Assembly: GCF_001719165.1 (NCBI RefSeq)
Contig: NZ_CP017057.1
Coordinates: 2,846,501 to 2,910,500, forward strand
DNA length: 64,000 nt
Direction: 5' to 3'
Origin: Erythrobacter litoralis
Lineage (GTDB): Bacteria; Pseudomonadota; Alphaproteobacteria; Sphingomonadales; Sphingomonadaceae
In this document: positions 1 to 64,000 of the stretch, one piece after another
Layout: every line of letters begins with the position of its first letter
Numbering within the stretch: the stretch's first letter is position 1
Position numbers and translations under genes: made by a program
The notes under the pieces: generated by a model
Databases searched by the model: none
What the model was told of the DNA's origin: nothing
What the model saw: only the letters and a program-made list of their open reading frames with translations

Positions 1-565
1 GGCGGTGATAGAGCGGCCCGGAATCGACCGCCACCGGCACGACCGGCAGTTTGAGCAGCTTGTACGTCCCGGCAAAGCCCGATTGCAGCGGCGCGCGCCT
101 GCCATGGGGGACGCGGGTTCCTTCGGGGAAGATCACGAGCGGCCGGCCCTCTTCCACCCGGACTCTTGCGAGCGCGATCATCTCGCGCAGCGCCTTGGCT
201 CCGGCATCGCGCGCGACCGGAACCAGCCCGTACGCCCGCGCAGAATAGCCCCAGCCGGGAATGGCGAAGAGCTCGCGCTTGGCGAAGACCGTCGGAAAGC
301 CCAGCAGGCAGGGCATGTCGATCGCTTCGAAGAAGCTTTCGTGCTTGACCGCGATCAGCACTTCGCCGCGCGGCAATTCGCCCTCGATGCGCACATCGAT
401 GCCGAGCAGGCGATGCACGCACCAGCGATGCCACCCGCTCCAGGCCGAGACGACCCGTCTGAGCGGTCCGATCCCGAACGGCATCACCGCCAGCGAGGCC
501 ATGACCAGCAGCGCGCTGATCCCGTAGAAGAGCGGGTAGAAGAGGAGATTGCGCAGGGCGATCAT
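1..565 (-). CDS. plsC: 1-acyl-sn-glycerol-3-phosphate acyltransferase (partial)
   Basis: This is a membrane lysophosphatidate acyltransferase of the PlsC family, which acylates lysophosphatidic acid at sn-2 in phospholipid synthesis. Reading the minus strand from the ATG at 565 gives a hydrophobic N-terminus with a membrane segment, then KHESFFEAID (the family HX4D/E catalytic motif, here HX4E, as is common in alphaproteobacterial members) and FPEGTR, the phosphate-binding motif. The frame runs off the left edge, so the C-terminus is missing; about 188 codons are present. It starts 8 bases after the ydcF stop and is the last visible gene of the ftsE-ftsX-ydcF-plsC run, so co-transcription is likely. 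The start is the first ATG after the upstream stop. Confidence 0.9.
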   Translation of the reverse strand, partial: MIALRNLLFYPLFYGISALLVMASLAVMPFGIGPLRRVVSAWSGWHRWCVHRLLGIDVRIEGELPRGEVLIAVKHESFFEAIDMPCLLGFPTVFAKRELFAIPGWGYSARAYGLVPVARDAGAKALREMIALARVRVEEGRPLVIFPEGTRVPHGRRAPLQSGFAGTYKLLKLPVVPVAVDSGPLYHR

Positions 566-573
566 CGCGCGCC

Positions 574-1119
574 TCAGATCCCGACCAGCCCGCCCGCCCA
601 GCTTGCGAGCAGCTTGTGATATTCGAGGAACAGGCTCGCGAGGCTCGGTTGCGATGGGACCGCATCGCGCAGGACGGGGACGCCGTCGGGCAGCGTGCGG
701 TCAAGCTCGCTCGCGGCGCGGCGCATGTGCCAGTCGGTCGTCACGAGCCGCAGGGATGCGATCTCGTTCTGCTCCACCCAGGCCGCGATCTCGGACGCGT
801 TGCCCTTGGTGTCGACCGCCGCGAAGCCGAGGGACACGCAGCAATCCATGCGCTCCTCGGATACCCCGAACTCGGCGGCGAATTCGGCCGGGCGCACTTC
901 GGGCGCGACCCCGCTCACCAGCATCCGGTCTGCAAGCCCTGCATCGAGCACGGCGAGCCCCTGCGGGATCCGGCCGGCAGCGCCCGTCAGCACGATCACT
1001 GCATCGGTCCGCACCTTGCCCGCCGGCTGCGGCAGCGACACAGTGAACCACAGGAAACCCAGTGCCCAGACAAGCACGAGCGAGGAGAGGACGTAGCGAA
1101 TCACAGCGGCCGCGCTCAA
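574..1119 (-). CDS. YdcF family protein (DUF218)
   Basis: This 181-residue protein begins with one transmembrane segment (about residues 7-30, SSLVLVWALGFLWFTVSLP) and continues as a DUF218/YdcF domain: the AVIVLTGAAGRI strand-loop, LVSGV, and the VTTDWHMRRA segment that carries conserved polar residues of this fold. YdcF-like proteins are implicated in envelope or polysaccharide metabolism, but no reaction is assigned with certainty. The start appears to be TTG at 1119, overlapping the ftsX stop as TTGA, which suggests translational coupling. A GTG five codons downstream is the alternative. It sits between ftsX and plsC in an apparent operon. Confidence 0.8.
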   Translation of the reverse strand: MSAAAVIRYVLSSLVLVWALGFLWFTVSLPQPAGKVRTDAVIVLTGAAGRIPQGLAVLDAGLADRMLVSGVAPEVRPAEFAAEFGVSEERMDCCVSLGFAAVDTKGNASEIAAWVEQNEIASLRLVTTDWHMRRAASELDRTLPDGVPVLRDAVPSQPSLASLFLEYHKLLASWAGGLVGI

Positions 1120-2045
1120 AGCATTTTCCTGAGGGCGAAGGCAATGGTGATCCGCCCGGTGAGCGCCGCGAGCGCGATCGCGATCACCGGGACGGCGCCG
1201 ATCACCGCCCAGTCTCTGAGGCCGAGTGCCCCGCCCGCCACCATGCCGCTGTCAAGCCCTGCGAATTGCCGACCCAGAGCGAGAACGGCAATTCCGCCCA
1301 GCGCCGTGCCGACCAGCGCACCAAACGCCGCATCGCGGATCACTGCGCGCTGGAAAATGCGGGTCACCTGACCGTCGGTGCCGCCGAGCAGGTGCACGAT
1401 CTCGACCGTCTCGCGGTGATTGGCGAAGGCACTGCGGGCCGCGAGCCAGACCGCGGCGGCGGTGGCAAAGGCGACCAGCGCGATCAGCGCGAGCGCGAGA
1501 TATTGCAGCGCCGCGAGTGCATCGTAGACCGGCCGCAGCCATTCGGACTGCGCATCGACCCGCGCGCCCTCCACCTCACCCTCGAGCGCGCGCGACAGCG
1601 CCGCGATCTCCTGCGTATCGGCCGTCCGAATGAGTTCGACGTCGATCAGCGCCGGGATCGGTACTTCGCCGCTTGCCGCGCCATCGCCCAGCCAGGGCTC
1701 CAGCAGTTCGACCAGTTCCGCGCGCGGGACCACCCGGACCGATCGCACCAGGCTCTCGCCCGCAAGGATTTCGGCCGCGCGCGCGGCCTTGGCCTCGCGC
1801 AAGGCCGGATCGGCCTCGATCACCTGCACGGTCACCGCGCCGGACAGGTCGGCGCGGGCGTTGGCAGCGAGATTGCCGAGCGCGAGGCCCCCGGCAGCCG
1901 CGATCACGACGAGCGCGGTGAGCAGCGCGATCACCCATGGCATCGCCCCGCCGAAACGGCTCGACGGGACGAGGCTCGCCGCGAGCCGCGAGCCGATCGG
2001 CGCGGCCATGCGCGAAGGCTTTTCGGCGAGCGGCGGCGCGCTCAT
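1116..2045 (-). CDS. ftsX: Cell division protein FtsX
   Basis: FtsX is the membrane subunit of the FtsEX complex, which couples the divisome to peptidoglycan hydrolase activation. The 309-residue protein has a short cytoplasmic N-terminus, a first membrane helix near residues 34-56 (MPWVIALLTALVVIAAAGGLALG), a periplasmic domain, and three more helices in the C-terminal half (LALALIALVAFATAAAVWLAA and two near the end), the standard four-helix layout. The ATG at 2045 overlaps the ftsE stop as ATGA; longer in-frame extensions upstream are only the ftsE antiframe and are rejected. Its own stop overlaps the ydcF start. Confidence 0.93.
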   Translation of the reverse strand: MSAPPLAEKPSRMAAPIGSRLAASLVPSSRFGGAMPWVIALLTALVVIAAAGGLALGNLAANARADLSGAVTVQVIEADPALREAKAARAAEILAGESLVRSVRVVPRAELVELLEPWLGDGAASGEVPIPALIDVELIRTADTQEIAALSRALEGEVEGARVDAQSEWLRPVYDALAALQYLALALIALVAFATAAAVWLAARSAFANHRETVEIVHLLGGTDGQVTRIFQRAVIRDAAFGALVGTALGGIAVLALGRQFAGLDSGMVAGGALGLRDWAVIGAVPVIAIALAALTGRITIAFALRKML

Positions 2046-2800
2046 GGCGCGGGTTCCGGCGAAGCGCGGCCACCCGGCTCGCTCCCGCCCGGCCGCGGCG
2101 GAAAGCGCAGCGCGCCGGTCGGATCGGACAAGCGCCCCTTGTGGAGCCGCATGATGAGCGAATCCGGCACTTTCTTGAGCAGGTGGACATCGTGGGTCGC
2201 GACGATGACGGTGGTGCCGATCCTGTTGTTGAGCGCCTCGAACAGGCGCAGCAGCTTGAGCGCCATTTCGGGATCGACATTGCCCGTCGGCTCGTCGGCG
2301 ATCAGCATCTGCGGGCGCGCAATCACGGCGCGGGCAATCGCGACGCGCTGCTGTTCGCCCCCGGACAGGCTCGGCGGGCACGCCTGAGCGCGTTGCGCAA
2401 GGCCGACCCATTCGAGCATTTCCGACACCGATTTCCTCACCCGCACCTCCTCGGTTCCCGCCAGCCGCAGCGGCAGGGCGACATTGTCGAAGGCGGAAAG
2501 ATGATCGACGAGGCGGAAGTTCTGGAACACCACGCCGAGCCTGCGGCGGAAGTCGGGCAGGCGTCCGCGCGGCAGGGTGACCATGTCCTTGCCGAACATC
2601 CGGATCGCCCCGCGCGAGGGGCGCTGGGAGAGATAGAGCAGCTTCAGAAGACTCGTCTTGCCCGCACCGCTGGCTCCGGTGAGAAAGTAGAAGCTGCCGG
2701 GGTAGAGCGTGAAGCTGAGGTCGCTGAGGACTTCCGGATCGGTGCCGTAGCGCAGCCCGACATTATCGAACTTAACGATCTCGCCCGGCTTGTCGGTCAT
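2042..2800 (-). CDS. ftsE: Cell division ATP-binding protein FtsE
   Basis: FtsE is the ABC ATPase partner of FtsX. The 252-residue sequence shows the complete nucleotide-binding set: Walker A GASGAGKTS near residue 43, a Q-loop in VVFQNFRLVDHL, the signature LSGGEQQR, Walker B MLIADEPTGNVD, and the H-loop in ATHDVHLL. The FQNF..L..L..FDNVALPLRL segment is characteristic of FtsE. The C-terminus carries a short Pro/Gly/Arg-rich extension past the usual end. It is the first gene of the minus-strand ftsE-ftsX-ydcF-plsC run and is divergent from the zinc-ribbon gene that begins at 2958, so the roughly 157 bases between them should hold both promoters. Confidence 0.95.
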   Translation of the reverse strand: MTDKPGEIVKFDNVGLRYGTDPEVLSDLSFTLYPGSFYFLTGASGAGKTSLLKLLYLSQRPSRGAIRMFGKDMVTLPRGRLPDFRRRLGVVFQNFRLVDHLSAFDNVALPLRLAGTEEVRVRKSVSEMLEWVGLAQRAQACPPSLSGGEQQRVAIARAVIARPQMLIADEPTGNVDPEMALKLLRLFEALNNRIGTTVIVATHDVHLLKKVPDSLIMRLHKGRLSDPTGALRFPPRPGGSEPGGRASPEPAP

Positions 2801-2957
2801 CGCGCGGCTCTATCAGTGGGGCCTGTGGGGGGGAAGTGCATCTTGCCCCCTTCTCGCCCATATAAGGCGCATCGATGTGGAAAAAAGCGCGGATATCCGG
2901 CTCTTCGAGGGTGCTGCCCTTGTGCTGGCGAAGCGGCGCGATAAGGCATAGGTGACC

Positions 2958-4190
2958 ATGATAATATCCTGCCCCGCCTGCGCTACCCGCTATGCCGTGC
3001 CGGAAACCGCGATCGGACCGGAAGGCCGGACCGTGCGCTGCGCGAAGTGCAAACACAGCTGGTTCCAGGAACCCTCGCCCGAAGCGGCAGTCCGCCCCCG
3101 CCCAGAACGCGCCGAACGGCCGATGGCGCAGGAACCGGAACAGAGCCGGGCGAGCGAGGCAGGCGATAAGGACGCTGGCGGGGCCTCCGCGACCGGGAGC
3201 TCTGCATCCCCGGCCCCCGCGCGGGACGAAAGTGGCGAAGCGGCGCGCCCCGGCATCAGCCACTGGCGCAGCTCGGACGATATCGTGTCCGGCCCGAACG
3301 CCCCGGATGTGGATGGGGGAAACCAGCAGAATCCGGCACCGGGAACTGGCAACATCGAAGGGAGCATAGCCCTGCGGGCCCTGCGCCGCGGTCTCGGCTC
3401 TTCGCAGCAAGACGAACCGGCCGAGGAAAATGCCAGGATCAGCCGCGACGGGCCCGCCTCCTGGCCCTCTCGTCCCGCTGTGCCGGCAGACCAGCCGAAG
3501 GATAGAGGCGAGCGGGCCGCAGGGCCGCCGATCGATCCCGCAGCCGATCCACTGGCCGGGGAAGCCGGGCACGGCAGCGCATTAGCGGACGAGGATGAGG
3601 CAGGAACCGGCGGGGCTCCTCCCGCGGCCTTGGGCGAAGCGGAGGATGCGTCCGGAGACGGTTCGCTCAAGGGCGAATATTCTCAGGAAGAATACGGGGA
3701 CGAGGAACATCAGGACGCGGACGAAGTCTCGCAGTTCGAATATCGCGCTCCCTTCACCGCGCGGCGCAACCCGGCGAAGATGTGGACCCTGGCTGTCGTC
3801 GTCTTCGGCCTGCTTGCTGGCGGAACGGCGGTCGCAGTGAACCTCTACGGCCTTCCCGAATTCGCTCCCTTCAGCCGTCCGACCTTCGGGATCGGCAAGC
3901 CCGACCTCGCGCTCGCCTTCGACCCCGCCGAACAGCGGATCGAGACGCTCGAAAGCGGCGAGCGGATCTATCGCGTGCGCGGGACGATCAGCAATGAGGG
4001 TCGCGAAAGCTTGCATGTCCCCGACCTGCTGATCGTCTTCCGCGACCAGACCGACCGGCCGATCAAGGATTGGGTCGTGGTCCCCACCAAGCGCGAGCTC
4101 GCCCCGGGCGAAATGCTCAACGTGACCGAGGCGATTGCCGAAGTGCCGCCGGCCGCGCGATACGCCGAAATCGGCTGGGCACCGGGCTGA
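2958..4190 (+). CDS. MJ0042 zinc-ribbon, single-pass membrane protein with DUF3426-like domain
   Basis: The N-terminus is an MJ0042 zinc ribbon: [15 protein letters not shown], then CAKCKHSW, giving two CxxC pairs within about 35 residues. A long acidic, low-complexity linker (about residues 40-260, rich in Glu, Asp, Ala, Pro) leads to one membrane helix ([19 protein letters not shown]) and a C-terminal domain of about 100 residues ([23 protein letters not shown]) that fits DUF3426. Such proteins commonly sit next to ftsEX in alphaproteobacteria; a function is not established. I prefer the ATG at 2958, which places the Cys motif right at the N-terminus as in homologues; GTG at 2952 is the alternative. 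Confidence 0.85.
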
Positions 4191-4207
4191 TCGCCGCAAC
4201 GCACTTT

Positions 4208-4528
4208 TCAGCTGAATTCGATCCAGATCGTTCCCTGAGCGTCGGCCCGTCGCTGGCGGGCCATTGCGCCGCCTTGCCGATCGTCCCGGACGGCCTCGAC
4301 CTCGCGTTTGAAATCAATCGCCGCGGGGCGCACCACCCTAACGGTGGCGCTGCTTGCTACCCCCACGGACTCCCGCGCCGGCCGCGCGGCAAGGCCCGAA
4401 GGTGACACCTGCACCGACTGGGCGGCCAGGAGAAGGCCGGAGGCAAGGCTCAGGGCAGCGCTCACCCGACATGGTTGCCAAATCCCTAATGCCGCTCGCA
4501 AGGTCCGCATGAGGGGCAGTCCCGCCAA
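4208..4528 (-). CDS. Hypothetical exported small protein
   Basis: The 106-residue frame has a hydrophobic segment near residues 20-36 (VSAALSLASGLLLAAQSVQV) that could serve as a signal peptide or anchor, followed by ATVRVVRPAAIDFKRE and a charged tail ending GTIWIEFS. The VRVVRP..IDF.R and IxIEF patterns resemble short exported proteins that I remember from Erythrobacteraceae, but no function is known. It is convergent with the zinc-ribbon gene and divergent from the tRNA. The start is uncertain: ATG at 4528 and 4510 are in frame, and a GTG later gives a cleaner signal peptide. Confidence 0.55.
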   Translation of the reverse strand: MAGLPLMRTLRAALGIWQPCRVSAALSLASGLLLAAQSVQVSPSGLAARPARESVGVASSATVRVVRPAAIDFKREVEAVRDDRQGGAMARQRRADAQGTIWIEFS

Positions 4529-4671
4529 GGGACAGGCCGGCAGCCTGCCCTTTCGCGCCCCTCTCGCAGGTGTGCTGCAAGAGCCGCCTCAAAGTGCTTG
4601 CGCCGCGTCACCCCCCTTGCTAGGGGCGCGCTCCTACCGAGGGGTGCCAGCAACGGCCCCCTGACATGAGT

Positions 4672-4758
4672 GCGGTCGTGGCGGAACTGGTAGACGCGCA
4701 ACGTTGAGGTCGTTGTGGGCTAACGCCCGTGGAAGTTCGAGTCTTCTCGACCGCACCA
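4672..4758 (+). tRNA. tRNA-Leu(GAG)
   Basis: The segment folds as a class II tRNA: acceptor strand GCGGTCG pairs with CGACCGC, followed by A and an encoded CCA. The anticodon stem CAACG/CGTTG encloses the loop TTGAGGT, placing the anticodon GAG at 4706-4708, which reads CUC/CUU leucine codons. A long variable arm (TGGGC..GCCCG) and the T-loop TTCGAGT are present. It is 87 nt with CCA, normal for tRNA-Leu. Confidence 0.97.
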
Positions 4759-4959
4759 CTTTTTGAAAACCCCAGAATTCTGGGAATTTTTCGCCCCCCG
4801 GTTCCGGACAGACGAGAACTTTTTGGTCCAGACCTCCGTAGGGCTGCCGCGGCAAGCCGATCCATTTTTTCAATGCCGTTCATGGTCTCACCATGCGAGA
4901 CATCGACGACTGAGGAGCAACGCTCTCCTGTTGCACGGGATAATCGCCCGATCGTAACA

Positions 4960-6222
4960 TCAAAGCGCGAAGCGAATGCCGCCGAGGATCCTCGAGCCTT
5001 CCGAAAACTGTCCGAAGATGCCGCGCGACGTGCCGTAGAAGATGTCGCCGCCGAGGAAGAGCGCGAAACGGTCGTCGAGCCGGCGCGACAATTCGAGGCG
5101 GACGAGGCCATCGCCGTCGCTCAGCGAATTGAGCCATTCGGCCCGCAGAGCGTGCCGGTTGTCATCGAAGTCCTTCTGGATCCGCAGGGTCGAGATCACA
5201 TCGGTACGAGGTCGGACGAGTTCGCGGTCGGACGTGACGTGGTCGGCGATCAGCTGGACGTTGACATAGGTGTCCCACGGACCGGAAAAATCCGCCCCCA
5301 GCCCGCCGACGATGCGATCGACCTCGGCGACTTCGCTGCCGAGCGAGCCTGCCACGACGAAGCGGGCATCGGGCGTCCATGCGGCCTCCAGCCTGCCCAC
5401 GACCGCGCCGAACTGGCGCACGAATTCGAGCCCGATCGTATGCCTGCGCGGATGTCGCAGCTCGATCTGGCGACCATCGAAAACGGGAACCCCGTCCTGG
5501 TCGATGCCGCGCACGAAGGAGACGCGCAGGTCACTCGCGTCGAGCCGGTAGGAAACGCGTGCGCCGATGGTGGCATCGCCGACGAGGTCGCCGCGATCTT
5601 CCCTCTGGATAGGGGGCAGGGGGCCGGCGGGCTGGAGCCCTGCAAGAAAGCGCGGGGCCTGCGGGAAGAAGGCCGCGCCGGGCTCGGCCAGCTGGTTCAC
5701 GGTCGGATCGGGTGCGAAAACGAGGTCGAGATCGACCCTGCCGACAATCGCCTGCACCCGCGCGGCCCATATCGCGATGCGGTCGGGTCGGGGATCGCGC
5801 GCGAGCCCTTCGGTCAGGCGCGCCGGACTGACCGTATCGACCACCCGCGCGCCGTCGATCGATCCCCATGCGATCTCCTGCTTGCCAAGCCTGAATTCGA
5901 GCGCCCCGGCAGGTATCGCGAGGTAGAATTCATCGAGTTCAATGCGGAAATCATCGCCTTTGACGAGCGGTGCGGATATCGGGGAAAAGCCGCTGCGCGA
6001 ACCTGTCCCGGTTTCGGACCCAGCGGCCTCGATCCGGAGCGATGCAACCAGTTCCAAGCCGGGGCCGAGCGAGCTGATCGTCTCGGGCTCGATCAGCAGA
6101 CTGGCCTTGGCGAGCCCGTCCTCGTCGGCCGCCGCGACGAGCGTGCCATCGACCGTCTGCGCGCTCGCGCCCGCCGCCGCGAGGCCCAGCGCAAGGGCGC
6201 AGGATGCGGCGGCGACCCTCAC
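4960..6222 (-). CDS. DUF1302/alginate-export-like outer-membrane protein
   Basis: A 420-residue protein with a clear signal peptide (MRVAAASCALALGLAAAGASAQ) and a body of alternating amphipathic strands ending in a terminal aromatic/hydrophobic strand (SRILGGIRFAL), as in outer-membrane beta-barrels. The RLGKQEIAWGSIDGARVVDTVSP segment is typical of DUF1302-like and alginate-export-type porins. The start is GTG at 6222, overlapping the stop of the LolA-like gene as GTGA; the upstream in-frame extension lies inside that gene and lacks a signal peptide. Together with the two upstream genes it forms a set (inner-membrane MMPL pump, periplasmic LolA-fold protein, outer-membrane barrel) that could act as an envelope-spanning lipid or hydrophobe export route (inference). 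Confidence 0.8.
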   Translation of the reverse strand: MRVAAASCALALGLAAAGASAQTVDGTLVAAADEDGLAKASLLIEPETISSLGPGLELVASLRIEAAGSETGTGSRSGFSPISAPLVKGDDFRIELDEFYLAIPAGALEFRLGKQEIAWGSIDGARVVDTVSPARLTEGLARDPRPDRIAIWAARVQAIVGRVDLDLVFAPDPTVNQLAEPGAAFFPQAPRFLAGLQPAGPLPPIQREDRGDLVGDATIGARVSYRLDASDLRVSFVRGIDQDGVPVFDGRQIELRHPRRHTIGLEFVRQFGAVVGRLEAAWTPDARFVVAGSLGSEVAEVDRIVGGLGADFSGPWDTYVNVQLIADHVTSDRELVRPRTDVISTLRIQKDFDDNRHALRAEWLNSLSDGDGLVRLELSRRLDDRFALFLGGDIFYGTSRGIFGQFSEGSRILGGIRFAL

Positions 6223-7037
6223 GGCATCCGACCGGCCGCGCGGTCGAGCCGCGCCGGGTCGAACAGCCTTTCGTTCGCCCCCGATGCCCGGGCGAGCCCA
6301 GACACCGTCACCTTGGTCGAGCGGCCGGTGCGGTGATTGGTCACGGTGAAATCCGTCGCCGTCCACGATGCGCCGACCTTTTCAAGATCGCTCACCGCAA
6401 TGGTCTTGAGCTTCCTGCCTGCCGGATCGGTGAAGGCGATCTTGCGCGGGAACCAGGTCGCCGGGTCGACTTCGGCGGTGAAGCCGCCATAGCCGATCTC
6501 GCGCGCCGTCTTCGCATCGCGCGCCTTGCCCTTGAGGATGTATCGCCCATTGGCCGCGCGGCCTGCGGAGGAGAAGGTGTAATCGGCAAGGCCGAAGATG
6601 AAGCTGTCCTTGACGTCGCCATAGGACAATTCGGTTCCCATGAAACTGTCCGCCCGGTCGGATGCCGGCACGCGGCGGGTGCGGCTGGTGGCGGGCAGGT
6701 AGAGCCAGGTCTCGTCGGTCCTGTCTGCGGCCTTGTGATCATAGCTGAGGAAGGATGTCCCGCGGATGCTGGCGGGCGTGTCGAAGGCGAGCAGCAGGCG
6801 GTGGGTCGCCTTGCTTTCGGTGCGCAGCATCTTCGCCGCGCGCGTGCGCGAGCGGCCCTTGTCGCGCATCGTGAACGTGATCGTGCCCTTGCGCGGGTCG
6901 GCATTGGGCCGCTCGGCGATGTTTCGCGCGATCTCATCGCCCGTCATGGCCTTCTGCGCCAATGCGGCGAGCGGGAGGGACAGGGCGGTTGCCGCCGAAA
7001 CGGCGATCAGCGCAAGCCTGCGCAGGGTCCTATGCAT
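6219..7037 (-). CDS. LolA-fold outer-membrane lipoprotein-sorting protein
   Basis: This 272-residue protein has a signal peptide (RRLALIAVSAATALSLPLAALAQ) followed by an outer-membrane lipoprotein-sorting/LolA-like domain: KGTITFTMRDKGRSRTR, RLLLAFDTPASIRGTSFLSYDHK, TWLYLPATSRTRRVPASDRADSFMG and TVTNHRTGRSTKV are hallmark stretches of this family, which is routinely encoded next to MMPL exporters. It probably shuttles a lipid or hydrophobic substrate across the periplasm. Its ATG at 7037 overlaps the end of the MMPL gene by 8 bases and its stop overlaps the next start, so the three genes are tightly coupled. It is not canonical LolA, which is shorter and usually not linked to MMPL genes. Confidence 0.85.
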   Translation of the reverse strand: MHRTLRRLALIAVSAATALSLPLAALAQKAMTGDEIARNIAERPNADPRKGTITFTMRDKGRSRTRAAKMLRTESKATHRLLLAFDTPASIRGTSFLSYDHKAADRTDETWLYLPATSRTRRVPASDRADSFMGTELSYGDVKDSFIFGLADYTFSSAGRAANGRYILKGKARDAKTAREIGYGGFTAEVDPATWFPRKIAFTDPAGRKLKTIAVSDLEKVGASWTATDFTVTNHRTGRSTKVTVSGLARASGANERLFDPARLDRAAGRMP

Positions 7038-9393
7038 TGGACGAACTCCATTTGCGTGAGGTGATGGAAGCGATTGCGGGAACGAGGACGAGCGCGCCGA
7101 ACAGGCTGCCTATCGCGGCAAAGGCGATCAGCACGCCGAACCAGCGCAGCACCGGCGTTTCACTCAGCGCAACGACCGTAAAGCCCGCGCCGAGGCTCAC
7201 CGCGCTGAAGAAGCAGGCCCGCATGACGGTGACGTAATTGCCCGAAAGCGCGGCGATGAGGTCGTCCCCGCGCGCGATCCTGCTGCGCAGTTCCTGGACG
7301 AGGTGGATTCCGAAATCGACGCCGAGCCCGGCGGCAATCGCGGCGCACATGCTGGTCGCGGGGGCAAGGTCGATCCCGGCAAGGCCCATCGCGGCATAGA
7401 GCAGCGCGATGCCCGAAAGCACCGGGAGCATCGCGACCAGCGCCGGGCCGAAGCCGCGCAGCAGCACGAAGGTCGCGGCCCACACCATCAGCACCGCCGC
7501 ACCGATGGTGAAGGGGTGGCTCGCCTTTAGCGAATCCATCCAGCCGTCATTGACCGCCATCCGGCCGCTGAGCGAAGCCTCGAGTCCGCTTTCGCGCGAC
7601 CAGTCCTCGACGATGGTGCCGACCTCCTGGATCACCGGCTTTGTCGATGAATATTCCCCGTTTTCAAGGTAGCCGCGCACCATTGCAAAGCGCCTCGTGA
7701 AATCGAGCTGGGCGTCGAAATCGCCGGGGTCGCCGCTCGCCTCGTAAAGGAACATGTATTGCGCGGGCGCATCCCTCCTGTCGGGCAGCGCGCCCGGGGG
7801 AGCGGCGTTGAGCCGTTCGTGCATCAGGCCGATCGCGTCGCCGTAACTCGTCACCTTGCCGATTGCGGGAATGGCTTCGAGCCGCTGCTGGAGCGCGACG
7901 ATGTCGCGCACGGCCCCGGCGGTGAGCAGCGCCTCTTCCTCGCCGCTGTCGATCACGACATCGAGGATGTTGCCGCCCGAGAAGCGCTCGGCGATGAGGT
8001 CGTCGGCGACCAGCACATCGTCGCCGGGGGTGAAGTAGTTGCGCCGCTCGTAATCGAATTCGACCTGCGAGGCGGCGATGATCGCGCCGCCCACCACCAC
8101 CGCTGACAGCGCAAGGGCCGCGGCGGGACGCAGCGCGCTCCATTGCGCGATCCGGGAGAGCAGGCCGTCGAGCCGCCGCGCGCGGACCACCGCCGGCGGC
8201 AGGTCGGCAAGGCGCATCTGGATGAGCGGCAGCACGGTCAGGCTGAGCACGCAGGCGACCATCACGCCGACCGCGCCCACGAGCCCGAAATCGGCGATCG
8301 GCTTCATCGGCGATCCGATCGCAAGCCCGGAAAAGCCGAGCGCGGTCGTCACGCTGGTCAGGACGATCGGCAGCGCCACCTTGTCGATGGCGGCCTTCAT
8401 TGCCTGCGCGCGCGTGCCCTTCGGCGCCTGCGCGCGGGCGCGCTGGTAGGCGAGGGTTAAGTGGATGCTGTCGGCAACGGCAATCGCCATCACCACGACG
8501 GGCAGGGCCGTGGTGATGAGGTAGTATTTCGACCCGAAAAGGCCGATCGCCCCGACCGCACTGAGGGCCGAGCCGATCACGACCACGATCGGACCGATGA
8601 TTGCCCGCGCGCGCCGCAACGCCAACAGCAGGAACAGGCCGATCACCACGAAGGCGGCGGGAAGGAAGATCCGCGTGTCGCCCGCGATGTGCTCGGCCAG
8701 CCGCGCGTTCATCGTCGCCACGCCCGACTGGTGCACGCTCACCCCCGGTGGCGCGAGGTCCTGCGCGAGATCGCGCATCGCGGCGGTCACCTCTTCGGCA
8801 CGGTTGGGATCGGTGACGGGGACGATCACCATCAGCGCGTCCTCGTTTTCCGAAACGAGCGTCCGGGCGAGCGCCGGCATCTGCCGGTAGAGTTCGAGCG
8901 AGGCCTGCGGGTCGACTGCGTAAGGGTCGATGATTTCGGGCGCTTCGAGATCGCCTGCAGCCGTGGCAAGAATCGCATTTTCCGATCCGATGCTGATGAC
9001 GCCCGGCTCCACGCCCTCGAGCGCGGCGACCTCGTCGGTGAAGCGGTCGACCGCAGCGAGAGTCGGCGCGTTGAAGGCGCTGGTGCCCGGCTCCTCGGCG
9101 AACACCACGATCGCCGGGTCTTCCAGTCCGAAGGTTTCGCGTGCCAGTTCGCGCGCCTGCCACGCCGGGTGATCGTGGCTCACGAAGGCATCGACCGAGG
9201 GATCGCGCTCGAGCCAGGCGAGGCCCGCAGCGAACAGGGCGACCGGCAGCAGGCCGATGAATGTCGTCAGCCACGGCAGGTCGACGATCATCCCCGACAG
9301 GGTCGGCCATTCGATCTCGGGGAACCCCGCGTCCATGATCGCGCTCCGCCGGGCATCGAGGCGTGCTTCGTCGGGGCGGTCCGGATCGGGCAT
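7030..9393 (-). CDS. MMPL/RND-family exporter
   Basis: A 787-residue inner-membrane exporter with two repeated halves, each an N-terminal helix, a large periplasmic loop and five further helices. The first half shows FLPAAFVVIGLFLLLAL and AIADSIHLTLAYQRARA with the D-S/H pattern of MMPL helix 4; the second half shows AAIAAGLGVDFGIHLVQELR, the equivalent GVDFGIH motif. It belongs to the hopanoid/SSD-type predicted exporters. I place the start at ATG 9393 because the GGAGG at 9401-9405 (read on the minus strand) is then 7-8 bases upstream; ATG 9399 would be too close to it. It heads the operon with the LolA-like and barrel genes. Confidence 0.88.
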   Translation of the reverse strand: MPDPDRPDEARLDARRSAIMDAGFPEIEWPTLSGMIVDLPWLTTFIGLLPVALFAAGLAWLERDPSVDAFVSHDHPAWQARELARETFGLEDPAIVVFAEEPGTSAFNAPTLAAVDRFTDEVAALEGVEPGVISIGSENAILATAAGDLEAPEIIDPYAVDPQASLELYRQMPALARTLVSENEDALMVIVPVTDPNRAEEVTAAMRDLAQDLAPPGVSVHQSGVATMNARLAEHIAGDTRIFLPAAFVVIGLFLLLALRRARAIIGPIVVVIGSALSAVGAIGLFGSKYYLITTALPVVVMAIAVADSIHLTLAYQRARAQAPKGTRAQAMKAAIDKVALPIVLTSVTTALGFSGLAIGSPMKPIADFGLVGAVGVMVACVLSLTVLPLIQMRLADLPPAVVRARRLDGLLSRIAQWSALRPAAALALSAVVVGGAIIAASQVEFDYERRNYFTPGDDVLVADDLIAERFSGGNILDVVIDSGEEEALLTAGAVRDIVALQQRLEAIPAIGKVTSYGDAIGLMHERLNAAPPGALPDRRDAPAQYMFLYEASGDPGDFDAQLDFTRRFAMVRGYLENGEYSSTKPVIQEVGTIVEDWSRESGLEASLSGRMAVNDGWMDSLKASHPFTIGAAVLMVWAATFVLLRGFGPALVAMLPVLSGIALLYAAMGLAGIDLAPATSMCAAIAAGLGVDFGIHLVQELRSRIARGDDLIAALSGNYVTVMRACFFSAVSLGAGFTVVALSETPVLRWFGVLIAFAAIGSLFGALVLVPAIASITSRKWSSSNA

Positions 9394-9772
9394 CTGCATT
9401 CCTCCAACACTGCTGCTCGCCGGCCCTGCTCCGCCTGCCGCGGAATGGCAGGTGCGGCGGCAAGGCAGGCCCAATTGCCACGAGCACGCAGTCCGATGAC
9501 CTGCGCGATGTCCCGGAGGCCTGTGCAGGATCGCCCGCCAAGCGCGCGCTCACATTGAAAGACGCAATCGCGCGGCAAATCCGGACAAATTTTCTTGCCA
9601 ACCGGGGGTTTTGCGGACAAGTTTATGGCGCAAAATAAGAAATTCCCGCCGTGTTCCGCAAAACCGGCAGCGGTTGGGCACTGCTGTGGGGGTCTCGCCG
9701 CAAGGGTGTGCCCCTGCGAGGCAATCATCGACATTGCGCGGGCTTGGCGGTGGGAGCCGTTCGCTCCGCGCC

Positions 9773-10411
9773 ATGCCGCGATGCGAAAAGGGACTGGCGA
9801 CCTTGCTAGACGTGCAATCGGGCGAATTCGGATCAGGCCGGGCGAGCGACGGCGAAGACTTCGCCGGGTTGGCCGCCTATGCCTCGGACGAGCGGGAGCG
9901 CGCCGAAGCCCTTATCGCCGAACACTACGACACGCTCATCGGCATTGCCCGCGCCAAGCGCCGCCGCAACGGCCTCAACGACACCTTGAGCACCGTCGAC
10001 CTGCTGCACGAAGCCTATGTCCGCATCGGCGGCGAAGCGCTGTTCGACGATGGCGCGCATTTCATTCGGGCAGCCAACCTTGCGATGCGCCACGTCATCA
10101 TCGACCACGCGCGGCGCAAGCTGGCGGGGAAGCGCGGCGGGGGGCAAGGCGCCGTGACGCTCGACGAGCATTCGCCACTGTTCCCCGAATTCTCCGAAAC
10201 GCCCGAGGAGCTGGTTGGCATTGCCCAGTTGCTGCGCGCTCTGGAGGCGTGCAACCCGCGCTGGCTCAAGGTGGTGGATGCGCGCTATTTCGGCGGCATG
10301 ACCGAGGATGAGACCGCCAGTGTCCTAGGCGTGTCCGCGCGCACCATCCGCCGCGACTGGAGCGAGGCGCGCGAATGGCTGGCCGAGAGAATGGGACTCG
10401 CTGCGGGATGA
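9773..10411 (+). CDS. ECF-type RNA polymerase sigma factor (ECF43-like)
   Basis: The protein has a sigma-2 region (ALIAEHYDTLIGIARAKRRR, LSTVDLLHEAYVRI, FIRAANLAMRHVIIDHARRK) and a sigma-4 helix-turn-helix (MTEDETASVLGVSARTIRRDWSEAREWL). The DLLHEAYVRI and IIDHARR stretches are typical of the ECF subgroup that is genetically linked to Ser/Thr kinases. It faces a membrane kinase with TPR-like repeats, only 27 bases away in convergent orientation. By analogy with the EcfK-PknS pair known from Xanthomonas, the kinase may activate this sigma factor by phosphorylation (inference). ATG 9773 is chosen, but a TTG at 9803 with AAAAGGGA upstream is an attractive alternative. Confidence 0.85.
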   Translation: MPRCEKGLATLLDVQSGEFGSGRASDGEDFAGLAAYASDERERAEALIAEHYDTLIGIARAKRRRNGLNDTLSTVDLLHEAYVRIGGEALFDDGAHFIRAANLAMRHVIIDHARRKLAGKRGGGQGAVTLDEHSPLFPEFSETPEELVGIAQLLRALEACNPRWLKVVDARYFGGMTEDETASVLGVSARTIRRDWSEAREWLAERMGLAAG

Positions 10412-10438
10412 CCGGGAGCGCCTGACCGGGGGCGGCGG

Positions 10439-12670
10439 CTATTGGCCGCCCGCGCGCCGCTCGGCTTCGGCCGCGACCCAGGCTTCGGCCTGCGCCAGCC
10501 GCCAGGCATTGGGCATCCCGCGCTCGAGCCCCGCCTTGTTCGCGCGCGCCAGCGCCAGTTGCTTACGCGCGCCGGCGATATCGCCGCGCGTTGCCAGCAG
10601 GCGGGCCCGCGCCAGTTCGCCCATGGTCGGGGAATAGTCATTCCCGCGGGCGACGGCCTCCATTCGGGCAATCAGCGTTTCGGCGCCTGCCAGATCGCCA
10701 TTGGCCACCAGCGCCGCAGCGTGAGCGCACGCGCCGTTGATCCAGCTTTTGGAGGTGTCGCTGCTGTAGCGGGCGATCATCTCCAGCCCGATGCGCGTGT
10801 CGTCCAGAGCGCCGGCACGGTCTCCGTCGGCAAGCTTCGCCTCGCCGCGCAGCATATGGGCAAAGCCGGTCATCACATTCTCGCCGATGGCCTCGCGCAT
10901 CGTGCCGAGCACGATGTCGGCTTGCTTGCACGAGGCTGCGGACCGGTCCGCGAAATAGAGCTCGCTCGCTGCCAGGTTCACCCGCGCGGTGCCGAGATTG
11001 GCCTGATCGGCCAGCGGATTGGCCGCATCCGTGTTCACCGCTTCGCGATAGGCGGAAGTCGCGCCGACCCGGTCTCCGACGCCAAGGCGCGCACTGCCCA
11101 GCTGGTTCCAAAGGAACGCCCGGTAATGCGGCGCATCTTCGGTCTCCAGCGCGGCTTCGATCACATCGATGACGCGCTGCTGTGCTTCTGGCTTGTTGTT
11201 GGAACCTGCAAGAGCGCTGACGACCTGAACATGGTTGATCGAATTGGCATCGAAATTGTCGGACATTTCGCGGTCCAGCTCTTCAAGAATGGCGATTGCC
11301 TTTTCGCTCTGACCCGTTTCATCGTATGAACTTGCAAGGAAAACCCGTGCCAGATCGACCAGTCCTTCGGGGCCGTAGCCTTCGGAAATCCATGGCTCGA
11401 GAACCTCGATCGCCCTGCGCTCGTCCCGCCGCAGGGCAAAATGCATCCCCACCGCGTAGCTGATCGCCGCCGCGGTTCCGGGGGCGATGTCGCGATTGTC
11501 GTGCGCTTCGCGCCAACGCTCCATCAAGAGGCGCGATTCGCGTTCCACGTCGGCTTCGCTGGCTGTCAATCTGCGCAGCAGGTCGCCATAGGCATCCTTG
11601 GCCTCGTTCAATGCCTGGGCACGGTCGAGGAAGAATTCCGCGCGTGCCAGCTCCGTCCGGGCCTGCGCGGCTGCGGCCTCGGCCTCGCGGGCGAAATTGA
11701 GGCTCACCAGGATGCCTCCCACCAGCGCCGTAACGAAGGCCGCCGCGAGTGCGCTTGCCACGGGCGCGCCGCGAACAAACTTGCGCGCGCGATAGAGCGC
11801 GCCGCCTTGCCGGGCCGCGACCGGGCGATGTTCGAGGACGGCCGCGACGTCGGCTCCCAGCGCCTCGGCCGTGGCATAGCGATCCGAAGGGAGCGCGGCG
11901 GTTGCCCGCCGGATCACGGCGAGGAGGTCGGGATCGGCGATCGCGCCGACGTCCAATCGGACGCTGCGGTCGTCATTGCGCGCCGGCACGGCGCCGGTCA
12001 GAAGCTCGTGAAGGATGCAGCCGAGCGCGAAAATGTCGGTCTCGACCGTGGGCGGCTCGCCGCGCAGCTGTTCGGGCGCGGCGGTGGCCGCGGTATAACT
12101 CCCGCTGGGCGCATCCTCGCCCTCGGCCAGCGAGGCGATGCCGAAGTCGATGAGCCGCACCGCGCCGCTGGAATCGAGCAGCACGTTCTGGGCCTTGAGA
12201 TCGCGGTGCAGGACCAGCCGGCCATGGGCGTGCGACACCGCCGAACACAGGGCGACGAACAGCCTCAGGCGATCCTTGCGCGGCAGGGCCGACGCCTGCG
12301 GCATGATCGGCTCGCCGTCGACCAGTTCCATCGTCATCCACGGGCGGCCATCGTCATGGGTTCCGCCGTCGATGATCCGGGCGATGCCGGGATGGTCCAT
12401 TTCCGCGAGCCGCTGCCGCTCGGCGCCGAAGCGGCCCACGCGGACGGGATCGCTGTCATGGATGAGCTTGATCGCGACTGCCTGTTCATAGACGCCGTCG
12501 GCGCGCCTTGCGCGGTAGACCTGTCCCATCCCGCCGGTCGCGAGCGGCTCTTCCACCGCCCACGGGCCGAGCCGGACGCCCGTGGCCAGTGGCGGCGCCC
12601 TGCGGACCGCGCCTGCCGACGTCCGCATGAAAGTCCGTCCGCCGCCAGACGGGTTGTCCGATGTCGCCAT
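10439..12670 (-). CDS. Membrane serine/threonine protein kinase with TPR-like repeats
   Basis: The 743-residue protein has a Hanks-type kinase domain at residues 33-285: glycine loop ATGGMGQV, lysine in VAIKLI (residue 68), catalytic HRDLKAQN (155-162), DFG (175-177), APEQL and DIFALGCIL. A single membrane helix follows at about 303-325 (VASALAAAFVTALVGGILVSL), then a coiled/alpha-helical segment and TPR-like helices to the C-terminus. Topology places the kinase in the cytoplasm and the repeats in the periplasm as a possible sensor. The start at 12670 has a CGGAG Shine-Dalgarno; the longer open frame upstream has no support. It is the likely partner of the adjacent ECF sigma factor. Confidence 0.9.
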   Translation of the reverse strand: MATSDNPSGGGRTFMRTSAGAVRRAPPLATGVRLGPWAVEEPLATGGMGQVYRARRADGVYEQAVAIKLIHDSDPVRVGRFGAERQRLAEMDHPGIARIIDGGTHDDGRPWMTMELVDGEPIMPQASALPRKDRLRLFVALCSAVSHAHGRLVLHRDLKAQNVLLDSSGAVRLIDFGIASLAEGEDAPSGSYTAATAAPEQLRGEPPTVETDIFALGCILHELLTGAVPARNDDRSVRLDVGAIADPDLLAVIRRATAALPSDRYATAEALGADVAAVLEHRPVAARQGGALYRARKFVRGAPVASALAAAFVTALVGGILVSLNFAREAEAAAAQARTELARAEFFLDRAQALNEAKDAYGDLLRRLTASEADVERESRLLMERWREAHDNRDIAPGTAAAISYAVGMHFALRRDERRAIEVLEPWISEGYGPEGLVDLARVFLASSYDETGQSEKAIAILEELDREMSDNFDANSINHVQVVSALAGSNNKPEAQQRVIDVIEAALETEDAPHYRAFLWNQLGSARLGVGDRVGATSAYREAVNTDAANPLADQANLGTARVNLAASELYFADRSAASCKQADIVLGTMREAIGENVMTGFAHMLRGEAKLADGDRAGALDDTRIGLEMIARYSSDTSKSWINGACAHAAALVANGDLAGAETLIARMEAVARGNDYSPTMGELARARLLATRGDIAGARKQLALARANKAGLERGMPNAWRLAQAEAWVAAEAERRAGGQ

Positions 12671-13583
12671 GCGCTGCTCCGTGATCAAACACTCCAAGAT
12701 TTTGTGACAAATGAGGAATTGCAACTCAAGGCCGCAAATACATTGCTGCGCCGCCGATTCCATGGCCAAACGTGGTCTGCTCGGGTGCTGAAATCGTTGG
12801 GACGTGTTCTTGCCCGATAAAGCGCGCCAGCAAAGCCGCGCACCACCGCAGCACTGCCCGATCGAATACAGGCTGCGCCGCCTCAAGCGACCACGATTCG
12901 GGCGCAAACCAGCTTGGCCACAACTACCGATCAATGTGGGTTCTTAGAGCGGGCGTCCTGACGGCAGACAGGCAGCCAACCACCCACTTCGCGACAAATC
13001 CACCTGGAAAGATACGAGAGCGGACATTCACCGAGGTCTGGCGGCTTCGCCTGCTTTCGGGAGCTGCGGGCGAAAGGGCGAATAGCCGAGATTAGGGCGA
13101 AAAACGCTCATCACTCAGGCAGCTCGGTCTGAATTCTCCAATGATTTGAGTGCCCATCTTTGTCCTCTATGGGGCACCACTTTTCAAGAATGGCGGAAAA
13201 CCAGCGTTTTTGAGCACTCGGTAGAAAACGCTTGAGAATTTGGGGGCCGATGCCGGCAGCTGTCCGCCCCTAAGCTGCCGACAAAAGTTCGGTTAGCGAA
13301 CGTCCGGAAAAGAGGTCGAAAGCCGACCAGCGACTTTTGGACAGTAAATTGGCAAACCAGTCAGACCTTTTTCAGGACACCCCCTACAGGCACCGTACGG
13401 CTCGGTTTGGGCGGTCACCGGTCATCCTGATCGTACGTAAGTCTGGTCAGCGACAGTCAATGGGAGGGCTGTTGCGGCGCGCAGGAATATTGCACCGCTT
13501 AGGGGCCGAGTTGCTCGTTCTCCTTCATTGCTGGCCCCTAGCGCTGCTATTGCAGACATGCCTGCCATGTGATGGGCGCTTCG
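12671..13583. other. Gene-poor stretch upstream of the kinase
   Basis: Roughly 0.9 kb between two minus-strand genes without a convincing coding frame; short open frames here lack Shine-Dalgarno sequences and recognisable domains. It contains one gapped inverted repeat, TAGGGGCC at 13500-13507 and GGCCCCTA at 13533-13540. This marks the start of an accessory-looking interval that is less GC-biased than its surroundings by eye. Confidence 0.5.
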
Positions 13584-15728
13584 TCAGAAGCGCCCGGTGA
13601 GTCGCGCCCAGACACCGCGTCCAGGACCTGGCAAGCGGTCGAACAGTGGGACGTCCGACGCCCCGAACCGGTTCCGGCCCGCAAGATGCGGCTGATAGAA
13701 CTCGTCGAACAGGTTCTCCACTCCCGCCTCGAGGGCGAGCCCGTCGGCAATTCCATATCGTGCGAAAAGGCCAACGACTGCAAAGGAATCGCTTGGCTCT
13801 TCTTCATTGAATGCCGACACCTCGTTCTGGTCCGCAGCGGCGAAGAGTTCGGCGCCGAAGGAAAAGCCGTCGCCCCGGTATGCCGCCGACAGGCGCAGAT
13901 TGGCGGGCGGTATTCGGTAAAGGTTGTCATCCGCATCGCGTCGCTTGCCCCTCACGAAGCTGGCCGTGCCACTGACTTCGATTCGATCGACCGGCCTTAG
14001 CGCGAAATCAAGATCGACCCCGAACAGCTCCGCGTCCACATTGCCGAAGCGAAGCGGCGTGGGATCGCCGTTCATGGAGGCGATCATCTCCACGGGGCTG
14101 TCGATCACACCGATGGTGTCGTCGAAGGGGACGCCCTGGATGAAGTCGTCGATGCGGCGGTAGAAGGCGGTCGGGCGCAGCGAGAAATCGCCCGTGTCAA
14201 GATCGAAGCCTATTTCGGCGATCCAGGCGGTTTCTGGCTCGAGATCGAGATTGCCAACGTAGATGTTGCCGTCCGCAAGACCAAAGCTCGCCTCTGTCGG
14301 CAGCCAACCGAACCTCTCAAGGAGGCTTGCCACGCGCTCCTTCCGGGCAAGCGTCATGCGCGGCGTGATGTCACCGAGCGGGAACCATGTCCGAAGAACC
14401 GCGTCCATGGTCGTTTGTCGCGTCTCGCGATCGGCGGCAGCGAAGGCAGCGGCGAGCCCGCGCGGCCCCATGGGCACGGCCGTTCCCACTTGCGGTGCGC
14501 CGGCCGATTGGTTCGTGCTGTCCACCCGCGCGCCAAGCTCGAACTCGACCTTGCCGGCCGCGCCGCGCCACTGGCCGAAGGCGCCGATCCGCTCCGCTTC
14601 GACATTGGGCTGCGATTCGAGAAAGAAGGCATCGTTAAACGGATTTGTGATGGTGACGAACTTGTCGGTCAGTTCGGTATCCGCTCCGATCTGGAAATAG
14701 GAATCGGGCTCGCCGAAACGCAAAGCAAGTTCTGCCGTGCTCGTATCGGCATCGGCGAATGTCGCCCGCGCACGATTGGGCGGGGCCACGGGATCGCGGG
14801 TGGTCTGATTGTCCATCAGGTGACGGATCGCGACATGTCCCAGCCTGAGCGTGAGTTGCACGTCCTGTGCAATCTCCCCTCGATAGCCCCCCTGGACGAA
14901 GTCTGTGTCGAAGAAGACGATGTCGAGAAAGAAAGGCGGGTTGCCGGTCGGGTCGGTTTCGCTGCGTCTGTATTCGAGGAAAAGCTCACCCGAACCGGTC
15001 TGAAAGCCAGCATGGGCGCCATAGAGATTACGCTCGAAGGACGTGCCGACGGCCGTGCCTCCGGGAAATTCGTAGTCCTCGCCCTCCTCCCGGCTGGCGA
15101 TGACGCCGATGCGCCATTTCTCGTTCGACAGGCCGGCCATGCCGCCAAGGGCGTAGCTGTTGTCGACGCTGCGATACTGGCTGGTGAAGCGAAGGTCGGT
15201 CGACCAGCCGGCGCTCTCCGTAAAATCTGTCTCGAAAAGCTGCGCGTTGACCGCCCCGGCAAGCGAGGGTCCCTGCGAGACCGGGGCAACGCCCCGCGCC
15301 ACGTCGATGCGCTCGACGAGGACGGAAGGCGCGTAATGGAAGGGCGGGTCCATCGCGTTCGGCCCGCCCGTTGCGAAGCGCTGACCGTTGACCCGTCCCA
15401 GCACTCGTTGCCCGGCGAGGCCGCGATAGGACAGTTGGCCAGACAGCGCGCCGTTGCCGAAGAACGCGCCGCCGGGCACGCGGGCGGCGATCGCAGTGGC
15501 ATCGGCCGGGAGAGCGATCTGCTCGGGCATCGCGAGTTCATCAGTCGCGATCCTCTCGTCACGGCTGGCGCGCACGGCGCTCACCAAGATCGTGTCGGTG
15601 AGGATGGGATCGGCCGTCGGCCTGTCGGACTTCTCGCGCTCGTCCGTGTCCTGCGCGAGCGCGTGGTTGAGTGGGATGAATGAGAAGGAGGCGAGCAGAA
15701 TCGCCCTGCCAAGCGTGTTGAATGCCAT
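13584..15728 (-). CDS. TonB-dependent receptor, OprC/NosA-like (probable copper receptor)
   Basis: A 714-residue outer-membrane receptor: signal peptide (LLASFSFIPLNHALAQ), a TonB-box-like stretch (DTILVSAVRA), a plug domain (YRGLAGQRVLGRVNGQR, ERIDVARGVAPVSQGP) and a beta-barrel ending in a terminal Phe (WARLTGRF). The GGPNAMDPPFHY loop and the RHLMDN motif (about residue 300) match positions that carry copper-binding residues in OprC-type receptors (CxxxM and HxM); here the Met and the HxM remain while the Cys is Gly. The neighbour downstream on the same strand path is a Met/His-rich DUF2946-like gene, and a cupredoxin follows, which supports copper. Substrate is inferred, not proven. Confidence 0.83.
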   Translation of the reverse strand: MAFNTLGRAILLASFSFIPLNHALAQDTDEREKSDRPTADPILTDTILVSAVRASRDERIATDELAMPEQIALPADATAIAARVPGGAFFGNGALSGQLSYRGLAGQRVLGRVNGQRFATGGPNAMDPPFHYAPSVLVERIDVARGVAPVSQGPSLAGAVNAQLFETDFTESAGWSTDLRFTSQYRSVDNSYALGGMAGLSNEKWRIGVIASREEGEDYEFPGGTAVGTSFERNLYGAHAGFQTGSGELFLEYRRSETDPTGNPPFFLDIVFFDTDFVQGGYRGEIAQDVQLTLRLGHVAIRHLMDNQTTRDPVAPPNRARATFADADTSTAELALRFGEPDSYFQIGADTELTDKFVTITNPFNDAFFLESQPNVEAERIGAFGQWRGAAGKVEFELGARVDSTNQSAGAPQVGTAVPMGPRGLAAAFAAADRETRQTTMDAVLRTWFPLGDITPRMTLARKERVASLLERFGWLPTEASFGLADGNIYVGNLDLEPETAWIAEIGFDLDTGDFSLRPTAFYRRIDDFIQGVPFDDTIGVIDSPVEMIASMNGDPTPLRFGNVDAELFGVDLDFALRPVDRIEVSGTASFVRGKRRDADDNLYRIPPANLRLSAAYRGDGFSFGAELFAAADQNEVSAFNEEEPSDSFAVVGLFARYGIADGLALEAGVENLFDEFYQPHLAGRNRFGASDVPLFDRLPGPGRGVWARLTGRF

Positions 15729-15803
15729 TGGTTATATCCGGAAAAAGGTGTGCGCCGTCTGCCGCTGGCAGATGGCCAGCGTCAGTGTCTGATCTCGTCG
15801 GGG

Positions 15804-16247
15804 TCAGGCGCTGAAGGGTGGCGCGCGCAAGGGAGGTCTGAGCCTCAGCAGGCGCTGTTCGGCACGCTCCCGATAAGCCGATGGTACCGGCGCGGCATCA
15901 ACCCGAAGACGCTCCTCCTCCGGTTCGTGATCCGGTGCGAGACCCTGCGCTGTGAACCCTGCGAACGAGCAATCTCCAGCCTTCTGGCCTTTCGCAGGGT
16001 CGCCATGGGCCGGATCGGTATCGTGGCCCATGGCTGCATGCACCATGCGTTGTTCGTCGCCCATGCCACGCACGGCCATGCGCGCGATTGGATTGGTTTC
16101 AGGGCAGGCAGAAAGGCTGAACAGATGCGTCGAGGACGGCGCGATCATGTATCCGCGCGGGATCAGCATGCTGGCGATGAGCGCGAGCACCATCACCGCA
16201 AAGACCGCGAGTCTCCTCGTGGAGAAGGATGTCGAATTGGACCGCAT
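15804..16247 (-). CDS. DUF2946-like Met/His-rich exported protein
   Basis: A 147-residue protein with an N-terminal membrane helix or signal (LAVFAVMVLALIASMLIPRGYM) followed by SACPETNP, a metal-ligand-like stretch MVHAAMGHDTDPAHGD, a second Cys in GDCSFAGF, and a proline-rich tail ending RPPLRAPPFSA. The LIPRGYM start, the CP..NP pattern, the C.FAGF element and the RPPLRxPP tail are typical of DUF2946-like proteins, which are often encoded just upstream of copper TonB receptors. It lies 75 bases upstream of such a receptor on the same strand. A periplasmic copper-handling role is plausible; no activity is known. Confidence 0.7.
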   Translation of the reverse strand: MRSNSTSFSTRRLAVFAVMVLALIASMLIPRGYMIAPSSTHLFSLSACPETNPIARMAVRGMGDEQRMVHAAMGHDTDPAHGDPAKGQKAGDCSFAGFTAQGLAPDHEPEEERLRVDAAPVPSAYRERAEQRLLRLRPPLRAPPFSA

Positions 16248-16717
16248 GCGGCGCTGCGCTTAGTTCATGCGTTGGCGTTTGTCACGAACCATGGGGCTGA
16301 GGGCCTTGTGCAAGACTACTGTGGTCCAGGTCGAAAGCGGACATGACGCTTGTCGAGAAGCGCTCAATTGCCCATTCGCATGAACGTCTTCAAATCTGGC
16401 GACCGCGAAAACTCTCTACTTTCACGCGGAAAAAGAAAATGCGTCTGGGTCCATTTTGGGGCCGTTTCCAGTCGGTCTGTTGTCAGAGATGCGCACAACA
16501 TCTGCCTGACCGCTCTGGTGACCACCAGGCTTGCTGGGAAAGGCTGATTCTGGGTGGTGAGCAGATGATCAATAAGCGAGAGGGCAGGCTTGGTCGACGA
16601 AGCGAATTGGGACTGATTGATCACTTTGTTGGGCCCAACAGCCAACATCTCGTTCCTCGCCCAGACCTCAACGCAAAGCTTAATGACACGCTCCTTTTGA
16701 TCGGCTGACGGCGACGC
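16248..16717. other. Intergenic stretch without supported genes
   Basis: About 470 bases between the DUF2946-like gene and the cupredoxin gene. Two overlapping open frames on opposite strands (16343-16708 and 16364-16648) have no recognisable domain and no Shine-Dalgarno. I see no repeat or RNA gene here. Confidence 0.45.
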
Positions 16718-17173
16718 TTACACTTCGGTTTCGAGCCAGATCTCCTTCCAGACGCCCGCCGCTTTTCCCGGATGCTTCACCGCTTTCGCTGCGGCGAGGT
16801 TGGCATCACGTCCCGAGCCATCCACAATCACGAGGCCCACCATTCCGAGACTTCGGTGGGGAAGGCAATGAAAGCCGTAGAAACCGGGTTTGTCGAAGGT
16901 GACGGTCACAGGCTTGCCAATGCTGCCGCGCCAGCCTTCGGCCCCTTCTGGCAGCATTCCGGGCGTCGAAAGACAGCTGTGCGAAGGATCCGCAGGCCTG
17001 AAAGTGACGGTATCGCCTGATGCAATACGCAGGATGCGGGGCGAAAAGGACATGTCACCGCCAGGGCGGCCCGTCATCTCCACGACGTGCCCTTGCGGTT
17101 GGGCGAAGAGCCGCGAACCTGACAATGCGAACGCGGCCGCGCTGCCGAGGATAGCGGCTCGTCGGTCAAGCAT
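16718..17173 (-). CDS. Cupredoxin (pseudoazurin/plastocyanin-like)
   Basis: A 151-residue type-1 blue copper protein. The N-terminus is a signal peptide with a twin arginine (DRRAAILGSAAAFALSG), consistent with Tat export. The cupredoxin fold ends in the copper loop HCLPHRSLGM; the four expected ligands are visible as His65 (DPSHS), Cys103, His106 and Met111, with the C-x2-H-x4-M spacing of pseudoazurins. It would act as a periplasmic electron carrier. The start at ATG 17173 follows AGGAGCAGC; an upstream in-frame Met lacks this. It lies 85 bases downstream of katG on the same strand, so the two may be co-transcribed and functionally linked. Confidence 0.88.
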   Translation of the reverse strand: MLDRRAAILGSAAAFALSGSRLFAQPQGHVVEMTGRPGGDMSFSPRILRIASGDTVTFRPADPSHSCLSTPGMLPEGAEGWRGSIGKPVTVTFDKPGFYGFHCLPHRSLGMVGLVIVDGSGRDANLAAAKAVKHPGKAAGVWKEIWLETEV

Positions 17174-17258
17174 GTGCTGCTCCTGTTTCCTATCGGGAAA
17201 ATGAAGGGACGCGCGGTGCAAGCGTAAGCGTGACCGCCGCGCGTCCAGCGCCGTTCGC

Positions 17259-19556
17259 TTACCGAAGATCGAAGCGGTCGAGCATCATCACCTTGTTCCA
17301 CGCCTGCGCGAAGTCCTTGATGAAGCGCTCTTCGCCATCAGCATAGGCATAGACTTCCGCCACGGCGCGCAGCTCCGAATTGGAGCCGAACACCAAATCG
17401 ACCTCGGTCGCCGTCCACTTTAGCTCACCGGTCTCGCGATCGCGGCCTTCGAAGACATATTCCTCGCCCTCGACCGGTGACCATTCGGTCCTCATGTCGA
17501 GCAGATTGACGAAAAAGTCGTTCGTGAGCGCCCCCGGCGTGTCGGTGAAAACGCCGTGCTTGGCACCGTCCGCATTCGCATCGAGTGCCCGCATGCCCGC
17601 GACGAGAACCGTCATCTCCGGCACGGTCAGCGTCAACAGATCCGCGCGATCGATCAGCATCTCGGTCGGCGAGAGCCGAGCGCGTTCGCTGTAGAAATTG
17701 CGGAAGCCATCGGCAGCCGGGCGCAGATATTCGAAGCTTTCGAGATCGGTCTGATCCTGCGTCGCATCGACCCGGCCAGGGCTGAATGAGACATCGATTT
17801 CATGGCCCGCAGCCTTGGCCGCCTCCTCGATTGCGACGGCACCGCCCAGCACGACGAGATCCGCGATCGATACCTTGCGACCGGTCCCCATGGCGTTGAA
17901 GTCAGCCTGGATGGCTTCCATCGCAGCGATGACCCGGGCGAGCGTTTCGGGGTCATTCACCGGCCAGTCTTTCTGGGGAGCAAGGCGAATGCGCGAACCG
18001 TTCGCGCCGCCGCGCATGTCTGTGTCGCGGTAAGTGACGGCCGCAGCCCATGCCGTGCGCACGAGATCCGATGTCGACAGTCCTGCATCTCGGATCTTGC
18101 CTTCGAGCATATCTATGTCGGACGAGGTGATCGTCCCGTAATCAGCACTTGGCAGCGGGTCCTGCCAGACGAATTGCTCATCGGGCACTTCGGAGCCGAC
18201 ATACCGCGCAGCCGGACCCATGTCGCGGTGAGTGAGCTTGAACCAGGCACGGGCGAAGGCGGCATCCATCGCGGCCGGATTTTCCGCCCAACGCTTGGTG
18301 ATGGGGCCGTATTTGGGATCATAGCGCATCGCGAGGTCGGTCGTGAGCATCACCGGGGGGTGAAACTTCTCCGGGTCGAAAGCGTCCGGCACAAATTCGA
18401 CCTGGTCGGCGTTGACCGGGATCCATTGCTTCGCGCCCGCTGGGCTGGTCGTCAGGCGCCATTCAAAGTTGTAGAGATTTTCGAGGTAGTTGCTGCTCCA
18501 AGTGTCCGGTGTCGCGGTCCACGCGCCTTCGAGGCCGCTGGTCGTGGCGTCGGGGCCAGCGCCCGTCCCGCAGGAGTTCTTCCAGCCGAAGCCCTGTGCC
18601 TCGACGCCAGCGGCTGCGGGTTCCTTTCCGATGCAGTCCTTCGAACTTGCGCCGTGGTTCTTACCGAGCGTGTGCCCACCGACGATCAGCGCAGCTGTTT
18701 CCTCGTCGTTCATGCCCATCCGGCCGAAGGTCGTGCGGATGCGCTCGCCCGATGCGAGGATGTCTGGATTGCCTTCCGGGCCTTCGGGGTTGACGTAGAT
18801 GAGACCCATTTCCGAAGCCCCGAGATCCTGCTTTAATTCCTGCGGGATCGCGCCTTCATCCGCCGGGCGGCCGTTGCCATGGCTAAATCGCGAGGCTGTA
18901 AGGAACTTGCTCTCCGGGCCCCAATAGACGAGTTCCGGCTGCCAGTCGTCGGTCCTGCCGCCGGCAAAACCGAACGTCTTGAAGCCGGCCTGTTCGAGGG
19001 CGACGTTGCCCGACAGAATGATGAGGTCGGACCACGAGAGGCTGCGGCCGTATTTCTGTTTCACCGGCCACAGGAGGCGACGTGCCTTGTCGAGGTTTCC
19101 GTTGTCGGGCCAGCTATTGAGCGGCTCGAACCTGATTTGCCCGCCATCGGAGCCACCACGCCCGTCACCGGAACGATATGTCCCGGCGCTGTGCCAGGCG
19201 AGGCGGATGAAGAGGCCGGTATAGCTCCCATAGTCGGCCGGCCACCAATCCTTCGAATCCTTAAGCACTGCGGCCACATCCGCCTTGACTTCGTCCAGGT
19301 CGAGCTTCGCGAAATCCGTCGCATAATCGAAGTCTTCCCCGAGTGGGTCGGCCTTGGTTTCGTTCTGCCGGAGCCGTTCGAGGTCAACCACTTCCGGCCA
19401 CCAGTCCTGAACGTCGCGCGGGGTGAGGTCGCCCGCGGCACGCACGGGCATCTGTCCCATGCCCGGCTCGTTAAAGCCGGGCGGGGTTGCATAGCTGCCG
19501 CTGGCAAGGAAAGTACCCGCCGATAGAAGCAGTGCAGATTTGAAGAAGTTGGGCAT
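17259..19556 (-). CDS. katG: Catalase-peroxidase KatG with signal peptide
   Basis: A 765-residue bifunctional haem catalase-peroxidase with both family halves. Distal residues Arg118, Trp121 and His122 lie in [13 protein letters not shown]; Tyr255 ([10 protein letters not shown]) and Met281 ([11 protein letters not shown]) complete the Trp-Tyr-Met adduct needed for catalase activity; proximal His296 is in [12 protein letters not shown]. Unlike cytoplasmic KatG, it begins with a Sec-type signal peptide ([23 protein letters not shown]), so it is probably periplasmic. ATG 19556 is used because it starts exactly at the signal peptide and follows AGAGGCG. It precedes a cupredoxin gene and sits in a copper-themed accessory region, which hints at defence against metal-driven peroxide stress in the periplasm (inference). 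Confidence 0.94.
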
Positions 19557-19921
19557 TTGACGCCTCTCCTGAGATCTTGTGAACGGATCGATCAACGACC
19601 CGCGAACTAATCGGTTTGGCCGATAAGGAAAAACCGAAAATCCCGATCACATAAATCAAGAATGGCCATGGAAACCCGACGCTTCCGAAGCCTCGTTTCC
19701 GACCAGTCCAATGTGGCCCGCCGAAACGCGCGATAATTGCAGGATGGATCAACGATTGCAGGACTATACTCTAGGGTCGAGCGCCGTGTGGCTGATCAAG
19801 GCACACGCCGGCGTCCCGTGTCGAGCCTTTCCACGGGCTTCCCCTTGGATCCGTTCGGGGCAGCCCAGACGCTGAAGGAAGCTTGGTGAAGGGGTCTGCG
19901 AACAGGCACATCCTTTCCGGT
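19557..19921. other. Intergenic region upstream of katG
   Basis: About 365 bases between the katG start and the stop of the NTF2-like gene. It should hold the katG promoter; I find no regulator site I can name and no credible coding frame. Confidence 0.45.
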
Positions 19922-20389
19922 CTAGTTCTGCTCAGCCCGCTGCGAGTGAAAGAAGTCGAGCTTCCAAAGTCCGTCTTCATAAACGAGCACTGCGGACTCC
20001 AACCAGCGGACAGGCTTCGGGTCAGGGGGATTTCCTACGCTGCCGGTGTTTTCCCATTGCGACCATGCCACGTCACAACGGACCTTCGTGTCCATAGGGC
20101 CGAGGTTCCAGTTAATCTGTAGGCCGGCATCAAGAGCATCGCTTATGATATCGCCGAGCGTGATGCCCGGGAAGCGTTTGCCCACGTCGAATGCGTAGAA
20201 GGTTTCCGTGACCAGACCCCTTAGCGGCGCTTTGTCCTGCAAACGAACGGCATCGAAGAATGCATGGATTGTATCTTCGACCTGATCCCGCGCGAGCGCT
20301 GGGTCAGGACAGTCAGAAGCTTCTGCCTCGGCCGGAACTGCCAAGGTCAACGGGAGGGCGCATGCGGCAATCAAGCGAAAGAAAATCAT
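19922..20389 (-). CDS. Exported NTF2-like protein
   Basis: A 155-residue protein with a signal peptide (MIFFRLIAACALPLTLAVPAEAEA) and a single NTF2/SnoaL-like domain: VEDTIHAFFDAVRLQDKAPLRGLVTETFYAFD forms the helical N-terminal part and WLESAVLVYEDGLWKLDFFHSQR the closing beta-hairpin typical of the cone-shaped fold. Such exported members have no fixed activity; many bind small ligands or act in stress. It lies upstream of katG on the same strand with a 365-base gap, and 200 bases from the IS element. I cannot assign a substrate. Confidence 0.7.
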   Translation of the reverse strand: MIFFRLIAACALPLTLAVPAEAEASDCPDPALARDQVEDTIHAFFDAVRLQDKAPLRGLVTETFYAFDVGKRFPGITLGDIISDALDAGLQINWNLGPMDTKVRCDVAWSQWENTGSVGNPPDPKPVRWLESAVLVYEDGLWKLDFFHSQRAEQN

Positions 20390-20599
20390 GTTGAACAGTC
20401 GCGCCGCTTTCCAGCTGTGTCAATTTCCGCTCTCTTACCTAGAGCTTCTTTCTCTCAAGTCGCATCAGCCTGAACGGCCGAATTTCGGCGGCTTAGGTCA
20501 GGACGCTCCTCGTATCCGGCTGCCTAACCTTTACCTCAGGACTCATAACGTCCGAGATTAGCTCCTTCCGCGGAGCATGTTTTCACCTAGGGTCAGGAC

Positions 20600-21040
20600 T
20601 CATTGCGGCAGCCAGAAGATGACGGTTGCGGCGATGCATATGGCGGACATGAACGTGTGGGCGCATCGGTCGTAACGGGTGTGGATGCGTCGCCAGTCCT
20701 TGAGTTTGCCGAACATGTTCTCGACTTTGTGGCGTTGGCGATAGAGCACCGCGTCGTGGGGGATGGGCACTTTGCGGTTCGTTTTTGACGGGATGCAGGC
20801 AGCGATACCGCGCTGTTCCAGAGCGGCGCGGAACCAGTCGGCATCGTAGCCCCGATCGGCGAGCAACGCCTCGGCCTTGGGGAAGGCTTCGATCATCAGC
20901 GCAGCCCCTTTGTAGTCGCTCATCTGCCCTTCGCTGAGCAGCATGATCAATGGCCGGCCCTTGCCATCGCAGACTGCATGCAGCTTGGAGTTCAGTCCGC
21001 CTTTGGTGCGGCCGATACGTCTGGGTAGAGCCCCTTTTTT
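20600..21040 (-). CDS. IS5-family transposase, OrfB part (reached by frameshift)
   Basis: The second transposase frame, read from the A6 slip site at 21035-21040: AKKGALPRRIGRTKGGLNSKLH.. joins smoothly to OrfA. It contains the second catalytic aspartate in LLADRGYDADWF and the DDE glutamate in KVENMFGKLKDWRRI, plus the YDR signature, so the fused product has a full DDE set. The frame ends inside the left inverted repeat, with its stop at 20600-20602. The full protein OrfAB is expected to be about 250 residues, normal for the group. Confidence 0.87.
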   Translation of the reverse strand, partial: KKGALPRRIGRTKGGLNSKLHAVCDGKGRPLIMLLSEGQMSDYKGAALMIEAFPKAEALLADRGYDADWFRAALEQRGIAACIPSKTNRKVPIPHDAVLYRQRHKVENMFGKLKDWRRIHTRYDRCAHTFMSAICIAATVIFWLPQ

Positions 21041-21360
21041 AGCAGGCTTGCCGCCGTCCGGTGCGCCTTGAGGTGGGTGGCGTCGATCATCAGCTGATCG
21101 GGCTTTCCGCCCTTGGCGGCGAGCTGGGCAAAGATCCTGTTGAACACGCCCAGGCGGCTCCAGCGGATGAAGCGATTATAGATCGTCTTGTGCGGGCCGT
21201 AGCCGGCAGGCGCATCACGCCAGCGCAATCCATTCCTGATCACGAAGATGATACCACTCACAATCCGCCGGTCATCGACCCGTGGGATCCCATGCGACAA
21301 CGGAAAATAGGGCTCAATCCGGCGCATCTGCGCCTCGCTCAACAACCACAGCCCGGACAT
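20992..21360 (-). CDS. IS5-family transposase, OrfA part
   Basis: The 122-residue first frame starts at ATG 21360 with an excellent AAGGAGGT 7 bases upstream. It carries the DUF4096 N-terminal DNA-binding region (LLSEAQMRRIEPYFPLSHGIPRVDDRRIVSGIIFVIRNGLRWRDAP) and the first catalytic aspartate in LMIDATHLKAH. It stops in frame at 20992; a run of six A followed by four G (minus-strand reading of 21035-21040 and beyond) is where a programmed slip would join it to the second frame. OrfA alone lacks the remaining catalytic residues and may act as a regulator. Confidence 0.9.
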   Translation of the reverse strand: MSGLWLLSEAQMRRIEPYFPLSHGIPRVDDRRIVSGIIFVIRNGLRWRDAPAGYGPHKTIYNRFIRWSRLGVFNRIFAQLAAKGGKPDQLMIDATHLKAHRTAASLLKKGLYPDVSAAPKAD

Positions 21361-21435
21361 CGGCAGCACCTCCTTGCTGCCGCTATTGAATCAATCGACT
21401 GCCGCCAGCGCAAGTGATTTAATGGGTCCTGAGCC

Positions 21436-21821
21436 TAAGTCCAAATTTGGGGCGTAAGCGGTCCATCCGCTTTAAACTCGTTGGGGCGCTCACGCTTTCC
21501 AAGGTTCTGCGTCCGCCCGCACCGCCTCCCCATAATCCGCCCTTCCGATCCCACCAGCTCCATAATGAGTTCGTCGGCAGCATCGCGGTCGCTGCCCTCT
21601 ACAAGATAGTACGTCAGCGCCTCCAGATTATCCCGATGGAGCGCCACTTAATCTGTCGAAACAGGCAACGGTTTGAGAAGAGCTTCGACGGAATGTTTTG
21701 ACAATGCGCTGCAATGTGAGAGTTTCATAGAATGTTACAACTTCCCCTTGTGAATATCCCGAGCGCAATTTACTCGCATTTTCTGCGCAGATGGCCGGGC
21801 TTGCCGAGGAGTTAAAGCGCC
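21436..21821. other. IS flank, no supported gene
   Basis: About 385 bases between the IS and a small plus-strand gene. A GTG-initiated minus frame (21435-21647) begins with a plausible helical sequence (LEALTYYLVEGSDRDAADELIMEL) but ends at the IS junction, lacks a good ribosome site and has no known domain, so I do not call it a gene. Confidence 0.4.
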
Positions 21822-22064
21822 ATGAGAGAGAATCGGCCGGTCTCGAAGACGGCAGCAATCGAGCCAATCCTGGCGCGTCTAAATTCGGAATTACTGATTC
21901 TCGATAGCGCAGGCTTCCTGTTGACCGCTGCAAAGCTCTCGGAAGCTTGCGAAACGCTAAAGCGCGAGATTGAGGCGAGACCTATTGGTTTGCCCGTGGA
22001 ACCAGCTCTTAGACCGGAAGATGGCTCAAACACCGAGTCATCCTCTCATAGCCGTCAGAAGTAA
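21822..22064 (+). CDS. Small protein of unknown function
   Basis: An 80-residue protein starting at ATG 21822 with GAGGAG about 11 bases upstream. The core LNSELLILDSAGFLLTAAKLSEACETLKREIE is a helical pattern I associate with short conserved proteins of Sphingomonadales of unknown role; the tail is polar. Its last 56 bases overlap the 3' end of a winged-helix gene on the other strand, an unusual convergent overlap. A competing frame from ATG 21791 encodes 37 residues without recognisable features. Confidence 0.5.
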   Translation: MRENRPVSKTAAIEPILARLNSELLILDSAGFLLTAAKLSEACETLKREIEARPIGLPVEPALRPEDGSNTESSSHSRQK

Positions 22065-22470
22065 GGCTCACGCGCCGAAGGCAACCTTCTGGTCCAAAAT
22101 CAGTCGTTCTAATCAAGCCTGCGTTCTCGAGAGCTTTCAGCCAGCGCGAGGCCATCGTTTTTGAAGCGGCTAAACAAATGATCAGTTGATCGACGCTGAC
22201 GAGCTGCTCGCGCGCCTCATGGATGTACAGATAAAGAAGCATATCCCACGGCGGCTCGCCAAAGATGCTTAGATCCTCGAACACTCGATCACGAACGCGA
22301 CGAAGCTCGTAGCTTCGGACAGCTTCGTCGAGTGTGCTCCGTTCCTGCTTTTCACTATCGGCAAGACAGGAACTGGCCGTTGCCTCCTCGCCCTCGGGCG
22401 CAGATTCGACGGGGGAAAGTCTGCCGCTTTCAGTGTGCTCGAAGGGCTTCTCGGATCGGTTATTTGCCAT
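22009..22470 (-). CDS. Winged-helix (MarR-like) DNA-binding protein
   Basis: A 153-residue protein with a polar N-terminal 50 residues followed by a winged helix: SIFGEPPWDMLLYLYIHEAREQLVSVDQLIICLAASKTMASRWLKALENAGLIRTTDF contains the helix-turn-helix and GPEGCLRRVSLTSDGYERM the wing and closing helix. This is a MarR-type fold widespread in sphingomonads as small stand-alone regulators. The ATG at 22470 follows CGAGG; a TTG two codons earlier is rejected. It converges on, and overlaps by 56 bases, the small plus-strand gene, so antisense interplay between them is possible. Confidence 0.72.
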   Translation of the reverse strand: MANNRSEKPFEHTESGRLSPVESAPEGEEATASSCLADSEKQERSTLDEAVRSYELRRVRDRVFEDLSIFGEPPWDMLLYLYIHEAREQLVSVDQLIICLAASKTMASRWLKALENAGLIRTTDFGPEGCLRRVSLTSDGYERMTRCLSHLPV

Positions 22471-23117
22471 AATCAACCTCGCCGTCGCTAGAATTCCGAC
22501 GCCTTCGTAAATTGCCCGATTATGACCAGCCGGCCACTTAAGGAAATCTGCAGAATCGCCCTGTGACCTGTTTCTTTAGCTAGTGTGAACGCGGTAAAGT
22601 CTTACTCCCTACGATGTGCAGGGTAGGAACGCATCCTGCCGACAATTCACTGACTGTGCGCCTCACAGCTTGTTTGAAGTTGCCATATCGCCGCGGCGGC
22701 TCAAGCATCATGCTTCCGTTCGAGAGCGATGCAGGTAAGAGATTGGAACGGACAGGGCATGGCGCGTTCCCTCGTCCCGCGACCATCTTGTCCGACATGG
22801 CCCCGAGCGTTTTCGATCGCTTCGAATGCTGTACAGCACAGGTCTTCGCGAGCAAAATTACGACAAAAAATGGGGCCAAAAAAGGCAAGTTTGCGGATGA
22901 CGCGATCCTGCTTGCAAACAGATCATGCGAAAACCCGAAACTTCGGCGGGCCACGCACATTTTCACGCTAAGGTCGTGGATCACATCATGCTTGTATCTG
23001 TCACGATGCGAACGAGTTCCAGACCTCGGGATCAATGCCAACCATTTTCAAATTTGGGTGCGACTGCATCTGTCTGAGTTTGGTTTTCTAGCGGCGGGAC
23101 AACCAAAGGACTTTCTT
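22471..23117. other. Gene-poor stretch
   Basis: About 650 bases. Long open frames exist on both strands (22580-23041 minus, 22614-23228 plus) but they overlap each other, use unusual amino-acid composition and match no family I recognise. I see no RNA gene. Confidence 0.4.
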
Positions 23118-23228
23118 ATGTTGATCCCTCTCTTCATTATTATCCAAGGAGCTGCACTGGGCCTTGGCGTTTACGAGACCGTCAAAACCAGTCGTGAACT
23201 GGAACAGACGAGGGCCGAAAACGCCTGA
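23118..23228 (+). CDS. Putative 36-residue single-pass membrane protein
   Basis: A short frame with AAGGA 7 bases before ATG 23118. The product has one hydrophobic segment (LIPLFIIIQGAALGLGVYETV) followed by a charged tail (KTSRELEQTRAENA), the shape of bacterial membrane miniproteins. A GC-rich hairpin at 23252-23280 lies 24 bases after the stop and could end its transcript. The start sits inside a longer open frame whose upstream part looks non-coding. Function unknown. Confidence 0.45.
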   Translation: MLIPLFIIIQGAALGLGVYETVKTSRELEQTRAENA

Positions 23229-23251
23229 TCTTCCGCAAGTGAGGATCGAAG

Positions 23252-23280
23252 GGCGGCCGGGGTCTCCAACCTCGGCCGCC
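23252..23280 (+). terminator. GC-rich hairpin after the 36-residue ORF
   Basis: GGCGGCCGGGG (23252-23262) pairs with CCTCGGCCGCC (23270-23280) around a 7-base loop, with one G-T type mismatch. There is no T-run behind it, so it is either a Rho-independent terminator of the weak alphaproteobacterial kind or only a stabilising stem. Confidence 0.45.
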
Positions 23281-23819
23281 ACCTTCACGCCCAACGGAGG
23301 GCATCAAAACTGCCCGAGGCTCTGCTCCTACGTGGCAGAAACTTCGGGCTCCAACCAAAGAACACAAACCAAACCGTAAGGTAGCTCTAAAGCTTGCCCT
23401 GATAGCGGGCCGATAGGTGTGCCACGCCACCGCTTGCAAGCGGCTTCTTTGCTGACGACCCCGTTCCGACCATCCGGTCAAGCTTGACTTTGCCTGGCTA
23501 AGGCAAGGGCGAAATGCGGATCAAGTCCCCTGACCGAGGTCGGGCAATCGCCATCCGTGCGCCAAATCGGGCGCATTTCATGCAATTGGCCCGCAAACGG
23601 GTTCTCCGCAAATTCCATCCGCCCGAGCCTTTCACGGATGACCTGCACGCGATGGCAGTGTAACCGGTTGCTTTTGAGGCGACTATCGGGCTTTGTGCCG
23701 ACGAGCGCATCGTCCACTTGGCGAGAGCGCCAGGCTTTATGGTAAGACGAAATTAAGCCTGCTCTGCTGCCAATTTAACAACCTAAAGCTCGTAAACGTG
23801 CGCTGGTCAGGCAATCACA
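23281..23819. other. Upstream region of the CHASE2-EAL gene
   Basis: About 540 bases with no credible coding frame, tRNA or repeat that I can identify. It must contain the promoter of the gene starting at 23820. Confidence 0.4.
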
Positions 23820-26174
23820 ATGCAAAAGCGATCAACCACGCCAGCCAAGCTTATGGCAACCGTCCGGGGATGGTTCGGCAACCTTAACGGCGGCCGGCGG
23901 AGCCACGCATTGTCGGCTGTCCAGCGACGGCGGCGCCGGGTTGCCCTTGTCGCGGTCCTGATCGGAGCGCTCGCCGGTCTCATCGAATTGCCTCTCCCGC
24001 TTGAAGACGCCTATCGCACCGCGAGGGCCGAACTCAGGGCCCGCAACGCGCCGGACGATATCGTGGTCATTGCGATCGACGACGCCACTATGGACGAGCT
24101 GGGCTGGCAGCCTCCAACCAGAAGCCATGACGCCGTGCTCCTGACGCGCCTGTTCGAAAAGGGGACGTCCCGGGTCCTGTTCGACCGCGCCTATGCAAGC
24201 CCCGCGCAGCCGGATGAGGACCGCGCGTTCGTAGAGGCGCTTCGCAGGTTCAAGGGGCGGGTCTGGCTGGGCGCCATGCCGAAAACCGACAACGGCCTTA
24301 ATCAGCATGACGGCCTCATGCCGACGCCGGCCTTGCGCAGCGAGGCCTTGCTGGCATCCATGATGGGGCAGGCAGCGCCCTTCGGACTTGCCGTGCGCTT
24401 CCCGACTTCAAGCAAGATCGACGGCCAGGACATTCCCTCGATATCCGCCGTCCTGGCATCCTATAGCGGCGAGGAAATCTGGTATCGGCCAGACTGGGCT
24501 TTCGAGGTGAAGACGATTCCCACCCTGAGTTATGCGGATGTGATCTTCGATCGCGTCCCGGCCTCTGCGTTGTCAGGAAAGAAGGTTGTCGTCGCACCGA
24601 CACACTTGAATTCCCCGGATCTGCATCGTCTGCCGATGGGCGATCAGATGCCCGGCGTCTATTTTCACGTGCTGGGCGCTCACACCCTCAAGGACGGGGC
24701 GCCGCTTGAGCTGAGCTGGTATCCCGCTTTGCTCTTCGCGCTCGCCATCATCATCGCCCAGACACGCAAGGCGCATCCGTCGAGAAGGCTGACCTGGACG
24801 GCGGTCGCCATCCTTTCGCTCGCCCCTCTGGCTCTCGATCGCCTGGGCGTCTATTTCGAAATCTTCCCGGCGATGATCGCCATGGGCATCGCTGCAAGAG
24901 GCCTCAAGCGCGTTGCGCTTGGTAAGTATGAGGATGCTACCAGCCTCCTCAAGCTCGAAGCCACAGCCGGAGACGGCACAGCGCCGCAGAGCGATGTCTA
25001 TGCGTTGCGGCTCCTCAACCTGCCGAACCGCAAACAAGGCGATGCGGCGCACGGCGCGGCGCAGTTCATGGAGAAAGTGGCCCGGCTTGTGGCGCAGGCC
25101 GACCCGTCGCTCTCGATCGATACCGAGTTCGCCGTCGAGGGAGATACGCTCGTCTGGTGTGCGCCTGCGCTATCCCGAAGCGAAATCGGAGAGCATGGAG
25201 AAGGTCTGCTGGCGATCGTTCGGCATACATTGGGCAAGGATCGGCAAGGCACCAAACTGGGGGCGGTGCTGGGCGTGGACGTCAATCACGAGATGGACCT
25301 CAGGAGGCGCATTTCCCACGCCATGCTGGCCTGCGAACAATGCTCTTACCTGAGGAACGACCTCTGCATTTCCGACGAAGCGCACGTATCTGAAATTGAG
25401 CGGCACCAGAAGCTTCTCGCGGACCTAGAATCCGCCATCGAGGACGAGAAGATCGAATTGGGTTACCAGCCCAAGATCGATCTTCCGAGCGGCCGGATCG
25501 TCGGTGCCGAAGCCCTCCTGCGGTGGCATCATCCCGAGCTCGGCCCGATTGCCGCACAGGAAGCGGTGAAGCTCGCCGAAGATCACGATCTGATCGACGA
25601 GCTCACCTTGTACGTTGTCGACCGCGCCATGAGCGATCTTGGGGACATTCTCGGTTCCCACCCCGAATTCAGGGTCAGCATCAATTTCTGTTCACGGACC
25701 CTTACCAGAGGGGACATCACCGAAGATGTCGCATTGATCCTATCCAAACACGACGTTCCGGCCAGGAACATCATCATCGAAATCACGGAATCCGTGCTGC
25801 TGGATTTCGAGAGCACCAGGCGAACGATCGCGGACCTCGTCGCGCTCGGAGCCCAGGTTTCGATCGATGATTTCGGCACGGGTTATTCGAACCTTGAATA
25901 TATCAGGCAGCTGCCGAGCGCAGAGCTGAAGATCGACCGCCGTTTCGTCTCGTCGGTAGGTTCTTCGGAGGATGGGGACGAACTGGTCCGGGGCACGATC
26001 GAACTGGCTCATTCCATGTCGAAATCCGTCGTCGCCGAAGGGGTCGAGAAAAAGGAAACCGCCGACAGGCTGCGTGCGCTTGGATGCGACATGGCGCAGG
26101 GGTATTATTTTTCCCAGGCCATCCCCGCAAAGGCGCTGGCCAAACTGCTGAAGGATGCCCGAATGGCAGCGTGA
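23820..26174 (+). CDS. CHASE2 sensor with degenerate GGDEF and EAL domain (cyclic-di-GMP phosphodiesterase)
   Basis: A 784-residue signalling protein. After an N-terminal membrane helix (about residues 40-58) comes a periplasmic CHASE2 domain (APDDIVVIAIDDATMDELGWQPPTRSHDAVLL, VLFDRAYA), then two further membrane segments near residues 300-360. A middle region of about 130 residues looks like a decayed GGDEF domain with no GG[DE]EF motif. The C-terminal EAL domain is complete: AEALLRWHHP (about 562), EITESVLL, IDDFGTGYSNL (about 683), LKIDRRFV and VVAEGVE, so it should hydrolyse cyclic-di-GMP; NFCSRTL stands where NLS is more usual. The start at 23820 is the first ATG of the frame; ATG 23853 is possible. 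Confidence 0.87.
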   Translation: MQKRSTTPAKLMATVRGWFGNLNGGRRSHALSAVQRRRRRVALVAVLIGALAGLIELPLPLEDAYRTARAELRARNAPDDIVVIAIDDATMDELGWQPPTRSHDAVLLTRLFEKGTSRVLFDRAYASPAQPDEDRAFVEALRRFKGRVWLGAMPKTDNGLNQHDGLMPTPALRSEALLASMMGQAAPFGLAVRFPTSSKIDGQDIPSISAVLASYSGEEIWYRPDWAFEVKTIPTLSYADVIFDRVPASALSGKKVVVAPTHLNSPDLHRLPMGDQMPGVYFHVLGAHTLKDGAPLELSWYPALLFALAIIIAQTRKAHPSRRLTWTAVAILSLAPLALDRLGVYFEIFPAMIAMGIAARGLKRVALGKYEDATSLLKLEATAGDGTAPQSDVYALRLLNLPNRKQGDAAHGAAQFMEKVARLVAQADPSLSIDTEFAVEGDTLVWCAPALSRSEIGEHGEGLLAIVRHTLGKDRQGTKLGAVLGVDVNHEMDLRRRISHAMLACEQCSYLRNDLCISDEAHVSEIERHQKLLADLESAIEDEKIELGYQPKIDLPSGRIVGAEALLRWHHPELGPIAAQEAVKLAEDHDLIDELTLYVVDRAMSDLGDILGSHPEFRVSINFCSRTLTRGDITEDVALILSKHDVPARNIIIEITESVLLDFESTRRTIADLVALGAQVSIDDFGTGYSNLEYIRQLPSAELKIDRRFVSSVGSSEDGDELVRGTIELAHSMSKSVVAEGVEKKETADRLRALGCDMAQGYYFSQAIPAKALAKLLKDARMAA

Positions 26175-26212
26175 CCTTGCAATCCATTAAAACTCTGTTA
26201 ACCATACTTGGC

Positions 26213-26227
26213 AGCACACGGTGTGCT
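26213..26227. promoter_or_regulatory. Perfect palindrome before the orphan short ORF
   Basis: AGCACAC-G-GTGTGCT is a perfect inverted repeat with 7-base arms. It ends 3 bases before the AGGAGG of the 12-codon ORF. As DNA it could be an operator; as RNA it would be a hairpin with too small a loop unless the inner pairs open. Confidence 0.55.
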
Positions 26228-26241
26228 TACAGGAGGTTTCT

Positions 26242-26280
26242 ATGTGGAAATGGATCGGAGTTCTCTTCGGCAGCCCCTGA
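26242..26280 (+). CDS. Orphan 12-residue ORF with strong Shine-Dalgarno
   Basis: ATG 26242 is preceded by AGGAGG at 26231-26236 with ideal 5-base spacing. The frame encodes MWKWIGVLFGSP and stops at 26280. Twenty bases later a strong terminator (26301-26328) ends the transcript. The gene downstream is on the opposite strand, so this is not an attenuator leader for it. Two Trp in 12 residues recalls trp-leader peptides, yet no biosynthetic gene follows. It may be a micro-protein or part of a small RNA; it may also be a readthrough tail of the EAL transcript, which ends 67 bases upstream. Confidence 0.5.
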   Translation: MWKWIGVLFGSP

Positions 26281-26300
26281 GAAGCGGCGAACGGATGCAC

Positions 26301-26328
26301 AAAAGCCCCGGCGATGCCGGGGCTTTTT
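26301..26328 (+). terminator. Strong Rho-independent terminator
   Basis: AAAAGCCCCGGC-GAT-GCCGGGGCTTTTTT: a 12-pair stem, GC-rich inside and A/T outside, with a 3-base loop and a six-T tract. It ends the transcript of the orphan 12-codon ORF and probably also that of the EAL gene. Confidence 0.93.
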
Positions 26329-26556
26329 TCGTTTATGGGATATCGGGCCGCAAGCCGGCAAGGCAGGCAAAGCGCCATCCCGTGCCTGATGCGGATGATC
26401 CTGACCACCTGGCGACAGTCTGCCGAAGCGCGAGGACCCGGGCCTAGCCTGATGTCATGGTCACCCTGCTGAAGCCCGGTTCCTTAACGCGTCACGGGTT
26501 CGCCTGCGAATCGCTCACGCCGCCGGGCAGTGGCCCGTGCTTGCGAACATTCCCGG

Positions 26557-27774
26557 CTATTGCGGCGTGTCGCTGACCACTTCGCCGTCGATCACGACGC
26601 CGACCGCATGCGAAGTGTATTCGAAGGGATCGCCGTCGAAGAGCGCCACGTCGCCGTCCTTGCCGACTTCGAGCGAACCGACGCGGTCCTCCACCCCGAG
26701 GATGCGCGCGGCATCGATTGTGATGGCGGCAAGCGCCTCGTTCCATTCGAGCCCGTTCGCCGCGGCGATCGCGGCTTCCCACAGCACGACGCGGGTCTTG
26801 GGGACATAGCCTTCATAGCCCGACTGATAGGCGAAGGGTATGCCCGCCTCGAACAGCACGGCGCCGGTGGTGAAGCTCGCATTCTCGAGCTCGCCATATT
26901 GCCGCATCATCGGGGGGTGGAGGATGACGTTCACGCCGGCTTCGCGGATAGCATCGGTCAGGAGATAAGCTTCCGATGCCCCGTCGAGGACGAGGTCGAT
27001 GCCGAATTCCTCCTTGAGCCTCAAAGCGCTCATGATGTCCTGCGATCGGTGCGCGGTCACAAGCAGGGGCCGCTCGCCCGCCAGCACGGCGCGCATGACC
27101 CGCGTTTCAAGACTGGGGGGCTTGGACTTGCCCTTCTTGTCCTCGCTGTCTTCATCCTCCGCCTGCGCGGCGAGCAGGGCCGTACGCAGCAGCGCGATCT
27201 GCTTGGCGCGCGTGCCGGGCGACTTGCTGCCGTCGGTGAGCGCCCATGGGCCGAGATTGGCCGCGACCATCGCCTCGCCCCGGATCACCGCATCGTCGGC
27301 GGTCAGTCCAGCGGTCTTGGCGACCATGGTCTGCCCGGAAACGAGCGCGCCCGGGCCATGCCCGGTGTGGATCGTCGTGATCCCAAAGCCGCGCAGCCAC
27401 TCGACCAGCACCTCCTGCGGGTTATAGGCGTCGATCGCGCGCAGTTGCGGCTGGACCGGCGCGCTTTCGTCAAGCTGGTCCTGATCCTGCGCCTGGTTGA
27501 GATAGCCAGCAAGGCCGACCACCGTGCGCGCATCGACGAGGCCGGGCGTCACCACTTTCGCCTCGATCACGCGGAAGCCCTCGGGAAGCGGAGTGCTGGC
27601 TGCGGGGCCAACCGCGACGATCGTGCCGTCGTCGATCACCACAACGCCGTTTGCGATCATCGGCCCTGCCATGGTGTGGACTTGCTCGCCCTTGACGACG
27701 ATGTCTTGCGCGTGTGCCGAAACGGCGAAACCGAGCGCGGCGGCGCCTGCGAAAAGCCTGGTCATCATGTTCAT
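26557..27774 (-). CDS. Amidohydrolase-like exported protein lacking the metal-binding HxH
   Basis: A 405-residue protein with signal peptide MMTRLFAGAAALGFAVSAHAQ and the complete outline of an amidohydrolase: the N-terminal beta-sandwich (IVVKGEQVHTMAGPMIANGVVVIDDG), the TIM barrel and the C-terminal ILGVEDRVGSLEVGKDGDVALFDGDPFE. At the position of the HxH metal motif it has VDARTVVG (residues 80-87), and the later metal ligands are also replaced (LVTAHRSQDI and FAYQSGYE in place of HFHTHR and IHSDDP of its neighbour). It is therefore probably not a metal hydrolase. Its start overlaps the stop of the intact paralogue as ATGA, so the two are made together and may form a hetero-oligomer (inference). 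Confidence 0.85.
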   Translation of the reverse strand: MNMMTRLFAGAAALGFAVSAHAQDIVVKGEQVHTMAGPMIANGVVVIDDGTIVAVGPAASTPLPEGFRVIEAKVVTPGLVDARTVVGLAGYLNQAQDQDQLDESAPVQPQLRAIDAYNPQEVLVEWLRGFGITTIHTGHGPGALVSGQTMVAKTAGLTADDAVIRGEAMVAANLGPWALTDGSKSPGTRAKQIALLRTALLAAQAEDEDSEDKKGKSKPPSLETRVMRAVLAGERPLLVTAHRSQDIMSALRLKEEFGIDLVLDGASEAYLLTDAIREAGVNVILHPPMMRQYGELENASFTTGAVLFEAGIPFAYQSGYEGYVPKTRVVLWEAAIAAANGLEWNEALAAITIDAARILGVEDRVGSLEVGKDGDVALFDGDPFEYTSHAVGVVIDGEVVSDTPQ

Positions 27775-29087
27775 TGCCCGGCCTCCCCTGCGGCGATTTC
27801 CCAATGGTGGTGCGACGCTTCGAGCGGGCTGCCCGCGCCATATCCTCCGGTCGCCATCACGAGGTCTTCCTCGCGGCTGCGGTCGAACAGCTTTGCGCCC
27901 TCGACCCAGGTTTCGAGGACGTGCGTGTAGACCGAGAAGGGATCGCCGGAGAGGATCAGGAAATCCGCGTCCTTGCCCGGTTCGAGCGATCCGACGCGCT
28001 CGTCGAGCCGCATCTGCTTCGCCCCGTTTATGGTCAGCGCCTTCAGGGCGCCATCGCGGCTCATGCCCCCGCGCACCGCCATCGCCGCCTCGCGCAGCAT
28101 CATGCGCGAATCGACGATCGGATCGTCGGAATGGATCGAGACGAGCACGCCCGCGCGTTCGAGAATACCCGCATTGTCGAGTCTCAGATCCATCGTCTCG
28201 AGCTTGCCGCCCGGAGCGTCGAGCGTGATATTCGAGACCGGAATGCCCGCCTCGGCGAGCTTGTCGGCGACCTTGTAGGTCTCGGTCCCGTGCTGGATCA
28301 GCACGTCGAAACCGAATTCGCGCTTGAGCCTCAGCACCGTCATGATGTCGTCGGCGCGGTGGGTGTGGAAATGGACCAGCCGTTCACCCGAAAGCACTTC
28401 ACACAGGGCTTCCTTGGCCAGATCGCGTTTCTTTTTGTCGCCGTCGCAATAGCTCTGCGCCTCGACGAAGGTTTCACGCACCAGCGCCGCCGATTTCGCG
28501 CGCGTGCCGGGAAAGCCGCCATTGCCGCGCATCGAATTGGTGCCGTTCGCCATCTTCATTCCGCCGAGCGCGACACCATCCTTGTATTCGAAGGCGATGT
28601 CCTCGGCCGTCTTTCCGTCGCGCAGCTTCATGTAATAGGTCTGGCCGCTCATCAGATGGCCCGAACCGGGCATGACATTGGCGGTGGTGACCCCGCCCGC
28701 GCGCGCCTTGGCGATGTTCGAGGAGAGCGCGTTGATCGAATCGAGTGCGCGCACTTCGGGCTGGATCGGCCCGGAGGAATCCGCGCCCGAAACCTGGCCG
28801 ATATGCGAATGGGTGTCGACGATGCCGGGCATGATAACGCGCCCTTCCATCGAGCGCCGCTCCGCATCGGCGGGGACCGCGACATCGCTCCCGACCGCGA
28901 CGATCCTGCCGTCCTCGATCACGAGCGTGCCATCCTCGATCGTCTCGCCCGCCATGGTGAGGATCGTCGCATCGGTAAAGGCGATCGCGCGCTCCTGCGC
29001 GTTCGCCGGGCTTCCCGCCAGCGAGGCTGCGGCGATTCCGCTCCCCGCAAGGGCCGTCACGGCCCGCATCGTGGTGATCGCTTTCAT
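27771..29087 (-). CDS. Exported metal-dependent amidohydrolase
   Basis: A 438-residue imidazolonepropionase/dipeptidase-like amidohydrolase with a signal peptide (ALAGSGIAAASLAGSPANAQ). Metal ligands are in place: HSH at residues 93-95 (IVDTHSHIG), HFHTHRADD, IQHGTE and the catalytic Asp in IHSDDP. The C-terminal RVGSLEPGKDADFLILSGDPF is the usual closing segment. It would hydrolyse a C-N bond (for example in a peptide or cyclic amide) in the periplasm; the substrate cannot be told from sequence. It is the first gene of a two-gene unit with a metal-site-deficient paralogue. The start at 29087 gives the signal peptide directly. Confidence 0.88.
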   Translation of the reverse strand: MKAITTMRAVTALAGSGIAAASLAGSPANAQERAIAFTDATILTMAGETIEDGTLVIEDGRIVAVGSDVAVPADAERRSMEGRVIMPGIVDTHSHIGQVSGADSSGPIQPEVRALDSINALSSNIAKARAGGVTTANVMPGSGHLMSGQTYYMKLRDGKTAEDIAFEYKDGVALGGMKMANGTNSMRGNGGFPGTRAKSAALVRETFVEAQSYCDGDKKKRDLAKEALCEVLSGERLVHFHTHRADDIMTVLRLKREFGFDVLIQHGTETYKVADKLAEAGIPVSNITLDAPGGKLETMDLRLDNAGILERAGVLVSIHSDDPIVDSRMMLREAAMAVRGGMSRDGALKALTINGAKQMRLDERVGSLEPGKDADFLILSGDPFSVYTHVLETWVEGAKLFDRSREEDLVMATGGYGAGSPLEASHHHWEIAAGEAGQ

Positions 29088-29175
29088 CGTGAAGCGCCCC
29101 TCCCTGTTCGTGTTGTCGGCGCGACCCTAGAATCCCTGCGCGCATCCGCAAGCGAAAAGGCGCGGCGCGAAAGGC

Positions 29176-29625
29176 ATGGAAGATCAAGGGATTTGCTGTA
29201 TCATCACCGTCATGGCCGAGCCGCGCCCCCCGACCGACCTCGACGAGGAGATCGAGGACAGGCACCTGCTTGTCGCAGAGAGCGGTTTTCGCTGGGTCGA
29301 ACGCGCGCTCCTGATCGTCACCATGGTGATGACGCTGGTGGCCGCCGGGACCGAGGTCTGGTCGGTGGTTGCCGACCGCCGGATCGAGCTTGCCGACCTT
29401 CTCCTGATGTTCCTCTACACCGAAGTGATCGGCATGATCGCGGTGTTCTACACCGGCAAGGGCGCGTTCTTCGTCTTCCCGATCTTCATCGCGATCACCG
29501 CCATCGCGCGGCTGATTGTGCTTCAGGGCAAGGATATGGCGCCCGAGAATGTCGTCTTCGATGCGGGCGCGATCCTGCTGCTGGCGGTGGCGGCGCTGGT
29601 GATCGGGCGGTTCCGCGACAAGTAG
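29176..29625 (+). CDS. PsiE family membrane protein
   Basis: A protein of about 149 residues with four membrane helices: ALLIVTMVMTLVAAGTEVW, LADLLLMFLYTEVIGMIAVFY, FVFPIFIAITAIARLIVL and AILLLAVAALVIGRF. The FLYTEVIGM and PIFIAITAIARLIVLQGKD stretches are the signature of the PsiE (phosphate-starvation-inducible E) family, whose biochemical role is unknown. It stands alone, divergent from the amidohydrolases and convergent with the arsR gene. ATG 29176 is the longest start; ATG 29212 (MAEPRPPTD) would remove an odd Cys-rich leader and is nearly as likely, since neither has a good ribosome site. Confidence 0.82.
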   Translation: MEDQGICCIITVMAEPRPPTDLDEEIEDRHLLVAESGFRWVERALLIVTMVMTLVAAGTEVWSVVADRRIELADLLLMFLYTEVIGMIAVFYTGKGAFFVFPIFIAITAIARLIVLQGKDMAPENVVFDAGAILLLAVAALVIGRFRDK

Positions 29626-29647
29626 GGCCGCGCGGGCGCCTTTTCGA

Positions 29648-29986
29648 TCAGGTCAGCCGGGCGAAATTGGCAACGCCGGGCGCGGGAGTGCGCAGCACGG
29701 CGGGCTCGCCCTGCCCGCTTCCCGCAATGCGGCCGAGCGCTGAAGAAAGCGCCGCGATCCTTTCGGCGGCGAGGCTGTAAAAGACGAGCTTGGCTTCCTT
29801 GCGCGTCTCGACGAGGCCCGCCTTGCGCAGGACGCCGAGCTGCTGCGAAAGCGCGGGCTGACCGATATCGGCGGCCTGGTCGATTTCTCCCACGCTGAGT
29901 TCGCCTGCGCTCAACACTTCGAGAATGCGAAAACGCACCGGGTGGGCGATCGCCTTGAGCTCCTGGATCGGGGGGGCATCGCTCAT
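29648..29986 (-). CDS. ArsR-family repressor (probable sulfide/persulfide sensor)
   Basis: A 112-residue winged-helix regulator: IAHPVRFRILEVLSAGELSVGEIDQAADIGQPALSQQLGVLRKAGLVETRKEAKLVFYSL is a complete ArsR helix-turn-helix with wing. No CxC or CVC metal site is visible, and in fact no Cys occurs in the domain, which separates it from metal sensors and, if it is a SqrR/BigR relative, from the two-Cys persulfide sensors. Its ATG overlaps the peroxiredoxin stop as ATGA. Its location beside a persulfide dioxygenase-SQR operon suggests that it controls the divergent promoter region, where a palindrome covers the -10 box. How it senses its signal is open. Confidence 0.85.
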   Translation of the reverse strand: MSDAPPIQELKAIAHPVRFRILEVLSAGELSVGEIDQAADIGQPALSQQLGVLRKAGLVETRKEAKLVFYSLAAERIAALSSALGRIAGSGQGEPAVLRTPAPGVANFARLT

Positions 29987-30633
29987 GCCTCGTCTCCTTC
30001 GCGGTCGAGAAACCACGACACCGCGTCCTTCGCGGCATAGACCGCATCGAGATCATGGGTCGGCGCGCAAAGCAGTTTCTCGCCGGGCTGCCAGTTGGCC
30101 GGGGCGAGCCCGCCCTCGGCATCGATCGCCTGCAACGCTCGCAATGTGCGCAGCATTTCGGGCGTCGAACGCCCAACATTGGCGGGATAGCAGGTCATCG
30201 CCCGGATCGTGCCCGAAGGATCGATGAAATAGGTCGTGCGCACCGCCGCGCTGTCATTGTCCTGCGGGGCGACCATGCCGAAGGCGCGCCCGATCACCAG
30301 CGTCGGGTCCTCCACGATGGGAAACCGCACCTCGACGCCGAACCGGTCACGGATCATCCGAAGCCAGGCGAAATGGGCGAACAGGCTGTCGACGGAAAGC
30401 GCCATGAGTTCGCAATCGAGCGCCTCGAATTCCTGCGCGTGGCGGGCGAGTTCCATGAATTCGGTGGTGCACACCGGGGTGAAATCGGCCGGGTGCGAAA
30501 ACAGGATCAGCCAGCGCCCGCGAAAGGTGGACAGCCGCACCGGGCCGATCGTGCTGCGGGCTTCGAAATCGGGAGCCCTGTCGCCGATCCTGAGCCCTGC
30601 GGGACGGGGTGGATTCTCGTTTGCCTCGTTCAT
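29983..30633 (-). CDS. 1-Cys (PRX6-type) peroxiredoxin
   Basis: A 216-residue thiol peroxidase. The peroxidatic Cys55 lies in HPADFTPVCTTEF (the P-x3-T-x2-C motif), and the long C-terminal region with RTTYFIDPSGTIRAMTCYPANVGRS and LDAVYAAKDAVSWF fits the PRX6/1-Cys group. It reduces peroxides, and in this context possibly organic persulfides. ATG 30633 follows GAGGGTGGCG; upstream in-frame Met codons (30645, 30681) are less well placed. It is transcribed with the ArsR gene, away from the persulfide dioxygenase operon, sharing its promoter region. Confidence 0.9.
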   Translation of the reverse strand: MNEANENPPRPAGLRIGDRAPDFEARSTIGPVRLSTFRGRWLILFSHPADFTPVCTTEFMELARHAQEFEALDCELMALSVDSLFAHFAWLRMIRDRFGVEVRFPIVEDPTLVIGRAFGMVAPQDNDSAAVRTTYFIDPSGTIRAMTCYPANVGRSTPEMLRTLRALQAIDAEGGLAPANWQPGEKLLCAPTHDLDAVYAAKDAVSWFLDREGDEA

Positions 30634-30650
30634 CGCCACCCTCATAGCAC

Positions 30651-30689
30651 TTGACAGTTCGAATGCAATACATATACACATTTTATGTA
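30651..30689 (+). promoter_or_regulatory. Promoter and overlapping palindrome of the sulfide operon
   Basis: TTGACA (30651-30656), a 16-base spacer and TATACA (30673-30678) make a near-consensus sigma-70 promoter for the plus-strand operon that starts at 30708. The inverted repeat TACATA-N9-TATGTA (30669-30689) lies across the -10 box, a good position for a repressor, presumably the ArsR protein encoded at 29648-29986. The ribosome site AGGAGAG follows at 30697-30703. Confidence 0.75.
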
Positions 30690-30707
30690 ACTTTATAGGA
30701 GAGTGTC

Positions 30708-31640
30708 ATGGGCAATACCGATTCTGCTCTCGCAGCAGCCACCATCCAGATCGAAGCCGCACGCGCCGAAAAGGCCAAGCGCCCCACGATCGCGGGCTTC
30801 TTCGACGAGGCCACTTTCACCATCAGCTACGTCGTCCATGATCCCGCGACCAACGAGGCGGCGATCATCGATTCCGTGCTCGATTACGAATCCGCCTCGG
30901 GCCGCACTTCGCATGGCTCTGCCGATCGGATTGTCGAATATGTCACTTTGAACAATTTGAAAGTGACCTGGCTGATCGAGACCCATGCCCATGCCGATCA
31001 CATCTCCGCTGCGCCCTATCTCCAGGAAAAGCTCGGCGGAAAGCTGGCGATCGGCAAGGAGATCATCCGCGTGCAGGACGTGTTCGGCAAGCTGTTCAAT
31101 GCCGGGACCGATTTCGAGCGCGACGGATCACAGTTCGACCACCTGTTCGCAGACGGCGAAACCTTCAAGGTCGGCACGCTCGACGGGATCGCGCTCCACG
31201 TCCCTGGCCACACGCCGGCCGACATGGCCTTCATCATCGGCGATGCGGCCTTCGTGGGCGACACGATCTTCATGCCCGATTTCGGCACCGCGCGGGCGGA
31301 TTTCCCGGGCGGCGATGCGCGCCAGCTGTTCCAGTCGATCCGCCGGCTGCTTTCGCTGCCCGAGGCGACGCGCCTGTTCCTGTGCCACGATTACAAGGCA
31401 CCGGGCCGCGACGACTATGCCTGGGAGACGACGGTCGGCCAGCAGCGGCGCGAAAACGTCCATGTGAAGGACGGCGTGACCGAGGACGAATTCGTGAAGA
31501 TGCGCACGACGCGCGATGCGACGCTCGCCATGCCGAACCTCATCATGCCTTCGGTACAGGTCAATATCCGCGGCGGGCGCCTGCCCGATCCGGAGGACAA
31601 CGGCGTGAGCTACATCAAGATCCCGGTCAACGCGGTATGA
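30708..31640 (+). CDS. blh: Persulfide dioxygenase-like MBL-fold hydrolase (Blh type)
   Basis: A 310-residue metallo-beta-lactamase-fold protein with HAHADH at residues 93-98 (ETHAHADHI), HVPGHTPADM, FVGDTIF and LFLCHDY, the ligand set of the ETHE1/Blh persulfide dioxygenases, which oxidise glutathione persulfide to sulfite. The N-terminal AGFFDEATFTISYVVHDP and the C-terminal VSYIKIPVNAV are typical of the Blh group. It is the first gene of a tightly packed operon; its stop overlaps the next start as ATGA. With SQR encoded in the same operon the pathway sulfide to persulfide to sulfite is complete. Confidence 0.92.
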   Translation: MGNTDSALAAATIQIEAARAEKAKRPTIAGFFDEATFTISYVVHDPATNEAAIIDSVLDYESASGRTSHGSADRIVEYVTLNNLKVTWLIETHAHADHISAAPYLQEKLGGKLAIGKEIIRVQDVFGKLFNAGTDFERDGSQFDHLFADGETFKVGTLDGIALHVPGHTPADMAFIIGDAAFVGDTIFMPDFGTARADFPGGDARQLFQSIRRLLSLPEATRLFLCHDYKAPGRDDYAWETTVGQQRRENVHVKDGVTEDEFVKMRTTRDATLAMPNLIMPSVQVNIRGGRLPDPEDNGVSYIKIPVNAV

Positions 31641-32086
31641 CCTTGGCAGGCTTCCCTGACGCCGCCCCGCTTGCGGGGCTGGCCGGAGGCGTGCTGATCG
31701 GCCTTGCGGCGGCGATCATGCTGCTTGGCGCGGGGAGGATCGCGGGCGTCTCCGGTATCGCCGCGCGCGCCGCGGGCCTCGGCGGGAGCGGGATGGAACG
31801 CAGCTCCGCCTGGGCCTTCGTGATCGGCCTGCCGCTCGGCGCGCTCGTCATCATGGCGATGCTGGGCGGGATCGAGGCGAGCTTCGCCTCGCCGCTCGTC
31901 CTTGCCATTGCAGGGCTGATCGTCGGTGTCGGCACCAAGCTCGGCAGCGGCTGCACCAGCGGGCACGGCGTGTGCGGGATGAGCCGCTTCTCGTCTCGCT
32001 CGATCGTCGCGACGGCGACGTTCATGGCAACCGGTTTCGCCACCGTCGCGGCGATGAACGCCCTTGGCCTCAAGGTGCTGCAATGA
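31637..32086 (+). CDS. YeeE/YedE family membrane protein (PmpA-like half)
   Basis: A 149-residue membrane protein with four hydrophobic segments and the family motif GTKLGSGCTSGHGVCGMSRFS, whose Cys residues handle sulfur species in the thiosulfate transporter YeeE/TsuA. Here the transporter is split in two, and this is the first half, as in PmpA/PmpB pairs encoded with DUF442 and Blh proteins. It probably passes thiosulfate, sulfite or a persulfide across the inner membrane. Its ATG overlaps the dioxygenase stop and its stop overlaps the next start (ATGA both times). Confidence 0.88.
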   Translation: MTLAGFPDAAPLAGLAGGVLIGLAAAIMLLGAGRIAGVSGIAARAAGLGGSGMERSSAWAFVIGLPLGALVIMAMLGGIEASFASPLVLAIAGLIVGVGTKLGSGCTSGHGVCGMSRFSSRSIVATATFMATGFATVAAMNALGLKVLQ

Positions 32087-32502
32087 ACGCGCGCTCGATC
32101 GTTGCGCTCCTTTCGGGGGTCGTATTCGGCGCGGGGCTGGCGCTCGGCGGGATGACGGATCCTGCGCGGGTGCGCGGGTTTCTCGACCTGTTCGGCGACT
32201 GGGATCCCACGCTTGCCTTCGTCATGGGCGGGGCGGTCCTCGTCATGGTGTTGGTGTGGCGTTTGCAGCCGCGCCTCGCCCATCCCCTCTTTGCCGAGGC
32301 TTTCGCGATCCCCACGCGCAAGGACCTCGATGCACGCCTGATCGGCGGGGCGGCGCTGTTCGGGGTGGGCTGGGGCATTGCCGGTCTGTGCCCCGGACCG
32401 GGCATCGCCGCGCTCGTGATCGAGCCGGTCGGCGCTGCCGTCTTCGTCATCGCCATGCTTGCCGGCATGGGCCTTGTCCGCCTCACCGAAAGGAACCCGT
32501 GA
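32083..32502 (+). CDS. YeeE/YedE family membrane protein (PmpB/DUF6691-like half)
   Basis: A 139-residue membrane protein, the second half of the split YeeE-type transporter: VALLSGVVFGAGLALGGMTDPARVRGFLDLFGDWDPTLAFVMGGA and GVGWGIAGLCPGPGIAALV are its two signatures, the latter with the conserved Cys. Four hydrophobic segments are visible. It presumably assembles with the product of the preceding gene. The start ATG 32083 overlaps the previous stop; a longer upstream frame is the shadow of that gene. Its TGA shares one base with the next ATG. Confidence 0.88.
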   Translation: MNARSIVALLSGVVFGAGLALGGMTDPARVRGFLDLFGDWDPTLAFVMGGAVLVMVLVWRLQPRLAHPLFAEAFAIPTRKDLDARLIGGAALFGVGWGIAGLCPGPGIAALVIEPVGAAVFVIAMLAGMGLVRLTERNP

Positions 32503-32915
32503 TGGACATTCGTGAAGTGACCCCCGGTTTCGCCGTCTCGCCGCAGATCGCTCCTGGGGACATGAAGACGCTTGCGGACAAGGGCTATGTCGCGGTCGTG
32601 TGCAATCGCCCCGATGGCGAAGAGCCCGGCCAGCCCCCGCTCGAGGACCTGCGCGCCGCTGCGACGCAGGCGGGCCTCGCCTTCCACCACATCCCCGTTG
32701 CGGGCGGAGCCTTCCCCGATGCGGCGATCGCCGCCTTCGCAGCGGTGCGGCGCGGCACGCAGGGGCCTTTGATCGCATACTGCCGCACCGGCACGCGGTC
32801 GATCACATTGGAGACGCTCGCGAACCCGGCAGCCCGCAGCGCCGATGAACGCCTGAGGGACGCGAAGGCCGCCGGATACGATCTCAGCGCGCTTGCCCCA
32901 CGGCTCGGCGGCTGA
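32502..32915 (+). CDS. DUF442/TIGR01244 sulfurtransferase
   Basis: A 137-residue protein of the DUF442 family, related in fold to dual-specificity phosphatases but with a rhodanese-like active loop CRTGTR (Cys94 to Arg99). The N-terminal VTPGFAVSPQIAPGDMKTLADKGYVAVVCNRPDGEEPGQP is characteristic. It likely moves sulfane sulfur between glutathione persulfide and other acceptors in sulfide oxidation. It is often fused to Blh; here both are separate genes in one operon. The start at 32502 overlaps the previous stop by one base (TGATG). Confidence 0.88.
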   Translation: MDIREVTPGFAVSPQIAPGDMKTLADKGYVAVVCNRPDGEEPGQPPLEDLRAAATQAGLAFHHIPVAGGAFPDAAIAAFAAVRRGTQGPLIAYCRTGTRSITLETLANPAARSADERLRDAKAAGYDLSALAPRLGG

Positions 32916-32940
32916 GCACCACATAAAAGGGAGAGAAAAC

Positions 32941-34170
32941 ATGGCCGGCACGCACAGACACACAATCGTCGTCATTGGCGGCGGCGCGGCGGGGATCGCG
33001 ACCGCGAGCTCGTTGCTGAAGCGGCGCAAGGGGCTCGACATCGCGATCGTGGAACCTTCGGACACCCACGCCTACCAGCCCGGCTGGACCATGGTGGGCG
33101 GCGGCGTGTTCGAGCCCGAGGTAACGGTCCGCCCGATGGAGAGCGTCATGCCGAAAGGCGTGACATGGCTGAGACAGGCGGCCGCCGGCTTTCGGCCCGA
33201 GGACAATCAGGTCACGCTCGCCGACGGGTCCACCGTCGCCTATGACGTTCTCGTCGTGGCGCCGGGCATCCGCCTTGCCTGGGAACAGATCGAAGGGGTC
33301 GAGCAGACGCTTGGGCGGAACGGGGTGACTTCGAACTACCGCTACGACCTCGCGCCCTATACCTGGGAACTGGTGCAGACCCTGCGCAGCGGCCGCGCGC
33401 TGTTCACCCAGCCGCCCATGCCGATCAAATGCGCGGGCGCGCCGCAAAAGGCGATGTATCTTTCCTGCGACCACTGGCTGCGGCGCGGCGTGCTGGGCGA
33501 TATCGAAGTCGAATTCTGCAATGCGGGCGGCGCGCTGTTCGGCATTGCCGACTATGTTCCCGCGCTGATGGATTATGTCGGTAAATACGGCATCGCGCTC
33601 CAGCTCGGCAACAATCTCGTCGCGGTCGACGGGCCCGCGCGCACGGCGACTTTCAAGACCGAAGAGGGCGAGGTCACGCGCGATTTCGACATGCTCCATG
33701 TCGTCCCGCCCCAGGTCGCGCCGCAATTTCTCGCCGACAGCCCGCTGGCAGCGGAATCGGGCTTCACCGATGTCGACCAGCACACGCTCCAGCACGTACG
33801 ATATCCGAATGTCTTCGGCGTCGGCGACGCGGGCGGCATGCCCAACGCCAAGACCGCCGCCGCCGCGCGCAAGCAGGCGCCTGTGGTCGCGGTCAACGTG
33901 CTCCAGCAGCTTTCCCGCAAGGGGCCGCGCGCGGGCTATGACGGCTACGGTTCGTGCCCGCTCACGGTGGAACGCGGCAAGATCGTGCTCGCCGAATTCG
34001 GCTATGGCGGAAAGCTCATGCCGAGCTTTCCCGAATGGCTCGTCGACGGGACGAAGCCGCAGCGGCTTTCATGGATGCTCAAGGCCGATTTCCTCCCCTG
34101 GCTTTACTGGAACGGGATGCTCAAGGGCCGCGAATGGCTGGCCGGGCCGGGCGGCCTGATCGCATCGTGA
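32941..34170 (+). CDS. sqr: Sulfide:quinone oxidoreductase
   Basis: A 409-residue FAD enzyme that oxidises sulfide to sulfane sulfur and reduces quinone at the inner membrane. The FAD-binding VVIGGGAAGIATASSLLKR and the second dinucleotide motif VFGVGDAGGMPNAKTAAAARKQAPVV are present, as are two candidate redox cysteines, Cys164 (PIKCAGAPQK) and Cys339 (GYGSCPLT), of type II SQR. The C-terminal WLYWNGMLKGREWL is the amphipathic membrane anchor. ATG 32941 follows AAGGGAGAG. It supplies persulfide to the dioxygenase and DUF442 protein encoded just upstream. Confidence 0.92.
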   Translation: MAGTHRHTIVVIGGGAAGIATASSLLKRRKGLDIAIVEPSDTHAYQPGWTMVGGGVFEPEVTVRPMESVMPKGVTWLRQAAAGFRPEDNQVTLADGSTVAYDVLVVAPGIRLAWEQIEGVEQTLGRNGVTSNYRYDLAPYTWELVQTLRSGRALFTQPPMPIKCAGAPQKAMYLSCDHWLRRGVLGDIEVEFCNAGGALFGIADYVPALMDYVGKYGIALQLGNNLVAVDGPARTATFKTEEGEVTRDFDMLHVVPPQVAPQFLADSPLAAESGFTDVDQHTLQHVRYPNVFGVGDAGGMPNAKTAAAARKQAPVVAVNVLQQLSRKGPRAGYDGYGSCPLTVERGKIVLAEFGYGGKLMPSFPEWLVDGTKPQRLSWMLKADFLPWLYWNGMLKGREWLAGPGGLIAS

Positions 34171-34186
34171 CGAAAAGAAGCGGAGC

Positions 34187-35944
34187 ATGCTGAAGCGTTA
34201 TCTGCCCATCCTCGAATGGGGCCGGAGCTACGACCGCTCGGTGCTTTCCAGCGACCTCGTGGCGGCGGTGATCGTCACGATCATGCTGATCCCGCAGAGC
34301 CTCGCCTATGCGCTGCTTGCCGGACTGCCGCCGGTCGTCGGGCTCTACGCCTCGATCCTGCCGCTGGTGCTCTACGCGATCTTCGGGACCAGCCGCACGC
34401 TTGCGGTCGGGCCGGTGGCGGTGATCTCGCTGATGACCGCCTCTGCGGCCGGAGCGGTCGCCGAGCAGGGCACGGCGGCCTATCTCGAAGCAGCGATCAC
34501 GCTCGCATTCCTGTCGGGCATTATGCTCGCCATACTTGGCCTCTTGCGTGCGGGGTTCCTGGCGAACCTGCTGTCGCATCCGGTCATCAGCGGTTTCATC
34601 ACCGCCAGCGGCGTGCTGATCGCGACCAGTCAGCTGCGCCATATCCTCGGCGTGAGCGGCGGCGGGGACAACTGGCCCGAAATGCTCGGCAGCATCGGTG
34701 CTTCGCTCGGCACGACCAACCCCTGGACGCTCGCGATCGGTATTCCCGCGCTCGCTTTCCTGTTCTGGGTCCGCAAGGGGGCGAAGCCTGCTCTCATGCG
34801 GCTCGGCATTGCCGACAAGCCCGCCGACATGATCGCCAAGGCGGGGCCGGTCGTCGCGGTGGCGCTGACCATCATCGCGGTGATCGTCTTCGATCTAGGC
34901 GAAAAGGGCGTGGCCATCACCGGCGAGATCCCGCCGGGTCTGCCGCCCTTCGCTCTGCCGTCCGCCGACCTGTCGCTGATCGAGGCGCTGTGGGTGCCTG
35001 CGCTCCTCATCTCGATCATCGGCTTCGTCGAAAGCGTCTCGGTCGCGCAGACCCTCGCCGCCAAGCGCCGCCAGCGCATTTCACCGGACCAGGAGCTGAT
35101 CGGATTGGGCGCGTCGAACATCGCTAGCGCGCTGTCGGGCGGATACCCGGTGACGGGCGGCTTCGCGCGCTCGGTGGTCAATTTCGACGCGGGCGCGCAG
35201 ACCCCGGCGGCGGGCGCGTTCACAGCTGTGGGCATCGCGCTCGCCTCGCTGTTCCTTACCCCGCTGCTGTTCAGCCTGCCCATCGCGACGCTCGCCGCGA
35301 CGATCATCGTCGCCGTGCTCAGCCTCGTCGATCTCAAGACGCCGGGGCGACTTTGGCGCTATTCCAAGTCCGATTTCGCGGCGCACGTGGCGACCATCGG
35401 AATCACCCTGATCGCGGGCGTCGAAATGGGCGTGATCGCAGGGGTCGGCGTCGGCCTGCTGCTTTACCTGTGGCGCGCCAGCAGGCCGCACGCGGCGATC
35501 GTCGGGCGCGTTCCGGAAACCGAGCATTTTCGCAATGTCGACCGGCACGACGTCTTCACCGTGCCGCATGTCCTGTCGATCCGGATCGATGAAAGCCTGA
35601 CCTACTTGAACGCCCGCTGGCTCGAGGAATATGTGCTCGCCCGGGTCGCGGAAAAGCCCGAACTGCGCCACGTCATCCTGATGTGTTCGGCGGTCAACGC
35701 GATCGATGCATCGGGGCTCGAAAGCCTCGAGGCGATCAATCACCGGATGGGCGATGCAGGGGTCGGTCTCCACCTGTCGGAGGTCAAGGGCCCAGTGATG
35801 GACCGGCTGAAACGCTCGCATTTCCTCGAGGAACTCAATGGCGAGGTGTTCCTGTCGCAATCGCGCGCTTTCGAAACATGCGTCGCCGACAATGGCGAAG
35901 CCAGAGAGCCGCAAGATCACTACATGGCGCGCGGCCTGATCTAG
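34187..35944 (+). CDS. SulP family anion permease with STAS domain
   Basis: A 585-residue SulP/SLC26 transporter: MLIPQSLAYALLAGLPPVVGLYASILPLVLYAIFGTSRTLAVGPVAVISLMTA is the family signature, followed by about 12-14 membrane helices and a C-terminal cytoplasmic STAS domain (about residues 455-565, VLSIRIDESLTYLNARWLEEYV, LMCSAVNAIDASGLESLEAINHRM). It probably exports sulfate or sulfite formed by the operon, or takes up sulfate (direction is inference). It begins 16 bases after the sqr stop and closes the operon, meeting the oxoprolinase gene in convergent orientation. Confidence 0.9.
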   Translation: MLKRYLPILEWGRSYDRSVLSSDLVAAVIVTIMLIPQSLAYALLAGLPPVVGLYASILPLVLYAIFGTSRTLAVGPVAVISLMTASAAGAVAEQGTAAYLEAAITLAFLSGIMLAILGLLRAGFLANLLSHPVISGFITASGVLIATSQLRHILGVSGGGDNWPEMLGSIGASLGTTNPWTLAIGIPALAFLFWVRKGAKPALMRLGIADKPADMIAKAGPVVAVALTIIAVIVFDLGEKGVAITGEIPPGLPPFALPSADLSLIEALWVPALLISIIGFVESVSVAQTLAAKRRQRISPDQELIGLGASNIASALSGGYPVTGGFARSVVNFDAGAQTPAAGAFTAVGIALASLFLTPLLFSLPIATLAATIIVAVLSLVDLKTPGRLWRYSKSDFAAHVATIGITLIAGVEMGVIAGVGVGLLLYLWRASRPHAAIVGRVPETEHFRNVDRHDVFTVPHVLSIRIDESLTYLNARWLEEYVLARVAEKPELRHVILMCSAVNAIDASGLESLEAINHRMGDAGVGLHLSEVKGPVMDRLKRSHFLEELNGEVFLSQSRAFETCVADNGEAREPQDHYMARGLI

Positions 35945-35954
35945 GCGCCCCGGC

Positions 35955-38900
35955 CTAGCGCCCGGGCGCGCCCCAGCCTCCGCCGCCGGGGGTGAGGATG
36001 ACGAAGGTATCGCCCGGTTCGACACGGGCCGATCCGGTCGCGCCGAGTTCGACCCGGTTGCCGTCCTCGCGCTCGACCCAGTTCGCTCCCGGCGCTGCAT
36101 CGCCACCGCCGCAAATGCCGCGCGGCGGCACCGCGCGGCGATTGGCGAGCATGTTGGCGCGCATGGCTTCGAGGAAGGTGACGCGGCGCTCGACCCCCTC
36201 GCCGCCCCTGTGAAACCCCTCACCGCCCGAACCTTCGCGCACGGCGAAGCGATCCAGCCGGACCGGGAGGCGCGTTTCGAGAATTTCCGGATCGGTCAGC
36301 CGGCTGTTGGTCATGTGGGTCTGCACCGCGTCGGTCCCGTCATGGTCGGGGCCCGCACCCGATCCGCCCGCGATTGTTTCGTAATATTGGTGTTCGTCAT
36401 TGCCGAATGTGAAATTGTTCATCGTGCCCTGGCTCGGCGCAAGGCGACCCGTCGCGGCGAACAGCGCGTCGGTGACGACCTGGCTCGTCTCGACATTGCC
36501 CGCCACCACCGCCGCGCCGGGTCTCGGGTTGAGCATCGAACCTTCGGGAACGATCAGTTCGACCGGGCGCAGGCAGCCGTCGTTCATGGGGATTTCGTCG
36601 TCGATGAGCGTGCGAAGGACATAGAGCGAGGCCGCACGCGTAATCGAGCGCGGGGCGTTGAAATTGCCCTCGTGCTGCGGGCTCGTCCCGGTGAAGTCGA
36701 ACACGGCGCTGCGGGCCTCGCGGTCGATCCGGATCGCCACCCTGACGGTCAGGCCATTGTCCATCGGATATTCGAACGCGCCGTCCTCCAGACCGCCCAG
36801 CAGGCGGCGCACGCTTTCGGCGGCGTTGTCGATGACGTGGGCCATATAGGCGGCAACGACCTCGCCCCCCTGCTCCGCCGCCGCGCCGCGCAGCAATTCC
36901 GCCCCGCGGGTGCAGGCGGCGAGTTGGGCGCGAAGGTCGGAGATGTTGCGCGCCGGGTTGCGCGCGGGGTGCTGCGCATCGGCAAGCTTGGCGCGCATCT
37001 CGGCCTCGCGGAAATGTCCCTCGTCGACGAGCAGGAAATTGTCGATCAGGACTCCTTCCTCGACGATCGTACGGCTTTCGGGCGGCATCGATCCGGGCGC
37101 GATTCCGCCGATATCGGCATGGTGCCCGCGCGCGGCGACGAAGGCGCCCGGTTCGTCGGCCTCGTCATCGTAGAAGACGGGAACGATCACCGTGATATCG
37201 GGCAAGTGCGTGCCGCCGCGGAAAGGATCGTTGAGGACATAGGCATCGCCCCGTCGAAACCCGCGTCCATCGCGGCTTTTGCCCCGCACCTCGATCACCC
37301 GCGCGATGCTGTCACCCATGCTGCCGAGATGCACGGGAATGTGCGGCGCGTTGGCGATCAGCGCTCCGGAGGCATCGAACAGCGCGCAGGAGAAATCGAG
37401 CCGCTCCTTGATGTTCACGCTCGTTGCGGTCGAACGCAGGACGACGCCCATTTCCTCGGCGATCGCCATGAACAGGTTGTTGAAGATTTCGAGCCTGACA
37501 GGATCGACCGCGGTTCCCATCGCCTGCTCGCGCTGCAAGGGCACCCTGCGGGTGAGGACAAGGCTGCCCTCTTCGGCGAGGCGCGCCTGCCAGCCGGGTT
37601 CGATGACGGTGGTGGAGCCCGGATCGATCACCAGAGCGGGGCCGTCCACTGCCTCTCCTCCAGCCATTTCGGCGCCCATCGCGGCTCGTTCCACCGTGCG
37701 CCAGTCGCCCGAAGCCTCGCCCGAAACGGCAAGCGGTTCGGCCTGCGCCGCGCCAAGCCCGCCACTGGTCCCGCTCGCTTCGACGCTCAACGCATCGACG
37801 ATGATCGCGGCAGCGTCGTCCGAATAGCCGTAGAGCTTCGCGTGCAGCGCGCGGAATTCGGCGGCCATGTCCGCAGGTTCCCCGACCGGAACGGTCAGCT
37901 TGCTGTCGCTCCCTGCAAACCGCAGGCGGGCGCGGCGTTCGACGTGGATAGCCTCTTGGGCGATGTCCTGCGCGATCAGCGTTCCGCGCGCTTGCTCGAC
38001 CAGTTCCCCGAGCGGCCCGGACACATCCGCGCCCAGTTCCTCGCCGAAACTCACTTCCCGGATCGCCTTTACCGGCGCAAGGCCGATGCCATAGGCGGAC
38101 AATATCCCCGCAAGCGGGTGGACCAGCACCGTCTCGATCCCGAGCCGGTCCGCCACCCGCACGGCGTGCTGACCGCCCGCCCCGCCGAAACAGGCGAGCG
38201 CATAGGTCGTAACGTCATGACCGCGCGCGACCGATATCTTGCGGATCGCGTTCGCCATGTTGTCGACCGCAATGTCGAGGAAGCCCTCGGCAATGTCCTC
38301 GAGGCTCCTTGGTTCGGGCAGGCGCTCCGCCACCTCCTCCAGCCGGTGCCGCGCCGCTCCCCGGTCGAGCGGTTCGTCGCCGCCGGGTCCGAAGACGCGC
38401 GGGAAAAAGGCGGGATCGAGCCTCCCGAGGAAGAGATTGCAGTCTGTGACGGTAAGTGGCCCGCCCTTGCGGTAGCAGGCGGGGCCGGGGTCCGCACCCG
38501 CGCTGTCCGGACCGACGCGGAAACGCGATCCATCGAAGGAGCAGATCGACCCGCCTCCCGCCGCAACGGTATGGATCTGCATCATGGGCGCGGCGACCCG
38601 CACGCCTGCGACGACATTGTCGCCGGTGAGTTCATATTCGCCTGCGTAGTGCGCGACATCGGTGCTGGTCCCACCCATGTCGAAACCGATGAGTTTCCCA
38701 TTGCCGAGCGGTGCGCTCGCCGCGACCATGCCAACGACGCCGCCTGCGGGCCCGGACAGGATCGCGTCCTTGCCCCGGAACGCGCCGACCTCGGCCAACC
38801 CGCCATTGGACTGCATGAAGCGAAGCCGTCCGGCGTTGGGTAATTCGGCCTGCAATCCGTCGGTGTAGCGTTTCAGAACCGGCGAGAGATAGGCATCGAC

Positions 38901-39512
38901 CACGCTGGTATCCCCGCGCGCAACGATGCCGATGAGCGGAGCGACCTCGTGGCTTGCGCTGACCTGCGCGAAGCCGATCTCGCGCGCGATTTCCGCCAGC
39001 CGTTTCTCATGATCGCGGAAATGCCAGCCATGCATGAGGACGATGGCGAGCGCATCACAGCCCTCGCCCCGCAGCGCCTCGAGTCGCTGCCGGGCTGCCT
39101 CTTCATCGAGCGGCGTCAGCACCTTCCCGGCTGCGCTAACGCGCTCGTCCACCTCGACCACCCAGCGCGGCAATTGTTCGGGCAGGACGATGTGCCGCGC
39201 GAAGATTTCGGGCCGCGCCTGCGTGCCGATCCTGAGCACGTCGGCAAAGCCGCGCGTCGTCACCAGCGCAAGGGGTTCGCCCTTGCGTTCGAGCAGCGCA
39301 TTGGTCGCAACCGTAGTGCCGATGCGCAGTTCCGCGACCGGCGCGTCCGGGCCATGAGCCTCCATCAGCCGCCTGATCGCTTCGCTCGCCGCGTCGGCAT
39401 AATGGCCGGGCTTTTCGGACAGCAGCTTGTCGGTGACCAACCGCCCATCCGGCGTCACCGCGACTACATCGGTGAAGGTGCCGCCCCGGTCGATCGCGAA
39501 GCGCCACGCCAT
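35955..39512 (-). CDS. Fused 5-oxoprolinase (ATP-hydrolysing), HyuA-HyuB type
   Basis: A 1185-residue protein that joins the hydantoinase A part ([68 protein letters not shown]) to the hydantoinase B part (from about residue 690: [63 protein letters not shown] and the closing [12 protein letters not shown]). Full fusion and gene length are as in eukaryotic-type 5-oxoprolinase, which opens 5-oxoproline to glutamate with ATP in glutathione turnover. ATG 39512 is preferred over 39533 because of GGACGG upstream and the canonical start of the ATPase domain. A different, unfused HyuA/HyuB pair lies at 58.3-62.3 kb. Confidence 0.92.
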
Positions 39513-39585
39513 TGTTAAAGGGCCGTCCTGCATGGCCTCGGGCTACACAGGATGCGGAGGCTCAATGCAAGCCTTGCGACTTTCC

Positions 39586-40929
39586 TCAGGCCGCCCACGG
39601 ACCCATGATCGCGAGCGTCGCGGTCGGTGAATAGACGTTGACGAACAGCCACCTGCCATCGGGCGAAAAGCACGCCCCGGCAAGCTCGGTCTGGGTCCGT
39701 AGACGCGCGAAATCATAGGCGCGCCCAGCGGGCGTGATCCCGCGCAGATGGTTGTCGACGACCTCGGTATACTGGTCCTCGCACACGATCAGGTGGCCGT
39801 TGGGCGCCACGCACAGATTGTCGCCGTAATTGAACTGCTCCTCAGTCTCGCTTTCGAAGAACAGCTCAAACCGGTCGCTTGCGCCGCGGCGTCCGGGCAC
39901 GAGGCGGAAGACCTGGCCGAGCCCCTTCGCCCCGCCGCTGGTCGCGCAGGCGAACATTTCGCCCGCGCCCATGTGCAGCCCCTCCCCCCGCGCGATCAGC
40001 GCCGCACCCGCGGCCGCGGCGCGCCGGCGCAGGTCGTCGGCGGGCGCCTCCACGTCGGAAAGGTCGATCCAGCGCACGTCGTAACCGCGCCCTACCGGCA
40101 TCGCGCTGCCTGCCCAGTTGCGCGTGTCGGCCAGTCCTTCGAGCGCCATCGCCTGCAAGCGGCCACCCTTCACCAGGTCGCCCGACATCCGGGGCACGAA
40201 GCGATAGAGGACGCTGTCGTCGCGGTCCTCGGTCATGTAGATGAAGCCGGTTTCTGGATCGACGCAGGCCGCTTCGTGGTTGAAACGCCCCATCGCGGTG
40301 AGCGGGACCGGATCGACCAGCCCGTTCGCGGTAGCGGGAACCTCGAACACCCAGCCGTGATTGCGCGCTAGGCCGTCGCCATATTTCTGGCCCGGCCCGG
40401 TCGGCGCTTCCTCGCAGGAGAGCCAGGTGCCCCACGGCGTCGTCCCGCCCGCGCAATTGCGGATCGTCCCGCCGAGCGAGCGGAACTGGCGTTTCACGGC
40501 CAGTGTGCCGGCATCGAGCACGATCGTCGTCGTCCCGCCGGGCACGAATTCACCGTTCCGCGTCCCGAAGCCCTGGGCGATCGGTCCGCCCGCATCATGC
40601 TGCGGCTGAAGTTCGTGATTGCGGACGAGCGCGATCTCGCCATTGCCGATGTCGAACGCGCCCATGCCATCGCCGCGGTCGGGCACGGTGCCGCCGTCGT
40701 CCATCGCATCGCCGAGACGGGAAAGCACGCGGTAGGAAAACCCTTCGGGCAAGTCGAGCAGGCCCTGCGGATCGGACCGCAGCGGGCCATATCCGGCGAA
40801 CGCTCCGTTCGCACCCGGCATTCCGTCGCGGCCCGCGGTGCGGATCATGCAGCCGCTCAGGGCGAGCGCGGCAAAGGCGGTGCCGGTGGCGGAAAGGAAG
40901 TGGCGGCGGTCGGAATGGAAAACTGGCAT
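39586..40929 (-). CDS. PhoX-like (DUF839) exported protein, Tat substrate
   Basis: A 447-residue beta-propeller protein of the PhoX/DUF839 family, which includes calcium- and iron-dependent alkaline phosphatases. The N-terminus has a twin-arginine signal (SDRRHFLSATGTAFAALALSGC), so it is exported folded; ALSGC also fits a lipobox, so it may be anchored as a lipoprotein. Family features include FSYRVLSRLGDAMDDGGTVPDRGDGMGAF, RNHEL, GGTIRNCAGGTTPWGTWLSCEEAP and NHEAACVDPETGFIYMTEDRDDSVLYRF. Whether it is a phosphatase is uncertain, since many DUF839 members are uncharacterised. It stands 70 bases from its neighbours on both sides. Confidence 0.85.
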   Translation of the reverse strand: MPVFHSDRRHFLSATGTAFAALALSGCMIRTAGRDGMPGANGAFAGYGPLRSDPQGLLDLPEGFSYRVLSRLGDAMDDGGTVPDRGDGMGAFDIGNGEIALVRNHELQPQHDAGGPIAQGFGTRNGEFVPGGTTTIVLDAGTLAVKRQFRSLGGTIRNCAGGTTPWGTWLSCEEAPTGPGQKYGDGLARNHGWVFEVPATANGLVDPVPLTAMGRFNHEAACVDPETGFIYMTEDRDDSVLYRFVPRMSGDLVKGGRLQAMALEGLADTRNWAGSAMPVGRGYDVRWIDLSDVEAPADDLRRRAAAAGAALIARGEGLHMGAGEMFACATSGGAKGLGQVFRLVPGRRGASDRFELFFESETEEQFNYGDNLCVAPNGHLIVCEDQYTEVVDNHLRGITPAGRAYDFARLRTQTELAGACFSPDGRWLFVNVYSPTATLAIMGPWAA

Positions 40930-41001
40930 GGGGGATCTCGTCAGATGGATCGATGCGGCGTCATATAGGGCAGCCGGACGGCATTGTAATGAACGGGACG
41001 C

Positions 41002-41547
41002 TCATTCCCCGACGCGGCAGAAACGCCCGCGAAAGAAGCCGAGCGGTGCAGCGTTGTCGGAGGCCTCGGGCGCGTCCATCGCGGTCACTTCGCCCAGGAT
41101 CATGGTGTGGTCGCCCGCGGGATGGCTTGCCCAGTGGCGGCACTCGATCCGCGCGAGCGCGCCCTTGACCACGGGCAATCCGTTCTCGCTCCAATCGAAA
41201 TCGGACTCGATCAGCCCGCTCGAGGCGCGTGCGGCATAGCGGCGGGCGACCGCCTGCTGGCTCTCGGCGAGGATCGAGATCGCGAACCGCTCCGTCTCCA
41301 GCCAGCCCGAAAACTGGCTCGAGGCGTTCTGCAGGCTCCAGCACACCAGCATCGGGTCGAGCGAGACCGAGACGAAAGAATTGACCGTCATCCCCATGAT
41401 CCCGCCATTCTCCGCGTGGTCGGCAGAGGGGGCGGAGACGACGCACACGCCAGTCGCGAACAGGCTCATCAGCCTGCGAAACTCGGCAGTCAGGGCCGGG
41501 TCTGCAGGGGCGGCATCGGGCAAGGGGGATTCTCCGGGTGAAGGCAT
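41002..41547 (-). CDS. Flavin reductase family protein
   Basis: A 181-residue protein of the FMN-binding split-barrel flavin reductase family (HpaC/DIM6 type): FRRLMSLFATGVCVVSA, GGIMGMTVNSFVSVSLDPMLVCWSLQNAS, RFAISILAESQQAVARRYA and the closing GDHTMILGEVTAMDA..APLGFFRGRFCRV are all standard. It reduces FMN or FAD with NAD(P)H for a partner monooxygenase, but no monooxygenase gene is adjacent. It is divergent from an alpha/beta-hydrolase gene 195 bases away. The start ATG 41547 is the only good candidate. Confidence 0.9.
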   Translation of the reverse strand: MPSPGESPLPDAAPADPALTAEFRRLMSLFATGVCVVSAPSADHAENGGIMGMTVNSFVSVSLDPMLVCWSLQNASSQFSGWLETERFAISILAESQQAVARRYAARASSGLIESDFDWSENGLPVVKGALARIECRHWASHPAGDHTMILGEVTAMDAPEASDNAAPLGFFRGRFCRVGE

Positions 41548-41742
41548 GGGAGGGTTCGGGCGGATCGCGGATTACCCGATAGAGGCTGCGCGCGACAAAT
41601 CAAATCCCGAGGCGCATCTCGGTGCCGCAAGTTTCGGCGGGGCCGTTTCGCAAAAGGGGGAGGTTGACCCTCGCGCCGGCTGTAGGAATGAGGCCTGCAG
41701 CACCAATCGGCCGATGGCCGAGAAAACGGGATCAGACCAAAC

Positions 41743-42618
41743 ATGCCGACACGAACCGCGCCCGCCACCCACCAGGTCGAGGTAGGGGGCGTGCGCCTCA
41801 CCCATTTCGACTGGCTTGGCAAACCGAGCAATTCCGAGCCGCCGCTGATCTTCGCCCATGCGACCGGCTTCCACGCGCGGGTGTGGGACGCGGTGATCGA
41901 ACATTTCCCCGACAGGCGATGCATCGCGCTCGATCTGCGCGGACATGGGCGCTCCGCAGGCGAGCCGATCGACGACTGGCGGATCGTCGCCGAGGACGTG
42001 AAGACGGTACTCGACCGGCTGGGTATCCGCCGAGCCGTGGGTGTGGGCCATTCGATGGGCGGGCATGTCCTAGCGCAATGCGCTGCCGACAAACCCAAAG
42101 CCTTCAGCAGGCTCGTCCTGTTCGATCCCGTCATCTGCGCCCCCGATTTCTACGCCCCCGACGCGGCGCTCTACACCGGCGATGCTCCCCATCCAGCGAT
42201 CCGGCGCAAGCGCGACTTCGCCTCGCCAGAAGCGATGATCGAGCGATTCCGCGAACGCGATCCCTATTGCCTGTTCGAGCCTCGCGTGTTCGAGGATTAC
42301 TGCCGCCATGGCCTGCTGCCGAAGGAAAGCGGAGAAGGATACGAACTCGCCTGTTCGCCGGAAGTCGAAGCGAGCGTCTATGCCTCCAGCCGCTCCAATG
42401 CGGGCATTCTTGAAGCGGTGAAGCGGATCGAGGCGCCGACGCTGGTCGTTCGCGCGAAGCAGACCGACTTCACCGATTTCAAGAGCTCGCCGACCTGGCC
42501 GCAGCTCGCCTCGACCATCCCCGGAGGCGAAGATCTGCACCGCCCCGACCGGACCCATTTCCACCCTTTCGAAGACCCGGCAGACGCCGCGCGAATCATC
42601 GCGGGCTGGATCGGCTGA
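41743..42618 (+). CDS. Alpha/beta hydrolase
   Basis: A 291-residue alpha/beta-hydrolase with the nucleophile elbow GHSMGG (Ser104), an oxyanion region FAHATGFHARVWD, the core DLRGHGRS and the terminal His in THFHPFEDP. No signal peptide, so cytoplasmic. The general pattern resembles epoxide hydrolase/haloperoxidase-like esterases, but no substrate is indicated. It is transcribed toward fliS, ending 10 bases from it in convergent orientation. Confidence 0.85.
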   Translation: MPTRTAPATHQVEVGGVRLTHFDWLGKPSNSEPPLIFAHATGFHARVWDAVIEHFPDRRCIALDLRGHGRSAGEPIDDWRIVAEDVKTVLDRLGIRRAVGVGHSMGGHVLAQCAADKPKAFSRLVLFDPVICAPDFYAPDAALYTGDAPHPAIRRKRDFASPEAMIERFRERDPYCLFEPRVFEDYCRHGLLPKESGEGYELACSPEVEASVYASSRSNAGILEAVKRIEAPTLVVRAKQTDFTDFKSSPTWPQLASTIPGGEDLHRPDRTHFHPFEDPADAARIIAGWIG

Positions 42619-42627
42619 AACGGCGGA

Positions 42628-43005
42628 TCAGCTAGCCTCCGCCGCTTCGAGCAGGTCGGCGAAATCGCAGCGTACCTGCGCGATCTCTTCGGGCACGGCG
42701 CGTACCATGTTGCGCCGGATAAGGCTCGCCAGCCCGCCATAGAACTGCACAAGCGCCTCGTGCAGCGGGTTGGCTGGATCGACAGAGCGGCCGAGCCAGA
42801 GCGCGATCCCGTGCGCCCGGGCAAGCGCCTCGCGCGGGGCCACGCCGGGATTGCGCTCGATCGCGAGTAGGGCCTGTCCGAGCGCGGTCACCACCTCCTC
42901 AAGGCAGATCCGGGTCAGCTCGCCGCCGCGAGCCGCCTCGATTCGGGCATCGACTTCGACCCGGCGATAGGCGGCGGCAGGGTTGCGGGAGAGCAGCGCA
43001 GTCAT
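42628..43005 (-). CDS. fliS: Flagellar export chaperone FliS
   Basis: A 125-residue, wholly helical protein with the FliS pattern: YRRVEVDARIEAARGGELTRICLEEVVTALGQALLAIERN, ALARAHGIALWLGRSVDPANPLHEALVQFYGGLASLIRRNM. FliS keeps flagellin unfolded for export. Its frame is intact, and its ATG overlaps the stop of the fliD remnant as ATGA, showing the ancestral fliD-fliS coupling. Because fliD is broken and fliA is damaged, it may be a relic without function, unless other flagellar genes lie elsewhere. Confidence 0.82.
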   Translation of the reverse strand: MTALLSRNPAAAYRRVEVDARIEAARGGELTRICLEEVVTALGQALLAIERNPGVAPREALARAHGIALWLGRSVDPANPLHEALVQFYGGLASLIRRNMVRAVPEEIAQVRCDFADLLEAAEAS

Positions 43006-43658
43006 CTCAATTGCCCCTCACCTCGAATTGCTGGCGCAGGAAACTCGAGCACGACGCCGTAGGCCGCGCCTTCCTCGCCCTTGATGAACAGCTGCGGGCC
43101 GCCCTCCCCTTCCGCGACATAAGCGTTGAGCGCCCCCGCTCGACCCGCTGATGCGGCTGGCAAGATCGGCGAGCGTGTCGTCCGGCCCGACCATGATGGC
43201 AAGCGGGGTGCGGTCCGTGTCCTCTGTGAAGCTGGTGCCTAAGACCGTGCCGAAACGGATCGTGAGCGTTTCTTCGCCGACGAGGTCATAGCCGCTGGAA
43301 TCAGTCGGAGAGACCAGCGTCTGGGCGGCGGCTTGCTGAGTCACTTCGAGCGAGAAGCTGACCGAGGGCGCGACGCCCGGAGTGGTTGCGATACGCGCGA
43401 AAGAAGGGCCGCCGATCGAAGCGCGCGGTGCAAGTCGCCGCTGTGGATGCGGTCGCCCAGCGCGTTCGAAAACCCGGAAAGCGAAGAGCGGATCAGCGCG
43501 GCGGCAGAAATGCACGCCTCGAGCTGCTCGGCCTGACGCTGGAGCTGGACGCGCTGGAGAGCGAAGGTCGCCGCCGAGAGGTCATTGGCAAGCAGGATGA
43601 AATTTTCGCCGCTGCCGCCATTTAGTGCCGAATGGATGTATGCGCCGGGATTGTCCAT
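43002..43658 (-). pseudogene. fliD: fliD remnant: N-terminal part only, two frameshifts
   Basis: Three consecutive frames give the N-terminal third of the flagellar cap protein. From ATG 43658: IHSALNGGSGENFILLANDLSAATFALQRV.. and RISA-like helices (D0 domain). Near 43425-43445 the reading passes to another frame: SVSFSLEVTQQAAAQTLVSP, GEETLTIRFGTVLG, DDTLADLASRISG. At a run of five G (near 43132-43136) it returns to the first frame: AGALNAYVAEGEGGPQLFIKGEEGAAYGVVLEF, and ends at 43002. FliD normally exceeds 400 residues, so the C-terminal half is missing. Sequencing error could explain a single indel but not the truncation. Confidence 0.8.
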
Positions 43659-43761
43659 GCCCCCCAGAACGGCCCGCGCCCCGCGTCCTTAAGCCCGTCT
43701 GGTCTCAAGCGCTGCCCGGCACGCTTTCGGAGGTCGAGGACTGGGTGCGCCGCTTCTCCCC

Positions 43762-44397
43762 ATGGTCCACCACGCAGAGTGGCATGTCCATGGCATGGGG
43801 CGCGAAGGGCTTGAGATCGAGGACCTCGTCCAGACGGGCGTCATGGCCCTGACGGTATGCGCGCGCCGACATGCGGGCCCGAGGGAGGACGGCTTTGCCG
43901 CCTTTGCCAAGATCCGCGTGCGCGGCGCGATGCTCGACCATATCCGGCGGCAATTGAACGACACCCGCAATGCCAGGAAACGCCGCGCCGCCTATGAACG
44001 CGCTCTTGAACGCCTTCGCATGGAAACGGGCCGCGAACCGAGCCGGGCGGAAATCGCCGCCGCGCTCCACATCAGCGACGGCGAACTCGTCCAGATCGAG
44101 GCGAGCGCGGTCACCGTCTCCTCGATCAGCGAGGAAGATGACAACAGCAACACCGCCTTCGCGAGCGAGGATCCAGACCTGTTCGAGGCGCTGTGCGCGT
44201 TGGAGGACCGCGAACGTCTGGCCGAGGCGCTGGGCGAGCTTCCCGACCGGCTGAAACTGGTGCTGCAACTCTTCTGCGTCGAAGAATTGAACCTGACCGA
44301 AATCGCCGCCGTGCTGTACGTGAGCGTCCCGCGCGTCCACCAGTTGCGGGCCAAGGCGCTGAAGGACCTCAAGACAATGATGGAGGCGAATGACTGA
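43762..44397 (+). CDS. fliA: Sigma-28 (FliA) with a probable N-terminal frame break
   Basis: A 211-residue FliA/WhiG-type sigma factor: EIEDLVQTGVMALTVCARRH and AAFAKIRVRGAMLDHIRRQ (region 2), GREPSRAEIAAALHISDGELVQIEA (region 3) and LTEIAAVLYVSVPRVHQLRAKALKDL (region 4). The frame from ATG 43762 begins with MVHHAEWHVHG, which in homologues is preceded by VRRxxP. Exactly that sequence (SEVEDWVRRFSP) lies immediately upstream in another frame, with a CCCC run between, so a one-base indel has separated the first 20 or so residues. The remaining protein may still start at the ATG. Divergent from the fliD remnant; its stop overlaps the APC permease start. Confidence 0.75.
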   Translation: MVHHAEWHVHGMGREGLEIEDLVQTGVMALTVCARRHAGPREDGFAAFAKIRVRGAMLDHIRRQLNDTRNARKRRAAYERALERLRMETGREPSRAEIAAALHISDGELVQIEASAVTVSSISEEDDNSNTAFASEDPDLFEALCALEDRERLAEALGELPDRLKLVLQLFCVEELNLTEIAAVLYVSVPRVHQLRAKALKDLKTMMEAND

Positions 44398-45796
44398 GGG
44401 CGCGGGGCGCGCGCGAATTGACTTTCCCGCCCGCATCGTATCTGCTCCATATTTCGGGCCGCGTTCCTGGGGGAAGGAACGTACCATCGCACTTGACCAG
44501 AAACCGCCGCGCGTCGTGGGGCTGACCGGCGCCATCCTGATGAATCTAAACGCGGTCATCGGGTCGGGTATCTTCGCCCTGCCCGCGCTGCTGTTCGCCG
44601 CGGCGGGGACGTTCTCCCCGCTCGCGATCCTCACCTTCGCCGTGCTCTATGCGAGCCTCATGGCGGTGGTGGCCAAGCTCACAACCGTGTTCCGGCAATC
44701 GGGCGGGCACCAGCTTTTCGCAGAACACGCTTTCGGCAAGGCGGTTGGTTTCCAGGCAGGCTGGCTGTCGGTGTTGGCGAACATGGCGGGCGCTTCGGCC
44801 AATTTCCATGTCCTCGTCTCCTATCTCGCCGCGATCTTTCCGTTCTTCGCCGATCCGCTCATGCGGCTCGCCAGCATCGCCGTTCTGATCGCCACCTTCA
44901 CCGCGATCAGCATGAGCGGAACGGCGCGCGCGGTGCGGCTGATCGGGATCGGGACCGTGCTCAAGCTCTCCCCGCTGGCGCTGCTGTGCGTGGTCGGCTT
45001 CGCCACCAACGGCTTTCCTACCGAGGTGGAACTGCCGCGCTTTTCCGAGTTCGAATCGATCGCGCTGCTGCTCGCCTTCGCCTTTTCGGGCGCGGACCTC
45101 GCCATTGCGGCGGCGGGCGAGATGAAGAACCCGCGCAGGATGATGCGCCGCGCGATCTTCACCACGCTCGGCGGAGTGGCGGTGTTCTATGCGCTCATCC
45201 AGTGGGCCTATATCGCGATCGCGCCCGACCCGGGCGAGGTCGACGCCCCGCTCGCCGCCGCCGCGCAGGTGGTGATGGGCGATTGGGGCGCGCTGATGAT
45301 CAGCTGTGCCGCGATAATCTCGGTCACGGTGTTCCAGCTCAACGTCTTCGTCGCGATCCCGCGCATCTTCTACGGCATGGCGCGGCGCGGCCTGCTGCCG
45401 AGCCCGATCGCCTTCGTCTCGCCGCGCTTCCAGACCCCGGTCGCCGCGATCGGGATGTATGGCGGCATCATCGCCCTGCTCGCCCTGTCGGGCAGTTTCG
45501 AGGCGCTCGCCGTGCTGCTCGTGAGCGTCGAGCAGACCCTGTTCGCCATGAGCATCACCGCGCTCGTCGTGATGTGGCAGCGCAACGATGCCGGGCTGAG
45601 ACGGGCGATGGACGCACGCTGGCTTTTCATTTTGCCGTTTGCGAGCGGGGTGGTGCTGTGGCTCTTGAGCAAGGTGTCGTGGGACGCGGCGCTCTCGACC
45701 GCGCTCTACGTCGGAGTCGGCTTCGTCCTCTACGTCATCTCGCGCCGCAGCGGAGTGGAGCACGAAGGCATCGACCTGCCCGAAGCGCGCGCCTAG
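44390..45796 (+). CDS. APC family amino-acid permease
   Basis: A 468-residue transporter with about 12 membrane helices. The first helix carries VVGLTGAILMNLNAVIGSGIFALPALLFAAAG, the substrate-site motif of the APC superfamily (G-S-G-I-F); later FSGADLAIAAAGEMKNPRRMMRRAIFTTLGGVAVFYALIQWAY corresponds to helix 6-7 with the E-x-K-NP signature. It likely imports or exchanges amino acids or amines. The first 30 residues before helix 1 are unusually long and polar, so the real start may be internal; ATG 44390 is kept because it overlaps the fliA stop. It converges with the acyl-CoA dehydrogenase gene, the two stops overlapping by 4 bases. Confidence 0.88.
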   Translation: MTEGAGRARIDFPARIVSAPYFGPRSWGKERTIALDQKPPRVVGLTGAILMNLNAVIGSGIFALPALLFAAAGTFSPLAILTFAVLYASLMAVVAKLTTVFRQSGGHQLFAEHAFGKAVGFQAGWLSVLANMAGASANFHVLVSYLAAIFPFFADPLMRLASIAVLIATFTAISMSGTARAVRLIGIGTVLKLSPLALLCVVGFATNGFPTEVELPRFSEFESIALLLAFAFSGADLAIAAAGEMKNPRRMMRRAIFTTLGGVAVFYALIQWAYIAIAPDPGEVDAPLAAAAQVVMGDWGALMISCAAIISVTVFQLNVFVAIPRIFYGMARRGLLPSPIAFVSPRFQTPVAAIGMYGGIIALLALSGSFEALAVLLVSVEQTLFAMSITALVVMWQRNDAGLRRAMDARWLFILPFASGVVLWLLSKVSWDAALSTALYVGVGFVLYVISRRSGVEHEGIDLPEARA

Positions 45797-47091
45797 CCGA
45801 CCATCCCCTGCATTTGCTTCTTTCGGGGCCCGAGATAGCCGAACAGATACGCTCCCACCTTGCGCATCTGGATCTCTTCCGACCCTTCCGTGATCCGATA
45901 GCGGCGGTGGTGGCGATAGATGTGTTCGAAAGGCGTGTGCCGCGAATAGCCGATGCCGCCATGGACCTGCATCGCCCGGTCCGCCGCCTCGCAGCACAGC
46001 CGGTTCGCGTAGTAATTGCACATCGAGACCTTGTCGGAGATCGTCCGTTCGATCTCTTCATGGGCCATGTTGTCCATCTCCCACGCGGTCTTGAAGATGA
46101 GGAGGCGCAGCATTTCCGCCTGCGTCGCCAGTTCCACCAGCGGGAACTGGATCGCCTGGTTGCGCGCGAGTTCCTGCCCGAAGGGCTTGCGCGCCCGCGC
46201 GTATTTCACGCTTTCGTCGATGCAGAACAGCGCCGCCCCGCAGCTCGACGCGGCCTGCCGGATGCGGTTCTGGTGGACGAAGCTCTGCGCCAGAGCGAGG
46301 CCGCGCCCCTCGACGCCGAGGATCGAACTGTTCGGCACCCACACGTCCCTGACCGACAGGCGCGGGTGGTCGGTCGGCATGTTGAAGGTCCACAGCCATT
46401 CCTCGATTTCGAGGCCGAGTGTCGGGTTCGGCACGAGGAAACAGGTGATCCCGCTCGCATCGCCTGCCTCGCCGGAGGTGCGGGCGAACATGGCGCAATG
46501 GGTCGCGACGTGCATCCCGGTGATCCACATCTTCTCACCGTTGATGAGCCAGCCGTCCACGCCATCGCGCGTCTCGCGCACGGCGCGGGTTTCCATGTGG
46601 GTCGCATCCGATCCGTGATCGGGTTCGGTCAGGCCGAAGGCGACGCGGCGTTTGCGCTCGAAGCCGCCGGTGATGAATTCGGCTTTCTGTTCCTCGGTCC
46701 CCCATTGTTCGAACATGGCGACGAAGGGGAAATTGCCGACAATGCTGTGCTCGTTCTGGAGGTCGTTGTGAAGGCCGAGGCCCTTCCTCGCGAAATGCTC
46801 GCGGATGACCGCCATCCAGAGGTTCGAGCCGTCCTTGCCGCCGTATTCCTTCGGCGCGGAGAAACGCCAGTGGCCCGCCGCATCGGCGCGGCGGGTGGCC
46901 TCTTTCAGCAATTCCTCCCATTCCTCGCGTGGCAGGCCGTCCTTGTCCCAATCGGTGCGCGCATGTTCGCGGCGGTGGTCGAAGAAGCGGATGTTGTCGT
47001 CCTGTTGCTCCAGCGGCTTGATCTCGGCTGCGATAAAGGCGTCCAGTTCATCGAGGTAAGCCTGCAGGTCCGCAGGGATAGCGAAGTCCAT
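45793..47091 (-). CDS. Acyl-CoA dehydrogenase (ACAD10/11-like)
   Basis: A 432-residue FAD acyl-CoA dehydrogenase: VAFGLTEPDHGSDATHMETRAV (FAD and substrate site), INGEKMWITGMHVATHCAMFART, PRLSVRDVWVPNSSILGVEGRGLALAQSFVHQNRIRQAASSCGAA, and the C-terminal AMQVHGGIGYSRHTPFEHIYRHHRRYRITEGSEEIQMRKV. The ATG at 47091 shares a base with the stop of the APH-type kinase gene (TGATG). The pairing with an APH-like phosphotransferase matches mammalian ACAD10/ACAD11, where both parts are fused, and bacterial pathways for 4-hydroxyacyl-CoA degradation in which the kinase phosphorylates the hydroxyl group before the dehydrogenase-like enzyme acts (functional transfer is inference). Confidence 0.92.
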   Translation of the reverse strand: MDFAIPADLQAYLDELDAFIAAEIKPLEQQDDNIRFFDHRREHARTDWDKDGLPREEWEELLKEATRRADAAGHWRFSAPKEYGGKDGSNLWMAVIREHFARKGLGLHNDLQNEHSIVGNFPFVAMFEQWGTEEQKAEFITGGFERKRRVAFGLTEPDHGSDATHMETRAVRETRDGVDGWLINGEKMWITGMHVATHCAMFARTSGEAGDASGITCFLVPNPTLGLEIEEWLWTFNMPTDHPRLSVRDVWVPNSSILGVEGRGLALAQSFVHQNRIRQAASSCGAALFCIDESVKYARARKPFGQELARNQAIQFPLVELATQAEMLRLLIFKTAWEMDNMAHEEIERTISDKVSMCNYYANRLCCEAADRAMQVHGGIGYSRHTPFEHIYRHHRRYRITEGSEEIQMRKVGAYLFGYLGPRKKQMQGMVG

Positions 47092-48431
47092 CAATCCTCT
47101 CCCACCCATTTTGCCCACGCCGCTTCGAGCGCGGGATATTTCGGCACGTCGGCGGCGAGCTTTTCGAGCGCCGCAGTCTTGAGTTCGGCCAGCAGGCCCG
47201 GCTCGTCCAGCCCGACCCCGCCGCCGAGAATTTCCTGCGCCAGGTCCGCATCCTCCAGCATCGGCACGATCGCATCGTCGCGCGCGATCATGCCCAACGC
47301 ATTGCGCGCCACGGCAAGCTGGAAACGGTCGTGGCCTTCGACCTTGTCCTTGAGCGTGGCCAGCCATTCGGACACGGCGAGAGCGATCTCGCCCGAGGTC
47401 GCCTCACCGGTCGGCGCTGGCGCCTCGATGTCGGGATCGGCGCTCGCCCGGCGCTCCGCCTCCGGGGCATCCTCCTCCAGCAGCATCAGCAGGTCGAGTT
47501 CCTGCTCGCTCGTCCGGCGCGAAATAACCACGCGTTCGAGCATCCGGTCGGAGCCGTCGCGCCAGACCTTCGCGCATCTGAGGCACCCCATCGCCCACCA
47601 GACGGTGCGGTGGACCAGCCAGTAACGGAACCGCTCGCGGTCGACGCGGCGCCCGCTTTCCGCCTCGTAGGCGGCGAAATAGTCCTCGAGGCTGCCGAGG
47701 CCGAGGGCGGGCCGGTCGTAGCGGCCAAAGCGCCACACCGCCATGCAGCCGAAAGCGAGGTCCTCGTGCGGGTCGCCGAAATGGGAGAGTTCCCAGTCGA
47801 GCACGCCGGTCAATTGCGAGTCTTGGGCGAGTATATTGCCCATGCGGTAATCGCCGTGATTGAGGACCGGCTCGCAGGCCTCCGGGCAATTGTCCTTCAT
47901 CCACTTGAGGCCCAATGCGATGATCGGCCGGTCGCCGCCCGCTTCGATGAATTGCGCGCGCAGATCGGCGATGGCCTCGCGGTAGTCCATCACCGGCACG
48001 TCTTCGGGCAGGTCCGCGGGGCGCAGGGAATGGATGCGCGCAAGGTCACGCGCGACCTGCCGCAGCAGGCACGCGGGGTCCTCCATCGCGAAGATGTCCT
48101 TCGGGTTCGGCGTGCCCGGCAGCGCGCGCATGACGAAGCCCGATCCGATGCCGTCTTCGGGCGCGAGTTCGACCACCACCTCGGGAGCCGTAACCCCGGC
48201 GGCCCGCGCGGCGCGGATGACGGCGGCCTCGGTGGCGTGGCCGAAGGGGCGGTCCGCCATGAATTCGAGGCTGGGCGCGCGGCGCAGGACGAAATCCTCA
48301 GCTCCCGAAGAGAACCGCCAGCTCTCCATGGTCGCCCCGCCGGTAAGGCGGCGGAGCCCGTCCGGAGCCTCCATCCCGGCCCTTGCGAGGGCCTTCGCGA
48401 GGCCTTCCGAAAGCGTCTCGGCGTCGATCAT
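47091..48431 (-). CDS. APH-type acyl-CoA kinase (ACAD10/11 N-domain-like phosphotransferase)
   Basis: A 446-residue protein with an aminoglycoside-phosphotransferase fold: LTGGATMESWRFSSGAEDFVLRR (nucleotide lobe), PVLNHGDYRMGNILAQDSQLTGVLDWELSHFGDPHEDLAF (catalytic Asp in NHGDYRMGN and metal Asp in DWE). The last 120 residues (from about 330) form an acidic linker and a helical domain of the DUF6285 kind. Such proteins phosphorylate hydroxyacyl-CoA rather than antibiotics. ATG 48431 follows AGAGG; the TTG before it is rejected. It is co-transcribed with the acyl-CoA dehydrogenase. Confidence 0.88.
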   Translation of the reverse strand: MIDAETLSEGLAKALARAGMEAPDGLRRLTGGATMESWRFSSGAEDFVLRRAPSLEFMADRPFGHATEAAVIRAARAAGVTAPEVVVELAPEDGIGSGFVMRALPGTPNPKDIFAMEDPACLLRQVARDLARIHSLRPADLPEDVPVMDYREAIADLRAQFIEAGGDRPIIALGLKWMKDNCPEACEPVLNHGDYRMGNILAQDSQLTGVLDWELSHFGDPHEDLAFGCMAVWRFGRYDRPALGLGSLEDYFAAYEAESGRRVDRERFRYWLVHRTVWWAMGCLRCAKVWRDGSDRMLERVVISRRTSEQELDLLMLLEEDAPEAERRASADPDIEAPAPTGEATSGEIALAVSEWLATLKDKVEGHDRFQLAVARNALGMIARDDAIVPMLEDADLAQEILGGGVGLDEPGLLAELKTAALEKLAADVPKYPALEAAWAKWVGED

Positions 48432-48645
48432 CAAAGCGCCTCTTGAGCCGGGTTTCCTACCCGAAAACCGCGAGCTAGCTTCGCATCGGGTCTTTTCACG
48501 TCAAAACCGCGCATCGAGCCCGTCAGGCACGCCCGCCGGGCATCCTCCTGTCTGCACGACGCGAACTATCTCTCCAACAGCGCCGCGAATCGGGGCCTTG
48601 CGGCTCCCGAAACGCGGTGCGCGGGTTGGAGAGGGGCGGCAGGGG

Positions 48646-50073
48646 TCAGGCCGGGACGTTGTCCTTCTTGACCGTGATGACCTGCGGATAGGTGAATTCC
48701 TTGAGGCCTTCCTTGCCGTATTCCGCGCCGAAGCCCGACTGCTTGTGCCCGCCGAACGGAGCAAAGGGCGAGAGGTGGAGGAATTCGTTGACCCAGACGG
48801 TCCCGGTCTCGAGCTGTTCGGCGATCTCGACGCCCTTGTCCGGGTTCGCCGTCCACACCGCGCCGGCAAGGCCGTATTCGGAATTGTTGGCCTTGGCGAT
48901 GACCTCTTCCTCGGTCTTGAACTTCATCAGCGGCATGACGGGGCCGAACTGTTCCTCGGCGACGATCCGCGCGTCTTCGGGCGGGTTGTCGAGGATGGTG
49001 AGGGGGACGAAATAGCCGGTGCCCGACGGGTCCTTGTCGCCGCCGAGCAGGAACTTGTAGCCCTTGTCCTTGGCGTCCTCGATCAGTTCGAGCACGCGTT
49101 CGTACTGCTTCTTGTTCTGGATCGGACCGACCCCGGTGCCCTGCTGGGCGCCGTCGCCGACCTTCACGTTCTTGGCGTATTCGACGATCGCGGCGGACAG
49201 CTCGTCATAAATGTCCTCGTGGATGTAGACGCGCTTAGCCGCGATGCAGATCTGGCCGGCATTGGAGAAGCTCGACCAGAAAAGCTGTTCGGCGACCTTC
49301 TTGGGATCGGCATCGGGCAGCACGATCGAGGCGTCATTGCCGCCCAGTTCCAGCGTGATGCGCTTGAGGTCGGCGCTGGCGCCTTCCATGATCTTCTTGC
49401 CCGTCGCGGTCGATCCGGTGAAGGTGATCTTGTCGATGTCCGGGTGCGCGGTGATCATCGGGCCGAGGTCATCCTCGCCGGTGATGATGTTGACGACGCC
49501 GGCCGGCACCTTGTCTGCGATCAGTTCGGCGATGCGCAGCGTGGTGAGCGGGGTGAAGGGGCTGGGCTTGAGGATGATGGTGCAGCCCGACAGCATGGCC
49601 GGCACGATCTTCTGGATCGCCATCATGACGGGGAAGTTCCACGGCACGATCCCGCCGACCACGCCCACCGGCACGCGGCGGGTGCGTGACAGGCGCGCAT
49701 CGCTGTCCTCGTTGATCTCGTCCTCGAGGCTGAGCGTCGACTGGGCCGCGCTCATCGCCGCCGCGCCGTAGATTTCCTGCTGCGCCTGGTTGTGGGGCTT
49801 GCCCTGTTCGCTGGTGAGCAGGCGGAACAGCTCGTCCGCATTTTCCTTGATCGCGCCCGAGATCGCCATGATCGCCGCCCGGCGTTCGTCGATCGGGGTC
49901 TTGCGCCAGGTCTTGAAAGCGGCGCGCGCGGCGGCCACGGCCTTGTCGAGCTCGTCCTGGCCGCAGGCGGGGACCTGGCCGATCACTTCCTCGTTCGCCG
50001 GGTTGACGACGTCGAGCCATTCCCCGGTCTCGATCATCTCGCCGTTGATCAGGTTCCTGTACTGCTTCGCCAT
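48646..50073 (-). CDS. NAD(P)-dependent aldehyde dehydrogenase
   Basis: A 475-residue aldehyde dehydrogenase of the succinate-semialdehyde/betaine-aldehyde type. Asn146 (PWNFP), Lys169 (ILKPSPFTP), Glu242 (LELGGND) and catalytic Cys276 (NAGQICIAAKR) are all present, and GSTATGKKIM marks the NAD site. It oxidises an aldehyde to the acid; the substrate is not clear. ATG 50073 follows GAGAGGAAAC. The 215 bases to the APH gene downstream contain no gene, so it may be a separate unit. It is divergent from the GST gene at 50278. Confidence 0.93.
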   Translation of the reverse strand: MAKQYRNLINGEMIETGEWLDVVNPANEEVIGQVPACGQDELDKAVAAARAAFKTWRKTPIDERRAAIMAISGAIKENADELFRLLTSEQGKPHNQAQQEIYGAAAMSAAQSTLSLEDEINEDSDARLSRTRRVPVGVVGGIVPWNFPVMMAIQKIVPAMLSGCTIILKPSPFTPLTTLRIAELIADKVPAGVVNIITGEDDLGPMITAHPDIDKITFTGSTATGKKIMEGASADLKRITLELGGNDASIVLPDADPKKVAEQLFWSSFSNAGQICIAAKRVYIHEDIYDELSAAIVEYAKNVKVGDGAQQGTGVGPIQNKKQYERVLELIEDAKDKGYKFLLGGDKDPSGTGYFVPLTILDNPPEDARIVAEEQFGPVMPLMKFKTEEEVIAKANNSEYGLAGAVWTANPDKGVEIAEQLETGTVWVNEFLHLSPFAPFGGHKQSGFGAEYGKEGLKEFTYPQVITVKKDNVPA

Positions 50074-50277
50074 GGTGTTTCCTCTCTCTGTCGCTAGTCC
50101 CAGTCCGACGCCTCGCGGAGGAGTCGGTGCGCAGGCGAAAGTGACGTGTTGCAACTCAAAACGCAATTCCCGTTTGGGCGGGGAGACTAATCGCGGCGGC
50201 GGGCGGGCGCGCCTATCGATTGCGCTATCGCGGCAAGGCTCTATGCACGCGAAGCCGAACTGAGGAGACCGACCCGC

Positions 50278-50985
50278 ATGAACGACAATGACCGCCCCGA
50301 TCTCGTCATCTATGGCAGCCCCGTTTCCCCCTTCGTTCGCAAGGTCGCCGGGGTGGCGATCGAAAAGGACGTTCCCTTCGAGATCGAGGAGGTCAACGTC
50401 TTCAATCCCCCGCAATGGTTCCGCGACATCTCGCCGATGAAGCGCATTCCCGTCCTGCGCGACCGCTCCGTCGCCGAGGAAGGACCGGAAGGGACCATCG
50501 CCGACAGTTCCGCCATCTGCGCGATGATCGAGGCGAAGCATCCCGAACCGGCGCTCTACCCGGCGGATCCCCATGCCCGCGGCCGCGCAATCTGGATCGA
50601 GGAATATGCCGACACCGCGCTCGCCCCGGCGGGCGGGCTCGGCATCTTCCGTCCGATCTTCTTTGCCGTATCCAAGGGCGAGGAGCCGGACGTCGAGCGG
50701 GCGCGCGCGACATGGGCCGAACAGATGCCGCCGGTGTTCGACTATCTCGAAAGCGCGCTCGGCGGGCGGGACTTCTTCGCCGGGGACGCGCTTTCCATCG
50801 CCGACATTTCGGTGACGACGATCCTCATGCAGATCGCGCTCGTCGCCCATGTGCCGCTCGACATCTGGCCTGCCCTCGCCGCGCATTACGAGGCGATGCA
50901 GAAGCGCCCGTCGATCGCCGGGCCTTACGCGCAGGCTGACCGCGCGATCCGCAAGGCCTTGCCCGAGCGCTTCGACCTGACCTAA
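50278..50985 (+). CDS. Glutathione S-transferase family protein
   Basis: A 235-residue GST: thioredoxin-like N-domain (LVIYGSPVSPFVRKVAGVAIEKDVPFEIEEVNVFNPPQWFRDISPMKRIPVLRD, with the cis-Pro in RIPVL and DSSAI for the glutathione gamma-glutamyl site) and an all-helical C-domain (FFAGDALSIADISVTTILMQI, the N-capping box). The SPVSPF motif at the active site has Ser where some classes have Cys or Tyr. It is cytoplasmic; the role in conjugation or dehalogenation is unknown. It is followed 43 bases later by the MTA phosphorylase gene on the same strand. Confidence 0.9.
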   Translation: MNDNDRPDLVIYGSPVSPFVRKVAGVAIEKDVPFEIEEVNVFNPPQWFRDISPMKRIPVLRDRSVAEEGPEGTIADSSAICAMIEAKHPEPALYPADPHARGRAIWIEEYADTALAPAGGLGIFRPIFFAVSKGEEPDVERARATWAEQMPPVFDYLESALGGRDFFAGDALSIADISVTTILMQIALVAHVPLDIWPALAAHYEAMQKRPSIAGPYAQADRAIRKALPERFDLT

Positions 50986-51028
50986 GGCTCTGGACCCAAT
51001 CGGGGTTCAACGGAAAGACGCGGTCAGC

Positions 51029-51901
51029 ATGGCAAGCGAATGGTGCATCGGGATCATCGGCGGGTCCGGGCTCTACAACATTGATGGGCTCGAAGACGCG
51101 CAGTGGATCGCGATCGACACGCCCTGGGGCGAGCCTTCGGACGAGATCCTGTGCGGGCGGATCGGCAAGGTGAAGCTACGTTTTCTCCCTCGCCACGGAC
51201 GCGGGCACCCGATTTCCCCGACCGAGCTCAACGGGCGTGCCAATATCGACGCGCTGAAACGCGCGGGCTGCACCGACATCCTCGCCCTGTCGGCGGTCGG
51301 CTCCCTGCGCGAGGAGATCGAGCCGGGCCGCTTCGCCGTGGTCGAGCAATTCATCGACCGCACGTTCAATCGCCCCTCGACCTTCTTCACCAGCGGCTTC
51401 GTCACGCACGTGTCGATGGCCGATCCGACCTGCCCGCGCCTTTCGACCATGATGGCGAAGGCGATCAGCGCGGCAAAGGGCAAGGTCGCGGTCGGCGCGA
51501 CCTATCTCGCCATGGAAGGCCCGCAATTCTCGACCCGCGCGGAAAGCCGGATGTATCGCCAGTGGGGCGCCGACATCATCGGCATGACCGCTTTGCCCGA
51601 GGCCAAGCTCGCCCGTGAGGCGGAGCTGCCCTATGCGCTCGTCGGCATGGTCACCGATTACGATTGCTGGCGCGAAGGCGAAGCGGTCGGAGTTGCCGAG
51701 GTCGTCGCGCAGATGCAGGCCAACGGCAAGCTCGCGCGCGAGGCGGTGCGGCGCTTCGTCGAGGCGCTGCCCGGCAAGCGCGAGCCATCCCCGATCGACA
51801 CTGCATTGGACGATGCCGTCATCACCGCGCCGGACGAACACGATCCCGATTTGCTGACGAAGCTCGACGCGGTCGCCGGGCGGCTGTTCGCGGAAGGCTA
51901 G
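51029..51901 (+). CDS. mtnP: S-methyl-5'-thioadenosine phosphorylase
   Basis: A 290-residue enzyme of the methionine salvage pathway that splits 5'-methylthioadenosine into adenine and methylthioribose-1-phosphate. Phosphate-binding IGIIGGSGLYNIDGL, the PRHGRGHPISPTELNGRANIDALKRAGC stretch, SAVGSLREEIEPG, the substrate region AMEGPQFSTRAESRMYRQWGADIIGMTALPEAKLAREAEL and VTDYDCW are all hallmarks of MtnP. ATG 51029 is the start. It ends overlapping the stop of the cysteine hydrolase gene on the other strand by 4 bases. Confidence 0.96.
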   Translation: MASEWCIGIIGGSGLYNIDGLEDAQWIAIDTPWGEPSDEILCGRIGKVKLRFLPRHGRGHPISPTELNGRANIDALKRAGCTDILALSAVGSLREEIEPGRFAVVEQFIDRTFNRPSTFFTSGFVTHVSMADPTCPRLSTMMAKAISAAKGKVAVGATYLAMEGPQFSTRAESRMYRQWGADIIGMTALPEAKLAREAELPYALVGMVTDYDCWREGEAVGVAEVVAQMQANGKLAREAVRRFVEALPGKREPSPIDTALDDAVITAPDEHDPDLLTKLDAVAGRLFAEG

Positions 51902-52536
51902 TTCCGGGCGATTTGCGCGAAATGCTCCTTCGCCTCGGCCAGGCGCACGACATCACCGTATTTCGCGTTCATGTCGAACAGGTTGGCGCGGTGGACGCCC
52001 TCGTGGCGGTCCCCGACGGCTTCCTCGACCACCAGCGGAATGAAGCCGTGCTGGCAGGCATCGACGCAGCTTGCGCGGATGCAGCCGCTGGTGGACACTC
52101 CGGCCAGCAGGACGCTGTCATGCCCGCCCGCGGTCAGGGTCGAGGCGAGCGAGGTGCCGAAGAAGGCGCTTGCATATTGCTTGGAGACGACGAGTTCGTC
52201 CTCGGCCGGCTCCAGCCCCTTGGCCCATGCTCCCATGGCGTTTCCGCGCACGAAATTGGCGAGCGCGCCGACCTTCTGGGCAAAGCGGCCCCCGTCGCGC
52301 ATCGAGGGGTGAAAGACGACATTGGTGTAGATCACCGGGACGCCCGCTGCCCTTGCCGCCGCGCGCAGTTCGATCGCGGCTGCAAGGGTGTCTTCGACCC
52401 CGGCGTGGAGGGGGCTGCCGGGGTCGAAATAGGCTTCGACCATGTCGATGATGATGAGAGCGGGACGCTCCCCGAAACCGATCCGGCCTTCGAAGACACC
52501 GGCATAATTGCTCTTTGCGTCTTCCTTTTCACCCAC
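51898..52536 (-). CDS. Isochorismatase-family cysteine hydrolase (N-carbamoylsarcosine amidohydrolase-like)
   Basis: A 212-residue cysteine hydrolase with the family triad Asp31 (ALIIIDMVEAYF), Lys119 (ELVVSKQYASAFFGT) and Cys152 (GVSTSGCIRASCVDA). The SKQYASAFFGTSLAS, STSGCIRASCVDACQHGF and VEEAVGDRHEGVHRANLFDMNAKYGDV stretches are typical of the N-carbamoylsarcosine amidohydrolase branch, which removes the carbamoyl group from N-carbamoyl amino acids. The start is GTG 52536 with AAGGAGC 8 bases upstream. It lies 46 bases after the TonB receptor gene on the same strand and is likely in its operon, together with HyuA/HyuB under the same GntR control. Confidence 0.88.
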   Translation of the reverse strand: MGEKEDAKSNYAGVFEGRIGFGERPALIIIDMVEAYFDPGSPLHAGVEDTLAAAIELRAAARAAGVPVIYTNVVFHPSMRDGGRFAQKVGALANFVRGNAMGAWAKGLEPAEDELVVSKQYASAFFGTSLASTLTAGGHDSVLLAGVSTSGCIRASCVDACQHGFIPLVVEEAVGDRHEGVHRANLFDMNAKYGDVVRLAEAKEHFAQIARN

Positions 52537-52582
52537 CCGAAGGGCTCCTTTCGCATGCTCGGCCGGATCGGGCCGCTTACCG

Positions 52583-55117
52583 TCAGAAGTTGTAGCCGAG
52601 CTCCACCCCGAACCGGCGCAGGCCGCCGGGCGACAGGAACGAGCCGCCGAATTCGACCGCCGGGATGACCTCGTTGAGATAGCGCTCATTGGTGAGGTTC
52701 TCGGCAAAGGCGGTGACGCGGAAACTGCCGGTCTCGATCCCGACGCGCAGGTCGAGAATGCCGAATTCGTCGCGCTCGGTGACCGAATATTCGGCATCGC
52801 CGACCTCGGCCGGAAGCTGCAGGGCCGATCCCGGCAGCAAACCGCTGAACAGGGTCGGGTTGGCATCGTCCTGAACCGTATGGAACCACGTCGGACCCGT
52901 CAGGCGATAATCGGCGCGGACCACGAAATCGATCGCGTCGGTGATCGGCTGCACAACCTGGGTGCCGATGTTGACAGTGTAATCGGCGGTGTAGGGGCTT
53001 TCATTGCCGATCGTGCTCGGGCGCGAGGAATTCGCCTTGATCTCGCTCTCGGTCACGTTGGCCGAACCGAAGATGTCCCAGCCGTCGATGATCTCGAAGG
53101 CAAGGTTCGCCTCGGCCCCGTAAAGCTCAACCTCGTCGATGTTCGAAACCACGCGCAGCAGGCCGAAACCGCCGACGAAGAATTCGAAGAACTGCATGTC
53201 GTCGACCTGGGTGTAATAGCCCGCGACATCGAAGGTCAGGCGGCCGCCGAGCGCGGACCCCTTGATCCCGGCCTCGAACGCGCTCGACACTTCCTTGTCA
53301 TAGACGTCTTCGATCAGCACGTTGGTGCCGATGAACTGGTTGAACGCCTGGTCGACGATTGCGGCCGAGCCCTGGTTGTTGAACCCGCCCGATTTGAAGC
53401 CGATACCCCAGTTGGCGTAAAGGTTAACGTCGTCGCTGAGCTCATAGCGAAGCGAAACCTTGGGCTGGAACTGGCGGAAGGTTTCCTGCTGATCCGGGAG
53501 CGGCTGGACCACCCCGTTCACGACCTGCTGGCCGGGATTGATCGGCCCGCCGGTGAAGGGATCGAACACCGCCGGCACGAGGCTGGTCGCGCGCCGTTCC
53601 TCGATGTCGTAGCGCCCGGCAAGGCCGATCTCGAAGCGGTCGCTCACTTCGTAATCGAGCGAGGCGAAGGCGGCATAGACATCGGTGTCGAAAGCGTCGT
53701 TGTAGAGCTGACTGGTGGGATTGATCGTGTCCGGCCCGTTGTAGAGCTGCGGAATGACACCCTGGCCGAGATCGGCACCGATGCTGACCCCGACTTCGCG
53801 GTCGATGTGGAGATAATAGGCGCCGACCTGCCATTCGAGCGGTCCGTCGCCGTTCGAGGCAAGGCGGATTTCGCCCGAAATATCGCTCTGGTTGCGGACC
53901 TGCAGCTGGGTCCCGTCGCACGTCGTCGGGCTGAACGCGCCGAAGGTCGAACCGGTGGCGGGATCGAAGATGAACGGCACCGGCGTCTGGCCGATGAAAG
54001 TCGGCGCGTTGAGCGGGAAGCCGGTCAGTTCAGCCGTGCTGGCAAAGCACGCATTCGACGCCGCGACCGAGGCCGGGGTCGCGCCGGGGAAGGTGAAGCG
54101 CGCGAAGTCCGCCGAAGTCCCGTCGGCGACGAGGAACTGGTCGACATCGCTGTAGAGCGCCCAGGCCGTCAGCGTCGCGAAGTCGAATTCATGCTCGATC
54201 TTGGCCGAGACCTCGAAGGTCTCCTGCGTGTTGATCGGGCGGATATTGCCGTAGAAATCGAAGGGATGCTCGTTCACGTCCTCGTAGAAGGCGGGGTCCA
54301 CGCCCGCGAAATTGGGCAAGTGGAACGAGGTGTTGTAGGCGATCGACGCGCCGTCGAGATCGGCATAGCGCGCCTTGATGTCGAGCTCGGTCCTGGGACC
54401 GAGATCGGCGACGAAGCGCCCGTCGACCGACCAGATTTCCTGGTTGTCGACGAAATCGCCGTCGAGGAAGCGATTGAAGAAGAACCCGTCGGTGTGGAAA
54501 TAGCTGCCCGACAGGACGAGGCCCGCGCTCTCGCCGATCGGCGTCGAGATATAGCCGTTGGCGCGATAGGTGTTGTCCTCAGCCGCGCTGACCAGCACGC
54601 TGCCTTCGAGGATGTCGCCGGGCTTCACTGTCTGGATGACGATCGCGCCGGCCGCGGCGTTGCGCCCGTAAAGCGCGCCCTGCGGACCTTTCAGGATCTC
54701 GATCTGGCGCAGCGTGCCCTGGTCCTGGTTGAGCTGGGCGGTGTTGGTCTTGAGAATGCCGTCGACCACCAGCGCGACCGAGCTTTCCGCGTCGCGCGCG
54801 CCGTTGATGCCGCGGATGTTGATCTGGGTGTCGCCCGCCTCGGCCGTGCCGGTGACGATGGTCACGCCGGGGGTGAGCTGGACGAATTCGTCGGCCCGCT
54901 CGATCCCGGTGCGCTGCAGCGTTTCGGCGGTGAAGACGGTGACCGCGGCGGGCACTTCGGAAAGCGTTTCCGACTGGCGCCGCGCGGTGACGATGATCGC
55001 GCCCGGCTCCTCCGCCTCGGCGCGCTCGGCCTCGCTGTCCTGCGCCATGGCCGGAGCCGCGCACAGCAACGCGCCCCATGCGGCGCTCCCGGCGAGAATG
55101 GTCCTGAAATTCCTCAT
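52583..55117 (-). CDS. TonB-dependent receptor, GntR-controlled
   Basis: An 844-residue receptor of the sphingomonad type: signal peptide (MRNFRTILAGSAAWGALLCAAPAMAQ), TonB box (AIIVTARRQ), plug domain (QINIRGINGARDAESSVALVVDGIL, RQIEILKGPQGALYGRNAAAGAIVIQT) and a barrel that ends in a terminal Phe (RRFGVELGYNF). Start ATG 55117 follows GGGGAG and sits at the signal peptide; the longer open frame upstream is spurious. Its promoter region holds the palindrome TTGTATACAA (55264-55273), shared with the other operon of the catabolic cluster, so the receptor probably takes up the cluster's substrate. Confidence 0.94.
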   Translation of the reverse strand: MRNFRTILAGSAAWGALLCAAPAMAQDSEAERAEAEEPGAIIVTARRQSETLSEVPAAVTVFTAETLQRTGIERADEFVQLTPGVTIVTGTAEAGDTQINIRGINGARDAESSVALVVDGILKTNTAQLNQDQGTLRQIEILKGPQGALYGRNAAAGAIVIQTVKPGDILEGSVLVSAAEDNTYRANGYISTPIGESAGLVLSGSYFHTDGFFFNRFLDGDFVDNQEIWSVDGRFVADLGPRTELDIKARYADLDGASIAYNTSFHLPNFAGVDPAFYEDVNEHPFDFYGNIRPINTQETFEVSAKIEHEFDFATLTAWALYSDVDQFLVADGTSADFARFTFPGATPASVAASNACFASTAELTGFPLNAPTFIGQTPVPFIFDPATGSTFGAFSPTTCDGTQLQVRNQSDISGEIRLASNGDGPLEWQVGAYYLHIDREVGVSIGADLGQGVIPQLYNGPDTINPTSQLYNDAFDTDVYAAFASLDYEVSDRFEIGLAGRYDIEERRATSLVPAVFDPFTGGPINPGQQVVNGVVQPLPDQQETFRQFQPKVSLRYELSDDVNLYANWGIGFKSGGFNNQGSAAIVDQAFNQFIGTNVLIEDVYDKEVSSAFEAGIKGSALGGRLTFDVAGYYTQVDDMQFFEFFVGGFGLLRVVSNIDEVELYGAEANLAFEIIDGWDIFGSANVTESEIKANSSRPSTIGNESPYTADYTVNIGTQVVQPITDAIDFVVRADYRLTGPTWFHTVQDDANPTLFSGLLPGSALQLPAEVGDAEYSVTERDEFGILDLRVGIETGSFRVTAFAENLTNERYLNEVIPAVEFGGSFLSPGGLRRFGVELGYNF

Positions 55118-55262
55118 TTGCGACGACTCCCCTATAAGTCCGGGCGATTGCGGTCGCCCGGCGGGTACCGGCCGGCTGCCCGGCCCGGTGCTGCACGAGG
55201 GGGCGCGGCACGGCGCCCGACAAGCCCCGAACCATGCCGCCTCCCCCGGATTGGAGAGGCTT

Positions 55263-55274
55263 ATTGTATACAAT
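55263..55274. promoter_or_regulatory. GntR/FCD operator candidate, copy 1
   Basis: ATTGTATACAAT is a perfect 12-base palindrome between the divergent TonB receptor (55117) and gntR (55371) genes. TTGTATACAA is a well-known core for FCD-type GntR regulators. The 16 bases TTGTATACAATTTGCG recur exactly at 57323-57338. Confidence 0.82.
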
Positions 55275-55370
55275 TTGCGCGCGTCAAGGAAAATTGGTAG
55301 CGCTGACACGTTGGTTCACGGGAAGGGCGCAAGTGATGATTTCGGGTAACACCTCGGCCGGGCCGGCCCG

Positions 55371-56042
55371 GTGACGCGCGCGTCGGACAGGGCCTATGCC
55401 AAGATCCGCGCCTTCCTTCTGGGCGGCGGCGCGCATCCGGGCGAACAGGTGACCGAGGAACGGCTCGCCGAGATCGCCGGGGTCAGCCGGACCCCGGTGC
55501 GCGAGGCGATGCGCCGGCTCGAGAACGAACTTCTGCTGGTGCGCAGCCCGTCCAAGCGGATCTTCGTCGCCGACTGGTCGCGCGACGACATCGACGAGAT
55601 GTTCACGCTGCGCCAGATGCTGGAGGGCCACGCAGCAAAGCGCGCCGCAACGCGGCTCACCGCGCAGGAGATCGACCGGCTGGAAGCGGTCAACGGGTCC
55701 CTGCGCGAGGCGATCGCGGGCGAACCGCCCGACATCGTGCGCTTTCTCGAGGCCAACAGGCGTTTCCATGACATCATCACCGGGGCGGCGCGCTCGCCGC
55801 GGCTGGGACAGGTGCTTGCCATGCTGGTCGAACAGCCGGTGCTTGTGCGCACGGCGCGGCATTATTCAGTGCGCGACCTGCGCCAGTCCGCGCGCGACCA
55901 CGACGAGCTGATTGCCGCCTTCCGGGCAGGCGATCCCGACTGGGCTCAGGCGGTGATGAAGAGCCACCTGCGCCGCGCCTTCCACACCTTCGCCGATGCG
56001 GCGGAGGCGGAAGGCGGGGCTGCGAAGGACGCGGCCGAATAG
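55371..56042 (+). CDS. GntR family regulator, FCD (FadR) subfamily
   Basis: A 223-residue regulator with an N-terminal winged helix (PGEQVTEERLAEIAGVSRTPVREAMRRLENELLLVRSPSKRIFVADWSRDDIDEMFTLRQMLEG) and a helical FCD effector domain in which the metal-ligand pattern is visible (FLEANRRFHDIITGAA, SARDHDELIAAFRAGD, VMKSHLRRAF). It probably represses the TonB receptor-hydrolase operon, itself, the CoA-transferase and the HMG-CoA lyase-hyuAB operon through the TTGTATACAA boxes, and lets go on binding an acid or CoA-related ligand (inference). The start is GTG 55371; no better ATG exists. Convergent with the CoA-transferase gene, 3 bases away. Confidence 0.92.
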   Translation: MTRASDRAYAKIRAFLLGGGAHPGEQVTEERLAEIAGVSRTPVREAMRRLENELLLVRSPSKRIFVADWSRDDIDEMFTLRQMLEGHAAKRAATRLTAQEIDRLEAVNGSLREAIAGEPPDIVRFLEANRRFHDIITGAARSPRLGQVLAMLVEQPVLVRTARHYSVRDLRQSARDHDELIAAFRAGDPDWAQAVMKSHLRRAFHTFADAAEAEGGAAKDAAE

Positions 56043-56045
56043 GGC

Positions 56046-57227
56046 CTATATGATCCCGCGTTCGGCAAGGTCGGACATGGCGCGGCTGTCCATGCCGAGC
56101 AGTTCGCCATAGACTTCTTCATTGTGCTGGCCGAGCTCTGGTCCGACCCATTCGATGCCGCCCGGCGTCGCCGAAAGTTTCGGGGCGACGTTCTGCATCC
56201 TGAAATTCTCGTATTTGGGATGCGGCACCTCGACGATCGCCTCGCGCGCGACAAAATGCGGGTCATCGAGCATTTCCGGAGCGCGGTAGATATTGCCCGC
56301 TGGAACGCCGTGTTCCTCACACAATTCAAGCACTTCCTTGCTGGTGCGCTGCTTCGTCCACTCGCCGATCATGTCGTCGAGTTCGGCCTGCCGCTCACCG
56401 CGCGCGACATGGCTGTTGTAGCGCGGATCATCGCCCAGTTCGGCCATGCCCATCATCGTCGCCATGCGCTTCCACACGCTGTCCTGGTTGCCCGCGACCA
56501 GAACGCTGCCGTCCTTGGTCGGATAGACGTTGGAGGGCGCGATCTTGGGCAGGATCGATCCGGTCCGCTCGCGGATGTGGCCGGTCACGGTGTATTCGGG
56601 CACGGTCGATTCCATCATCGCCAGAACCGCTTCGTAGATGGCCGAATCGACCACCTGCCCCTTGCCCGTCCTATGCCGGTGTTCGAGCGCCATCAGCGCA
56701 CCGAGACAGGCATAGGTCGCGGCGAGCGAATCGCCGATGGAAAGTCCCGCGCGGCTCGGCGGGCGGTCGGGTTCGCCCGCGATGTAGCGCATCCCGCCCA
56801 TCGCCTCGCCGATCCCGCCATAGCCCGCGCGCGAGGAATAGGGGCCGGTCTGGCCGTAGCCCGAGACGCGGATCATGATCAGCGCCTCGTTGATCGCGGA
56901 GAGTTCCTCCCAGCCGAGATTCCAGCGCTCCAGCGTGCCCGGGCGAAAATTCTCGAGCAGGAAATCGGCCTTGGCGGCGAGCTGCCTGACAATCGCCTGC
57001 CCTTCCTTTTCGCGCAGGTTGAGCGTGATCGACTTCTTGCCCCGCGCAACGACCGAGAACCACAGCGGGACGCCCTGTCCCCAATTGCGCATCGCATCGC
57101 CCACCTTCGGCGGTTCGACCTTGATCACCTCGGCCCCGTGATCGGCCATCAACTGGCCGCAGAAAGGTCCTGCGATAAGCTGGCCCATCTCGATCAAACG
57201 CAGTCCCGACAGAGCGCCCTCGGCCAT
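56046..57227 (-). CDS. CaiB/BaiF family CoA-transferase
   Basis: A 393-residue family III CoA-transferase: GLRLIEMGQLIAGPFCGQLMADHGAEVIKVEPPKVGDAMRNWG, LNLREKEGQAIVRQLAAKADFLLENFRPGTLERWNLGW, GYGQTGPYSSRAGYGGIGEAMGGMRYIAGEPDRPP and the catalytic Asp in AGLSIGDSLAATYACLGALMALEHR. It moves CoA between acids, which would activate the pathway's carboxylic acid intermediate. ATG 57227 follows AGAAAGGGATCAC. It is divergent from the HMG-CoA-lyase-like gene, and their shared promoter region holds the second TTGTATACAA box. Confidence 0.92.
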   Translation of the reverse strand: MAEGALSGLRLIEMGQLIAGPFCGQLMADHGAEVIKVEPPKVGDAMRNWGQGVPLWFSVVARGKKSITLNLREKEGQAIVRQLAAKADFLLENFRPGTLERWNLGWEELSAINEALIMIRVSGYGQTGPYSSRAGYGGIGEAMGGMRYIAGEPDRPPSRAGLSIGDSLAATYACLGALMALEHRHRTGKGQVVDSAIYEAVLAMMESTVPEYTVTGHIRERTGSILPKIAPSNVYPTKDGSVLVAGNQDSVWKRMATMMGMAELGDDPRYNSHVARGERQAELDDMIGEWTKQRTSKEVLELCEEHGVPAGNIYRAPEMLDDPHFVAREAIVEVPHPKYENFRMQNVAPKLSATPGGIEWVGPELGQHNEEVYGELLGMDSRAMSDLAERGII

Positions 57228-57322
57228 GTGATCCCTTTCTTCTGGTGGCAAAGCATGTCGCGCCCGAAGACCCGGTGGCGGCCCCCGCGCTGAGATCGGG
57301 CCTATACAGAGCGAATTTGCAT

Positions 57323-57332
57323 TTGTATACAA
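57323..57332. promoter_or_regulatory. GntR/FCD operator candidate, copy 2
   Basis: TTGTATACAA, a perfect 10-base palindrome in the 156-base region between the divergent CoA-transferase (57227) and HMG-CoA-lyase-like (57384) genes. The identity with the first site extends to TTGTATACAATTTGCG (57323-57338). Confidence 0.82.
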
Positions 57333-57383
57333 TTTGCGTATCGAGCCAATGACCGATTCCAGCCGAGCGAGCGTGCAGCCTTC

Positions 57384-58304
57384 ATGTCCGACCCCATCGA
57401 GATCCTCGAAGTAGGCCCGCGCGACGGGCTCCAGAACGAGGCGGAGATCGTCTCGACCGCTGACAAGCTCGCGCTGATCGGGGCGATGATCGGATATGGC
57501 GCGCGTCGGCTGGAAGTGGCCAGCTTCGTCCATCCGGGTCGCGTGCCGCAGATGGCCGATGCGGAAGACGTCATCGCCGCCCTGCCCGATCGCGAGGACG
57601 TGCAGTATATCGGCCTCACCCTCAACAAGCGCGGGATCATGCGCGCGCTCGCCACCCGCGAGGGCGGCCCCAAAGACGGAAAAGGGCGCGGCGTCGACCA
57701 GGCCGGCTGCGTGATCGTCGCAAGCGACACGTTCGGGCAGAAGAACCAGGGCCAGTCCATCGCCGAAGGCATCGCAGAAACACGCGACATGCTGCGCTTC
57801 GCCCGCGCCGAAGGGCTGTCGGCGCAGGTCACGATCTCCGCCGCATTCGGCTGTCCGTTCGAAGGCGAGGTGAAGCCTGAGACGGTTCTCGCCATTGCCG
57901 AGGAGCTCGCCGCCGAGGACCCGGCCGAAATCGCGCTCGCCGACACGGTGGGCGTGGGCGTTCCCGCGCAGGTCACGGACCTGTTCGGGCGGCTCGGTGA
58001 AATGCTCGCGGGGCGGATACCCATGCGCTGCCATTTCCACGACACGCGCGCGACCGGCATCGCCAATGCCTGGGCGGCATATGAGGCAGGCGTGCGCACC
58101 TTCGACGCCTCGCTGGGCGGGCTCGGCGGATGCCCCTTCGCCCCGCGCGCAACGGGCAATATCGCGACCGAGGATCTCGTCTACATGATGGACAATTCGC
58201 ACATAGCCACGAATATCGATCTCGCAGCGGCGATCGCGGCCAACCGCGCCTTTGCCCAGGTGCTGGGGCGCGAATTGCCCTCGCGCGTGGCGCGGGCGGC
58301 CTAG
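57384..58304 (+). CDS. Hydroxymethylglutaryl-CoA lyase-like enzyme
   Basis: A 306-residue TIM-barrel lyase of the HMG-CoA lyase group: EVGPRDGLQNE (catalytic Arg and metal Asp), RLEVASFVHPGRVPQMADAEDV, ISAAFGCPFEG, IALADTVGVGVP, the metal ligands HFHDT and the G-loop GGLGGCPFAPRATGNIATEDLVYM with the catalytic Cys near residue 250. It cleaves a 3-hydroxy-3-methyl (or similarly branched) acyl-CoA into acetyl-CoA and a keto compound. The inserted stretch EGGPKDGKGRGVDQAG is longer than in standard HMG-CoA lyase, so the natural substrate may differ. First gene of the plus-strand operon with hyuA and hyuB; the next gene starts 41 bases later. Confidence 0.9.
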   Translation: MSDPIEILEVGPRDGLQNEAEIVSTADKLALIGAMIGYGARRLEVASFVHPGRVPQMADAEDVIAALPDREDVQYIGLTLNKRGIMRALATREGGPKDGKGRGVDQAGCVIVASDTFGQKNQGQSIAEGIAETRDMLRFARAEGLSAQVTISAAFGCPFEGEVKPETVLAIAEELAAEDPAEIALADTVGVGVPAQVTDLFGRLGEMLAGRIPMRCHFHDTRATGIANAWAAYEAGVRTFDASLGGLGGCPFAPRATGNIATEDLVYMMDNSHIATNIDLAAAIAANRAFAQVLGRELPSRVARAA

Positions 58305-58345
58305 GGGAACATTCCGGCCGCCGATGCGGCAACAGGGGAGATTGC

Positions 58346-60397
58346 ATGACTTACAGGCTTGGCGTCGATGTCGGGGGGACCTTCACCGACCTGCTGCTGT
58401 TCAACGAGGACAGCGGGCGCTTCTGGCGGCACAAGACGCCCTCGACCCCGCACGACAGCTCCGAAGGGATCCTGAACGGCGTCAAGGCGATCACCGAACA
58501 GGCGGGCGTCTCGCTGAAGGACGTGGTCTATTTCCTCCACGGCACGACGGTCGCGACCAATGCCGTGCTCGAAGGCAAGGGCGCCAAGGTCGGGCTGATC
58601 ACGACCGAGGGCTACCGCGACGTCATGCAGATCGCGCGCAGCTTCGTCCCCGGCGGGCTTGCGGCATGGATCGTGTGGCCCAAGCCGCAGCCGCTCGCCC
58701 ATCTCGAGGACACGCTCGAAGTGCCCGGTCGGATGGACGCCGACGGCAACGAGGTGCGCCCGCTCGACGAAGACGCGGTGCGCGCTGTCCTGCAAAAGCT
58801 GAAAGGCCAGGGGATCGAGGCGCTGACGGTCAGCCTCATCAACGCCTATGTCAACGGCGCGCATGAAAAGCGGATCGGGGAGATCGCGGCCGAGGAACTG
58901 CCCGGCATTCCGGTTTCGCTCAGCCACGAGGTCCTGCCCGAAATGCAGGAATACGAACGCACGCTCTCGACCGTTGCCAACGCCGCGGTGCGCCCGGTGG
59001 TGAGCAGATATGTCTCGAACCTGCGGACCAAGCTTTCGGACGAAGGTTTCGGCGGCAGGCTCTCGCTGCTGCGTTCCGATGGCGGGCTGATGAGCAGCGA
59101 GAAGGCCGAGGAGCATCCGGTCAACATCCTTATGTCCGGCCCCGCGGGCGGCGTCACCGGCGCGCTGTGGGTGGCGAAGAATGCGGGGCTCAAGAACATC
59201 CTGACGCTCGATGTCGGCGGAACCTCGACCGACGTCGCGCTGATCGAGGGACTTGAGCCGCGGCGCGAGCGCACCACCGATGTCGGCCACCTGTCGGTGC
59301 GCGCCTCATCGCTCGACGTGAAGACCGTGGGCGCGGGCGGCGGCTCGATCGCGCACGTGCCCGAACTGACCAAGGCGCTGCGCGTCGGCCCGGAAAGCGC
59401 GGGCGCGGTGCCCGGACCGGTGGCATACGGCAAGGGCGGCGAAGTGCCGACCGTGACCGATGCCAACGTCGTGCTCGGTTACCTTCCCGAAGACCTTCTC
59501 GGCGGCAGCTTCCGGCTCGACCGCGAGGCGGCGAAGGTGGCGGTGCAGACCATTGCCGATGCGCTCGGCGTCAGCCTGATGGAGGCGGCGCGCGGCATCA
59601 TCGACATCGTCAATGAAAACATGTTCGGCGCGCTGCGGATGATCAGCGTCCAGCAGGGTTACGATCCGCGCGAATTCGCGCTGATGGGCTTCGGCGGCGC
59701 CGGTCCGCTCCATGTCAACGCGGTCGCGCGGCTGATGGGTTCGTGGCCCGCGGTCTCGCCCGTTTCCCCCGGCGTGCTGTGCGCGCTGGGCGATGCGACG
59801 ACGCGGATGCGCACCGAGACCGCGCGCAGCTTTTCGCGCCTCGCGAAGGACACGGCGATTTCCGATCTCCACGCGGTGCTCGATGAAATGGCCGCGCAGA
59901 CCCGCGGCGAGCTGATCGCGGACGGGGTCGCGGAGGACCAGATAACCACCGAATTCGAAGTCGACATCCGCTATGCCGGGCAGGCCTTCGAGGTCCCGCT
60001 CACCATCGACAAGGTCGTGCTGGAGAAGGACGGGATCGAAGGCATCCTTGCCCGGTTCGACGAGGAGCACCTGCGCCTGTTCACCTTCAACATGGAAACG
60101 CCGCACGAGATCGTGAACCTGCGCGCCGTGGCGCTGGGCCAGCCCCCCTCCCTTCCAGCGGCCGAACTGCCCAAGGGCGACGGCGATCCGAGCGGTGCGA
60201 AGATCCGCGACCACAAGCTCTGGATGGACGGGCGCGAACAGTCGGCCGTGATCTACGACCGTTCGAAGCTCAGGCAGGGCGACCGCATCCCCGGCCCCGC
60301 CATCATCACCGAAATGGATTCGACCACGCTCGTCGAAAGCGGCTGCATTGCCACGATCGACGCGGTCGGTAACATCCTCATCAATCCGGAGGGCTGA
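58346..60397 (+). CDS. hyuA: Hydantoinase/oxoprolinase/acetone-carboxylase family, A subunit
   Basis: A 683-residue ATP-dependent subunit with an actin-like fold: [88 protein letters not shown], and FGGAGPLHVNAVARLMG. The family includes N-methylhydantoinase, 5-oxoprolinase, caprolactamase and acetone or acetophenone carboxylases; all phosphorylate their substrate. ATG 58346 follows GGGGAG. It is followed 4 bases later by its B subunit. The specific substrate is not readable from the sequence; the GntR-controlled neighbours suggest either cyclic amide opening or ketone carboxylation. Confidence 0.92.
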   Translation: MTYRLGVDVGGTFTDLLLFNEDSGRFWRHKTPSTPHDSSEGILNGVKAITEQAGVSLKDVVYFLHGTTVATNAVLEGKGAKVGLITTEGYRDVMQIARSFVPGGLAAWIVWPKPQPLAHLEDTLEVPGRMDADGNEVRPLDEDAVRAVLQKLKGQGIEALTVSLINAYVNGAHEKRIGEIAAEELPGIPVSLSHEVLPEMQEYERTLSTVANAAVRPVVSRYVSNLRTKLSDEGFGGRLSLLRSDGGLMSSEKAEEHPVNILMSGPAGGVTGALWVAKNAGLKNILTLDVGGTSTDVALIEGLEPRRERTTDVGHLSVRASSLDVKTVGAGGGSIAHVPELTKALRVGPESAGAVPGPVAYGKGGEVPTVTDANVVLGYLPEDLLGGSFRLDREAAKVAVQTIADALGVSLMEAARGIIDIVNENMFGALRMISVQQGYDPREFALMGFGGAGPLHVNAVARLMGSWPAVSPVSPGVLCALGDATTRMRTETARSFSRLAKDTAISDLHAVLDEMAAQTRGELIADGVAEDQITTEFEVDIRYAGQAFEVPLTIDKVVLEKDGIEGILARFDEEHLRLFTFNMETPHEIVNLRAVALGQPPSLPAAELPKGDGDPSGAKIRDHKLWMDGREQSAVIYDRSKLRQGDRIPGPAIITEMDSTTLVESGCIATIDAVGNILINPEG

Positions 60398-60401
60398 CAT
60401 C

Positions 60402-62288
60402 ATGCCTGCACGCATCGTCGAAACCAACGACACGCCGTTCAACAAGGTCGCGATCGACCCCGTCACGCTCGACATCATCGAGAACGCGCTGCGAAACGCC
60501 CGGATCGAGATGGACGCGACGCTGGTTCGCACCGCGATGAGCCCCGGCATCCGCGAACAGGGCGATGCCTTCCCGATGATCGCGGACCCTGCGGGCAAGA
60601 TGATCGTCGGCCAGTTCGGCAGCTTCATCGACGGCTTCCTGAGAGGCTTCGACGATACGCTGGAGGATGGCGACCTCATCCTTCTGTCCGACCCCTATTC
60701 CTGCGAAGGGGCGATCAGCCATTCGAACGACTGGCTGGTCCTGCTCCCCGTGTTCAAGGACGGGCGGCTGATCGCCTATACCGCGATGTTCGGCCACCAG
60801 TCCGACATCGGCGGCATGGTCCCCGGCTCCATGCCAATCGGCGCGTCCTCGATCTTCGAGGAAGGCGTGCGCATCCCGCCGGTCAAGATCTGGAAGCAGG
60901 GCGAATACAACCACGACCTGATGAAGCTGGTGATGCACCAGACGAGGAAGCCCGACTGGTGCCAGGCCGATCTCAACGCGCTCATCGCCTCGTGCCGCGT
61001 CGCCAGCCGCCGGGTGATCGAGATGGCGGAGCGTTTCGGCGACGATGTCTATTATTCCGCCACGCAGGAACTGCTCGATCGCAACCACCGCGCGATGAAG
61101 GCGCTGATCTCCATGGCCGTGGCCGAGGAGCCGGTGAGCTTCGAGGATTACATCTGCGACGACGGCAAGGGTTTCGGCCCCTACCGGATCAAGTGCACGA
61201 TGCGGCGCGAGGGCGACAAGGTCATCCTCGATTTCGACGGCACCGACCCGCAGAGCGCGGCCTCGATCAATTTCTACCTCAACGAGAACATGTTCAAGAT
61301 GTTCTTCGGGATTTACATGATCATGGTCTTCGACCCGCAGATCATGTTCAATGACGGGTTCTACGACCTGATCGAAGTGCGCATCCCCGAAGGATCGCTG
61401 CTGAAGCCGAAATTCCCCGCCGCCCTGTCGGGCCGCACCCATGCGCTGGGCAGGATCTTCGACATATTGGGCGGGCTGCTCGGTCAGAAGACGCCCGAAT
61501 TCCTCAATGCCGCCGGGTTCTCGTCCTCCCCGCACCTGTTCTATTCGGGATGGGACAATCGCAAGAACACGCGCGAGTGGTTCCAGCTTTTCCAGATCGG
61601 CTTCGGCGGCATTCCGGGCCGGCCGCTGGGCGACGGGCCGGACGGGCATTCACTGTGGCCGGGGTTCACGAACGTGCCCAACGAATTCCTAGAGCGGTAC
61701 TTCCCGCTGCGGATCGAGCGCTATTCGACCGAGCCCGACAGCGGCGGGGCGGGGCTTCACCGGGGCGGCAACGGCATCCATATGACCTATCGCTTCCTCG
61801 CCGATGGCAATATCGCGATCCATGACGATCGCTGGTTCGTGCCGCCCTGGGGGGTCAATGGCGGCCATCCCGGCATGCGCGCGAAGAAGGTTCTCGAGCG
61901 TGTCGATGGGACGGCCGAGATCGTCGGCAACAAGGTCGAGGATGTCGAGGTGCGCGCCGGAGACCTCCTCCATTTCATCACCTGGGGCGGCGGAGGCTGG
62001 GGCGACCCGCTCGAACGCGATCCGGAACTCGTCGGCCTCGAAATCCGGCAGGGCCTCGTCACCAGCGACGGCGCGAAGGCCTATGGCGTCGTGGCGGACG
62101 ACAAGGGCAATGTCGATGCGGACGCGACCACGAAGCTGCGCGAGGAAATGAAGGCCTCGCGCGGGGAATTGCCGCTGTTCGATTACGGCCCCGGCATCGA
62201 GAAACTGCGCGCCGCGTGCGAGACCGAAACCGGCCTTCCCGCGCCGCGCCAGCCCGAATGGGGCGATCTCGCGGAAGCTGCCGAATAG
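60402..62288 (+). CDS. hyuB: Hydantoinase/oxoprolinase/acetone-carboxylase family, B subunit
   Basis: A 628-residue partner of HyuA: PVTLDIIENALRNARIEMDATLVRTAMSPGIREQGDAFPMIAD (canonical N-terminus), LSDPYSCEGAISHSNDWLVLLPVF, GHQSDIGGMVPGSMPIGASSIFEEGVRIPPVK, FDFDGTDPQSAASINFYLNENMF and the glycine-rich end HFITWGGGGWGDPLERDPELV. The latter part (about residues 440-540) is longer than in the fused oxoprolinase, and the segment DGHSLWPGFTNVPNEFLERYFPLRIERYST is found in the acetone-carboxylase/hydantoinase B branch. ATG 60402 is 4 bases after the hyuA stop. It ends the operon, convergent with the LolA-like gene. Confidence 0.92.
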   Translation: MPARIVETNDTPFNKVAIDPVTLDIIENALRNARIEMDATLVRTAMSPGIREQGDAFPMIADPAGKMIVGQFGSFIDGFLRGFDDTLEDGDLILLSDPYSCEGAISHSNDWLVLLPVFKDGRLIAYTAMFGHQSDIGGMVPGSMPIGASSIFEEGVRIPPVKIWKQGEYNHDLMKLVMHQTRKPDWCQADLNALIASCRVASRRVIEMAERFGDDVYYSATQELLDRNHRAMKALISMAVAEEPVSFEDYICDDGKGFGPYRIKCTMRREGDKVILDFDGTDPQSAASINFYLNENMFKMFFGIYMIMVFDPQIMFNDGFYDLIEVRIPEGSLLKPKFPAALSGRTHALGRIFDILGGLLGQKTPEFLNAAGFSSSPHLFYSGWDNRKNTREWFQLFQIGFGGIPGRPLGDGPDGHSLWPGFTNVPNEFLERYFPLRIERYSTEPDSGGAGLHRGGNGIHMTYRFLADGNIAIHDDRWFVPPWGVNGGHPGMRAKKVLERVDGTAEIVGNKVEDVEVRAGDLLHFITWGGGGWGDPLERDPELVGLEIRQGLVTSDGAKAYGVVADDKGNVDADATTKLREEMKASRGELPLFDYGPGIEKLRAACETETGLPAPRQPEWGDLAEAAE

Positions 62289-62291
62289 GCG

Positions 62292-63044
62292 CTATTGCGA
62301 TGGCGGGGTGAAAAGGGCCGGGTCGACCGGCTCGTCCACCTTCGTCTCGGTCCACAGCACGATATTGCTCTTGATCCCGTCATAGAGCAGCGTCACCTCG
62401 CGCGCCTGCACCCAGCCATTGGGCAGCCTCACGAAATCGGCATAGAGCCGTTCGTGAAACCCGCGCGGCGTGTCGAAGGCGAGATAGGTGATGAAGCCGC
62501 TTTCCGCGTCGAACCCGAAGAGGGTTTCCGCGCCCTGCGGGTCGACGATCCGGACGAGGTCGGTCGGACGCCCCAGGATGTCGCGCGAAGGCGCGCGGTG
62601 GAGGGTAAAGCCTTCGCCCAGCGCCTGCCGCACCACGCCGAAGCCGAAATTGTTCGCCCAGTATTCGTCCGCCCGTTCCTTCGCCATGATGCCGCGCTCG
62701 GTCCATGTCGTCTCGCCGTCATAGCCGATCTCGAACAGCACCCGCTCGCCCGACTTCGCCACGATCCGCACCTTGCCCGACGCCTCGTGCGCGCTGGCCC
62801 GGTCGGGATCGAAGGCGCGCCACATCCGGTAATCGTCCGCGCGCGAGCGGACCGCGCCCGTCTCCCGGTCATAGAAGGTCGCCTCGCCCGACAGCGCAAG
62901 CGTACGCGGGGCGAGCCAGACATCGCCGCCATGCGCCTCCACCGCCCGTTCGAGAATGGCTCGCGGGGCAGGCTGCTCGGCCGCTGCGGGAAAGCCAATC
63001 GCTGCCGCGAGCAGCGCCAAACCGATTTCCAGAACCCGCCGCAT
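62292..63044 (-). CDS. Exported protein of unknown function (LolA-fold-like)
   Basis: A 250-residue protein with a signal peptide (MRRVLEIGLALLAAAIGFPAAAEQ) and a body of alternating strands (LALSGEATFYDRETGAVRSRADDYRMWRAFDP, GKVRIVAKSGERVLFEIGYDGETTWTERG, LVRIVDPQGAETLFGFDAESGFITYLAFDTPRGFHE, EVTLLYDGIKSNIVLWTETKVDEPVDPALFTPP) that reads like the antiparallel half-barrel of LolA-related or DUF-type exported proteins. The ILERAVEAHGGDVWLAPRTL opening is common in such exported proteins. ATG 63044 follows GGGAGTGC; the Met at 63080 has no signal peptide directly behind it. No role can be assigned. Confidence 0.72.
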   Translation of the reverse strand: MRRVLEIGLALLAAAIGFPAAAEQPAPRAILERAVEAHGGDVWLAPRTLALSGEATFYDRETGAVRSRADDYRMWRAFDPDRASAHEASGKVRIVAKSGERVLFEIGYDGETTWTERGIMAKERADEYWANNFGFGVVRQALGEGFTLHRAPSRDILGRPTDLVRIVDPQGAETLFGFDAESGFITYLAFDTPRGFHERLYADFVRLPNGWVQAREVTLLYDGIKSNIVLWTETKVDEPVDPALFTPPSQ

Positions 63045-63108
63045 CCTTGCACTCCCGATTTGTCCGGACATCTTTACCAAGCATGGCGCGCTGGGCTAGG
63101 CAAGCGGG

Positions 63109-63738
63109 ATGATCAGGCAGGCCGCGCTCATCGTCCTTGTCGCCGCTGCCCCGGCGTTCGCCGAGGACCGGCTCGCGCCCGGCATCTGGACCAACACCGA
63201 GGACAGCTATTTCGCCGAGGAGGAAGGCCGCGAGCGCGCGTCGGACCTTGCCTTCGAAATTGCCGCCGATGGAAGCTGGCGTGCGCTGGACGCTTTCGGT
63301 GTGCCGCAGGGCGACTGGAGCGAAGGGCCCATACCCGGCCTCGAGCGCCGCGAAACCGGCTCGGGCTGGCAGGTCGAGGGCAGCGAGCTGCGGCGCGCGC
63401 GGATGTTCGCCTGCTGGCTTTCCGCCCGGAAATTCGCCGACAAGCCCGACGGCAGCGAAGACTGGACGTTCGCGCGCGCACTGAGCGTGTTCGACCAGGG
63501 CGGGCGCGTGATCGTCCCCGGCAAGGGCGCAGCGCCCGACATCACGCTGAGAATGCGCAACGTCACCTGGGCGAAAGGCAGTCGCAATCGACCCAGCCTC
63601 GTGCTCTATGTGCACAAGGACGACCCCGAGCGGGCCGAGAGCTATGCCTGGGCCTCGCCCGATGCGAGCCTTGTCGGCATCAACCTGCGCTGGGTGCAGG
63701 CAAGCTGTTCGCTCGACCAAGGAGAGGCACAGAGATGA
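63109..63738 (+). CDS. Exported protein of unknown function
   Basis: A 209-residue protein with a signal peptide (MIRQAALIVLVAAAPAFAED) and a globular body with WTNTEDSYFAEEEGRERASDLAFEIAADGSWRALDAFG, ARMFACWLSARKFADKPDGSEDWTF and RNRPSLVLYVHKDDPERAESYAWASPDASLVGINLRWVQASC. Two widely spaced Cys could form a disulfide in the periplasm. I do not recognise the family. It overlaps the start of the following quinone oxidoreductase gene by 4 bases (ATGA), so both are likely in one transcript, and is divergent from the LolA-like gene, 64 bases away. Confidence 0.7.
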   Translation: MIRQAALIVLVAAAPAFAEDRLAPGIWTNTEDSYFAEEEGRERASDLAFEIAADGSWRALDAFGVPQGDWSEGPIPGLERRETGSGWQVEGSELRRARMFACWLSARKFADKPDGSEDWTFARALSVFDQGGRVIVPGKGAAPDITLRMRNVTWAKGSRNRPSLVLYVHKDDPERAESYAWASPDASLVGINLRWVQASCSLDQGEAQR

Positions 63739-64000
63739 AATCCACCCGCGCCGAAATCCGCAAACATGGCGGCCCCGAAGTCATTGCCTTCGTCGAAGAG
63801 GACGCCCCCGCGCCCGGCCCCGGCGAGGTTCTGATCGAACACGGGGCCGTCGGGCTCAATTTCATCGACACCTACCACCGCACCGGGCTCTATCCGGTCG
63901 AACTGCCGAGCGGCCTCGGGCTCGAGGCGGCGGGCCGGATCGTCGCGCTGGGCGAAGGCGTGACCGGTTATGCCGAGGGCGACCGTGTCGCCTATATGGG
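63735..64000 (+). CDS. qor: NADPH:quinone oxidoreductase, zinc-independent MDR family (partial)
   Basis: The first 88 residues of a medium-chain dehydrogenase/reductase: MKSTRAEIRKHGGPEVIAF, PGPGEVLIEHGAVGLNFIDTYHRTGLYPVELPSGLGLEAAGRIVALGEGVTGYAEGDRVAYM. The VGLNFIDTYHRTGLYP.. LP.GLGLEAAG stretch is the quinone oxidoreductase (Qor) signature and lacks the Cys of zinc alcohol dehydrogenases. It reduces quinones with NADPH. The frame runs off the right edge. Its ATG overlaps the stop of the preceding gene. Confidence 0.92.
   Translation, partial: MKSTRAEIRKHGGPEVIAFVEEDAPAPGPGEVLIEHGAVGLNFIDTYHRTGLYPVELPSGLGLEAAGRIVALGEGVTGYAEGDRVAYM

Follow-up and report, generated by a model that had tools for sequence, protein, structure and literature searches.

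A probably GntR-controlled seven-gene module in Erythrobacter litoralis that looks like an undescribed route for cyclic-amide breakdown

What compound would a cell degrade with a ring-opening hydrolase, an amidohydrolase, a CoA-transferase and an acyl-CoA lyase encoded beside one regulator and one outer-membrane receptor? The question is raised by a locus of Erythrobacter litoralis (NZ_CP017057.1), which we analyzed within a window of 64,000 nucleotides, meaning the whole stretch of DNA under study. An initial annotation had proposed a GntR-controlled catabolic cluster of seven genes acting on a cyclic amide or a ketone. All seven named genes (7/7) were found in the window, and the catabolic interpretation stood as one regulated module of receptor, GntR, HyuAB, ISO, CaiB and HMGL, whereas its ketone-carboxylase option did not. 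The features are as follows.

51898-52536, minus strand: isochorismatase-family amidohydrolase (ISO); PF00857, GTG start
52583-55117, minus strand: TonB-dependent outer-membrane receptor (TBDR); PF07715 and PF00593
55264-55273, no strand: GntR box 1, palindrome TTGTATACAA, between the receptor gene and gntR
55371-56042, plus strand: gntR, GntR/FCD-type transcriptional regulator; PF00392 and PF07729, GTG start
56046-57227, minus strand: caiB, class III (CaiB/Frc) CoA-transferase; PF02515
57323-57332, no strand: GntR box 2, palindrome TTGTATACAA, between caiB and hmgL
57384-58304, plus strand: hmgL-like (HMGL), HMG-CoA-lyase-like (DRE-TIM) acyl-CoA lyase; NCBIfam NF004283
58346-60397, plus strand: hyuA, ATP-binding subunit of the ring-opening hydrolase; PF05378, PF01968 and PF19278
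60402-62288, plus strand: hyuB, metal-binding hydrolysis subunit; PF02538

With its own switch, this seven-gene module looks like an undescribed route of cyclic-amide breakdown; consistent with the initial statement that no described pathway has exactly this set, a search of open-licence PMC papers found none that combines these genes.

HyuAB belongs to the same superfamily as the acetone and acetophenone carboxylases, whose alpha and beta subunits are homologous to HyuA and HyuB, and it could be argued that HyuAB carboxylates a ketone and that the resulting acid is then activated and cleaved. However, HyuA (683 aa) scored 464 bits against the N-methylhydantoinase 7hk5 and 410 bits against 6yra (a caprolactamase-type hydantoinase pair), compared with 323 and 252 bits against carboxylases, and HyuB (628 aa) scored 234 and 212 bits against hydrolases, compared with 127 and 69 bits against carboxylases. 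Further, a carboxylase of the acetone/acetophenone type would be expected to have additional gamma (and alpha', epsilon) genes and larger alpha and beta subunits, whereas the cluster has only hyuA and hyuB and no gene for a gamma subunit; the amidohydrolase would also be left without a role. HyuA carries phosphate motifs at 8 and 289 and the adenosine motif GAVPGP at 353, and HyuB residues D55, H107, D110 and H132, invariant in eight aligned sequences, align with the CapB zinc ligands D41, H99, D102 and H124. Together with the two subunits and the gene order AB, these are features of the hydantoinase/oxoprolinase (ATP-dependent lactamase) family, and the family criteria in the consulted parts of PMC5214803 and PMC8453981 (motifs, metal site, subunit number and lengths) place HyuAB, by subunit number and lengths, with the hydantoinases. 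Judged by sequence, HyuA/HyuB is thus of the two-subunit ATP-dependent lactamase/hydantoinase type and not a ketone carboxylase, and ketone carboxylation is highly improbable. The CapAB caprolactamase and the 5-oxoprolinases, as described in the consulted part of PMC8453981, are likewise two-subunit ring-opening hydrolases with an ATP site and a D-H-D-H metal site, but HyuA and HyuB fell far below the caprolactamase cut-offs (553 bits against the CapA model and 226 bits against the CapB model; NCBIfam equivalog cut-offs 1000 and 1000).

Among solved structures, ISO was closest to N-carbamoylsarcosine amidohydrolase, at 156 and 113 bits, followed at 110 bits by 3ot4/3uao, which we take to be the maleamate amidohydrolase NicF. 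D31, K119, C152 and R154 are invariant in nine aligned sequences, and ISO has the Asp-Lys-Cys triad and GCxR motif of the N-carbamoylsarcosine/maleamate amidohydrolase clade, the roles of these residues being assumed by us. An AGGAG-type site precedes the GTG start of ISO, which is likely translated together with the receptor gene.

CaiB matched PF02515 with 419 bits over the complete profile (1-366 of 366), as befits a class III CoA-transferase. Its best NCBIfam model, succinate--glutarate CoA-transferase, gave 293 bits, below the equivalog cut-off of 750, and succinate--hydroxymethylglutarate CoA-transferase was a third kind of hit with 208 bits. HMGL scored 287 bits against NF004283, a general model only, with a cut-off of 246, and 200 bits against PDB 1ydo; residues R13, D14, E44, H217, H219, C250 and N259 are invariant in 16 aligned sequences. 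This score and the conserved R, D, H, H, C and N set place HMGL in the HMG-CoA-lyase family, and we presume the catalytic roles to be those of the human enzyme. The (R)-citramalyl-CoA lyase of Chloroflexus is also HMGL-like. A PF00682 search of the same genome returned three matches: the module HMGL, a second HMGL in a linked gene set (see below) and one at 1770786, which was not matched by the HMGL protein query and is tentatively taken for a LeuA-like synthase. A leucine-type HMG-CoA lyase elsewhere in the genome was therefore set aside.

The initial annotation had staked its case partly on synteny of these genes outside the strain and on conservation of their boxes in relatives, and both held. 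Synteny was present in tens of genera: in HyuB neighborhoods from 43 genera, each represented by a single genome (805 kb in all), HyuB was accompanied by HMGL in 37, CaiB in 38, ISO in 32, GntR in 32 and a TBDR (counted as a homologue at ≥45% identity in the HyuB neighborhood) in 30. HMGL, CaiB and ISO occurred together in 30/43 genera and all seven genes in 25/43. Some results run against our reading. At the thresholds used, HMGL was absent from 6 and ISO from 11 of the 43 loci, partly because some contigs end nearby; two of the 43 HyuB proteins reach only 56-57% identity and could be paralogues; and from locus to locus HMGL and CaiB diverge more strongly than the two Hyu subunits.

A second sample comprised 80 loci found with HMGL, 48 with HyuA and 32 without. 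ISO was present in 36/48 loci with HyuA compared with 1/32 without, TBDR in 38/48 compared with 1/32, GntR in 43/48 compared with 6/32 and the box in 42/48 compared with 2/32. This sample also bears on whether CaiB and HMGL by themselves degrade HMG or a mevalonate-type acid, with HyuAB and ISO sharing their regulator but acting on an unrelated substrate. For such a division speak CaiB (≥55% identity) beside HMGL in 19 of the 32 loci without HyuA and the match of CaiB to succinate--hydroxymethylglutarate CoA-transferase noted above. However, HyuAB, ISO, CaiB and HMGL remain together despite rearranged gene orders, as the 30 genera illustrate, and we regard two separate substrates as very unlikely.

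The two divergent promoters had been said to carry an identical 16-base word with a palindrome, and indeed TTGTATACAATTTGCG occurs exactly at 55264-55279 and 57323-57338 (plus strand). At up to three mismatches the 16-mer TTGTATACAATTTGCG has three matches in the window, one being box 1 read in reverse; 0/100 shuffles gave three matches (mean 0.08). Across the 3.25-Mb genome the 10-bp palindrome TTGTATACAA is present three times, including once at each of the two divergent promoters, compared with one occurrence of its backwards-read control pattern. The third copy directly follows a gene that was judged nrdB-like by eye, and is probably due to chance. Across the 43-genus sample, 44 boxes were found where 0.14 were expected, and every one of them (44/44) lies upstream of a module gene at a distance of no more than 450 bp. 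An exact box was present in 29 of 32 loci with GntR (3/32 lacked it) compared with 3/11 loci without GntR. What relatives conserve is the palindrome flanked on each side by A or T; the TTTGCG tail of the 16-mer is not conserved among them. Shuffles, genome count and conservation in relatives together rule out boxes by chance. When the DNA of promoter 1 was folded, it did not stand out from shuffled sequences. With a regulator gene and a palindromic box at the module promoters, both kept in relatives, the locus has the features of a GntR regulon, and we infer repression: the GntR protein would bind TTGTATACAA at both divergent promoters and release it once an intermediate appears. Close HyuB homologues were found in 96/297 sampled genomes of the order, approximately a third, and a gene set and box kept across tens of genera therefore indicate that the module answers a common need.

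Overall, we put at roughly 60% the probability that the module is a GntR-controlled, self-contained catabolic route that breaks down a small ring compound containing nitrogen, with a cyclic imide or lactam as the likeliest class; we infer both the substrate class and the following order of steps. The TonB receptor would bring the ring compound, or else its precursor, in through the outer membrane, HyuA would activate the ring amide with ATP, and the metal site of HyuB would hydrolyze it. ISO would attack an amide close to a carboxylate and set its nitrogen free as ammonia, the kind of reaction carried out by its N-carbamoylsarcosine- and maleamate-hydrolyzing relatives. CaiB would then transfer CoA, probably from succinyl-CoA, to the resulting hydroxy-diacid, and the HMGL-type lyase would cleave the product, a thioester resembling citramalyl-CoA or HMG-CoA, to give an acyl-CoA plus an oxo acid. 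The combination of an ATP-dependent lactamase/hydantoinase with a CoA-transferase and an HMG-CoA-lyase-type enzyme predicts a substrate class that can be named and an order in which to assay the steps.

The module itself has no recognizable hydratase or hydroxylase. A second set of this genome, parallel in its logic, lies 39.6 kb away from hyuB and encodes a PuuE-like protein, a second isochorismatase-type hydrolase, a LeuC/LeuD-type hydratase, an HMGL and a CaiB. The PuuE-like protein scored 109.5 bits, far under the NCBIfam cut-off of 424.6 for the PuuE allantoinase. The LeuC/LeuD-type pair exceeded the isopropylmalate dehydratase subfamily cut-offs (643 over 531 and 212 over 167 bits) and passed the leuD model (175 over 116 bits) but missed the leuC equivalog-domain model (528 under 560). 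The models alone would call it isopropylmalate dehydratase; since another neighboring LeuC/LeuD-type pair lies at ∼1011 kb of the same genome, the linked pair is extra, and we set aside an ordinary leuCD. Given the subfamily scores, its possible role as an alkylmaleate hydratase is suggested by context alone. HyuB was present in 35/50 genomes with a PuuE-like protein compared with 61/247 without (p 2e-9, Fisher, genomes taken as independent and kinship not corrected). In the 35 genomes with both sets, these lay within 60 kb of each other in 19 (down to 4-6 kb), more than 60 kb apart in 6 and on different contigs in 10. Conversely, HyuB was absent from 15 of the 50 PuuE-like genomes, and a PuuE-like match was missing, at the threshold used, from 61 of the 96 HyuB genomes; as the module has no hydratase either, the beta-hydroxy group required by an HMGL-type lyase would have to be part of the substrate from the start or be supplied through an unlinked gene.

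The N-methylhydantoin (creatinine) route shares both the HyuAB and ISO families in the same order and provides the best solved-structure matches for HyuA, HyuB and ISO. It ends in sarcosine, and to our knowledge includes no CoA-transferase or HMGL-type lyase. By analogy, HyuAB could open a 5-substituted or N-methyl hydantoin and ISO cleave the N-carbamoyl amino acid, CaiB and HMGL taking the carbon skeleton after an unlinked deamination. In line with this, a hydantoin-racemase-like gene (PF01177; relatives 3qvj/3qvk) lies near the module in 8/43 genera and 23/80 HMGL loci, but 31/31 copies have other residues in place of the two expected catalytic cysteines, and a search of the window's genome, run without a positive control, returned no racemase-like match. 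Nor was an aminotransferase noticed among recurrent neighbors when 51 loci were clustered with the window; in that set not every recurrent cluster was annotated, and short-chain dehydrogenases are among the recurring neighbors, in 3 to 4 loci. Because a hydantoin ends in an amino acid, which neither the LeuCD-type hydratase of the linked set nor the HMGL-type lyase could plausibly use, we favor an imide or lactam and consider a hydantoin unlikely.

According to the consulted parts of PMC5214803 and PMC8360864, the iaa route of Aromatoleum likewise has a HyuAB-type gamma-lactamase and a CoA-transferase, but there a mutase rearranges the CoA ester, whereas the module has an HMGL-type lyase and an amidohydrolase. 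In an aerobic relative of this indoleacetate breakdown, HyuAB would open an oxindole-type lactam, CaiB would act like IaaL, and HMGL would cut the acetate side chain. The isochorismatase-type enzyme would then have no job, and no indole oxygenase or CoA ligase was noticed beside the module in the neighborhoods viewed, a survey that was not systematic; we think this scheme very improbable.

The logic of an imide or lactam route has a precedent in the nicotinate pathway of Aspergillus nidulans, in which, in the consulted part of PMC9304392, the imidase HxnM and the amidase HxnN convert an imide through a half-amide to a hydroxy-diacid. HxnM, however, belongs to the deacetylase-fold imidase family and not to HyuAB, and that part of the paper mentions no CoA activation or lyase step. 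The later steps resemble, by description rather than by compared sequences, the (R)-citramalate branch, in which succinyl-CoA:citramalate CoA-transferase (EC 2.8.3.20) and (R)-citramalyl-CoA lyase (EC 4.1.3.46) act on a hydroxy-diacid; unlike the module, this branch has no attached ring-opening hydrolase or amidohydrolase in the consulted part of PMC8307300.

As for the natural substrate, the module and the linked imidase-hydratase set could conceivably form a bacterial route for ring pieces of degraded tetrapyrroles (chlorophyll, bacteriochlorophyll or haem), a speculative proposal that we hold to be distinctly unlikely; a substrate of this kind would open the question of bacterial recycling of chlorophyll-ring nitrogen and carbon. 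Alkylmaleimides (haematinic acid) and bilirubin-oxidation-product-type lactams would be opened, deaminated and cut to yield, for example, pyruvate and glutaryl-CoA or 2-oxoglutarate and propionyl-CoA by our own reckoning. The consulted part of PMC7318184 describes haematinic acid and lactams of this type as products of chlorophyll oxidation; that study cites maleimides from older work and did not itself detect them. Otherwise, literature on indoleacetate, imidases, haematinic acid in bacteria and Erythrobacter chlorophyll degradation supplied only background. Kinship and habitat could explain the hints in this direction, including the association of HyuB with photosynthesis: HyuB was present in 42/59 genomes with photosynthetic reaction-centre genes compared with 54/238 without, and the control catabolic family LigB was rarer with these genes (15/59 compared with 116/238), a deficit that was not significant outside the window's own genus (p 0.16).

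All seven genes that the initial annotation had named between positions 51898 and 62288 were present, and their starts were corrected to the following:

51898-52536, minus strand: ISO, isochorismatase-family hydrolase (GTG start with an AGGAG site)
52583-55117, minus strand: TBDR, TonB-dependent receptor
55371-56042, plus strand: GntR/FCD regulator
56046-57227, minus strand: CaiB, class III CoA-transferase
57384-58304, plus strand: HMGL, HMG-CoA-lyase-like enzyme
58346-60397, plus strand: HyuA
60402-62288, plus strand: HyuB

Because these coordinates leave gaps of 41 bases between HMGL and HyuA, 4 between HyuA and HyuB, and 46 between TBDR and ISO, the layout fits two operons pointing away from two palindromic boxes, gntR and caiB each being a lone divergent gene. 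An MTA phosphorylase gene (51029-51901, plus strand) is convergent with the ISO gene and overlaps it by four bases (51898-51901), a neighborhood maintained in four of the compared loci (L004, L010, L025, and L112).

The top-scoring match of HyuA and HyuB was N-methylhydantoinase (464 and 234 bits, respectively), followed by the hydantoinase/oxoprolinase pair 6yra, which we take to be a caprolactamase structure (410 and 212 bits), the acetophenone carboxylase subunits (323 and 127 bits), and the acetone carboxylase subunits (252 and 69 bits). Because HyuAB has two subunits and the module lacks a gamma subunit gene, the subunit-based criteria in PMC5214803, which separate the hydantoinase/amidohydrolase branch from the carboxylases, place HyuAB, as judged from its sequence, in the former. 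The ring-opening family proposed initially was therefore borne out, whereas the ketone carboxylase alternative, with its lower scores and no gamma subunit, was not. The ATP-site motifs that PMC8453981 describes map to positions 8, 289, and 353 of HyuA. The CapB zinc ligands D41, H99, D102, and H124 aligned with HyuB D55, H107, D110, and H132, which were invariant in eight aligned sequences (one of them partial). ISO could be aligned with N-carbamoylsarcosine amidohydrolases and with 3ot4/3uao, presumably the maleamate amidohydrolase NicF, and its residues D31, K119, C152, and R154 were invariant across nine aligned sequences. HMGL exceeded the HMG-CoA-lyase subfamily cut-off (287 versus 246 bits), and its residues that correspond to the catalytic ones of the human enzyme were invariant across 16 sequences. 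CaiB resembled succinate--glutarate and succinate--hydroxymethylglutarate transferases, yet scored far under the equivalog cut-off. Elsewhere in the window (35955-39512, minus strand), a fused HyuA-HyuB-type protein of 1185 amino acids, whose first part shares 36% identity with HyuA, is probably a 5-oxoprolinase-like enzyme, a function assigned by eye.

The conservation of the gene set was assessed in HyuB neighborhoods from a single genome per genus, covering the 43 genera in which HyuB was matched (804,982 bases; loci L096, L099, L103, and L110 besides 39 others). At minimum identities of 45% for HMGL, 55% for CaiB, 40% for ISO, 35% for GntR, and 45% for TBDR, these genes were found in 37, 38, 32, 32, and 30 of the 43 loci, respectively, and HMGL, CaiB, and ISO occurred together in 30. 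The synteny beyond this strain for which the initial annotation had called was found, the complete seven-gene set being present in 25 of the 43 genera (with a TBDR threshold of 35%). Relatives often have a hydantoin-racemase-like gene and two SnoaL-like genes alongside the TBDR gene and gntR, usually in the space between the latter two. The 80 best loci retrieved through HMGL from public genomes (including Erythrobacter, Porphyrobacter, Blastomonas, Kordiimonas, and some gammaproteobacterial assemblies), taken as a second sample, show that ISO, TBDR, and the box track HyuA and not HMGL: comparing the 48 loci with HyuA with the 32 without, ISO was present in 36 versus 1, TBDR in 38 versus 1, the box in 42 versus 2, and GntR in 43 versus 6. 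Gene order varied among relatives, CaiB being either divergent from HMGL, as in the window, or downstream of HyuB together with ISO, and CaiB and ISO came from differing identity classes across loci. That the set of functions stayed constant despite this variation argues that HyuAB, ISO, CaiB, and HMGL serve one pathway. No published description of such a set (HyuAB with HMGL, CaiB, and ISO) was found in the open-licence literature; each family is known, and it is the assembly, regulation, and breadth of the module that we did not find described there.

As the initial annotation had claimed of an identical word at both divergent promoters, TTGTATACAATTTGCG was found exactly at 55264 and 57323. 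Its palindromic core, TTGTATACAA, has three sites in the 3.25-Mb genome, the third lying behind an nrdB-like gene (named by eye). Conservation of the boxes in relatives, also proposed as a check, was evident: the 43 HyuB loci contained 44 cores, where a first-order Markov estimate predicts 0.14. Each of the 44 lay no more than 450 bp upstream of where a module gene starts, with racemase- and SnoaL-like genes, one of which is the nearest gene for 2 of the 44, included among the module genes. The box occurred in 29 of the 32 loci with a GntR gene and in 3 of the 11 without. The bases flanking the core were A or T in 42 of 44 cases on one side and 41 of 44 on the other; the TTTGCG tail of the window box showed no conservation across the 43 loci.

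The most likely working of the module proceeds in the order TBDR, HyuAB, ISO, CaiB, and HMGL. TBDR would import the compound, HyuAB would open its ring with ATP, ISO would free ammonia from the half-amide, CaiB would convert the hydroxy-diacid to a CoA ester, and HMGL would cleave this ester to an acyl-CoA and an oxo acid that would enter central metabolism.

Tracing HMGL in the strain's own genome led to a second set of genes (locus L086, 2460-10832; genome positions 2946459-2954831); 39.6 kb separate hyuB from the PuuE-like gene of this set. Its members, from family matches, are as follows:

PuuE-like, polysaccharide-deacetylase-family protein (scoring 109.5 bits with the allantoinase model, whose cut-off is 424.6)
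second isochorismatase-type hydrolase (STSGCVR motif)
alpha/beta hydrolase
small protein (weak DUF3598 match, under cut-off)
LeuC- and LeuD-type subunits
second HMGL, second CaiB, and VOC protein

Families and context suggest that the enzymes of this set would in turn open a ring, hydrolyze an amide, hydrate a maleate-type double bond, transfer CoA, and perform a lyase cleavage. Deacetylase-family enzymes acting on cyclic imides or ureides have been described: PuuE allantoinase (PMC3084791) and the imidase HxnM of Aspergillus, which is followed by an amidase yielding a hydroxy-diacid (PMC9304392). By model score alone, the LeuC/LeuD-type pair would be called isopropylmalate dehydratase; because a separate pair of adjacent LeuC/LeuD-type genes lies at ∼1011 kb of the genome, the pair in the second set is an extra copy. 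An aconitase-like gene lies at ∼574 kb. One genus carries, between hyuA and hyuB, a gene whose product shares 36% identity with the DUF3598-like protein (L126, ∼8170-8598).

Among 297 genomes of the order (completeness at least 90%), 96 contained HyuB (E ≤1e-100) and 50 the PuuE-like protein (E ≤1e-60), 35 of the latter having both (p 2e-9); outside the strain's own genus, both were present in 27 of 42 PuuE-like genomes (p 1.5e-8). The two genes lay less than 60 kb apart on one contig in 19 of the 35 genomes (4 to 51 kb), farther apart in 6, and on different contigs in 10. Five genomes from a single genus (L092-L096) had the two genes 4-6 kb apart, with a second PuuE-like paralogue following the first. 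A common substrate class for the two sets is therefore likely, although linkage does not prove one pathway. Because the linked set has a hydratase, which suggests an unsaturated dicarboxylic acid, the evidence points to an imide or unsaturated lactam over a hydantoin.

Several further genes were seen around these sets. TRAP-transporter-like genes (by eye) adjoin HyuB in L097, L099, and L103. The stretch between the two sets in the strain's genome (L090 and L089, 2910000-2944000) looks, from annotations by eye, like one large catabolic region, with a second GntR gene, two CaiB, an acyl-CoA dehydrogenase, MaoC- and CitE-like proteins, two MmgE/PrpD-like proteins, an amidase, another PuuE-like protein, TonB receptors, and a methyltransferase with a small partner. 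A SAM-dependent methyltransferase in L089 (15968-17152) has a 75% identical counterpart with a PF13649 match in L106 (9067-10254), and methyltransferases judged by eye to be of the same family lie near the HyuAB module in L055 (1564-2757) and L080 (5840-6988). One genome has a VanA-type Rieske oxygenase (PF00355, PF19112; L111, 6516-7640, minus strand) in the vicinity of the PuuE-like set, together with another Rieske-like gene (by eye) at 17099-18280.

Because the module itself has no hydratase and 61 of the 96 HyuB genomes gave no PuuE-like match at the E threshold used, the beta-hydroxyl would either pre-exist in the substrate or be added by an unlinked enzyme. The hydantoin-racemase-like protein (PF01177; L004, 6540-7292, minus strand, with homologues in 30 further loci) might supply the missing step; its gene was found for 8 of the 43 HyuB loci and 23 of the best 80 HMGL loci, and the window's genome yielded no match to it in a search run without a positive control. 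The protein is probably not a true racemase, because Thr and Ser replace both expected catalytic cysteines in all 31 copies, whereas its relative 3qvj retains both.

The boldest reading is that the module acts on tetrapyrrole fragments. According to PMC7318184, chlorophyll oxidation yields haematinic acid and bilirubin-oxidation-type products; for maleimides, that paper cites other work, and they were not detected in the study itself. By our own reckoning, hydrated haematinic acid would give either pyruvate and glutaryl-CoA or 2-oxoglutarate and propionyl-CoA. Of 59 genomes that have reaction-centre genes (scored by PF00124), 42 contained HyuB, compared with 54 of 238 that lack them; the window's own genome also carries these genes. 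Outside the strain's genus, the counts were 21 of 38 and 50 of 231; within it, 21 of 21 and 4 of 7. The control catabolic family LigB went in the opposite direction (15 of 59 versus 116 of 238), a difference that was not significant outside the genus (14 of 38 versus 116 of 231, p 0.16). Because the same HyuB pattern could arise from kinship and from an aquatic, algae-associated lifestyle, we consider tetrapyrrole fragments an improbable substrate. A HemN-like gene (oxygen-independent coproporphyrinogen oxidase-type, by eye) lies just past ISO on the minus strand in three Blastomonas loci (L022, 17081-18424; L023, 16914-18257; L027, 16938-18281) and may simply border a neighboring gene group.
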